Positions 1-38,075 of a DNA stretch of 38,075 nt are shown one piece after another. Location: the NCBI GenBank assembly GCA_028689615.1, contig JAQVCV010000011.1:1-38075 (forward strand), in the 5' to 3' direction. Within the stretch, counting starts at the first letter, position 1. Every line of letters starts with the position of its first letter. The notes beneath the pieces are model-generated. The model was not told the DNA's origin, did not search any database, and saw only the letters and a list, made by a program, of their open reading frames with translations. Source of the stretch: Bacteroidales bacterium (GTDB taxonomy: Bacteria; Bacteroidota; Bacteroidia; Bacteroidales; TTA-H9). The position numbers were made by a program, and so were the translations under genes.

Positions 1-111
1 TCATTTCTAATAATGGAAAAACATACAATGAAGATGATTTTTATAGAGCTGTTAATACAATTTTTGAAGCTGTAAAAAATGGGGATATAAAAGAAGACAC
101 AATCAATGATT
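1..111 (+). pseudogene. Fragment resembling the end of a GH3-family hydrolase domain
   Basis: Reading frame 1 is open from the first base, and its first ~37 codons look like real protein. The stretch FEAVKNGDIKEDTINDS resembles the helix after the GH3 (NagZ/beta-glucosidase type) catalytic domain, where EAVxxGxIxExRIxxSV is usual. The DNA is much more AT-rich than what follows. After about base 111 the frame no longer looks like GH3 and the carB frame takes over. The family call rests on one short pattern. The abrupt change suggests a rearrangement or an assembly chimera rather than a native gene end. Confidence 0.4.
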
Positions 112-583
112 CAGCGACGATTTTTTCGATGCGCTCCTCAAAGCAATGCTGTCGGTGGGTTATAGGATCCCGAAAAAAAATGTGTTGATTTCTTCGGGAT
201 CGGCTCGATCCAAAGCGCAGTTGCTTGATGCTTGCCGGATGTTGAGCCAGGCAGGGTTTAACCTTTTTGCAACGCTCGGAACTTCACGCTATCTGCATGA
301 GCAGGGGATTAACTCAACACCAGTAGCCTGGCCTGACGAAAACGGTTCTCCCAACGCTCTCGACCTGATCCGCGGAAAAGGTGTAGAATTGGTTGTCAAT
401 ATTCCTAAAGACCATTCCCGCAATGAGTTATCGAATGATTATACCATAAGAAGAGCCGCCATCGACCACAACATCCCGTTGCTTACCAACGACAGGCTTG
501 CCTCTGCTTTTATCAAAGCTTTTCTCCAGAAGCCCGTAACCAATTTGTCGATCAAAGCATGGGATGAATTTGATATGGCGTGA
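110..583 (+). CDS. carB: Carbamoyl-phosphate synthase large subunit, C-terminal (MGS-like) end, 5'-truncated
   Basis: CarB makes carbamoyl phosphate from bicarbonate, ammonia and two ATP for pyrimidine and arginine synthesis. Only the last ~157 codons are here. The frame is open from base 110 (a TGA lies at 107-109) and begins with SDDFFDALLKAML, the usual end of the second ATP-grasp half. The methylglyoxal-synthase-like allosteric domain follows, with NVLISSG, FATLGTSRYLHEQGI, VVNIPKD and IRRAAIDHNIPLLTN. The ATG at 146 is internal and should not be taken as a start. The roughly 900 upstream residues are missing because the sequence changes near base 110. Family identity is firm; whether the gene is truncated in the organism or only in this assembly is not known. 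Confidence 0.85.
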   Translation, partial: FSDDFFDALLKAMLSVGYRIPKKNVLISSGSARSKAQLLDACRMLSQAGFNLFATLGTSRYLHEQGINSTPVAWPDENGSPNALDLIRGKGVELVVNIPKDHSRNELSNDYTIRRAAIDHNIPLLTNDRLASAFIKAFLQKPVTNLSIKAWDEFDMA

Positions 584-665
584 TGTTCCTTTTGTTTTTA
601 GAGCACAATTTAGTTCCTGGAGAATGGTCTTTTTTTTAAATCTACCAGTTTATTTTTTTGTGCCC

Positions 666-699
666 TTTGCCACATTGGTTTGATTTTGTATTAACTTTG
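666..699 (+). promoter_or_regulatory. Probable Bacteroidota-type promoter for the 756 gene
   Basis: TAACTTTG at 692-699 fits the TAnnTTTG -7 box exactly. TTTG at 666-669 lies 22 bases upstream, slightly longer than the usual -33 spacing. Transcription would start near 706, about 50 bases before the ATG at 756. Confidence 0.45.
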
Positions 700-755
700 T
701 GAGAACGAAAGTTGTATGTTCTCTGGTTTCCCTTTTTTGATCAAAATCTTTTACC

Positions 756-2084
756 ATGTTCGGTTCTCCCATTCTTGATGTAGCCCTGGGGCTTGTTTTC
801 GTTTATCTTATTTACAGTCTTTTTGTCACAACCCTTATGGAGCTTTTGGCGTCGGTGTTTGGTCTTCGGGCACGATTGCTGCGAGGAGCTGTTTACCGGA
901 TGCTCAACGACGATCCTGCTGCCAAACCGTGGAATTACAGCCGTTTGCGAGGTAGTTTGGTTAGTTTTGTTTGTTTTTTCATCCCTCCGCGCTGGCGATG
1001 GTTGCGCCCCGACCCTTCGCTCGCATGGACTTTTTACAACATGCCCTCGATCAAATACCTGGGATTGAGTTCGTGGTTCAAACGTCCGTCGTATATCAGC
1101 CCCGATAGGTTTGCGAAAACCCTTTGTGACGTCTTGAAATCTCCCCCAGCAGGTAACACGCTGACTGATGAAGAGTTGGTTTCAATGGCACTCCGGTCGG
1201 GCAAGGTGAATCCTTTGAAGTACGATTGCGTCATCGAGCCTGAAACTCTTCAGTTTTTTAACTCGTTGTGGGCCGAAAAGCCAGCTGAAGGTCAAAGCAG
1301 AGAGGAAAAATTCAGACAACAGTTGGTGGTGTGGTACAACGAAACCATGGAATTACTTACTGGTAAGTACAAGAAGCGAATGCAAATGAATACCCTGGCA
1401 CTTGGACTGTTGATAGCTGTTGTTTTCAATGTTAATTCAATAGAGATTTCAACCAGGCTGGCTAAAAGCGATAAAGCCCGCGACGCCCTTGTGGCTTTAG
1501 CCGGAGCATGGATCGAAAATCATGGAGCAGACACCCTTCCTGTTGTAGGCGATACGGGTACCGTTGCCCTAAAGCCACTTCTTGGAAAAACCATTCGCAT
1601 GTTGCAGAATGATGTAAACGAACCCAATAACCTTCTTGCGCTAGGATACAACGTTCCTGATAACTTCAAACTTCTCGAACCTCAAAACGCGCAGAATCCT
1701 AGGAGTTCGTCAGATTCTTTGGATTCTTCAAATACAGAAAGTGCGGTGAAAATTTCAAAAATGGATTCATCACTTAGAATCAAAGCTTTGCAGAAGATCT
1801 ACAACAAGCGTTGTCGGGAGTATGCCGCCTCTTCTCGAAATACAAAACCGATCTCTTTTTCACAATCCGCCAGCCTTCCTTGCCGGGCACTTCCATTTGA
1901 ATCTAAACTAACTACAATGGATCGGTTGTGGTTTGTTTGGTATTGTATATCAACAAATTATGCGATAGGTGGTTTTTTAATCACTGCCATAGCCATCTCC
2001 TTGGGAGCCCCTTTTTGGTTTGACCTGCTCAACAAAATCGTAAAAATTAAAAACGAGGGAAAAAAGCCCGAAACATCATCATAA
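756..2084 (+). CDS. Predicted inner-membrane protein of an uncharacterised family
   Basis: This 442-residue protein has no function I can name. The N-terminus (about residues 5-35) is a long hydrophobic segment. A second segment lies near 211-230, preceded by WYNETMELLTGKYKKR, and a third near 395-425 ends in LGAPFWFDLLNKIVKIK. I recall this pattern (an anchor, then a WY...GxYKRR helix before a VAFN-type membrane segment, then a final GAPFWFDLLNK) from unnamed membrane proteins in Proteobacteria and other phyla. The region ~310-385 is polar and Ser-rich. The gene opens a tight cluster: the next ATG is 6 bases after its stop. It is probably co-transcribed with the coiled-coil protein, the signal-peptide protein and the lysozyme that follow. 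Confidence 0.7.
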   Translation: MFGSPILDVALGLVFVYLIYSLFVTTLMELLASVFGLRARLLRGAVYRMLNDDPAAKPWNYSRLRGSLVSFVCFFIPPRWRWLRPDPSLAWTFYNMPSIKYLGLSSWFKRPSYISPDRFAKTLCDVLKSPPAGNTLTDEELVSMALRSGKVNPLKYDCVIEPETLQFFNSLWAEKPAEGQSREEKFRQQLVVWYNETMELLTGKYKKRMQMNTLALGLLIAVVFNVNSIEISTRLAKSDKARDALVALAGAWIENHGADTLPVVGDTGTVALKPLLGKTIRMLQNDVNEPNNLLALGYNVPDNFKLLEPQNAQNPRSSSDSLDSSNTESAVKISKMDSSLRIKALQKIYNKRCREYAASSRNTKPISFSQSASLPCRALPFESKLTTMDRLWFVWYCISTNYAIGGFLITAIAISLGAPFWFDLLNKIVKIKNEGKKPETSS

Positions 2085-2090
2085 TTCACC

Positions 2091-2474
2091 ATGGAAAAAT
2101 CAAAATTCACAAAGGTATTGGCTGTTGTAATCCTTTTACTGGTAGGGATTCAACTAGTGGTTACTCTTCTTACCCGGGGGGAGGCCAACGAAGCCATCAG
2201 GCAATTGAAAGAGGCTCACAATCAAATATCGGTAGCACAACAACAATTGGCAGCAGTTAACGATTCCCTGACCAAACTGGCCGTGGATTTAACCGCTGCA
2301 CGTTCTGATCTTAATACTCTTAACCATAAAATGGCCAACTTCGATGGCGAGATGTTTAATAAAGTGTTGAAAATAAGCAGCCAACTGAATTTAACCCTGA
2401 AAGAAGTACGCGATGATAATTCAGCAATACGTGCATTACAATCGAAACTATCTAAACTTCAGCCAAATGAATAA
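2091..2474 (+). CDS. Small membrane-anchored coiled-coil protein (Rz/i-spanin-like shape)
   Basis: The protein has 127 residues. Residues ~8-27 form one N-terminal membrane anchor (VLAVVILLLVGIQLVVTLL). The rest is charged and rich in Ala, Leu, Gln, Asn and Asp, with heptad-like spacing across residues ~35-125, which suggests a long periplasmic coiled coil. No enzymatic motif is visible. The last 8 bases overlap the start of the next gene, so translation is probably coupled. One anchor plus a coiled coil just upstream of an endolysin-type gene matches the shape of phage inner-membrane spanins. Shape alone is weak evidence, and no sequence homology is claimed. Confidence 0.6.
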   Translation: MEKSKFTKVLAVVILLLVGIQLVVTLLTRGEANEAIRQLKEAHNQISVAQQQLAAVNDSLTKLAVDLTAARSDLNTLNHKMANFDGEMFNKVLKISSQLNLTLKEVRDDNSAIRALQSKLSKLQPNE

Positions 2475-2991
2475 AATATTGGGACTCGCATTTGCACTCT
2501 TCTTGGTTGCCATTACCCCATCATTCGCACAGCAAACAATTGACAATCCGTGCCATCCTTTGGCAAAGCCCCGGCTGTGGATGAGTCATCAGGCTGTACC
2601 TACCCCGTTATGCGACTCTATGTGGCTGGTAACTCCCTACCGGCTGAAACTCTATGAGGCAGCTAGTGGATTGATTATGAAGCTGAATACTGATCGAATA
2701 GACACACTGATAGGACAATATGAGCACAAATTGAAACTTTATTCCTATTGGAACGATTCGCTCAGGGGGGCCTATAAGTTGATTAGTAGGCGTTACGATT
2801 CCGCTCTGTTGCAAACCAAGATTCAGGTCGATTTGATGGGTGCAAGCCTCCGCGAGGCAGGAACCTCGCTCGAAGCTTCTAAAAGAATGATGGATGAAGC
2901 TATTCTTTCTGTCAAGAAATCGCGAACCGAGAAATGGTTGTGGGGAATTGGCGGAATACTGGTCGGACTGGGTATAGCTTCTTTGTTTTAA
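2467..2991 (+). CDS. Exported protein with signal peptide and C-terminal membrane segment
   Basis: I place the start at the ATG at 2467 rather than the in-frame ATG at 2413. The later start gives a clean signal peptide (MNKILGLAFALFLVAITPSF, then AQQ) and overlaps the upstream stop by 8 bases. The 174-residue product carries a Cys-containing N-terminal part (two Cys after the cleavage site), a helical charged middle (~80-150) and a hydrophobic end (WLWGIGGILVGLGIASLF). It may span from the outside of the inner membrane toward the wall. The lysozyme gene starts 26 bases downstream. No family was recognised. The position and predicted envelope location suggest it works with the coiled-coil protein and the lysozyme. 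Confidence 0.6.
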   Translation: MNKILGLAFALFLVAITPSFAQQTIDNPCHPLAKPRLWMSHQAVPTPLCDSMWLVTPYRLKLYEAASGLIMKLNTDRIDTLIGQYEHKLKLYSYWNDSLRGAYKLISRRYDSALLQTKIQVDLMGASLREAGTSLEASKRMMDEAILSVKKSRTEKWLWGIGGILVGLGIASLF

Positions 2992-3016
2992 AGTGTTTAA
3001 CTATAAATTCGTTTTT

Positions 3017-3508
3017 ATGTCAAAAATTACCAAAGTATCGGAGAAGTGCATCAAACTGATCGAGCATTTTGAATGTGGAGGGGATGTTACCCGTTACCTG
3101 ACGGCCTACAAATGTCCGGCAGGTGTTTGGACCATTGGTATCGGCACTACCCTTTATCCCGATGGCCGTAAAGTTGCTGGCGGCGATAAATGTACTGTCG
3201 AACAAGCCTACGAGTATTTGCGACATGAGCTGAAGGTAACTGAAGCCAGGGTTGATTCTTTTACAACTGATTTGGTCACCCAACAGCAATTCGACAGCTT
3301 AGTAAGTTTTGCTTACAACCTGGGTTCGGGAGCCTTGAAAGGCAGTACCTTGTTGAAGAAGGTGAATGCCCGCCCAACAGATCCTTCTATTGAAGTTGAG
3401 TTTAACAAATGGATTTACGCGAAAGGTGTTAAACTTCAGGGGCTTATCCGTCGGCGAAAGGCTGAAGCATGGCTTTATTTCCATGGAACTTTGAAATTCG
3501 ATTTCTAA
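3017..3508 (+). CDS. GH24 (T4-type) lysozyme / endolysin-like muramidase
   Basis: GH24 enzymes cut the MurNAc-GlcNAc bond of peptidoglycan. The ATG at 3017 (MSKITKVSEKCIKLIEHFE) is preferred over an in-frame ATG at 2993, which only adds a short unrelated leader. Family signatures are LIEHFE with the catalytic Glu, then AYKCPAGVWTIGIGTT. QQQFDSLVSFAYNLGSGAL follows, and LxGLxxRRxxE-type residues lie near the end. The catalytic pattern reads Glu, 13 residues, Cys, 5 residues, Thr: the Asp of T4 is replaced by Cys, and about 5 residues are inserted before it. At 163 residues it is a normal size for a single-domain endolysin. There is no signal peptide, so it would need a holin-like or other export route. 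It is the last gene before a strong terminator. Confidence 0.85.
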   Translation: MSKITKVSEKCIKLIEHFECGGDVTRYLTAYKCPAGVWTIGIGTTLYPDGRKVAGGDKCTVEQAYEYLRHELKVTEARVDSFTTDLVTQQQFDSLVSFAYNLGSGALKGSTLLKKVNARPTDPSIEVEFNKWIYAKGVKLQGLIRRRKAEAWLYFHGTLKFDF

Positions 3509-3550
3509 CAAAAAGAATAAACCCGGCCAAGCCGGGTTTATTCTTTTTGT
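3508..3550. terminator. Perfect bidirectional rho-independent terminator
   Basis: A 20-bp perfect inverted repeat (3508-3527 against 3531-3550) has a GC-rich core (ACCCGGC) and A/T runs on both sides. It overlaps the lysozyme stop codon by one base and lies 12 bases from the end of the convergent tonB gene, so it serves both. Confidence 0.9.
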
Positions 3551-3561
3551 TAGAAAAGTTT

Positions 3562-4251
3562 TTAACGTAGTGTGAATCGAATCTCCATACTGAACAGAAC
3601 TCTGACGGGTTGGTTGCGTTGATGCCCTGGTTTCCATTTGGGCATGGCAGCCACCACTCTCAGCGCTTCCTGGTCGCATCCACCGCCTATCCCTCTCAGC
3701 AATTTCAGGGTACTGACCGAGCCGTCTTTTTCGATGATAAAGCTTACATAGACCGATCCTGCTATGCCTGCTTCTCTGGCCGTTTGGGGATATTGGATGT
3801 TGTCGCGCAGGTAAGTGAGCCTTCCCTTTTCGCCGCCTGGGAATTCGGGCATCTGTTCTACAGAAATAAACGGGGGATCAGGTTCGAGAATGGGTTCAGG
3901 TTCGGTGGTTTTTGGCGGTTCCCAAAGAGGTGTTTCATCTTCGGGTCGGGCCTCTGAACTAATCGAGTAGCTGTCGTCGGTTTTTTGAGAGTTGTCCACC
4001 TCGTTAAAAGCCTGAATGGGAGGTTTTGGCGCGGGAGGTGGTGGGGGAGGGGGTTTTACTCCTGTATTGATCACCGGAGCATCCTCGGCAATAGGAGTGC
4101 TCACCCTTGTTGTGAGGTCGGTAAGTGGATTTAGGGTGGTTCTCCATTCGAAAGCTAGAAATACGATCAGCAAAGATACAATCAGGCCGATCTGTGTGAA
4201 GGTGAATCTGTTCGATTCAATCCTTTGCTGCTTGATGTTTTTTGGTTTCAT
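3562..4251 (-). CDS. tonB: TonB-family energy transducer, Pro-rich linker
   Basis: TonB passes proton-motive force from the ExbB/ExbD complex to outer-membrane receptors. The 229 residues have a cytoplasmic basic start, one membrane helix at ~20-36 and a Pro-rich stretch at ~66-78 (VKPPPPPPPAPKPP). The C-terminal TonB domain (~135-229) begins MPEFPGGEKGRLTYLRDNI and includes GSVYVSFIIEKDGSV, GIGGGCDQEA and MPKWKPGHQ. This is the MPxFPGG type that Bacteroidota carry in many copies. It lies downstream of a second tonB gene but is separated from it by a terminator, so it probably has its own promoter. No exbB/exbD or receptor gene is nearby, so the partner receptor cannot be read from context. 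Confidence 0.9.
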   Translation of the reverse strand: MKPKNIKQQRIESNRFTFTQIGLIVSLLIVFLAFEWRTTLNPLTDLTTRVSTPIAEDAPVINTGVKPPPPPPPAPKPPIQAFNEVDNSQKTDDSYSISSEARPEDETPLWEPPKTTEPEPILEPDPPFISVEQMPEFPGGEKGRLTYLRDNIQYPQTAREAGIAGSVYVSFIIEKDGSVSTLKLLRGIGGGCDQEALRVVAAMPKWKPGHQRNQPVRVLFSMEIRFTLR

Positions 4252-4424
4252 GGCTTCGGGTATTTAAGGAATTGAAATCTGAAAAACGAATGCCATCGGG
4301 TGGCTGGTGAACCTGCACAGGCAGGAGGAGGATAACCGGAAGCTTCGGGGTTACAAATGGTAATCAATTACACAACAATAACGTTGCCAAAAGTGCAGAT
4401 ATTATCTGTTTGTGTTGTTTTAAA

Positions 4425-4460
4425 AGAAAAAAGCCAACCTCTGCAAAAGGTTGGCTTTTA
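4425..4460 (-). terminator. Rho-independent terminator after the upstream tonB gene
   Basis: The inverted repeat AAAAGCCAACC (4429-4439) and GGTTGGCTTTT (4449-4459) has a short loop and a T-run on the minus strand. It lies 20 bases beyond the stop of the 4479-5159 gene. Confidence 0.85.
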
Positions 4461-4478
4461 TAAGCTTTGAGCAATTAC

Positions 4479-5159
4479 TTACCCCTGGAGGGTAAATTTA
4501 ATTGGCATGTTAAATTGCACACGCACGGGCTTGCCGCGTTGTTTTCCGGGCTGCCAGCGTGGCATTGCCTTGATCACACGAACGGCTTCTTCGTCGCAGC
4601 CGCCCCCAATTCCACGCAACACCCTGATGTCGGTAACACGTCCGTCTTTTTCGACAACGAAAGTAACATAAACAGTTCCCTGAATTCCGCTTTCACGAGC
4701 AATCTGGGGGTATTTAATGTTATCACGTAAGAATTTCATGCGAGCAGCATCACCTCCCGGAAAGTCGGGCATGGCCTCAACAATCTGGAAAATTTCTGCT
4801 TCAACAATCTCTTCTTCTTCGTGCTTTACAGGAACGTATTCCTGAATTTCGGTTGTAGCATTGGCTTCTGCATCGATGGTGATTTCGTCTTCAATCTCAA
4901 CGTCGTCCTCCACGATGTTAATGATGGTAGTGGTGGGAGGAGGAGGTGTGGCAGCCACTTCGATCTTCTGCTGAGTAATCATCACGATCTCTTCCGGAAC
5001 ATCAGTAACCTGACGTTCAAAGGCATCGAGAACTTTTTTCTCATAGGTTTTCCATTCAAATCCCAGAAAAACAAGTCCTAAGGCCAGAATCAACCCGATC
5101 TGAACAAAAAAGACTTTTTTGCTCTCAAGATCAGCCTTTGGCGATTTCTTTTCAACCAT
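4479..5159 (-). CDS. tonB: TonB-family energy transducer, acidic linker
   Basis: A second TonB paralog of 226 residues. The membrane helix is at ~17-35 (FFVQIGLILALGLVFLGFEW). The linker is mostly acidic (many Glu and Asp around 85-125), with only a short PPPP run near 72. The C-terminal TonB domain from ~130 begins MPDFPGGDAARMKFLRDNI and has GTVYVTFVVEKDGRV, GIGGGCDEEA and MPRWQPGKQRGKPVRV. It is closely similar to the downstream copy in the C-terminal domain and unlike it in the linker. That suggests a tandem duplication followed by linker divergence. gcvH lies 192 bases upstream on the same strand. Confidence 0.9.
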   Translation of the reverse strand: MVEKKSPKADLESKKVFFVQIGLILALGLVFLGFEWKTYEKKVLDAFERQVTDVPEEIVMITQQKIEVAATPPPPTTTIINIVEDDVEIEDEITIDAEANATTEIQEYVPVKHEEEEIVEAEIFQIVEAMPDFPGGDAARMKFLRDNIKYPQIARESGIQGTVYVTFVVEKDGRVTDIRVLRGIGGGCDEEAVRVIKAMPRWQPGKQRGKPVRVQFNMPIKFTLQG

Positions 5160-5351
5160 ACTTAGATATTTTTTTAGGGTAAAGATTCAACTTTATTCAG
5201 GGTGCTAAAATACAACATTTTTAGTAAATAAAACAACCTCAGTGAGCAACTGTACAACCAATCCCCGGGTAATTAGATAATTATCAGGAAGTGGACGTTG
5301 TATAACGTGCCTGAAAAGTTGTTATTGCCCTGTGAATTGGCGCCCTTGAAA

Positions 5352-5741
5352 TTAGTGGCCTGATTCGGCAACGTGTGCTTCGTATGCAGTTGCGTCGAGC
5401 AAAGCATCAACTTCTGCGGGGTTGGTCATCCGGATTCTTACTACCCAGCCACCTTCGTAAGGTTCTTTGTTGATGAGTTCGGGGTTGGCTGTCAAGGCAT
5501 CGTTGTACTCCAGAATTTCACCTGAAACAGGAAGATAGATGTCTTCAACAGTTTTTACTGCTTCAATAGTTCCGAAACTTTCTCCTTTTTCGAGTTCTTC
5601 GCCAACAGTCTCAACTTCAACAAAAACAATGTCGCCCAACTGGCTTTGAGCATAATCGGTAACGCCCACGAGAGCTTCGTTTCCTTCAACTTTTAACCAT
5701 TCGTGGTTGGGTGTGTAACGCAGATTATCAGCAATTTTCAT
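5352..5741 (-). CDS. gcvH: Glycine cleavage system H protein
   Basis: GcvH carries the lipoyl arm that moves the aminomethyl group between the P, T and L proteins of the glycine cleavage system. The 129-residue length is usual. Family motifs are YTPNHEWL, GVTDYAQSQLGDIVFVE, GTIEAVKTVEDIYLPVSGE and INKEPYEGGW. The lipoylated lysine should be Lys63 in EAVKTVED. gcvP and gcvT are not in the window, which is common in this phylum. It may share a divergent promoter region with the 5871 membrane-protein gene. Confidence 0.95.
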   Translation of the reverse strand: MKIADNLRYTPNHEWLKVEGNEALVGVTDYAQSQLGDIVFVEVETVGEELEKGESFGTIEAVKTVEDIYLPVSGEILEYNDALTANPELINKEPYEGGWVVRIRMTNPAEVDALLDATAYEAHVAESGH

Positions 5742-5778
5742 ATGGATTGATTTTTTTGGATTTGTGATTTATTGTTTG

Positions 5779-5786
5779 CAAAAGTA
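5779..5786 (-). promoter_or_regulatory. Possible -7 box for gcvH
   Basis: The minus strand reads TACTTTTG, an exact match to TAnnTTTG, 38 bases before the gcvH start. No clear -33 TTTG lies at the right distance, so this is tentative. Confidence 0.3.
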
Positions 5787-5870
5787 CGATTTTTTGTTTC
5801 TGATTGTTCTTCTGTCCTACAGTCAATTATTTTTTCGATCTTTGTCAGGTTACCCCAATCTTATATTTTA

Positions 5871-6716
5871 ATGGAATTGCCCAATTCTGGTATGCATTTC
5901 AGTCGTATGCGTGTTGTCGGCCTTCATTCGTTGGCCATGTTTTTTTTATCGTGGATGACCCTTTTTTATCTCAAAAATGGCGTCACACTTATACTGGCGT
6001 CGTCGTTATCAATTCCCGTGGAGTTTTCCTTCTATAAACCCACCTACCTTATACCTCCAACGCTTTGGAATCCTGATATGGTTAAGCTGTTGTTTATCAG
6101 CCCGCAACTGGTGGCGTTGGTTTTCGCGATTGCCTGTTTTGTGGTTGTATTTAATGTTAATCGGTATGTGGGATTGTTAAAAATCTTTTTCATCTGGGGT
6201 TTTGTTCATGGATGGGCTCAGTGTTTTGGGGGTATGCTGGTGGGAATGCTCACCAATACGGGCTTTGGCTTCGCAGCCGATTGGATGTATTTGTTTGATA
6301 CCATGAAGCTTGTTTTGTCGTTGATGTCCCTTTTCATGCTGTTCGCTGGTGGTTTTCTTATCAGCCATAGCTGGCAGATGTCGATAAACATTTATTACAA
6401 TGAGGTAACGGAGGATATGTTCCCTCGGTTTTTGTTCTTTCAGGTAACGTTGGTAGCACTCGTGGGTGTTTTGGTGTTGATCTTGCTGAGGATGCCTGCT
6501 CCGGTGGGCTTGCAATATGTTGTTCCAATGTTGGTAGTGATGCTGTTGCCTGTCTCTTTGAAGGGTAACGGTTTTTCCGATTTGCAGTTTGATGGTCTGG
6601 ACAGATCATTCCGACTTCAATTCTGGTTGGTTGTGTTTGCTGCTTTGGCGCTCGTTGTTACTCGAGTGGTTTTTGGGTTTGGATTGAGGTTTGGATCGCT
6701 TGCAGATCCGTTGTAA
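5871..6716 (+). CDS. Multi-pass membrane protein, unknown function
   Basis: I choose the ATG at 5871 (MELPNSGMHFSRMRVVGLHS). The in-frame ATG at 5772 would run back through the divergent gcvH promoter region and adds a low-complexity leader. The product has 281 residues and about seven hydrophobic segments. One is FIWGFVHGWAQCFGGMLVGM, a Gly/Phe-rich membrane stretch followed by TGFGFAADWMYLFD. No transporter or enzyme motif was recognised. A charged loop sits between the segments near residues 170-185. The helicase gene hrpB starts 23 bases after the stop on the same strand, so the two may be co-transcribed without a shared function. Confidence 0.6.
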   Translation: MELPNSGMHFSRMRVVGLHSLAMFFLSWMTLFYLKNGVTLILASSLSIPVEFSFYKPTYLIPPTLWNPDMVKLLFISPQLVALVFAIACFVVVFNVNRYVGLLKIFFIWGFVHGWAQCFGGMLVGMLTNTGFGFAADWMYLFDTMKLVLSLMSLFMLFAGGFLISHSWQMSINIYYNEVTEDMFPRFLFFQVTLVALVGVLVLILLRMPAPVGLQYVVPMLVVMLLPVSLKGNGFSDLQFDGLDRSFRLQFWLVVFAALALVVTRVVFGFGLRFGSLADPL

Positions 6717-6739
6717 CTGTTTTTTTCAATAGTTTTGTT

Positions 6740-9259
6740 ATGGATCGTATGCCGGTTGCCAGGCTCAACAAAAGCATTGTAGAGGCTCTGAGTAGTTTTA
6801 ACTCGTTGATATTAAAAGCTCCACCAGGTTCTGGAAAATCTACTTTGGTTCCTCAATTGCTTCTTGATTCGGTAGTTCCTTCCGGACAGTCTGTCGTGGT
6901 ACTTCAACCGCGTCGGTTGGCAACGCGTATGTTGGCACGTTTTGTTGCCCGTCTCAGGAATGGTAAGTTGGGCGATGAGGTGGGTTTTCAGGTTCGTTAC
7001 GAGAGTGCGTTCTCCGTCTCAACCCGATTGCTGTTTGTAACAGAAGGGGTGCTGATGCGGAAACTGATGGCAGGCGACCAGCTCGAGGGTGTCGGCGCTG
7101 TTGTTTTTGATGAGTTTCATGAGCGTCATGTCGAAACTGATATTACCCTTGCTCTTGCTCTGGAGCTTCAGAAGAGGTCGCGTAATGATTTGAAATTGAT
7201 AGCTATGTCGGCTACTGCCGATCTGGAGCAGCTGACAGCCGCTTTGCCCCATGCTCGTGTGCTTGAATGTGAAAGTAGTTTGTTCCCGGTTGTGATCAGG
7301 CATGTTACGTTGAAGCGTAACGAGCCTGTTTGGGAAGCCGCGGTTGCTCAGTTGGCAGCCAGTCGTAATCTGATTTCTGAAGGCACTGCCCTGGTTTTCA
7401 TGCCAGGGGTTTTCGAGATTCAAAAAACCTTGGCAGAAATATCGAAATGCCAGTCGCTGAATGGTTTCGATGCAATGCCACTTCATTCTGCTTTGTCGCG
7501 TGAGGCTCAAGATATGGCTGTATCCGAAGGGCGGCGAAGGATTGTTGTGACAACCAATGTTGCGGAAACCTCAATCACCATTCCTGGAGTTAGCCTGGTG
7601 ATTGACAGTGGATTGGTTAGGGTGTCATCTTACGACTTGAAACGCGACATTCACACTCTGCGAACTGTTTTTGTCAGTCAGTCGTCGGCGGGTCAGCGTA
7701 GCGGACGTGCTGGCCGTACTGCATCTGGTTTGTGCATCAGGTTGTGGAGTGAGTTTCATCACCGTCAGTTGCCTGTGGCCGATGTCCCCGAGATTCATCG
7801 TTGCGATCTGGCTGGCATTTTGTTGGGGTTAGTGTCGCATCCGGTTCTTTCTCCGGAGTCATTCCCATGGATTGAGCCACCTACGACTGAAGCGTTTGAG
7901 TCGGCATGGAAAACGCTGCAAATGGTTTCGGCTATTGACCACCACCGTGAAATCACATCCCTGGGTGTTGCAATGTCGGGCTTGCCTTTGCATCCCCGTC
8001 AGGCCTGGCTCTTTTTGCTGATGGCTGCCGAAGGTTTTTCTCAGGCTGGAGCTTTGGCGGCAGTTGCGGCTGAATCGCCCGAGGTGCTTCACAAGGTCGA
8101 TTCTTTGGTGCGTAGTGAGAGAGATTACCTTGCCAACCAGCCCGAATCTGATCTGATTGCTGCGGTTGTTTTGTTGCTTGAGGCCGGTCGGCAGCAGTTT
8201 GATGCGGAGTTTGGTCGCAGGGTTGGAATGAATATGAATTTATCGCGACAACTATTTCAGTCTGCTGCCTCCATAGTGAGGCAGGCTGGTTTCAGGTGGA
8301 ACAGCAATCAAGCAGGGCTTTCTGTTGCAGCGATCGAAACACTCAGGAAGTCAATATTTAAAGTATATGCCGATCGATTGTGTGTTCGTCCTGACGATCG
8401 CTCGGATGTTTTCAGGCTTTCGGGAGGGCGAAGTGCAAAACTTGATCAGGGCAGTCTTGCATCTGGCTCATCGTTGGTGGTTGCTAGTGAAATAGATGAA
8501 AGGCAAACTTCGGAAGGAGTCAGGCTGTTTATCAGGCAGGCTACTTCTGTTTATCGCGAATGGGTCGTCCACGATGAGGCATTGTTCACCTCGAAGCAGG
8601 AAATCGTGATCGATAGGAAAACAGCCAGGGTTGTTATGCAGCGCGATCTCTATTTTGGTGATCTTTTATTCGATCGGTCTGTCGATAACCAGGTTGATGA
8701 TGAGGCTGCTGCTTCACGGGTAACAGACGCAGTATTGTCAGGTGAGTGGCCGTGGCGGCTGCCCGATGAGGAGATGCAGATGTTTATCAACAGGGTAAAT
8801 TTCGCGGCACTTCATGCCCCGCATTATCAAATCCCGGCTATCGACGATGATGCGTTCAGGTTTGTTTTGGAGCAGGCCTTTTTGGGCGTAAGGTCTCAAA
8901 AGGAGTTGACGCGCATTCAGTTAAAGCCCCATTTGCTGAGCTGGTTAAGCCCTTTGCAGTTGGCGGCTGTTGATGTGGTAGCCCCCGAAACCGTCGAGCT
9001 TCCTCATCGTCGGCGTCCGGTTCGTCTTCGTTACGATGACAAAGGGGGCGTAATCTTATCTGAAACCATCCAGGCTTTTTACGATTGTCCAACCCCTGTT
9101 ACTGTTGCCGAAGGCAGGGTTGAGGTTATGTATGAATTGTTGTCGCCTGCTCGTCGCCCGGTTCAACTTACCGGCAATCTCAACGAATTCTGGACCGGCT
9201 CCTATCCGGCTATTAAAAAGGAGTTGAAGGGCAGATACCCTAAACACGAGTGGCGCTAA
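6740..9259 (+). CDS. hrpB: ATP-dependent helicase HrpB (DEAH-box type)
   Basis: HrpB is a DEAH/RHA-like superfamily 2 NTPase presumed to act on RNA; its physiological role is poorly defined. The 839-residue length is normal. Visible motifs are Walker A APPGSGKST (27-35), motif II DEFH (124-127) in place of DEAH, motif III SAT (157-159) and motif VI QRSGRAGR (319-326). TNVAETSITIPG (motif V region) sits near 272-283. A helicase-associated domain follows, then the long HrpB-specific C-terminal region with PVTVAEGRVEVMYELLSPARRPVQLTGN-type residues split over 795-825. A TAGTTTTG box lies directly before the ATG but is too close to serve a normal leader. The gene is intact. Confidence 0.93.
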   Translation: MDRMPVARLNKSIVEALSSFNSLILKAPPGSGKSTLVPQLLLDSVVPSGQSVVVLQPRRLATRMLARFVARLRNGKLGDEVGFQVRYESAFSVSTRLLFVTEGVLMRKLMAGDQLEGVGAVVFDEFHERHVETDITLALALELQKRSRNDLKLIAMSATADLEQLTAALPHARVLECESSLFPVVIRHVTLKRNEPVWEAAVAQLAASRNLISEGTALVFMPGVFEIQKTLAEISKCQSLNGFDAMPLHSALSREAQDMAVSEGRRRIVVTTNVAETSITIPGVSLVIDSGLVRVSSYDLKRDIHTLRTVFVSQSSAGQRSGRAGRTASGLCIRLWSEFHHRQLPVADVPEIHRCDLAGILLGLVSHPVLSPESFPWIEPPTTEAFESAWKTLQMVSAIDHHREITSLGVAMSGLPLHPRQAWLFLLMAAEGFSQAGALAAVAAESPEVLHKVDSLVRSERDYLANQPESDLIAAVVLLLEAGRQQFDAEFGRRVGMNMNLSRQLFQSAASIVRQAGFRWNSNQAGLSVAAIETLRKSIFKVYADRLCVRPDDRSDVFRLSGGRSAKLDQGSLASGSSLVVASEIDERQTSEGVRLFIRQATSVYREWVVHDEALFTSKQEIVIDRKTARVVMQRDLYFGDLLFDRSVDNQVDDEAAASRVTDAVLSGEWPWRLPDEEMQMFINRVNFAALHAPHYQIPAIDDDAFRFVLEQAFLGVRSQKELTRIQLKPHLLSWLSPLQLAAVDVVAPETVELPHRRRPVRLRYDDKGGVILSETIQAFYDCPTPVTVAEGRVEVMYELLSPARRPVQLTGNLNEFWTGSYPAIKKELKGRYPKHEWR

Positions 9260-9381
9260 ACCTACAGATTTGATGCTGCCTGTTCTGTTTTGGGGCATAG
9301 CATTTGGTTTCGTGCTCTCTTTTTCGGCAATAGCAGGTTTGGTTCCTCCAAATGAATGAAGAACTGTTTATAAGGCTGTCT

Positions 9382-9389
9382 TATCTTTG
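9382..9389 (+). promoter_or_regulatory. Possible -7 box for the MazG-like gene
   Basis: TATCTTTG fits TAnnTTTG exactly. Transcription would begin within a few bases of the ATG at 9401, so the second ATG at 9407 could be the real start. No convincing -33 element is present. Confidence 0.35.
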
Positions 9390-9400
9390 CCGAAAATTAA

Positions 9401-9739
9401 ATGCAAATGACTTTACAAGAGGCCCAACTTACAGTTGATCGTTGGATACAAACCATTGGGGTAAGGTATTTCAACGAGCTTACCAACATGGCACTTCTTA
9501 CCGAAGAGGTGGGAGAACTGGCGCGCATCGTCGCGCGGCGTTATGGGGAGCAATCGTTTAAGGAATCTGATAAACAGGTTGATCTGGCCGATGAGATGGC
9601 CGATGTTTTGTTTGTGCTTATTTGCCTGGCCAACCAAACAGGAGTTGACCTTACCACTGCGCTTAAGGTGAATCTTGAAAAGAAAACCCAGCGCGATGCT
9701 ACCCGGCATCTTCAAAATCCAAAACTTTCAGAGAAATAG
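9401..9739 (+). CDS. MazG-like nucleotide pyrophosphohydrolase
   Basis: This all-alpha NTP pyrophosphatase family hydrolyses nucleoside triphosphates, often non-canonical ones, to monophosphate and pyrophosphate. At 112 residues it is a single-domain form, not the tandem MazG of E. coli. The metal-binding pattern is visible as LLTEEVGELARIV (Glu 35, 36, 39) and DLADEMADVLF (Glu65, Asp68). The end, KKTQRDATRHLQ, fits the family. The start could be the ATG at 9401 or the one at 9407 (MTLQEAQ), which differ by two residues. The gene stands between hrpB and the ABC exporter genes with loose spacing and is probably its own unit. Confidence 0.88.
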   Translation: MQMTLQEAQLTVDRWIQTIGVRYFNELTNMALLTEEVGELARIVARRYGEQSFKESDKQVDLADEMADVLFVLICLANQTGVDLTTALKVNLEKKTQRDATRHLQNPKLSEK

Positions 9740-9974
9740 TGGTGCACACCCTGTGTTCGGAATTGAACAATTGTTCGGGGCAATGGCCCTCTTTTTTTCC
9801 GATTTCTGAACAAATTTGTTTGCCATTATCCTTGCGAGAGTGGTAGTGTTTATTCCCTAACTGTTTGTTTTAAAAAACGTAGGCCAGCCAGGGTAGTGTG
9901 TCAGTTGTTTCATTTTCCCGATTTTTGTAGCTTGCACTGTTTTTGTAATTGATCGAACCTTTAATTTTTCTACT

Positions 9975-11453
9975 ATGCTCAAATGGCTCTTAATGCTTGA
10001 ATGGAAGCGATCGTTGCGATCGTCGATGTGGCAACGCAATGTTTTTCTTAACATCTTCCTCGGCCTTTTTTTGGTTTACATGCTTCTGATTGCTCTTATG
10101 CTCGGGTTTTTTCTCGATCGAATGATAGGAGAAGGGCTTGAAATTGAGGGAGTTGATGTAATCAGGGTATTTGGTAGCGGGATGTTTTATTATATAGGGC
10201 TCGACCTTTTCTGGCGATTTTTTATTCAACAGGTGCCCGAAAGCTCTGCCCGGCCCTTGCTTCATTTGCCGGTGAACAAACACAGGCTCGCCGGATTCAC
10301 TCTTCTTCGCACCCTTTTTTCGCCGCTCAACCTGCTCCCTTTGCTAATTATCATTCCCTTTTTTGTCAACACTTATGCCGATTTCCCCGATGGCACGGCG
10401 TGGCCATGGCTTATCTCGATACTTAGCGTGGTTGTAGCCAACAATTTCATCACTTTTTTGCTCAAACGCTTTCTGGCCGATAAAACCTGGGTTTTGTTCG
10501 TGCTCCTGGTTGTGGTTGTGGCTTTAGGATTTCTTGAGAAATCCGGCCTTATCTCGCTGCTGTCTGCCTCAGGATGGCTTTTTGGACTGCTTCTTGAAAA
10601 CCCGCTTACAGCCGTTGTTTTTGTTGGCCTACCCGTCGTTTTTTATTTTGTCAATGTCAATAGGGTGGTTGACAATCTTTATCTTGAGGATATTGACCGC
10701 CGCAAGACCTATCAGGTGGATGCCGGAAAAATGGAAAACCTGAGACGTTTTGGAAAGGTGGGTGAGCTAATCTTGCTCGAATTGAAACTGATGACCCGAA
10801 ATAAACGAACCCGAACGGTTCTCTATATGGCTCCTTTCTTGCTTTTGTACGGCTTTTTCTTTTATCCAAATCCTATGTACAACGATAAGATTGGTTGGCT
10901 GCTGTTTGCCGGGCTTTTTGTTACTGGCGGTTTTTTAATCAGTTATGGTCAGTTTTTGGTTGCATGGGAGAGTAGCTATTTCGACACCATTCTGACCAAA
11001 AACGTTAACTACAGCCAATATTTTTATGCCAAGTACCTTATCTTGCTGCTCCCCACGGTGGCCGCTTGGCTTTTAAGCATCCCTTACCTGTGGTTTGGTG
11101 TTCATATCTTAAAAATCAACACGGCTGCATTCTTGTTTAACGCGGGGTTCAACATCTATGTTTACATGTATTTTGCCGCTTACAACAACAAGCGGATTGA
11201 TTTGAGCCGTGGCGCTGTGATGAACTATCAGGGTGTGGGTGCCAAACAGTTTGTTGTTGCCGCGCCCGTTTTGCTTCTGCCCGCTCTTATTTATCTCCCG
11301 TTCGGGGTGTTTGTCGGGCAGGATGCAGGTTTGGTTGTTGTTGGAGGGATTGGCCTCGTGGGCCTGTTGATGCGCAAATTCATCCTGCGCCAGATCGAAA
11401 AAGCCTTTGTAAAACGCAAATACCAGCTTGCTGAAGGGTTCCGTCAAAATTAA
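9975..11453 (+). CDS. DUF5687 family membrane protein, probable ABC exporter permease
   Basis: This 492-residue protein has about ten to twelve hydrophobic segments and starts MLKWLLMLEWKRSLRSS. That basic, tryptophan-rich opening is followed by a first membrane helix at ~27-50, as in the Bacteroidota DUF5687 family. A charged cytosolic stretch (EDIDRRKTYQVDAGKMENLRR, ~235-255) separates two membrane halves. The ATPase gene begins 20 bases downstream, so the two very likely form one ABC complex, with this protein as the transmembrane part. The substrate is unknown; no dedicated receptor or substrate gene is nearby. Confidence 0.82.
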   Translation: MLKWLLMLEWKRSLRSSMWQRNVFLNIFLGLFLVYMLLIALMLGFFLDRMIGEGLEIEGVDVIRVFGSGMFYYIGLDLFWRFFIQQVPESSARPLLHLPVNKHRLAGFTLLRTLFSPLNLLPLLIIIPFFVNTYADFPDGTAWPWLISILSVVVANNFITFLLKRFLADKTWVLFVLLVVVVALGFLEKSGLISLLSASGWLFGLLLENPLTAVVFVGLPVVFYFVNVNRVVDNLYLEDIDRRKTYQVDAGKMENLRRFGKVGELILLELKLMTRNKRTRTVLYMAPFLLLYGFFFYPNPMYNDKIGWLLFAGLFVTGGFLISYGQFLVAWESSYFDTILTKNVNYSQYFYAKYLILLLPTVAAWLLSIPYLWFGVHILKINTAAFLFNAGFNIYVYMYFAAYNNKRIDLSRGAVMNYQGVGAKQFVVAAPVLLLPALIYLPFGVFVGQDAGLVVVGGIGLVGLLMRKFILRQIEKAFVKRKYQLAEGFRQN

Positions 11454-11473
11454 TTCTTGAAATAATCATTAAA

Positions 11474-12205
11474 ATGAATAACAGTCAATTAACTAATTTC
11501 ACAGGGGCCGCTTTCAAAGTAAATGGCCTCACCAAATCGTATAACAACGTGAAGGTTCTTGATCTTCCATCGCTTGAAATTGCTGCTGGCGAAACCTTTG
11601 GACTTGTTGGTAACAACGGTGCCGGCAAAACTACCTTCTTCAGGTTGATTCTCGATCTGATCAGAACTGATGGCGGTGAACTTCTTTCGTTCGGCCACAA
11701 CGTAGCGAGTTCTGAGAGGTGGAAAAACTACACGGGTTCCTACCTCGACGAGGGCTTCGTTATCGATTTTCTTACCCCTGAAGAGTATTTTGATTTCGTT
11801 GCCGGATTGAATGGCCTGTCGAAAGGTGATGTAGAGAACTTTAAAGCCCGTTTCGAGGAGTTTTTTAACGGGGAAATACTTGGGAAAAAGAAATATATAC
11901 GCGATTTGTCGAAAGGGAACCAGAAGAAAGTGGGAATAGCAGCCGCTATGATGACCGATCCTCAGGTGTTGATTCTCGACGAACCTTTTACCAATCTCGA
12001 CCCGTCATCGCAGATCAGGTTAAAGAAAATGCTTCGTGAAGAGCGCGAAAAACGTCCTGTAACAATGTTGATTTCGAGTCACGATTTAAACCACGTGACG
12101 GAGGTTTGCCAGCGTATTGTAGTCTTAGAAAAAGGACATGTTGTACACGATATGCAAACCAACGAATCAACCCTTCAGGTTTTGGAAGCGTATTTCGCTG
12201 GCTGA
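11474..12205 (+). CDS. ABC transporter ATP-binding protein
   Basis: The ATPase subunit of an ABC transporter, 243 residues. It carries Walker A GNNGAGKTT (46-54), a signature loop LSKGNQKK (145-152) in place of LSGGQ, and Walker B VLILDEPF (165-172). The switch histidine is His203 in SSHDLNHV. The LSKGNxKK signature is typical of the ABC-2-like exporter group that pairs with polytopic membrane proteins. The tight spacing after the DUF5687 gene supports a two-gene operon. Confidence 0.93.
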   Translation: MNNSQLTNFTGAAFKVNGLTKSYNNVKVLDLPSLEIAAGETFGLVGNNGAGKTTFFRLILDLIRTDGGELLSFGHNVASSERWKNYTGSYLDEGFVIDFLTPEEYFDFVAGLNGLSKGDVENFKARFEEFFNGEILGKKKYIRDLSKGNQKKVGIAAAMMTDPQVLILDEPFTNLDPSSQIRLKKMLREEREKRPVTMLISSHDLNHVTEVCQRIVVLEKGHVVHDMQTNESTLQVLEAYFAG

Positions 12206-12235
12206 TTTGTTCCATATTTTTTAAAAATAATTTTG
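12206..12235 (+). promoter_or_regulatory. Probable promoter for the DUF5686 gene
   Basis: TTTG at 12206-12209 and TAATTTTG at 12228-12235 are 18 bases apart, close to the Bacteroidota -33/-7 arrangement. The ATG at 12304 would have a leader of about 60 bases. The site supports a separate unit from the ABC genes that end at 12205. Confidence 0.5.
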
Positions 12236-12303
12236 TAAAGGTGGCAGTTGGTTCAGTTCATAATCGACCGCCACCTTTGTTTCCGTTTAGTTTCTTCAAC
12301 TCT

Positions 12304-14751
12304 ATGAATACAAAGGTTGCCTGTTCCTTTTTGCTGTTCCTTTTTTTTGTGTTATCCTGTTTCCCATTGAGTTTAAATGCTCAACAACTGGTGCACGGGC
12401 GGGTGGTTGATGCGCGAACTTCCGAACCCCTGGCTTTTGTCAACCTCCGCAGTACTGATGGGTTGGCTGGAACTTCTACCGATATCGATGGAAAGTTCCT
12501 CTTTCGCACTCAAAAACCAGGTTCCTCCGTGTTGGTCAGTTATGTTGGTTATGAGCCAATGAGGGTTGATCTTGTTCAGGATAAAGAGATGCTCATCAGG
12601 ATGGTAAGAAAGCAGATAGAGTTGGAAGGGGTTACCATACTGCCGGGTGAAAATCCAGCCTTGAGGATTATCAGGCAGGTGATTGCGCATCGCGACAGCA
12701 ACGACCACGAAAAGCTCAGCTCGTTTCGCTACGAAGCCTACGAAAAAATGGTGTTTGCCATCAATGCAGATTCCATTATGCTCACCGACCCCGCTTTGCT
12801 CGATACTTCTTCATTGAAACTGCGTAACTTCATCGAGAAGCGCGATTTATTCATGATCGAAAATGTGGTGGAGCGTACCTTTAAAGCCCCCGACCGCAAT
12901 GTCGAAAAAGTTCTGGCCACTCATATGTCGGGTTTCAGAGATCCGGTTTTTGTTTTTTTGTTGTCGCAACTGCAAACAACTACGTTTTACAAGGAGGAGT
13001 TACGCATTGGCGACCGGACTTACATAAGCCCGTTGACCAATGGCAGCCTCAACCGCTATTTCTACCAGTTGGAAGATACTCTGCTTGACGGCCACGATTC
13101 GGTGTTTGTAATCAGCTTCAGGCCCTGGAAGGGAACCCGGTTCGACGGTCTGAAGGGAACCCTCTCTGTCTCCACCGATGGTTGGGCTGTTGTGAACGTG
13201 ATTGCAGAGCCAGCCGTTGACGAAAAGGCCATGTCAATAAAGATTCAGCAACTCTATCACAAACCCGACAGCCTGCATTGGTTTCCACGTCAGTTGAATA
13301 CTGATTTGGTGTTCAAAAACTTGGAGGTACAGGCAGGAAAGAACCCCGATACCCGATTCCATATGCTTGCACAAGGACGCACCTATATTAAAGATACTCA
13401 GATAAACCCGGATATAAAATCGCGTGAGCTATCAATGTTGGGTACCGATATCGACCCTAATGCAGCCATGCGCGATGCAGTGTTCTGGGATCAACACCGA
13501 ATTGATTCACTTACCGCCCGTGAATTGGAAACCTACAGGTTTATCGATAGCCTGGGCCGAAAAGCCAATTTCGACAGGTTGGCCCGGATGATGGAGACAG
13601 CCATGGATGGGCGCATTCCTATGGGATTTATTGATTTGGATTTGAATAGGTTGTTTAGGTATAACAATTACGAGGGGTGGTATGCCGGATTGGGTTTGGT
13701 AACCAGTAAAAGGTTATCCACATGGTTTTCTGTAAATGGATTCTGGGGTTATGGCTTCCGTGATAAAACTGCAAAATATGGTGGAGGTCTTGAATTGATG
13801 CTCAATCGGCGCCATGAAGTTGCCTTGGCATACCAGTACACTGCTGATATTTCTGAAGATGGGCATGTTGTGTTGCCTTTTGGAAATCGTTCGCTGGTTG
13901 ATGAAACCTTCTTTCGTGAAATACTGACCAACCGTTTCGATGCTTTTACGCGACACGAAGTGTCGTTGAAATACCGTGCCCTGCGTCATTTCCTGTTTCA
14001 ATTCAAAGGGATTAGCGAGCGTAACCAACCCATGTTTGACTATCAGTTCTCGCCAGTTCCTCAATCAGGGCGTCCCTTGTTTCAGTTTTCGGAGTTGAGC
14101 CTCGGCGTTCGGTTTGCATTCAGGGAGAGATTCTTACGTACAGTGCGCAACAAGATCAGTATGGGAAGCGACTATCCTGTTGCCCTGCTGTCGATTACCC
14201 GGGGATTTGACAATGTGTTGTCTGGAGAATTTAGTTACAACAAAGTTGACCTGAAAGTGACGGCTTCAACCTATTTCAGGTTTCTCGGACGAAGCTCCGT
14301 TGTTTTGCTGGCCGGGATTGCCGATGGAGAGGTACCCCTCGGACGACTTTACAATGCCCCGGCGGCTTACACCAATTTTTCGGTTCAAAGCCCCGAATCG
14401 TTTGCTACCATGAGGATCAACGAGTTTTATTCTGATCGGTATGCCGCCCTTTTCATAAGTCATGATTTTGAGAATTTGCTGTTCCGGTCAAAATGGTTCA
14501 ACCCACGTCCAGAGCTTAGGCTAGGGGCTCTATGGGGTAGTATGAAACACCTTGAGCAACACCAGGGTGTTAAATTCCAGGTTCCTGATAATGGCTATTT
14601 TGAGGCCGGAATCAACATCAACAATATCATAAACCTGCAATTTTACAATTTGGGTTTAGGGGCCATGTGGCGCCTGGGTTGTTACAGTCTTCCAGAAACT
14701 ATTGACAACCTTTCGGTTAACATCACTTTTAAGTGGAGCCTTGGTAAATAA
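12304..14751 (+). CDS. DUF5686 family outer-membrane protein with carboxypeptidase-like domain
   Basis: I place the start at 12304 (MNTKVACSFLLFLFFVLSC), which gives a signal peptide. The longer open frame from 12106 overlaps the ABC gene and has no coding character. The 815-residue protein begins after cleavage (NAQQ) with a CarboxypepD_reg-like beta-sandwich (VHGRVVDARTSEPLAFVNL, then GTSTDIDGKF). The DUF5686 region follows with NPALRIIRQVIAHRDSND and FRYEAYEKM. The C-terminal half has alternating aromatic and polar strands ending in SVNITFKWSLGK, consistent with an outer-membrane barrel. The exact role of DUF5686 proteins is unknown to me; the shape is that of an outer-membrane assembly or receptor-like protein. 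Confidence 0.88.
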   Translation: MNTKVACSFLLFLFFVLSCFPLSLNAQQLVHGRVVDARTSEPLAFVNLRSTDGLAGTSTDIDGKFLFRTQKPGSSVLVSYVGYEPMRVDLVQDKEMLIRMVRKQIELEGVTILPGENPALRIIRQVIAHRDSNDHEKLSSFRYEAYEKMVFAINADSIMLTDPALLDTSSLKLRNFIEKRDLFMIENVVERTFKAPDRNVEKVLATHMSGFRDPVFVFLLSQLQTTTFYKEELRIGDRTYISPLTNGSLNRYFYQLEDTLLDGHDSVFVISFRPWKGTRFDGLKGTLSVSTDGWAVVNVIAEPAVDEKAMSIKIQQLYHKPDSLHWFPRQLNTDLVFKNLEVQAGKNPDTRFHMLAQGRTYIKDTQINPDIKSRELSMLGTDIDPNAAMRDAVFWDQHRIDSLTARELETYRFIDSLGRKANFDRLARMMETAMDGRIPMGFIDLDLNRLFRYNNYEGWYAGLGLVTSKRLSTWFSVNGFWGYGFRDKTAKYGGGLELMLNRRHEVALAYQYTADISEDGHVVLPFGNRSLVDETFFREILTNRFDAFTRHEVSLKYRALRHFLFQFKGISERNQPMFDYQFSPVPQSGRPLFQFSELSLGVRFAFRERFLRTVRNKISMGSDYPVALLSITRGFDNVLSGEFSYNKVDLKVTASTYFRFLGRSSVVLLAGIADGEVPLGRLYNAPAAYTNFSVQSPESFATMRINEFYSDRYAALFISHDFENLLFRSKWFNPRPELRLGALWGSMKHLEQHQGVKFQVPDNGYFEAGININNIINLQFYNLGLGAMWRLGCYSLPETIDNLSVNITFKWSLGK

Positions 14752-14811
14752 TGCTTCGTTGTCCTGTAGCTTGAAGTGTTTTGTAGCACTGCTTCACAAA
14801 AAGGATGGCCT

Positions 14812-14840
14812 CAATCAAAAGAAATATGTATTTTTGATTG
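14812..14840. other. AT-rich inverted repeat after the DUF5686 gene
   Basis: CAATCAAAA (14812-14820) pairs with TTTTGATTG (14832-14840) around an 11-base loop. It could be a weak terminator, or part of the promoter region of the 14915 gene: TATTTTTG at 14829-14836 also fits a -7 box. It cannot be decided from sequence alone. Confidence 0.3.
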
Positions 14841-14914
14841 TTGAAGTTTCGGTAATCTGCCGTGCGAATTGCTGAAAGAAGTTGTTATTTGCTGACTTAA
14901 CAATACTTTTTCAA

Positions 14915-15337
14915 ATGGAGATTAGATACAACCCCCATGACTCTAAGAGTGTTGAACTTGATTTAAATGCCATTCACCATTTAACTGAGATCAGATATTG
15001 GACGTTTGCAATTGGAGTTGTTGGACTTGTTGCATTAGCCACACTCCTGATAGCATCTTTAACTGATTGGGCCCCATGGGTTGTTTATCTAGAAAAGATT
15101 CCTTACGCGGGCAGGTGCTTCATGATTTCGTTGGTATTATTCGTGATGTTATGGCCTGGCTATTTTCTAGTGAGGTTTTCGCTTTGTACACGCCAAGCCC
15201 TTTCGCGCAGAGACAGCAAACAACTGGCACTTTCTCTCAGGTACCTGAAAAAGTACTACCGCTCTGTGGCAATCATTGTTTTCACATCGGTTTCTCTCTA
15301 TGTTTTCTTTGAGGTTTTGGTGATTAGGGTTGCTTAA
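14915..15337 (+). CDS. Small membrane protein, unknown function
   Basis: The start at 14915 (MEIRYNPHDSKSVELDLNAI) is preferred over an in-frame ATG at 14882, because it removes an odd hydrophobic leader and leaves a polar cytosolic N-terminus. The 140-residue product has three hydrophobic segments at about 28-53, 66-88 and 118-137. A basic stretch (RQALSRRDSKQLALSLRYLK) lies between the last two. The layout resembles small Bacteroidota membrane proteins of the DUF5362 kind, but I cannot confirm membership. The broken VOC gene follows directly. Confidence 0.55.
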   Translation: MEIRYNPHDSKSVELDLNAIHHLTEIRYWTFAIGVVGLVALATLLIASLTDWAPWVVYLEKIPYAGRCFMISLVLFVMLWPGYFLVRFSLCTRQALSRRDSKQLALSLRYLKKYYRSVAIIVFTSVSLYVFFEVLVIRVA

Positions 15338-15366
15338 GGTTTGCGTTTAAGAGGTTTGTTTGCTCC

Positions 15367-15733
15367 ATGGTTTTGGTTGACAACATAGCCAGATTGCGAC
15401 GGTTTTACTGGGATTTTCTGAGGTTAAAAGTGGTGGCCGGTTATGGTGAGAATGTTTCGTTTGAAGGAGGGTTTGTCCTCCATTTAAAATCTCATTTTGA
15501 GGCTTTTAGTGGGGTTAAAATGTCGCGTGGCAAACTACAAATATGCCATGAACTCTATTTCGAGGATTGCAATCTGCCTGTTTTGATGGATAATATTGAT
15601 TCGTGAAAGTGTTGAAATATTTTATCCACCAACCGAACAACAGTAGATGCAGCTTGTAGTCCGTTTTTTTGATCCCGATGGCCATCTTGATGAGGTGGGC
15701 GAGTCCTTGGCTTCTCTGGCAAAACGGTTGTAA
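15367..15733 (+). pseudogene. Broken VOC (glyoxalase/bleomycin-resistance-like) gene
   Basis: VOC proteins are small metal-dependent enzymes or binding proteins. The first part (15367-15600) reads VDNIARLRRFYWDFLRLKVV, then FEGGFVLHLK and CHELYFED. The frame closes at TGA 15604-15606. Moving +1 from base 15602 gives RESVEIFYPPTEQQ, a TAG stop at 15644-15646, then MQLVVRFFDPDGHLDEVGES to a TAA at 15731-15733. These are the expected C-terminal family motifs in the right order. The gene therefore carries one frameshift and one nonsense codon, and its N-terminus lacks the usual first beta strand. Decay in the organism is more likely than two independent sequencing errors, but the latter is not excluded. 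Confidence 0.82.
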
Positions 15734-15811
15734 GATTAGGGGATGACAACCCTGGAAATAGCAGGGGCAATCGTATTATCAGAACAAGAGTACTTGGTGC
15801 TTCTGAGGCGC

Positions 15812-15850
15812 AAATAAAAAGCGGAACCCACTAATGGAGCTCCGCTTCTT
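15812..15850 (-). terminator. Terminator after the small Gly/Pro-rich gene
   Basis: AAGCGGA (15819-15825) pairs with TCCGCTT (15841-15847), followed on the minus strand by TTTTTATTT. It lies 20 bases past the stop of the 15871-16113 gene. Confidence 0.7.
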
Positions 15851-15870
15851 TGATGAATTTCGCTTTTATA

Positions 15871-16113
15871 TTATTCGGCCAAATGTTTCCGGGCATCAAA
15901 TACCCTTTTAGCGCCATAAGCTGCCCCCATGGTGAGCAACAAAGCAATGCCTCCTCCAAGAGGAGCCGCTCCGCCACCAGTTTGGTTTCCTGCTTGCCCG
16001 TGACCACCACCGGGAGGTGGGGGAGGGGGATCAGCATGAAGATTGTTGACCAGAGCACTGCCGGTAAGCAGCAATACTGTTAAAACCAACTGTTTAACGA
16101 AAACTTTAATCAT
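15871..16113 (-). CDS. Small exported Gly/Pro-rich protein with C-terminal anchor
   Basis: The 80 residues divide into three parts: a signal peptide (~1-27, ending NLHA), a low-complexity stretch with PPPPPPGGGHGQAGNQTGGG, and a hydrophobic helix (LGGGIALLLTMGAAYGA) followed by a basic end (KRVFDARKH). I recall similar tiny genes next to secreted-protein genes in Bacteroidota but know no function for them. The layout of motif, helix and basic tail resembles a sorting signal standing alone. The gene starts 20 bases after the T9SS protein gene 16134-18161 and is probably in the same transcript. The reading frame is supported by the composition and the downstream terminator. Confidence 0.65.
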   Translation of the reverse strand: MIKVFVKQLVLTVLLLTGSALVNNLHADPPPPPPGGGHGQAGNQTGGGAAPLGGGIALLLTMGAAYGAKRVFDARKHLAE

Positions 16114-16133
16114 AATAATTATCCTTTAACTTG

Positions 16134-18161
16134 TTAAAACAGAACTACCTTTGCAGTTTTGGCAAAGCTTCCATTTACGACTCTGACAACATATTGACCG
16201 GCAGAAAGGTGCAACGGTTGGCTCCAAAGCCCCGATTCGTTCACATTCTGTCGAGCCACTAATTGTCCGGCAAAGGTATAAATTTCTACCAATGCCGTTC
16301 CCGGATTTTGAATAAAAAGCTGATTGCCATAAGTGAAAATTGTTGAAGAAGCAGATGAGGCGGGCGATTCGAGGCCCACACCGCTAAAGGTTAATTTGAA
16401 GCGGGAGGGGGAGTCACCTTCTTCAGCGACGAAGTTATAGACCGGGTTTTCAGAAAGGTTTTGCGTGAAGCCGGTTTTCAGGTCGATCAGGTACGGAATG
16501 GCATTCAGAGCTTCCTCTCCTGTGGCTTCTATACGGTAACTGGTTCCGGCGTTTTTCTCAAAGCCCAGCAACACTTCATTACGTAAAGCATATTCAGGCA
16601 TCGAGTTGGTTGACAACTTATTATCACCAGCAATGGAGTAGAATTTGGGAGCATAAAATGCTGCAAACGATCCGTCATAAAGGCGATCGTAACCAGGAGT
16701 AGCCTCTTCATTTACAACAATCTTTGTCTCCTGCGCGGTGCCGCCTTCGATATCCACAACAGTTAGAACAAAGGGTTCGCTCGATGAAGATTGCTTGTAC
16801 CATGTACCGCCAATGATTCTCTCGCTGGCCGGAATGGTCAGCGTGGTGGCGGCATCAGTTCTAACAAAAAAGCCATTCAAGGCAGGGATTGTGCCGTCGG
16901 CAGAAATATCGACATAAGCCCCGGTGGTGCTGTTCACTATTTTAGCTACTCCTTCAATATGGGTGTTTGTTGGCGCCCAGGTAGCCGCATTCCATTTCAG
17001 ACCACAGGTATAGGGGTTGCCCAAAAGATTCCAGCCCTTGCGTCCGCTGGAAGTGGTGTACGACAATTGAATGCCAGCCACATCTCCGGTGGTCAGTGTT
17101 CCTGTGAATTCTTTTGTCGAGGTGTTTTGATACGCGGCAAGGTAACCTTTTCCGACACTGAACTCATCGCCAAAGGCAGCAGTGTTGAATGTGAAGGGAG
17201 CCTCCGTTCCAACCTTGCTGTTGATCCAGTAGTTGGTTGTCTCGTCCCAAAGGTAAAAATCTTCAGTAATCGCCGGTGGATTAGAGATAAATACCGACTG
17301 AAAAGGCTGATCCGTTACCGGGGATGACAGGAGATGCCAGCCAACCGCATCTCCACCCCAGGCTTCAATGGTTCTTTTTACCGTTGCCTGAACGCCGGTG
17401 CTGCTGTGTTTTAACGATCCACCCGATTCAATAACCAGGCCTGAAGCGCCGGCACTGTTGGTGAGGGTGCCGGTTACGGTCAGGGAATTGCCAGAATTGA
17501 TGGTCAATGATTTAGCAGCATTAATCGTTAAATTTTCGACAACAATGTCACTCCCAATGGTTGCAGAACCGTCTATTACTGCTGAAGATGTAGTCGTTGG
17601 CACACCAAAAGTCCAGTTGACAGCACTTGACCAAGCTCCAACGCCGGTAAAATAGTAACTAGACGATGTAGTAAAAGTAGCCACATAATTTGATCCACCG
17701 TTTGAAAGCCAATTATCTCCTTGGTTAGATCCCCAGTGTTTTGCCCAAACGTGCAATTGATAGGTAGTTGCCGGGCTAAGGCCTGCCAATAAATTAATGG
17801 TTACAGTTTTTGATCCTTGATAGTCATTCCCTCCAAGGTAACTTTGGTCCCAAACAATCTCGGTTGGGGCAATTATCTGAGTAGAACCATCAGCACTCAT
17901 TATTTTGTAGTAGAATGCACCTCCGGTCCTATCTTGATTATCGCTCCAGTACTTCATGTCTGCACCAGTAATTAACAGGTTATTAACTGTTCCGAAATTA
18001 TTTTCATTGAATTGCGTCCCAAAACCTGGATTACCGCCAATCCAGTAGTATCCTACACCCACTCCGTTTGGGTTAATCAGGACATAATCACTATACCAAC
18101 CTGTAGCACCATAAAGAACAGTTGAGGTTACGATGGCAAAAAGAGTAAACAAATGCTTCAT
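16134..18161 (-). CDS. Secreted protein with T9SS type A C-terminal sorting domain
   Basis: This 675-residue cargo protein has a signal peptide (~1-19). The N-terminal module (~22-165) has VGYYWIGGNP, FGTVNNLLITGADMKYW and TGGAFYYKI. A short beta-helix-like part (~170-265) follows, with VVENLTINAAKSLTINSGNS repeats. A middle region has WHLLSSPV and GWNLLGNPY, typical of large Bacteroidota surface proteins. The last ~65 residues (from YGNQLFIQNPG, then VEIYTFAGQLV, LSAGQYVVRVV and a final KVVLF) form the type A domain recognised by T9SS. It should reach the cell surface or medium. No catalytic motif was found. The N-terminal module resembles the insert in the 21738-24932 protein. Confidence 0.82.
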   Translation of the reverse strand: MKHLFTLFAIVTSTVLYGATGWYSDYVLINPNGVGVGYYWIGGNPGFGTQFNENNFGTVNNLLITGADMKYWSDNQDRTGGAFYYKIMSADGSTQIIAPTEIVWDQSYLGGNDYQGSKTVTINLLAGLSPATTYQLHVWAKHWGSNQGDNWLSNGGSNYVATFTTSSSYYFTGVGAWSSAVNWTFGVPTTTSSAVIDGSATIGSDIVVENLTINAAKSLTINSGNSLTVTGTLTNSAGASGLVIESGGSLKHSSTGVQATVKRTIEAWGGDAVGWHLLSSPVTDQPFQSVFISNPPAITEDFYLWDETTNYWINSKVGTEAPFTFNTAAFGDEFSVGKGYLAAYQNTSTKEFTGTLTTGDVAGIQLSYTTSSGRKGWNLLGNPYTCGLKWNAATWAPTNTHIEGVAKIVNSTTGAYVDISADGTIPALNGFFVRTDAATTLTIPASERIIGGTWYKQSSSSEPFVLTVVDIEGGTAQETKIVVNEEATPGYDRLYDGSFAAFYAPKFYSIAGDNKLSTNSMPEYALRNEVLLGFEKNAGTSYRIEATGEEALNAIPYLIDLKTGFTQNLSENPVYNFVAEEGDSPSRFKLTFSGVGLESPASSASSTIFTYGNQLFIQNPGTALVEIYTFAGQLVARQNVNESGLWSQPLHLSAGQYVVRVVNGSFAKTAKVVLF

Positions 18162-18965
18162 AATAAAGGAAATTCAGGTTTATAAATATTCAAGATACTT
18201 AGATTAATCAAATTATTCAATGATTATTTAAATTGGACATTGAATCCAGAAGAGCCAAACACCATTGCATCGCACAATTTCTTCAACTTTTTTAGCATCG
18301 GAAATGACTTTATACAGCTCAAAATTTCAGAACTTTAGTCAAATCTTTGCAAAAAGACGTTCTTTTCGAGTCGATCTTAAGGAAACATACCTAACGATTA
18401 ACCAAAACCTTAAGCAAAATAACGTTCAAAGATAATGGAAGGTTAAACCATTGTCAAGCACGTTTGTTTCGCAATCGTTTGAAATTAAAAATAAATTTTC
18501 ATTTTCCGTCGGGTGGACGAATATCATTTCGATTTTCCAATATTTAAACACACCATGTTCAACTTCAACCTGTTTCAGCTTGTTTAGCAACCGGCTCTCC
18601 CTTGTTTCTTGAAGGAATTAGTTCAAGAAAACAGACCAAGTCGGGAGGACAAGTTTTCTTTTATTCTTGTAGCATTTTCATCCGGATAATTGCGTACAGG
18701 TTGGTTTCTTTATCAGGGAAATATTTCGATCTTTGAATCCTAATCTATTGTTAATTTAGTAGTAATGATTTCCTCGCCAGGCTCCCCCCGTGGGAACAGG
18801 AAAACCTGACCTGCCGCCAATGGAGTATATAACTGACTAGATACCTTCCCTGGAGCCCCATTCCGCCACGAATTACACTTTTATCCATATCCTTGAAAAT
18901 TGTCATTGGGCTTCAAACATAAACCAAACTGCTGGTAGGAAAAGGCTATTAAATGAAACGACCAC
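18162..18965. other. About 800 bp with no gene seen
   Basis: No open frame with coding character, tRNA or strong repeat is visible on either strand. The part next to 18161 must hold the promoter of the 16134-18161 gene, but no exact TAnnTTTG box stands out. A GC-richer patch near 18780-18860 could be a remnant or a small RNA; nothing supports either choice firmly. Confidence 0.5.
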
Positions 18966-19010
18966 AAAAAAAGCCAGCCAACCGCAGCATGATCTCAGGT
19001 TGGCTGGCAA
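18966..19010 (-). terminator. Terminator of the amylase operon
   Basis: GCCAGCCAACC (18973-18983) pairs with GGTTGGCTGGC (18998-19008), followed by seven T on the minus strand. It lies 12 bases past the stop of the last operon gene and is the only strong terminator seen between it and 31489. Confidence 0.9.
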
Positions 19011-19021
19011 ACAGTCCAAAA

Positions 19022-21673
19022 TTATTTTTTTGTGATAACCCTACTCATGGATTTTACTCCGTCAGAAATCCGTAAAAAATAGGTTCCTGCAGAAAAACCG
19101 CTCATATCAATCGTAATAGAACCATTTATAAGTAATCCACTCAACAAGGCCTGGCCTGTTGAGTTGACCAGAATAAAATGATAGTCGGACTTTCCTTGCA
19201 TGTATAGGTATTCGGTTACCGGATTTGGATAAACCCTCATGGAGGTTTCAGGTGATTCAATGCCGTCGAGGATCACTGTTACAACACCACTAATGTTGGC
19301 ACTACCATCCCAGAAACCACCTCCTGTTTCAGAATAGCCGCCATACACGTACTCGCCCGACTGGTACTTAAACCGGCTGGCATAGAAATAGGTTCCGGGA
19401 ACGGTAAACTGGGAGCCGAGGTTAACTTCGAATTCATCGTTATTGCCAACAGGTTGCTTGTAATCCGCAACAAACCAGTTGCTCCAAGTTGAGGGATCGG
19501 TGTTTTGTGTGCTTATACCAATCCAACACTCCAGGCCGGGTGTCTGAACTGACTGGCCTGTTATACCATCAATCCAGGCTTGTGCATACACTTTATATTC
19601 GTCACCAACAGCAATGTTACCTGTGTCGGGCCACTGAAGGTTTACCCAGTTGATTGGAATTGTAGGAGTTGTAGCCACTAACACACCGCTAACGTTATTG
19701 AATCCATCCCAAAAGCCTCCGCCGGAAGGTGACCAGCCACCGTAAATAAAATCGCCGTTATTGTAACGATAACGCATGGCATAATAGTAGGTTCCATCGG
19801 AGAGGATATCAGCACCCAGGTTGCCATAGAATTCATCATTACTCCCGGCAATACCGTTGTAACCAGCTACTATCCAGTTCGTCCATGTGTCAGGGTCGGT
19901 GTTATCGGTGCTGTAGCCAATCCAGGCTTCGAGTCCCGGTGTTTGAGAGCCCGTGCCTGTAAGTCCATCAATCCAAGCCTGGCCGTAAACAAAGAGCTGT
20001 TGGCCGGGGGCTATTGACGCGTTTTCAGGTGATTGGAGGTTAGCCCAACTAATTACTGCAGGCGGTGGTGTTAGAACTGTCACCACGCCACTAATGTTGG
20101 TGGTACCATCCCAAAATCCTCCACCGGTGGTGCTATAACCACCATACACATATCCATTAGTGAGATATTGGTAGCGATAAGCGTAATAGTACGTTCCTAC
20201 GGATGAAAGTTGACTGCCTAAATTGGCCTGAAATTCATCGTTATTGCCAACAGCAACATTGTAATCAGCCAGAAACCAATTTGTCCATGTTGCAGGATCT
20301 GTATCAGAAGTATTGTAACCAATCCATGCGGTCAAACCTGAAGAGGCCGTCCCCTGGCCTGTGACGCCATCTATCCACGCCTGGCCGTAAACCATCATAT
20401 CCTGCTGAGGGGCAATGGAACCGGTAGCAGGCGATTGCAGGTTACACCAACCCACATCAGGGTTGGCGACGGTAAGTTCACCGCTGATGTTTGTTGTCCC
20501 ATCCCAGAATCCCCCCCCAGAAGCGGAGTAGCCCCCATACACATAACTGCCTGTTCCTAGTTTGAAACGGCTTGCATAGTAATAGGTTCCCTCGGTAGTT
20601 ATTTGCGAACCCAGATCAGCCATGAATTCATCGTTGTTGCCTGCAATGCCATAATAGGGAGCCGCGATCCAGTTGGTCCATGTGTTTGGGTTGGTGTTGG
20701 TTGTACTGTAACCAATCCATGCCTGAAGTCCGGCCGCGGGAGAAGGCTGACCGGTTATACCAGGGATCAGTGCCCGGGCATATACATTGAAGGGTGACGA
20801 CGGGGCAATAGTGCCACTGGCCGGTGCCTGTAGGTTTACCCAACTCAGGGTTGGATCGCCTACTGCATAGGTATAATTAGCTCCGTTGTTGTTGTTCACC
20901 CGAATGGAATACATATCATGGTTGGACGTAATCCCGCTAACTGTAGATGTGAATACTTTATAGGATACGGCTGTTCCATTGACCTGACCGGGTATTTGAG
21001 CAGTGCCTGTTGCTCCTGTCATCGTAACTACCACCAATGAAGAGGTCGTCCATCCATTGGTGGTATAGTGTAGGTAAACAATCTCTTCGGCACATTTGGC
21101 TGATGAAAGGGTGACATTGATGGTGGCAGGGGTGCCGGTATTAACCTGCGAGGGGCCGCTGACCGTTGAAATATTCACAGGCTCGGCACTGGTTTCCATG
21201 AAAATAGCATCGGTATCCGTATAATTATTATCCTTCCAATTCATCGTGTACCATTTACCATCAACAACCGTTATTGTATTGTCGGCCCCTTCTTTGGTGT
21301 AGAGCTGAAGAGTGTTCATGGTTACCGTGATGCTTCCCCACTTGTTTCCCCATGGACTGGCTGTCGGGCCACTGGTGAACAGCCAGTTATAGGTTCCTCC
21401 AACTACATCACCGCCAGTAGCGGCAACACTGAAAATGGTTTGCCAACGTGTGGTTCCCGTGGTGATCTTCGTCACCCGTCCATTCGTTACCTGGGTGCTT
21501 GATGCCAATGCAAGGTTGTTAACCGGAGGGTTTGTCCAACCATTCCAGACTCCTGGCAGGTTGAGGCCCTCGGGTTCATAAATCTGCGCTGTCGTCGGGA
21601 AGGGCGACACGAACAGAATCATAACCACCAAGCCTGCAATGAGAGAGAAATAAAACGTGTTTTTAGCCTTCAT
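19022..21673 (-). CDS. Non-catalytic four-module secreted protein with T9SS type A domain
   Basis: The 883-residue protein has a signal peptide (~1-30). An N-terminal domain (~31-165) carries PEGLNLPGVWNGWTNPP and KWYTMNWKDN. An Ig-like domain (~166-272) follows. Four tandem ~130-residue modules lie at about 277-403, 406-535, 541-668 and 673-801. Each has the pattern NLQxPxxGxI, then AWIGYSTxNTDPxTWTNW, GNNDEF, GTYYYAxRF, YVYGGY and GGGFWDGT. The last ~70 residues (YPNPVTEYLYMQGK to RVITKK) are a T9SS type A sorting domain. No hydrolase motif is present. It is the last gene of the operon headed by the GH13 amylase and shares modules with it, so a polysaccharide-binding or scaffold role is inferred. 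Confidence 0.82.
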   Translation of the reverse strand: MKAKNTFYFSLIAGLVVMILFVSPFPTTAQIYEPEGLNLPGVWNGWTNPPVNNLALASSTQVTNGRVTKITTGTTRWQTIFSVAATGGDVVGGTYNWLFTSGPTASPWGNKWGSITVTMNTLQLYTKEGADNTITVVDGKWYTMNWKDNNYTDTDAIFMETSAEPVNISTVSGPSQVNTGTPATINVTLSSAKCAEEIVYLHYTTNGWTTSSLVVVTMTGATGTAQIPGQVNGTAVSYKVFTSTVSGITSNHDMYSIRVNNNNGANYTYAVGDPTLSWVNLQAPASGTIAPSSPFNVYARALIPGITGQPSPAAGLQAWIGYSTTNTNPNTWTNWIAAPYYGIAGNNDEFMADLGSQITTEGTYYYASRFKLGTGSYVYGGYSASGGGFWDGTTNISGELTVANPDVGWCNLQSPATGSIAPQQDMMVYGQAWIDGVTGQGTASSGLTAWIGYNTSDTDPATWTNWFLADYNVAVGNNDEFQANLGSQLSSVGTYYYAYRYQYLTNGYVYGGYSTTGGGFWDGTTNISGVVTVLTPPPAVISWANLQSPENASIAPGQQLFVYGQAWIDGLTGTGSQTPGLEAWIGYSTDNTDPDTWTNWIVAGYNGIAGSNDEFYGNLGADILSDGTYYYAMRYRYNNGDFIYGGWSPSGGGFWDGFNNVSGVLVATTPTIPINWVNLQWPDTGNIAVGDEYKVYAQAWIDGITGQSVQTPGLECWIGISTQNTDPSTWSNWFVADYKQPVGNNDEFEVNLGSQFTVPGTYFYASRFKYQSGEYVYGGYSETGGGFWDGSANISGVVTVILDGIESPETSMRVYPNPVTEYLYMQGKSDYHFILVNSTGQALLSGLLINGSITIDMSGFSAGTYFLRISDGVKSMSRVITKK
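19271..20845 (-). repeat. Four tandem copies of the shared ~130-residue module (third operon gene)
   Basis: The copies lie at about 20845-20465, 20458-20069, 20053-19670 and 19657-19271. Boundaries are set at the NLQ start and the SGxLTV end and are good to a few residues. Confidence 0.85.
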
Positions 21674-21737
21674 TTTGTTATTATTATAAGCATTTAATCC
21701 AATAAAACATATTTGTATTTAATGAGGGAGGCAGCTC

Positions 21738-24700
21738 TTATTCGGGAATCATTCTGGTTATCTGTATGGCAGCGTTGTTATCCATAATAATCATATCCAA
21801 TCCGTCGGCAGTTCCGTCGCCATTCAAATCAACAGTGTTGTAACCCTTGGCAAACAACTCTACTTCATTGTTTAGCAGCACCATATCGGCATTATTGATG
21901 TATCCGTCGGAATTTAGATCTCCCGAATAGATTAAGTAGTAGCTGTCACCTGATGTCTTCAGATTCGAGCCAAAAACATTGGCCGGATTGGAGTATGAAT
22001 GGCTGATAGTGGCTGTAGCAAACGAGACAGGCAATGCTGATGTGGTTTCCAAAATATTTCGTCCTTTGATGGTCAGATAATATTGCCCTGAATTCTCACC
22101 TGGAATGGAAACAGAAATATTACCTGTGGTTGAAAGGTTAACATTGCCCACGGAATAGATAATGATATCATAGTCGGAAGCATCGTGCAATTCAATTGTA
22201 ACCTGATCGGCAATTCCAGCTTCGAATTGGGCTCCACTTAAGCTTTGCGCCTGGTTCATGGTGCCCGCTTCAGAATATAGACCCTCTATGAATACATCAT
22301 TGATATTTAGTATTTTGTCATTGGTTACTGTAAGTAAACCGGAGATATAGCTGGTTCCATCCCACAAACCTCCACCCGATTCAGAGTAACCCCCGTAAAC
22401 ATAATCACCTGTATTAAGCTGAAAACGGGTTGCATAGTAATAGGTTCCGGTTGCAGGTAGTAGCACCCCTATATCGGCCAGATACTCATCATTATTGTTA
22501 TTATCGGCGTTGTAAGTAGCTACAACCCAGTTTGTCCATCCTGATGGATCGGTATTGGTACTGCTTAAACCTACCCAGGCCTGAATTCCTGCACCCTGTC
22601 CGGCACCAGTCGTGATACCGTCAGCGAATACCTGTCCGTAAACGTTATAGGATTGCAATGGCTGTATGGTACCCGATGCGGGATACTGTAAATTTGCCCA
22701 TGAAATTTCAGGCTCTGGCAAATCCTTTACGATTAATTCGCCGCTGATATTGGTAGTTCCATTCCAAAAGCCACCCTGAAAGCCGCCATATACGTAGTCC
22801 TGATCATTCAGTTTAAACCTTGATGCATAATAAAAAGTATCTTCTACGCTCATCAAAGCTCCAAGATTCAGCCTGAATTCATCGTTATTGCCAGATTCGC
22901 CGAAATAGTCAGCCACAATCCAATTCGTCCAAGTTGCCGGATCATCATTTTCAGTATTGTAGCCAATCCACGCCTGAAGGCCGGTTCCCTGACCTGCTCC
23001 GGGTGTTATATCCTCAACGTAGGCTTGGGCATACACGAAGAACTCCTGGTTGGGCTCGATCTGACCACTACCAGGCCATTGTAAATTAGCCCAGTTTATA
23101 GAAGGTGGTGCCTCTTCAGTAACTGTTACAGTCCAGATTTTATCAATCTCACTCTCACTGGTAACGGTATATTGAACCGGGCTTGAAAAATCCATGGTAA
23201 CGCCGCTTTCAGGGTCAATTTTGGCTCCTTCGGAAATAGTAATCGTCGGTGTAAGGCTCGACAAATTTGTTCCAATAGCTACCTCAATTGCCACAGTGGC
23301 ATCTGCACTGTTGATAACTGCTGGTGAAGCCTGCTCAGGTAGTGTAAACGTCAGTATTTCAGCTTCATTGCTCCGTTCGGCAATGGTGAAAGTTCCTGAA
23401 AATGGCCCATCGGTGGTATCTCCTGGAACTCCCGTTCCCGCTACTGAAAAATTGATTTTAAGATAATAATCACCTGGAATTAACCCATCTGCAATGGCAA
23501 TCACGTCGCCAAAGGAGGCCCAGGTCTGGTTTCCATCTCCATCGTTGCTGGTCCAGTTCACATTTCTGATCGTATAGGCTGTCGGCTCAACATCACCAGT
23601 TGCCCAAACCTTATAATGAAATCTGGTTCCTGTTACATCTCCTGAACCTGACTTCCATGTCTTTATTGACGAACCTTTGATATTCAAGCTACTTATCTCA
23701 CCAAGAGCTTTGCCTTCGAATTCAGCCCCTTTTTCGGTGATATCAGCAGGCTGCCCGCTATACCAGTACGTAAAGGTAGGTAGAAGGATTCCTCCGTCAT
23801 CTCTCAGTCCGTAGTTTGGTAGCGGAGGATCAGCAACAGTAACAGTAACTGTCCATGTTTTCGTAGTAGTGCCATCCTGAGCTGTAACTAAATAGGTTAC
23901 AGGGCTTGAAAAGTCGCGGGTAACACCACTTGCAGGATCAATAATAGCTCCAATGGAGACAGTAATTGAGGGGGTAAGCGAGGCTACATTGGTTCCAAAA
24001 GCCACTTCAATTTCTACTGTAGCGTCAAGGCTCGTAATAGTGGCTGCTCCGGTTTGCTCTGGAAAAGTAAAGGTAAGAATCTCAGCCTCGCTGCTCAACC
24101 CGTTGGTAGTGTATGAATAGTAAGCCTCGCTATTGTTGTTGATTTTAATCGAAAACATGTCATATTCGGAAACCGGACTCGCCACGGTGGTGCTAAAGAC
24201 ATAATATTTAACCACAGCACCGGGAAGTTGACCGGGAATAGTGGCTGATCCGGAATTTCCAGTCATTGAAACAGCAGCAATCTGAGAGGTAGTGAAATTA
24301 TTGGTTGAATACAATACATAAAACAATTCTTCGGCGCAGGGTGCCGACGAAGTGGTGATAGTGATTGTGGCAGGTGAATTGGCTGCCACATTTACAGGGA
24401 CTGTCACATCGGTGATGTTTACAGGTGCTGCAGATGTCTCCATGAAAATAGCCTGAGTACCGGTATATCCATTATCTTTCCAGTTCATAGTGTACCATTT
24501 CCCGTTCACCACAGTGATACTATTATTCGGGCCATTATTCCATGTGTAACTCTGAAGAGTATTCATCGTGACAGTTGTGCCTGCCCACTTGTTTCCCCAA
24601 GGACTACCGGTTGAACCGCTTGTAAAAAGCCATTCATAGGTGCCTCCTACAATATTCCCTCCGGAAGCAGCCACCTGAAGGATAGTTTGCCAGCGATGGG

Positions 24701-24932
24701 TTCCTGTTGATATCTTGGTTACCAGTCCGCCGGTAACCTGTGTATAACTGGCCAGGGCAAGATTGGTTGGAGGGTTCGTCCATCCATTCCATGCTCCTGG
24801 CATGTTTAATCCCTCCGGTTCCCATATGTCAGCCTTTACCTCGAATGAGGCCAGGATGAATATTGAAACCGAAAGAACCGGCATTGCTTTCTTTAGTAAA
24901 GCGGAAAAGGAGAGTAATAGCGTTTTTCTCAT
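21738..24932 (-). CDS. Non-catalytic multi-module secreted protein with dockerin-like C-terminus
   Basis: The 1,064-residue protein has a signal peptide (~1-34), then the same N-terminal (36-170) and Ig-like (170-280) domains as its neighbours. Two copies of a DUF5018-like domain (281-368 and 521-607; EAEILTFTFPEQ and EAEILTFTLPEQ) flank a different ~145-residue insert (373-518). Two of the ~130-residue shared modules follow (612-737 and 742-872). The end (875-1064) is a GLYS...QF..GIAD domain closing with two calcium-loop motifs, GDLNSDGYINNADMV and DLNGDGTADGLDMI, as in dockerins. No T9SS type A domain follows. The gene sits 35 bases after the amylase gene and 64 bases before the third gene, with no terminator between. 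Confidence 0.8.
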   Translation of the reverse strand: MRKTLLLSFSALLKKAMPVLSVSIFILASFEVKADIWEPEGLNMPGAWNGWTNPPTNLALASYTQVTGGLVTKISTGTHRWQTILQVAASGGNIVGGTYEWLFTSGSTGSPWGNKWAGTTVTMNTLQSYTWNNGPNNSITVVNGKWYTMNWKDNGYTGTQAIFMETSAAPVNITDVTVPVNVAANSPATITITTSSAPCAEELFYVLYSTNNFTTSQIAAVSMTGNSGSATIPGQLPGAVVKYYVFSTTVASPVSEYDMFSIKINNNSEAYYSYTTNGLSSEAEILTFTFPEQTGAATITSLDATVEIEVAFGTNVASLTPSITVSIGAIIDPASGVTRDFSSPVTYLVTAQDGTTTKTWTVTVTVADPPLPNYGLRDDGGILLPTFTYWYSGQPADITEKGAEFEGKALGEISSLNIKGSSIKTWKSGSGDVTGTRFHYKVWATGDVEPTAYTIRNVNWTSNDGDGNQTWASFGDVIAIADGLIPGDYYLKINFSVAGTGVPGDTTDGPFSGTFTIAERSNEAEILTFTLPEQASPAVINSADATVAIEVAIGTNLSSLTPTITISEGAKIDPESGVTMDFSSPVQYTVTSESEIDKIWTVTVTEEAPPSINWANLQWPGSGQIEPNQEFFVYAQAYVEDITPGAGQGTGLQAWIGYNTENDDPATWTNWIVADYFGESGNNDEFRLNLGALMSVEDTFYYASRFKLNDQDYVYGGFQGGFWNGTTNISGELIVKDLPEPEISWANLQYPASGTIQPLQSYNVYGQVFADGITTGAGQGAGIQAWVGLSSTNTDPSGWTNWVVATYNADNNNNDEYLADIGVLLPATGTYYYATRFQLNTGDYVYGGYSESGGGLWDGTSYISGLLTVTNDKILNINDVFIEGLYSEAGTMNQAQSLSGAQFEAGIADQVTIELHDASDYDIIIYSVGNVNLSTTGNISVSIPGENSGQYYLTIKGRNILETTSALPVSFATATISHSYSNPANVFGSNLKTSGDSYYLIYSGDLNSDGYINNADMVLLNNEVELFAKGYNTVDLNGDGTADGLDMIIMDNNAAIQITRMIPE
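22317..23099 (-). repeat. Two tandem copies of the shared module (second operon gene)
   Basis: The copies lie at about 23099-22722 and 22709-22317. The first lacks the usual SxxGGG before FWNGT and reads GGFQGGFWNGT instead. Confidence 0.8.
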
Positions 24933-24967
24933 ATTGCAAAAAGTGTTAATAGTTAACCATTATTATT

Positions 24968-27900
24968 CTACGGAATGATTTTAATACGGTTTTGTGAGGC
25001 ATTGTTATCAATAACGATAATGTCGAGAGCATCGGTCATGCCATCTCCATTAATATCGGAGGAGTAGTAGCCCCGGTTGAAAAGTTGAGCCTGTGAAGTT
25101 ACAATTTCTATATCCACATTGTCAACTATTCCATCCTGATTAACATCGCCGGCAAAAATGAAATAATAACCATCTGTTGCTGCCCCCATATTGCTACCGT
25201 AAGCTTTGTTTGGTATATCGAATGAGTAGTTAATCTGTGAGGTGGAAAATGAAACAGGCAATGCACTTGATATTTCAAGACTATTACGATGTTTAATCCC
25301 AATATAATAGCTTTGGCTGTATTGACCTGGAACGGTTGTGGTAATTACACCTGAAGTTGAGAGAGGGACATTGGGAATGGTATGTATAATTGTCTGGTAT
25401 TCATTTTGATCGTGTAGTTCCACATTTACAACATCAGCAATGCCGGCATCAAATTGTGGGGTAGATCCATTAAAAGCCTGCCGAAGCAGGCCACCTCCTG
25501 AATACAATCCTTCGGGGAATACAGAACTAATAGTGAGTGTTTTCGTAGATGCGGTGACCTGAAGATTTCCTGAAATATTGGTCGTTCCATTCCAGAAACC
25601 TCCGCCTCCTGCTGAGTATCCTCCGTAGTAGTACGATCCATTGTTGAGCTTAAACCTGAAAGCATAATAATAAGTTCCTTCGGTGGACAGTTGGCTGCCC
25701 AGATTGGCTTCAAATTCATCGCTACCTGCCGCCGGTCCTGTGTAAGTAGCAGGAATCCATAATGACCAGGTACTTGGATGGGTATTCAACGTGCTGTATC
25801 CAGCCCAGGCTTGTAGTCCGGGTGTTTGTGATGCCTGACCTGTAAGGTTGGAAACCAACACCCTGCTTGTGATGATGAATTCTTCCGAGGTACTGACAGA
25901 ACCTGATCCTGGATTGTACAAATTTGCCCAGTTAATGACCGTGGTGGGATTAATGGTCAATGTTCCGTTGAGGTAGGTTGCCCCATCCCAGAATCCTCCT
26001 CCGGAGGATGAATAACCACCATAAACATATTCGCCTGTCTTGTATTGAAACCTGCTAGCATAATATACGGTTCCGCCGCCAGGCAAATGAGCCCCTATAT
26101 TGGCAACGTACTCATCGTTGTTGTTGATGTCCGTATTGTATGAGGCTGGTATCCATGTTGTCCAGGTTGAGGGATTGGTGTTGGTTGTGCTAAAACCTAT
26201 CCAGGCCTGCAGACCAGTTGTAGCTCCTGCCGAGGCAGTTTTATCGGACATAAATACCCTTGAATAAACATTGAAATCTTGCCCAAAAGTGATTGTAGAT
26301 GAACCGGGGTGTTGCAGGTTAGCCCAGTCAATTGTAGGTAATCCAACCTCTAGGGTTCCGGAAGTATGGGTTGTCCCATTCCAAAAACCACCAGTACTTG
26401 AGGAGTAACCCCCATAAGCATATGTACTGTTACCTTTCCTAAACCGGCTTGCAAAGTAGTAGGTTCCAGTTGATGTGATAGATGATCCTATGTCAGCTTT
26501 GTATTCATCGTTATTTCCAACTGCTTGATGATAGGTTGCCGGAATCCAGTTAATCCATGTAGAAGGATTAGTATTGGTGAGACTATATCCTATCCAAGCT
26601 TCAATGGTTGTGTCGGGTGCAACCTGAGTGGTAACTCCGTCAATCCAAACCTGAGCATAAACCATAAATTCATCCTCAGGTTCAATAGCCCCAGATGAAG
26701 GATATTGCAGATTCACCCACCCGTCTGACGGATCCCAGCCGGGCTGCAGAAGAATAGTAAGGTTGGTGGTCCCCGAAACTGTGGTTGTTTCGGAATTGGC
26801 GATATAACCAAACTTGGAGGCTGTTACTTCCACGGTTTTTGGCAATGATAGGAAGGAAGCAGTTCCGTCAGATGCTGTAGTCCGGTGTCCTGCATTGCTT
26901 AGAAGCAAATCTGCACTTTCAATCGGACTGGAACTCGTTTCGTCAAGAACACTTATATTCAGATCATGAAAAGGTTTTGGCATAGGTTGGCTTGTAAATA
27001 CTTTGTAGTCGCCTGGACCGTAGAAGAAGAAATGACCGCCCGGATCGCTTACATAAAAAGATTCACCAGTGAAGTAGTCATACCAAGTACCTGTCTTTGT
27101 GAATCCAGGGGTCATATCAAAACCACTTACCCCCATATTAACCGTTACAATCACATCCATACTGTTGTGTGTAATCCACATTTTCTTACCTGACAGACCC
27201 AGTTCGTGGTAAAAGTTGCCATACCGGAAGGCATCAGTCTTTCGAAGGGTAGCCATTGCAGAAAAAACTCTGTTAAGCCTTTCTCTCCCAGGAACATCAA
27301 GGTAATCCCAACGTGGAGGTTTGCTGGCCGTACGACCACCCCCGTAGAAAATGCTGTAATCATAGCCCAATTCCTGAAACTGATAAAGCATTTTTGGTCC
27401 GGGAATTCCCATAAACAACACGGCAGCCTGTTCCTGATGGTGCAGAGCATTCCCAAACCATTTGATGTCATACATCGGGTTATTGGAATTTCCATTTGTG
27501 AGGGCTTCTGACATCATACGTTCCTCATCATGTGTTTCCATGTAATCCACTAAATTAGGATAGCTCCACCCCCGGCTACCATGAAAGGCCCAGGAAACAT
27601 TGGAGTTATTCTCCCAGCCCATAGCCACCTGTTTGTAGTTGCCATGCATCGCACTCCAAAGCAGAAACCCAGAGTTGGCCAGCACGGTTTCCTCGCTGTT
27701 ATCGGCGAAATGTTCGAGAATAACATAGGCATTTGGATTAACCCACTTGATATGAGCTTTATAGTCGTTTAGAATGTTGATACGACTTTGATCATATGCA
27801 TTCCATGCACCAATATCACCCCCTGAATAATTCTGGGTGAGACCTTTAGATAAGTCAATTCTAAAACCATCAATTTTGAATTCAGTTAACCAGTATTGAA

Positions 27901-30900
27901 ACACATCTTTAAAAAACTGTCGTGTGTGACCGCTTTCATGGTTAAAATCATACCCGACACTAAAACCGTGCGGCGATTGCTGGTTAAGCCAGGGATTGTG
28001 TTCTGAGGGCTGGTTGGCCGATGAATTGAAGTACATTTGTGCCATGGGATTCAACCCAAAAGTGTGATTTGGCACTATGTCGAGAATTATTGCAATCCCT
28101 TTTTGATGGGCAGCATCAATAAATGCTTTTATTGCATTTTCAGTTCCGTAATATTTGTCTGTGGCAAAAAAGAAATTGGTGGAGTACCCCCAGCTTTCGT
28201 TTCCATCAAACTCAGCAATTGGCATGAGCTCAATAGCATTCACCCCTAATTCCTGCAAATAGTCAAGTTTCTGCTGAACATCCTCAATCCATCTTGATTC
28301 AACAAAGTCTCTTATTAACAACTCATAAATTACCAAGTCTGATTGAGCATTGTTGATAGCAGGCGGTGTAAAACTTGTTACCTGCCAATTATAGGCTGGT
28401 TTTGCCGTTTGAAGTACACTTACAACCCCATCTGTGGCTCCTGAAGGATAGGGTTTTAGATCAGGATAATTTGTTGAGGAAATCCATTGATCATTCCATG
28501 GATCAAGAACTTTTCTCGAATAGGCATCAGCAAGTTTTTGCTCACCATCAATATAGTATTGAAAGGCATATTCTACTCCAGCAGTAAGCCCGGTCAACGT
28601 AGTCCAATACCTTTTCCCATCCGGGGTGCGCCTCATATAGTATTCATCACTGATCTCCCAGTTGTTGAACTCACCGATTACGTAAACAAATTGTTTAAAT
28701 CCTGTCGGGTCGTGGAGCACAAGGGTTACTGTTGAGTCATTTATATAGTTGATTCCGTTTTGAACCCCACCAGGAAGATCAGCAATGGTCACTGAGCCTC
28801 GAAGGTAAACTTCTATTGAATCGCGTGCCTGATTGACCCCGTCGGAAGCAACGGCTTTAATCCAGTTTTGCCCTGACTGCAGTTGTGCCATAATGAGCAT
28901 ATAAGACAATTCGCTGTCACTGTTTTCGGCAATCAGCGTGTTATTAGCATATAATGCAAGATCTGAGTGCCCTCTTGCCGTTATACAGACAGGGAAGCTA
29001 GTATTGGAATTTAAAACTGTTTGTTTTTCTGTAGGATTATTAAACCTAACATTTACCCCCTCATCCACGATTGCTACGGCCAAATCGGATCCATCAGTAT
29101 CGCGATGTTCCAGGTAACTTCCATTTGACTGGACAACATCACTTCGAAACACGAACACCATTTTCTGAATGATTTCACTTGCCGGAACTCCATAATATGA
29201 ACGAGGTGTATTAATAGTCAGGCTATACAGATTAGCCGATTCCCTGGTAAGCTTGGTTGAAGGAGTGTTTACACCCCAACCTGTCTTTGTATAGCGCCAA
29301 TCGTTGGAGTTGGCACTCAGGTTTGTTAAGACTCCGGTATGTGCATATACATCGCCTTCATAGTTTAGCAACGCTCCGTTTCCTTTGGATGCATCGAAGT
29401 AGATTGTAACACCTTCATCGTCTTTGGGCATTGCAGGCTCAGAATAACATGCACTTAGATATTGTGAGCAATAAATATCAATACCAACCGTTAACGACCC
29501 GTTTACATTGGTAGTTCCATCCCAGAAACCGCCACCACCAGTCGAGTAGCCTCCATATACAAAATCCTGGTCATAAATCTTATAGCGTGTGGCATAATAA
29601 TAGGAACCTTCAGCAGTAATACTTGTTCCGATATTAGCAGAATACTCATCATTATTTCCCTGTGAACCGTTATAACTGGCTTCAATCCAATCAGTCCATG
29701 TTTCGGGATTGGAATTGTCAGGGCTATACCCCACCCATACCTGCATTGTTGGAAAAGAAGTGGAACTGCCGGTTCGTCCTTCAATATAAACCTGTCCATA
29801 AACGGTGAAGGGCTGTCCCGGCTCAATCGTATTGCTGGCAGGGAACTGTAAGTTTGCCCAGTTTATTACCGGAGTCGAAATCGTCAATACACCACTTACG
29901 TTGTCGGTCCCGTTCCAGAATCCACCTGTAGTAACGTTATATCCACCATAAACATAATCATCAGACAGGTATTTATATCGGAAAGTGTAATAGTAGGTGC
30001 CATCGGTGTTAAGATAATTACTCAGATCGGCCATAAATTCATCGTTATTACCAGAAGCTCCGTGGTACTCTGTCGGAGTCCAGTTGGTCCATGTAGCTGG
30101 ATCTGAATTGGCTGAACTGTAACCAACCCAGGCCTGCAAGCCTGGAGTAGCCGATCCCTGTCCTGTTAATCCATCTATCCATGCTTGCCCGTAAACCAAA
30201 TAATTTTGCTGTGGAGCTATAGCTCCACTTCCGGGGTGTTGAAGGTTACACCAACCTATATCAGGCGTGGAAATGGTTAACACACCATTTTCATTTATTG
30301 TTCCATCCCAGAATCCCCCCCCAGAAGCGGAGTAGCCCCCATACACATAACTGCCTGTTCCCAGTTTGAAACGGCTTGCATAGTAATAGGTTCCCTCGGT
30401 AGCTATTTGTGAACCCAGATCAGCCATGAATTCATCGTTGTTGCCAGCGATTCCATAATACGGGGCTGCGATCCAGTTGGTCCATGTGTTTGGGTTGGTG
30501 TTGGTTGTACTGTAACCAATCCATGCCTGAAGTCCGGCAGCGGGGGTTGCCTGTCCGGTAAGCCCGGGGATCAAAGCCTGGGCAAACACATTGTAAGGTG
30601 ATGATGGAGCAATGGTTCCACTCGCGGGCGCTTGAAGGTTTGCCCAGGAAATCACCGGATCGCCTACTGCATAGGTGTAATTCGATCCGCCATTGTTGTT
30701 TAGTTTTATGGTGTACAAATCGTAGTCACCAGTAATGCTTGCAACAGTGGATGAAAATACATAATAGGAAACACCAGTTCCGTTGGGTTGCCCTGGTATT
30801 TGAGCAGTTCCGTTCGTTCCTGTAAAGGAAGCAACCACCAGTGATGAATTGGTCCATCCGTTTGTTGTGTAGCGAAGATAAACAATCTCTTCAGCTGATT

Positions 30901-31489
30901 TTGCAGCCGAAAGTGTTATGGTGATTGTGGCCGGAGTGTTAGAGTTCACTGTTGCCGGACTTGTTACATTCGAAATGTTCACAGGTTGAGCACTGGTTTC
31001 CATGAATATAGCCTGTGCGTCAGCATAGCCATTGTCTTTCCAGTTCATGGTGTACCATTTCCCGTTTGTCAGTGTAATGTTGTTGTCGGCGCCTGTGTTG
31101 TATGTGTAATTTTGTAATGTATTGATGGTTACTGTGGCGCCTGCCCATTTATTAGCAAACGCATTTGATGTTGGACCACTGGTAAATAGCCAGTTGTAGT
31201 TCCCTCCAGCGATATCGCCGCCAGTTGCAGCTACACTGAAAATGGTTTGCCAACGAGTAATCCCGCTAGCAATTTTTGTCACCCTTCCATTAGTGACTTG
31301 TGTTGCGCTAGCTAAAGCAAGGTTGTCGGAGGGCGGGTTTGTCCAACCATTCCATGCACCTGGCAAGTTGAGGCCTTCGGCTTGAAAAATTTGACCATGT
31401 GCTCCCATCCAATTGAGAGTCAAAAAAAGAGTTAATAATTTGATTAACAAGTTTTTGCCATGAATATTAAAGATCGAAATTATACCCAT
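24968..31489 (-). CDS. Giant secreted GH13 alpha-amylase-family glycoside hydrolase
   Basis: The start at 31489 (MGIISIFNIHGKNLLIKLLT) gives a signal peptide; the longer frame to 31567 would run through the promoter. The product has 2,173 residues. In order: the shared N-terminal and Ig-like domains (~33-277), three shared modules (280-408, 410-540, 542-669), an amylase N-domain with VYAHTGVLTN (~687-810), and a CBM48-like domain (YVIGEFNNW, ~917-1005). The GH13 barrel (~1052-1414) has DIVPNH, GFRIDLSKG (nucleophile Asp1212), VILEHFAD (acid Glu1259) and METHDEER (Asp1321). A beta-sandwich, a carboxypeptidase-like domain (~1509-1584), three more shared modules (1590-1717, 1720-1849, 1852-1979) and a dockerin-like end (GDVNQDGIVDNVD, DINGDGMTDALD) follow. 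It should act on alpha-1,4-glucans outside the cell. Exact specificity is not readable. Confidence 0.92.
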   Translation of the reverse strand: MGIISIFNIHGKNLLIKLLTLFLTLNWMGAHGQIFQAEGLNLPGAWNGWTNPPSDNLALASATQVTNGRVTKIASGITRWQTIFSVAATGGDIAGGNYNWLFTSGPTSNAFANKWAGATVTINTLQNYTYNTGADNNITLTNGKWYTMNWKDNGYADAQAIFMETSAQPVNISNVTSPATVNSNTPATITITLSAAKSAEEIVYLRYTTNGWTNSSLVVASFTGTNGTAQIPGQPNGTGVSYYVFSSTVASITGDYDLYTIKLNNNGGSNYTYAVGDPVISWANLQAPASGTIAPSSPYNVFAQALIPGLTGQATPAAGLQAWIGYSTTNTNPNTWTNWIAAPYYGIAGNNDEFMADLGSQIATEGTYYYASRFKLGTGSYVYGGYSASGGGFWDGTINENGVLTISTPDIGWCNLQHPGSGAIAPQQNYLVYGQAWIDGLTGQGSATPGLQAWVGYSSANSDPATWTNWTPTEYHGASGNNDEFMADLSNYLNTDGTYYYTFRYKYLSDDYVYGGYNVTTGGFWNGTDNVSGVLTISTPVINWANLQFPASNTIEPGQPFTVYGQVYIEGRTGSSTSFPTMQVWVGYSPDNSNPETWTDWIEASYNGSQGNNDEYSANIGTSITAEGSYYYATRYKIYDQDFVYGGYSTGGGGFWDGTTNVNGSLTVGIDIYCSQYLSACYSEPAMPKDDEGVTIYFDASKGNGALLNYEGDVYAHTGVLTNLSANSNDWRYTKTGWGVNTPSTKLTRESANLYSLTINTPRSYYGVPASEIIQKMVFVFRSDVVQSNGSYLEHRDTDGSDLAVAIVDEGVNVRFNNPTEKQTVLNSNTSFPVCITARGHSDLALYANNTLIAENSDSELSYMLIMAQLQSGQNWIKAVASDGVNQARDSIEVYLRGSVTIADLPGGVQNGINYINDSTVTLVLHDPTGFKQFVYVIGEFNNWEISDEYYMRRTPDGKRYWTTLTGLTAGVEYAFQYYIDGEQKLADAYSRKVLDPWNDQWISSTNYPDLKPYPSGATDGVVSVLQTAKPAYNWQVTSFTPPAINNAQSDLVIYELLIRDFVESRWIEDVQQKLDYLQELGVNAIELMPIAEFDGNESWGYSTNFFFATDKYYGTENAIKAFIDAAHQKGIAIILDIVPNHTFGLNPMAQMYFNSSANQPSEHNPWLNQQSPHGFSVGYDFNHESGHTRQFFKDVFQYWLTEFKIDGFRIDLSKGLTQNYSGGDIGAWNAYDQSRINILNDYKAHIKWVNPNAYVILEHFADNSEETVLANSGFLLWSAMHGNYKQVAMGWENNSNVSWAFHGSRGWSYPNLVDYMETHDEERMMSEALTNGNSNNPMYDIKWFGNALHHQEQAAVLFMGIPGPKMLYQFQELGYDYSIFYGGGRTASKPPRWDYLDVPGRERLNRVFSAMATLRKTDAFRYGNFYHELGLSGKKMWITHNSMDVIVTVNMGVSGFDMTPGFTKTGTWYDYFTGESFYVSDPGGHFFFYGPGDYKVFTSQPMPKPFHDLNISVLDETSSSPIESADLLLSNAGHRTTASDGTASFLSLPKTVEVTASKFGYIANSETTTVSGTTNLTILLQPGWDPSDGWVNLQYPSSGAIEPEDEFMVYAQVWIDGVTTQVAPDTTIEAWIGYSLTNTNPSTWINWIPATYHQAVGNNDEYKADIGSSITSTGTYYFASRFRKGNSTYAYGGYSSSTGGFWNGTTHTSGTLEVGLPTIDWANLQHPGSSTITFGQDFNVYSRVFMSDKTASAGATTGLQAWIGFSTTNTNPSTWTTWIPASYNTDINNNDEYVANIGAHLPGGGTVYYASRFQYKTGEYVYGGYSSSGGGFWDGATYLNGTLTINPTTVINWANLYNPGSGSVSTSEEFIITSRVLVSNLTGQASQTPGLQAWAGYSTLNTHPSTWSLWIPATYTGPAAGSDEFEANLGSQLSTEGTYYYAFRFKLNNGSYYYGGYSAGGGGFWNGTTNISGNLQVTASTKTLTISSVFPEGLYSGGGLLRQAFNGSTPQFDAGIADVVNVELHDQNEYQTIIHTIPNVPLSTSGVITTTVPGQYSQSYYIGIKHRNSLEISSALPVSFSTSQINYSFDIPNKAYGSNMGAATDGYYFIFAGDVNQDGIVDNVDIEIVTSQAQLFNRGYYSSDINGDGMTDALDIIVIDNNASQNRIKIIP
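25553..26722 (-). repeat. Three shared modules after the GH13 domain
   Basis: The copies lie at about 26722-26339, 26332-25943 and 25936-25553, each from the NL[QY]xPxSG start to the last beta strand. Confidence 0.82.
29483..30652 (-). repeat. Three shared modules before the GH13 domain
   Basis: The copies lie at about 30652-30266, 30262-29870 and 29866-29483. The first is almost identical at DNA level to the first module of the 19022-21673 gene. Confidence 0.85.
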
Positions 31490-31539
31490 ACGTGCTTGTT
31501 TATTAATTGATTGAGCGCGTCTATAACAATTTGCCGCCC

Positions 31540-31575
31540 CAAATATAAGAGCAAAAAAAAAGTGCAAACGTTTGC
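31540..31575 (-). promoter_or_regulatory. Amylase operon promoter with overlapping LacI-type operator
   Basis: The minus strand has TATATTTG (31547-31540), an exact TAnnTTTG -7 box. GCAAACGTTTGC at 31564-31575 is a perfect 12-bp palindrome with the CG centre typical of LacI/PurR-family operators. The TTTG inside it (31568-31565) lies 17 bases before the -7 box, where the -33 element should be. A bound repressor would cover the promoter. The start codon is about 50 bases further on. No LacI-family gene is in the window. Confidence 0.68.
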
Positions 31576-31590
31576 TGTTTTTAGCACGTG

Positions 31591-31631
31591 AAAAAAAAGT
31601 CCATAAGATTCAAAATCTTATGGACTTTTTA
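31591..31631 (-). terminator. Terminator after porX
   Basis: A 17-bp perfect inverted repeat (31594-31610 with 31614-31630; core AGTCCATAAGATT) has T-runs on the minus strand, 15 bases past the porX stop. It separates porX from the amylase operon promoter. Confidence 0.9.
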
Positions 31632-31645
31632 TGAATGCAGTTCGT

Positions 31646-33202
31646 TTACTTGGCTGTCAGAATTACCGAGGGTATCAGAACCTCTTCGAGCGAGATTCCC
31701 CCGTGCTGGAAGGTGTTTCGGTAATAATTTGCATAGTAATTGAAGTTGTTGGGATAGGCAAAAAAGTCGTTGTTGCGCGTGAATATGATGCTTGAACTTA
31801 AATTTTGCCGTGGTAGCAGAATTTCTGCGGGATCGCGGAACGCGAAGACTTCTTTTTTGTTGAAATTGAGGTTTTTTCCTGTTTTAAACCTCAGGTTGGT
31901 GTTGGTTTGTTTGTCACCAACAACTTTAACGGGTGTTTGTACTCTGATGCTGCCATGATCGGTGGTTAACAAGATGCTGGCTTTTTTAGCAGCCACAAAT
32001 CGAATGATTTCCAGCAGTGGTGAGTGTTCAAACCAGCTTCGAGTGAGCGAGCGGTAGGCTGGTTCGTCGTCGGCCAATTCGCGAATGATTTCCATCTCGG
32101 TTCGGGCATGGCTGAGCATGTCAACAAAGTTGTAAACAATGACGTTCAGTTTGTTGTCCATCATATTTGGCAGGTTATCTACCAGTTTTCGGCCAACATT
32201 CAGGTTCAACACTTTCGTGAAACTGTACCTAACATCTTTGCCATAGCGTTTCAGCATTTCGCCAAACAGTTCCCCCTCAAACTGGTTTTTGGTCCCTTCG
32301 TCCCATTCCTGTATCCAGTATTGGGGGTACTTCTTTTCAATCTCGAGGGGCATCAGTCCCGAAAAGAGGGCATTGCGTGCAAATTGCGTAACCGTTGGCA
32401 GGATGCTGTAGTAGAGATCATCGTTTTCAACTTTAAAATACTCTTCAATCAGCGGTTGAATGGTTTTCCATTGGTCGTAGCGCAGATTATCGATCAGGAT
32501 AACGAATACCGGTTCAGGATTTTGCAGCATCGGGAAAAGTTTTTCGCGAAGCATTGTGTGCGACATGAGTGGCTTGTCTTCGGTTTTGTTCCAAATCCAG
32601 TCAGTATAATTTCGTTCAACGAATCTCGAAAAAACAACGTTAGCCTCCTCTTTCTGCATGTTGAGAATTTGGATCATGCTTTCATCTCCCGAATGGTTGA
32701 GCTTTATTTCCCAGTCAACCAGTTTTTTGTAAATGCTCTTCCACTCTTCGGCTTTCAGGTTGTTCGAAATTTCCATTCCCAGGTTTCTGAACTCCTGCTG
32801 GTAGGTGAAACTGGTTTTCTGACTAACCAGTTCTTTGGTCTCCAGATTTTTTTTAAGTGAGAGAAGAAGTTGCTGGGGTTTAACGGGTTTTATCAGGTAA
32901 TCGCTGATGTTGGAGCCAATGGCGTCTTCCATGATGGTTTCTTCTTCGCTTTTGGTGATCATCACCACGGGCAAGCGAGGATGAAGGTTTTTTATGAGTT
33001 GAAGGGTTTCCAAACCGCTTAATCCGGGCATGTTTTCATCCAGAAAAACGATGTCGTAATCGTTCTCTTTAATCATATCAAGGGCTTCATCGCCGTTGTT
33101 CGATGTGTCAACTGCGTATCCTTTTTGTTCCAAAAAAATGATGTGAGCCTTGAGCATATCTATCTCATCATCGGCCCAGAGTATTTTAATTTTGTTTTCC
33201 AT
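31646..33202 (-). CDS. porX: PorX-type response regulator with PglZ/alkaline-phosphatase-like domain
   Basis: PorX is the response regulator linked to control of the T9SS. The 518 residues start with a receiver domain (~4-122): acidic pocket DDE at 11-13, phosphorylated Asp55 in FLDENMPG, Thr in MITKSEEE, and Lys in YLIKPVKP. Helical linkers follow, then an alkaline-phosphatase superfamily (PglZ-like) domain with VILIDNLRYDQW and ILLTTDHGSIRVQTP. This receiver plus PglZ combination and the length match PorX. The sensor partner PorY is not in the window. The gene lies just upstream of the secreted amylase operon, on the same strand but separated by a terminator. Confidence 0.92.
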   Translation of the reverse strand: MENKIKILWADDEIDMLKAHIIFLEQKGYAVDTSNNGDEALDMIKENDYDIVFLDENMPGLSGLETLQLIKNLHPRLPVVMITKSEEETIMEDAIGSNISDYLIKPVKPQQLLLSLKKNLETKELVSQKTSFTYQQEFRNLGMEISNNLKAEEWKSIYKKLVDWEIKLNHSGDESMIQILNMQKEEANVVFSRFVERNYTDWIWNKTEDKPLMSHTMLREKLFPMLQNPEPVFVILIDNLRYDQWKTIQPLIEEYFKVENDDLYYSILPTVTQFARNALFSGLMPLEIEKKYPQYWIQEWDEGTKNQFEGELFGEMLKRYGKDVRYSFTKVLNLNVGRKLVDNLPNMMDNKLNVIVYNFVDMLSHARTEMEIIRELADDEPAYRSLTRSWFEHSPLLEIIRFVAAKKASILLTTDHGSIRVQTPVKVVGDKQTNTNLRFKTGKNLNFNKKEVFAFRDPAEILLPRQNLSSSIIFTRNNDFFAYPNNFNYYANYYRNTFQHGGISLEEVLIPSVILTAK

Positions 33203-33427
33203 GTCTGAAGGGTTTAATGAACCTGTATTGCTGAATCAATTGTTATCGGGCGACGAACTTCTATAAAAAATGCGATGCGCTACAGGGCGGAAATGATGAG
33301 GTTACCCATCTGCATAAGCCTTTTACGCACATTTTTCTATGAGAGGAACTTCATGATCAGTTATTGAAGAAACGAACAGGCAGGGGATAAAGTATTTGAA
33401 TGAAGAGTTAAAGATAGTTAGGAAAAT

Positions 33428-33462
33428 GAAAAGCGCCCCGTCATGAATATGAGGAGCGCTTC
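33428..33462 (-). terminator. Terminator after lpxA
   Basis: AAGCGCCCC (33431-33439) pairs with GGAGCGCTT (33453-33461), with one G-T pair, and is followed by a T-rich stretch on the minus strand. The rest of 33203-33482 shows no gene. Confidence 0.7.
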
Positions 33463-33482
33463 TAATGGTGTCTTTTTTTTGA

Positions 33483-34274
33483 TTAGTCTTTAATTCCTCG
33501 CCCGAGTCCTTTCATGATTCCCCTGCTTGAAGCATCAATAAATCGAAGAATCTCATCACGTTCGGAGGTTGCTGGTACATCAGCTTCGATTAGTGTAACA
33601 GCTTGGCTTACGTTAAGACCCTTCAGGTATATGATGCGATAAACATCCTGAATAAGGCTGATTTGTTCGCTGGTAAAGCCACGTCGGCGCAGACCAATGG
33701 AATTGATGCCAACGTAAGAGAGGGGCTCGCGGGCAGCTTTGGTGTAGGGTGGCACGTCTTTTCGAACCAGCGATCCTCCGCTTATCATGGTATGAGCACC
33801 AATTTTGCAAAACTGATGAACAGCAGTAAGCCCACCAACAATAGCCCAGTCGTCGATGGTGATGTGGCCGGCAAGGGTAGCTCCGTTGGCCAGGATGACG
33901 TTGTTTCCAACAATGCAGTCGTGAGCCACGTGCACGTAGGCCATCAGCAGGCAATTGCTGCCAACAATGGTTTCATAACTAGCTTTTGTGCCGCGGTTTA
34001 TGGTTACGAATTCACGAATGGTGGTGTTGTCGCCAATTTTTACCAGGGTGTCTTCCCCGTTGAATTTAAGGTCTTGTGGAACAGCAGACACAACGGCACC
34101 TGGGAATATCTTGCAGTTTTTGCCAATTCTGGCTCCTTCCATGATGGTTACGTTCGATCCTATCCAGGTTCCTTCTCCGATTTCAACGTTTTTTTCGATA
34201 TTTACGAATGGTTCAATAACCACATTTTTAGCTACTTTGGCCTGTGGGTGAACATAAGCAAGAGGTTGGTTCAT
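33483..34274 (-). CDS. lpxA: UDP-N-acetylglucosamine acyltransferase
   Basis: LpxA adds the first 3-hydroxyacyl chain to UDP-GlcNAc, the first step of lipid A synthesis, in the cytoplasm as a trimer. The 263-residue length is usual. The first ~180 residues are a left-handed beta-helix of hexapeptide repeats (IGEGTWIGSNVTIMEGARIG). The active-site region reads AYVHVAHDCIVGN, with His118 as the expected catalytic base. VHQFCKIGAHTMISGGS and KDVPPYTKA are LpxA signatures. It starts 19 bases after the lpxC/fabZ stop, so it is the last gene of an lpxD-lpxC/fabZ-lpxA run. Confidence 0.95.
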   Translation of the reverse strand: MNQPLAYVHPQAKVAKNVVIEPFVNIEKNVEIGEGTWIGSNVTIMEGARIGKNCKIFPGAVVSAVPQDLKFNGEDTLVKIGDNTTIREFVTINRGTKASYETIVGSNCLLMAYVHVAHDCIVGNNVILANGATLAGHITIDDWAIVGGLTAVHQFCKIGAHTMISGGSLVRKDVPPYTKAAREPLSYVGINSIGLRRRGFTSEQISLIQDVYRIIYLKGLNVSQAVTLIEADVPATSERDEILRFIDASSRGIMKGLGRGIKD

Positions 34275-34293
34275 GCGTGATTTTTTGAGTGGA

Positions 34294-35703
34294 TTACTTT
34301 GCTACTTCAGCGGGTTTTCGTGCAATTTGAGCCAGCATTTCGGCTTCCATCACAACTTTATCGCCAACAAAGGCCTGTCCGGCCATGTGGCACAGTCCGC
34401 GTCGAATGGGTGACAATAGTTTCAGGCTGAAAATCAGGGTGTCGCCCGGAACAACTTTTTGCCGAAACCTTACATTGTCAATTTTCATGAAAAAAGTAAG
34501 GTAGTTCTCTGGATCAGGTACGCTGCTTAAAATGAGGATACCTCCTGTCTGGGCCATCGCTTCAATTTGCAAAACGCCTGGCATTACAGGCTCATCAGGG
34601 AAATGCCCGTTGAAGAAAGTTTCGTTCATCGTTACGTTTTTGATCCCGATTACATGTTCGGCATCCATATCGAGTATCTTATCTACGAGAAGGAAAGGCG
34701 GGCGGTGGGGCAGGAGGCGCTTGATGGCGTTGATGTCAAAAAGGGGAGGTTTGTTTGGGTCGTATTGCGGAATACCTGCCATTTTTTTTTCGTTGCGAAT
34801 CTGCTCCCTGATCATCTTGGCAAAGGCTATATTGGAAGCGTGTCCGGGGCGTGTGGCAATGATATGACCTCTGATTCTGACTCCAAGTAATGAAAGATCG
34901 CCAATCACATCCAGCAGTTTATGGCGGGCCGGTTCGTTGATCTGATTGAGCTCTATGTTGTTGAGTATTCCTTCTTTCAATACTTCAACCCGCGGTTTGT
35001 TGAAGAAAGCCGAAAGACGATCAAGCTCGTCCTGCCCAATGAGCCTGTTAACAAATACGATAGCGTTGTTCAGATCACCACCTTTGATAAGGTTGTTGCT
35101 GATCAAATATTCCATTTCATGCAGAAAGACAAAGGTGCGGCTGTTGGCGATTTCGTTTCTGAAATCGTCGATATGATCAAGAGCAGCATGTTGAGTGTCG
35201 AGCACCTTCGACTCGTAGTCAATCATTACCGAGTAACGCAGTTCGGGGGAGGGGATGGCAATGATCTCAACCTTTTTGTCCTGGTTTCTAAAAACAATGT
35301 TTTGAGTGAGTTCGTAATATTCTCTTTCTGCGTTTTGCTCAACGATTCCTGCTTTGTCAAGAGTTTCAACCCAAAACCGGCTGCTTCCATCTAAAATAGG
35401 CAACTCAACACCGGTAGTTTCTATAATCAGGTTATCAATGCCTAACCCAAAAACAGCAGCAAGCAAATGTTCGGTTGTGCTGATTCTGACATCGTTTTTA
35501 ACCAGGTTGGTCCCCCGTTCGGTGTCTTTAACGTAATCAATGTCGGCCTCAATTACCGGTGACCCCTCTAAGTCGGTTCTTACAAATTTATATCCATGAT
35601 TTTCTGGTGCAGGACGAAACGTTACTGTAACGTGCTGACCAGTATGAAGGCCAGTACCCGATATGGATACAACCTCGCGTATAGTTCTCTGTTTTTCGCT
35701 CAT
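34294..35703 (-). CDS. lpxC/fabZ: Bifunctional LpxC deacetylase / FabZ dehydratase
   Basis: LpxC performs the committed deacetylation in lipid A synthesis; FabZ dehydrates 3-hydroxyacyl-ACP in fatty-acid synthesis. Their fusion is common in Bacteroidota. The start at 35703 (MSEKQRTIREVVSISGTGLH) matches the LpxC N-terminus; a further 12 codons upstream look unrelated. LpxC zinc ligands are His79 (TEHLLAA), His261 and Asp265 (RHKLLDVIGD), with His288 (RPGHASN) near the active site. FabZ begins ~325 with INAIKRLLPHRPPFLLVD, and has catalytic His367 (NGHFPDEPVMPGV) and Glu381 (IEAMAQTGG). The length is 469 residues. Both halves look intact. Confidence 0.95.
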   Translation of the reverse strand: MSEKQRTIREVVSISGTGLHTGQHVTVTFRPAPENHGYKFVRTDLEGSPVIEADIDYVKDTERGTNLVKNDVRISTTEHLLAAVFGLGIDNLIIETTGVELPILDGSSRFWVETLDKAGIVEQNAEREYYELTQNIVFRNQDKKVEIIAIPSPELRYSVMIDYESKVLDTQHAALDHIDDFRNEIANSRTFVFLHEMEYLISNNLIKGGDLNNAIVFVNRLIGQDELDRLSAFFNKPRVEVLKEGILNNIELNQINEPARHKLLDVIGDLSLLGVRIRGHIIATRPGHASNIAFAKMIREQIRNEKKMAGIPQYDPNKPPLFDINAIKRLLPHRPPFLLVDKILDMDAEHVIGIKNVTMNETFFNGHFPDEPVMPGVLQIEAMAQTGGILILSSVPDPENYLTFFMKIDNVRFRQKVVPGDTLIFSLKLLSPIRRGLCHMAGQAFVGDKVVMEAEMLAQIARKPAEVAK

Positions 35704-35796
35704 AATCAATCGGCAAAGGTAAGAATTATTTGCATTCATACTCGTTCCATCTCCGCAGTGGGTTTGGTGGATTGTATGGAATGTTTTTACAAGTAA

Positions 35797-36834
35797 TCAA
35801 CTGTTTTCAAGCTCTTTGACTCGTTTTTCGAGCTCGGCAATTTGCCTGGCTAAATCGGGTAGTTTGCGATAAACCACATAACTGCGTTGGTATTTCCCAA
35901 GATCGAATGCAGGAGAACCCTGCAGAATAGCGCCAGGTTGGCTAACCGTGTTGCCAATTCCCGACTGAGCTGCAATCTTCACTCCATCCGCTATTTGGAT
36001 GTGTCCAACAACACCGGCCTGACCACCAATCATGCAATTGGCACCTATATGAGTCGATCCGCTAACGCCGGTTTGGGCAGCAATCACAGTATTTTCTCCC
36101 ACCTGAACGTTGTGGGCTATCTGAATAAGATTGTCCAACTTAACGCCTTTCCTGATGATTGTGCTGCCGAGGGTGGCTCTGTCGATTGTGGTGTTGGCGC
36201 CAATTTCTACCTGGTCTTCAATTACAACATTGCCTATCTGAGGCAATTTTGAATAGGCTTGATCGCTTTGCGGGGCAAAACCAAAACCGTCGGCCCCTAT
36301 TACTACTCCGCTGTGCAAGGTGCAACTCTTTCCTATCACATTATCGGAATAAACTTTGACACCAGAAAACAAGATTGAATTGTCGCCAATTCTAACATTA
36401 TCGCCCAGATAAACGTGAGGATAAATTTTGACATTGTCGCCTATCACAACATGGTCGCCAATGGAGGCAAAGTCTCCAATATACACTTTCGCACCAATAC
36501 TGGCTGTTTCAGCAACTGACGATTTCTCGGAAATGCCTGTTTTGTTCAGCTTAATTTGGTTATAGAGCTCAAGCAGTTTGCCGAAAGCGATGTAGGCATC
36601 AGCGACTCTGATTAAAGTGGCTGATACGGTTTTTTCGGGAATAAATTGTTGATTAACAATAACTATTGAAGAAGCTGTGGAGTAAATAAAAGGCGTGTAT
36701 TTGGGATTGGCGAGGAATGAGATGCAGCCAGGGGCTCCTTCTTCAATTCTGGCCAGCGACCATACAGTGGCGTCAGGATTTCCATCAACCTGTCCCTGAA
36801 GCATTTCGGCAATTTGCCTCGCGGTAAATTTCAT
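35797..36834 (-). CDS. lpxD: UDP-3-O-acylglucosamine N-acyltransferase
   Basis: LpxD adds the second 3-hydroxyacyl chain to glucosamine in lipid A synthesis. The start at 36834 (MKFTARQIAEMLQGQVDG) matches the family N-terminus; 16 upstream in-frame codons are probably not translated. The 345 residues have the LpxD uridine-binding N-domain (ISFLANPKY, ~40-50) and a hexapeptide beta-helix from ~100. The expected catalytic His is His241 in LIQIAHNVQVGEN. A C-terminal helix (QIAELEKRVKELENS) completes it. It is 93 bases upstream of lpxC/fabZ on the same strand and is probably co-transcribed with it. Confidence 0.94.
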   Translation of the reverse strand: MKFTARQIAEMLQGQVDGNPDATVWSLARIEEGAPGCISFLANPKYTPFIYSTASSIVIVNQQFIPEKTVSATLIRVADAYIAFGKLLELYNQIKLNKTGISEKSSVAETASIGAKVYIGDFASIGDHVVIGDNVKIYPHVYLGDNVRIGDNSILFSGVKVYSDNVIGKSCTLHSGVVIGADGFGFAPQSDQAYSKLPQIGNVVIEDQVEIGANTTIDRATLGSTIIRKGVKLDNLIQIAHNVQVGENTVIAAQTGVSGSTHIGANCMIGGQAGVVGHIQIADGVKIAAQSGIGNTVSQPGAILQGSPAFDLGKYQRSYVVYRKLPDLARQIAELEKRVKELENS

Positions 36835-37204
36835 CTGTTCCGGTATCAAAATTTGCGGGTGCAAGTTTACGAATAATTTCAAGGCAACAGTTCGTTTTTA
36901 TGTACTTTACTGTTGGTGTGGGGACGTTGTATTTCCTGAATGGTTGGCTGCGACTTTGGTCGCCGGACGATTTGAATGCGGAAGGTGAAGACTTACATCG
37001 GATAACATGGGTTTGTGGAGAGGGTTGTTTTTGTTTTCGATACAAGCTAAAGGTTCGTTTAGCATGACTAGAAATAATCTGGATTTATTAATACCGATCG
37101 ATCCGGACTTTAACAGACTGATTTAATGATTTATGGAGTTCGTATCCGTGAATAAGTTTATTAGTTATAACCCTTCTTTATTGCCAGAGAAAATCAACTT
37201 TTTG
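36835..37204. other. About 370 bp with no gene seen
   Basis: This stretch lies upstream of lpxD and downstream of the tRNA/GIY-YIG region. Open frames here have no coding character. It should contain the lpxD promoter, but no strong TAnnTTTG match was found. Confidence 0.5.
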
Positions 37205-37239
37205 AAAAAAAAAGGGCCGATCTGCTGATGCAAACCGGC
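37205..37239 (-). terminator. Terminator after the damaged tRNA-Asn copy
   Basis: A 10-bp stem (37216-37225 with 37230-37239, two G-T pairs, loop ATCA) is followed by nine T on the minus strand. It lies 9 bases past the 3' end of the tRNA-like sequence, as it would for a working tRNA. Confidence 0.8.
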
Positions 37240-37247
37240 TTTTGAAG

Positions 37248-37327
37248 CTCCCCCTTCAGGACTTGAACCTGAGACCCTCTGATTAATCCCGAAGTTTCGG
37301 GACTCTAACCAACTGAGCTAAAATCCC
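37248..37327 (-). pseudogene. Damaged tRNA-Asn copy overlapping the GIY-YIG gene
   Basis: From the anticodon loop onward (TTAATCAGAGGGTC, T-arm, 3' acceptor AGGGGGA) this copy is identical to the intact tRNA-Asn at 37751-37824. Its D-arm (AGCTCAGTTGGTTAGAG) is also the same. Two parts differ. The 5' acceptor reads GGGATTT and cannot pair with the 3' side. Ten bases of the anticodon arm, including the first anticodon base, are replaced by the 16-bp palindrome TCCCGAAACTTCGGGA. No functional tRNA can fold. The last 14 codons of the GIY-YIG gene are read from its 5' half. Confidence 0.85.
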
Positions 37328-37588
37328 ATCAAAGAATTGGCCCTCAAGGAGTTTTTCAATAAAGGCTTTGCTTCTCTGTTTCTTGATAAACCGTTCGATC
37401 ACCATGGCTTGCCCCCGATCGTCGCCACACTCAAACACTCCCGCCAGAATCCATGGCCGGTGTTTCGACGTGTAGGTGGTGTGGTCGTTGGAATTATGCT
37501 CCTCCAATCGTCTCCAAGGGTCGTCAGAATGTCCAATATAGTACCTCCCTGACGATTCTGAAAAAAGGATATAGATGTAATAGTTCAT
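37283..37588 (-). CDS. Free-standing GIY-YIG nuclease domain protein
   Basis: GIY-YIG domains are small nuclease folds found in homing enzymes, UvrC and stand-alone proteins. The 101 residues have YYIYILFSESSGRYYIGHSD (both Tyr-containing motif halves), Arg in DPWRRLEEH and the catalytic-type Glu in VIERFIKKQRS. Stand-alone members usually end near residue 80-85. Here the frame continues through GQFFDG into ILAQLVRVPKLRD, and that tail is translation of a tRNA D-arm plus the palindrome. The TAA stop is in the former anticodon loop. The tail is therefore acquired rather than part of the fold. The gene lies between a damaged and an intact tRNA-Asn, all on the minus strand. Confidence 0.85.
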   Translation of the reverse strand: MNYYIYILFSESSGRYYIGHSDDPWRRLEEHNSNDHTTYTSKHRPWILAGVFECGDDRGQAMVIERFIKKQRSKAFIEKLLEGQFFDGILAQLVRVPKLRD

Positions 37589-37701
37589 TGCTCTGGTTGA
37601 GAAAATTGAGATAAAAATAAGAAAAGCCTTCGCACAATTCGCATGGACATGGCAGAGAACAATAGACCAACGTCGATTTTGTAAACGCTTCTGTAGGAGC
37701 C

Positions 37702-37745
37702 CAAAAACAAATCAGCCCGTTACAACGTGTGTAACGGGCTGATTT
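37702..37745 (-). terminator. Terminator after intact tRNA-Asn
   Basis: A perfect stem of about 16 bp (37709-37724 with 37730-37745; core TCAGCCCGTTACA) is followed on the minus strand by TTGTTTTTGG, just past the tRNA 3' end. Confidence 0.9.
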
Positions 37746-37750
37746 TGAAG

Positions 37751-37824
37751 CTCCCCCTTCAGGACTTGAACCTGAGACCCTCTGATTAACAGTCAGATGC
37801 TCTAACCAACTGAGCTAAGGAGGA
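37751..37824 (-). tRNA. tRNA-Asn (anticodon GTT)
   Basis: The 74-base minus-strand sequence folds as a full cloverleaf. Acceptor TCCTCCT pairs with AGGGGGA, with one T-G pair. The D-arm is GCTC...GAGC. Anticodon stem TCTGA pairs with TCAGA around the loop CTGTTAA. T-stem TCAGG pairs with CCTGA around TTCAAGT. The discriminator base is G. CCA is not encoded. The anticodon GTT reads Asn codons AAC and AAT. Confidence 0.96.
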
Positions 37825-38075
37825 ATATTTTAAGAACTTGAACCTTTGACTCTCTGATTAATCCCGAAGTTTCGGGACTCTAACCAACTGAGCTAAGGAG
37901 GAATATTTTAAGAACTTGAACCTTTGACTCTCTGATTAATCCCGAAGTTTCGGGACTCTAACCAACTGAGCTAAGGAGGAATATTTTAAGAACTTGAACC
38001 TTTGACTCTCTGATTAATCCCGAAGTTTCGGGACTCTAACCAACTGAGCTAAGGAGGAATATTTTAAGAACTTGA
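37825..38075 (-). repeat. 78-bp tandem repeat of damaged tRNA-Asn sequence
   Basis: Three full units and a partial fourth follow the intact tRNA without spacers. Their tRNA-like 5' ends are at 37902, 37980 and 38058, exactly 78 apart, and the intact tRNA's 5' end (37824) is in the same phase. Each unit keeps acceptor TCCTCCT, the D-arm, the 16-bp palindrome in place of the anticodon arm's 5' half, TTAATCAGAG and a decayed T-arm (AAAGGTTCAAGTTCTT). The 3' acceptor has become AAAATATT, so no unit can make a tRNA. The full units look identical to one another, and the array runs off the window end. Confidence 0.92.

Follow-up and report, generated by a model that had tools for sequence, protein, structure and literature searches.

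Starch capture in Bacteroidota is usually described through the proteins SusC to SusG, with SusE and SusF as enzyme-free starch-binding companions that stand beside the amylase and are thought to hold the glucan. A published account (PMC11633381) describes the extracellular Sus amylase of B. ovatus, BoGH13A_Sus (structure 8DL2), as a surface lipoprotein of the Sus locus that belongs to subfamily GH13_47 and contains CBM98, which is its N-terminal part and binds maltooligosaccharide, together with CBM48. Amylases of subfamily 47 are described elsewhere as tolerating alpha-1,6 links (PMC11239784). Two further systems serve for comparison: the T9SS-secreted amylases of Flavobacterium johnsoniae (PMC11885536) and the amylosome of Ruminococcus bromii, in which starch proteins are organized in a dockerin/cohesin complex (PMC9112005).

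Here we analyse a Bacteroidales bacterium contig (JAQVCV010000011.1, assembly GCA_028689615.1), the whole 38,075-nt stretch of which we call the window. Three of its genes, A, B and C, make up a starch-linked set that is real and recurs in other genomes, and the enzyme within it is unusual. What is new is a dockerin-like tail where most relatives of the amylase carry a T9SS tail.

A predicted amylase gene and two enzyme-free companions

Genes A, B and C are consecutive, with intergenic gaps of 35 and 64 bases (Table 1), and each begins with a signal sequence that, read by eye, has no lipobox cysteine at its end. The T9SS response regulator gene porX lies upstream of A; on the same strand, it immediately follows lpxD, lpxC/fabZ and lpxA, which are lipid A genes (31646-36882). 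A terminator-like hairpin, absent from the consensus terminator scan, lies between porX and A, as does a promoter-like site of the form TTTG-N-TANNTTTG, a motif matched three times in the window against 1.85 expected by chance, a number not above chance. Given this hairpin and promoter-like site, A, B and C likely form their own transcription unit, and the ATG that comes after the site is the likelier start of A.

Table 1. Features of the A-B-C locus, in window positions
Feature	Position	Strand	Basis or remark
Gene A	24968-31567	minus	ORF open from TTG at 31567, 2199 aa
Gene A, likelier extent	24968..31489	minus	start ATG at 31489
Gene B	21738-24932	minus	1064 aa, companion without catalytic domain
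Gene C	19022-21673	minus	883 aa, non-catalytic companion ending in a T9SS tail
Terminator-like hairpin between porX and A	31591..31630	minus	-19.2 kcal/mol, z -8.1
Promoter-like site upstream of A	31540..31568	minus	position only
A N-Ig	30662..31393	minus	N-Ig profile
A module 1	30269..30658	minus	module alignment and profile
A module 2	29876..30265	minus	module alignment and profile
A module 3	29483..29872	minus	module alignment and profile
A stretch like CBM98 part of BoGH13A_Sus	29144..29440	minus	28.6 bits, E 1e-5, 8dge/8dl1 residues 33-123
A CBM48-like domain	28523..28687	minus	AMPK1_CBM 17.1 bits, below cut-off 26.8; within 8dge alignment
A GH13 catalytic barrel	27359..28279	minus	PF00128; motifs 28064-28081, 27842-27868, 27701-27724, 27521-27541
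A module 4	26345..26728	minus	module alignment and profile
A module 5	25949..26338	minus	module alignment and profile
A module 6	25553..25939	minus	module alignment and profile
A X-dockerin C-terminal tail	24971..25528	minus	two dockerin calcium loops, preceded by about 120 residues
B N-Ig	24105..24830	minus	N-Ig profile
B DUF5018, best of two stretches	23796..24128	minus	PF16410, 78.9 bits for protein
B module 1	22725..23105	minus	module alignment and profile
B module 2	22323..22712	minus	module alignment and profile
B X-dockerin C-terminal tail	21744..22298	minus	tail profile
C N-Ig	20858..21586	minus	N-Ig profile; model pLDDT 96
C module 1	20465..20854	minus	module profile; 84% DNA identity to A module 1
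C module 2	20072..20461	minus	module alignment and profile
C module 3	19670..20056	minus	module alignment and profile; predicted fold
C module 4	19271..19657	minus	module alignment and profile
C T9SS type A sorting domain	19037..19234	minus	33.8 bits vs cut-off 27; TIGR04183 31.8 vs 23

An earlier sequence-only reading had described three adjacent minus-strand genes that share N-terminal and Ig-like domains, hold twelve copies of a module of about 130 residues and include a single GH13 gene, and all of this was borne out. Six module copies fall in A, two in B and four in C, and the module profile places three of the six in A before the barrel and three after it, as had been read. The shared N-terminal and Ig-like domains, together termed N-Ig, match one profile at 416-428 bits in all three proteins, and their DNA is 70% identical between A and C and 63% between A and B. 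Among the three proteins only A has a catalytic domain (PF00128, 88.9 bits), with all four GH13 conserved regions present (DIVPNH, GFRIDLSKG, VILEHFAD and METHDEE); we take these to contain the catalytic Asp, Glu and Asp. The full order of A is signal sequence, N-Ig, three modules, CBM98-like stretch, Ig-like domain, CBM48-like domain, GH13 barrel, three modules and the dockerin-like tail that we call X-dockerin.

The solved structures nearest to the core of A are 8xx9, titled 'alpha-amylase' (531 bits), which is presumably the R. marinus GH13_47 enzyme, and 8dge/8dl2 (363 bits), with the next other GH13 structure at 103 bits. Judged by these alignments, the barrel is most similar to a few alpha-amylases of known structure, the B. 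ovatus GH13_47 enzyme among them. Since A matches solved amylases and has a CBM98-like stretch, it is the core of the enzyme, rather than the modules, that carries the starch assignment.

Sus-type genes elsewhere in the genome and a proposed role

The first reading had found no SusC or SusD here, which agrees with our searches: neither was over cut-off among the scanned proteins, a part of those in the window, and a whole-genome SusD search placed none on this contig and two elsewhere. Contig C70 of the same genome carries SusC (799 bits), SusD, a LacI regulator and a T9SS-tailed amylase together. The SusD protein scores 405 bits to NCBI's SusD model, below the exception cut-off of 725, and is over cut-off for PF07980; the amylase scores 636 bits to the profile of gene A's amylase group. 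The idea of a T9SS-based alternative to Sus did not survive, given these C70 genes and the lack of a T9SS tail on A and B. Because SusC/SusD and a similar amylase are present on C70, the A-B-C operon is more likely the outer arm of a Sus-type importer than its replacement, where the link between the two loci is our inference.

The explanation that we prefer, and hold to be somewhat better than an even bet, is that a secreted alpha-amylase and two companions that hold alpha-glucan work with a SusC/SusD importer encoded elsewhere in the genome. A is the predicted secreted enzyme, B and C would likely hold alpha-glucan beside it, and the cut products would be imported via the SusC/SusD pair of C70. 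Glucan binding would fall to N-Ig and to the CBM98-like and CBM48-like domains, and the twelve modules would serve mainly as Ig-like spacers or contact domains reaching out from the cell. C would be anchored via T9SS, whereas in A and B the X-dockerin tail would substitute for that of the T9SS.

The repeated module has a predicted general Ig-like fold

The twelve modules align without large gaps, with 22 invariant columns and pairwise identities of 45-87%. Their profile recovers 12 of 12 copies at E <= 1.6e-58, a circular result as the profile was built from the same copies; independent of this circularity, a search of 395 genomes found the module in 32 other genomes. One more copy is encoded in the window's genome, on contig C84, where it is part of a fibronectin-type protein of 2396 residues.

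Module 1 of A and module 1 of C have 84% DNA identity, which rises to 85-97% over about 300 bases and is 62-77% in the DNA around them. This patchy identity looks like the trace of a recent gene conversion between A and C.

No match to the module was found in Pfam or NCBIfam, and its matches to PDB sequences were at chance level (best E 0.089 with the 12 copies and 0.44 with 79 copies); these results speak against a named domain. For protein C, the T9SS tail was the only part matched in PDB sequences. The predicted fold is compatible with a CBM-like domain and is not specific to one; fold comparison showed only the common Ig-like/E-set arrangement. The module, as modelled, is a general Ig-like fold.

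The sequence-only reading had cast the modules as glucan binders, and an alternative to our preferred explanation keeps this role: the module itself would be an alpha-glucan binder of a new CBM family, with twelve copies providing avidity for starch. We consider this unlikely, since the module is common in proteins that have no glycosidase and its aromatic columns hardly differ between amylase-linked and unlinked copies. It also occurs in lamin-tail and endonuclease proteins, and no glycosidase is among the families shown (25 of 26) for 28 of the 51 module frames without N-Ig. No aromatic column differed in frequency by more than 0.3 in a count that omitted 21 copies from N-Ig-less frames in GH13 loci, and an amylase-linked aromatic signature was rejected. 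A T9SS domain is listed for 111 of 120 module proteins, among the matches listed.

The association with GH13 follows N-Ig

We compared 72 loci from named genomes, taken from the top 80 among 288 candidates, and scored each for module, N-Ig, barrel and tail. The search for GH13 used a single profile, built from amylases like that of gene A, and required a score above 100 bits; a locus counted as testable if at least 4 kb lay downstream or a barrel was found. Module loci with N-Ig have a GH13 gene in 21 of 29 testable cases (21 of 34 overall), as against 1 of 21 (1 of 38 overall) for module loci without N-Ig (Fisher p 1.4e-6); counted by genome, the figures are 20 of 28 and 1 of 35. The companion is followed by the start of the amylase frame at a distance of at most 1.8 kb in 17 of the 21 N-Ig loci that have GH13. 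The association with GH13 thus follows N-Ig and not the module.

The contrast partly reflects kinship, as the loci with N-Ig are closer relatives of the window, and for this reason we turned to a second draw of genomes that were not chosen by module. N-Ig gives a match of any kind in 37 of the 395 genomes of this phylum-wide draw, and a full-length match in 13 genomes apart from the window's own. Among the matches listed, a full-length N-Ig has GH13 within 10 kb in 6 of 12 testable genomes, four of these six in one family and one with GH13 on the opposite strand, and none lies near N-Ig in the other 6 of 12. One genome of the draw encodes a protein in which N-Ig is joined to CBM20 and CBM53, each scoring above its cut-off, and this protein adjoins an amylase of a second type, with Alpha-amy_C_pro and one module (locus L193, 7136-13700), so that these domains accompany more than one kind of amylase.

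Homologs of C provide a further connection to starch. An AMPK/CBM48-like domain is found in 97 of 120 listed homologs of its module region, 91 of which have both this domain and N-Ig. The domain scores 18.9 bits against the Pfam cut-off of 26.8 and has an E value of 0.0029 to a pullulanase; none was seen in the C protein of the window. The starch link is made stronger by this domain, together with the nearest solved structures and the CBM98-like stretch of A. As for N-Ig itself, a search with its predicted fold gave matches to the Ig half only, with none for the N-terminal half, and its sequence has no credible match in PDB.

It could be argued that these proteins are general adhesins for which starch is incidental, with an N-Ig that is not starch-specific and companions whose ligands are different surface glycans or one another. 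One family contains three genomes in which no GH13 lies near N-Ig, among the matches listed, and in the two of these that were scanned N-Ig adjoins Calx-beta T9SS proteins. Against this, N-Ig is recurrently paired with amylase genes of this group, with starch-binding domains fused or neighbouring, and we judge the adhesin explanation to be improbable. Genes for companions that lack an enzyme domain recur next to that of an enzyme, and the early proposal is supported in part: the companions are tied to amylase genes, by way of N-Ig and not of the module.

Dockerin-like and T9SS C-terminal tails

A and B share an end domain of about 186 residues in which both dockerin calcium loops are readable, and domain scans matched a T9SS sorting domain only on C and on neither A nor B. 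Among 20 of 23 amylase frames (L074, L077 and L085 were left out), 15 have a T9SS tail (E <= 0.01), four have an X-dockerin tail and one is cut by a contig end. In a tree of 27 barrels the dockerin-tailed amylases (those of the window, L059, L062 and L066) form one clade with support of 100/99, which is nested among T9SS-tailed amylases under a midpoint root, with long branches flagged outside the clade. Modules flank the barrel on both sides in all four dockerin-tailed amylases, and the remaining amylase frames examined have no modules. The simplest reading of this nested, module-bearing clade is that a single lineage of the enzyme both acquired modules and changed its tail. In L066 (5563-10972) the amylase relative is split over two overlapping frames.

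The X-dockerin profile has matches, often weak, in 53 of the 395 phylum genomes. All 63 of 63 listed proteins have the tail as their final domain, ending 0-24 residues from the C-terminus; among the matches listed, a T9SS tail is present in 0 and an S8 peptidase domain in 17 of the 62 other X-dockerin proteins. A 265-aa protein with this tail adjoins two Peptidase_S74 chaperone proteins on contig C84 of the window's genome (L143, 17975-18772). The fixed last place and the exclusion of T9SS tails fit a rival address label, and they also fit any C-terminal domain of proteins that are kept elsewhere. A bolder proposal is that X-dockerin is a second Bacteroidota C-terminal address label that replaces the T9SS domain and alone brings proteins to the outer surface or holds them there, and that A swapped labels once while acquiring the Ig-like modules of the companions; we offer this tentatively and consider it doubtful. 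Among the titles and abstract openings listed, none gave an account of an X-dockerin tail. Two papers report cellulase genes or cellulolytic machineries without dockerins and scaffoldins (PMC3534657, PMC6247017), and a third reports a genome without cohesins and dockerins (PMC5831590).

The tail also raises an amylosome-like assembly, in which the dockerins of A and B would attach to cohesins carried by a scaffold on the cell surface, by analogy with R. bromii. Dockerin_1 reaches its cut-off of 22.9 bits, borderline, in the genome search (A 23.1, B 26.6), and three cohesins over cut-off are encoded on contig C101 of the same genome, one of them in an 802-aa protein with CBM48/CBM53 matches and a T9SS tail. 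Whole-protein scans, however, leave both dockerins just below cut-off (A 20.5, B 22.0 bits), as does a scan of the A tail by itself (22.6 bits), and the five cohesin matches of the window's genome lie in five separate frames, one each. Cohesin matches (E <= 0.001) number 12, 17 and 1 in three genomes with dockerin tails as against 0 to 27 in 16 others, and a cohesin partner by co-occurrence was rejected, as the counts do not track the X-dockerin tail. With a different dockerin protein in the C101 cohesin cluster as the likelier partner, such an assembly is improbable. That cluster (L142, 3832-17608) comprises a TonB receptor, cohesin-domain proteins that include the 802-aa protein, and a 1016-aa dockerin protein, and could possibly be a surface cohesin-dockerin set.

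Comparison with known systems

The locus places a GH13_47-like amylase with other companions than those of Sus, in an arrangement that recurs across many metagenome-derived Bacteroidales genomes. Because the companions recur in many genomes, they are testable as a new kind of starch-holding protein. Both kinds of tail sometimes occur in one genome, as at L059 and L061 and in the window and contig C70, and such tail-exchanged amylase pairs bear on the question of a surface-targeting tail in Bacteroidota besides that of the T9SS.

Like the F. johnsoniae enzymes, A is a predicted extracellular amylase of a T9SS bacterium, but it has no T9SS tail, unlike 15 of the 20 amylases in the comparison. 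The tail of A and B differs from that of the R. bromii amylosome, and cohesin counts do not track it here. With the CBM98-CBM48-GH13 enzyme BoGH13A_Sus, A has the core in common, as a CBM98-like stretch, a CBM48-like domain and the barrel; it differs in adding N-Ig, six modules and a dockerin-like tail, in lacking a lipobox cysteine by eye and in being encoded apart from SusC/SusD. B and C resemble SusE and SusF in being enzyme-free proteins next to an amylase, whereas A to C are not lipoproteins by eye, are not encoded beside SusC/SusD and are built from N-Ig and Ig-like modules.
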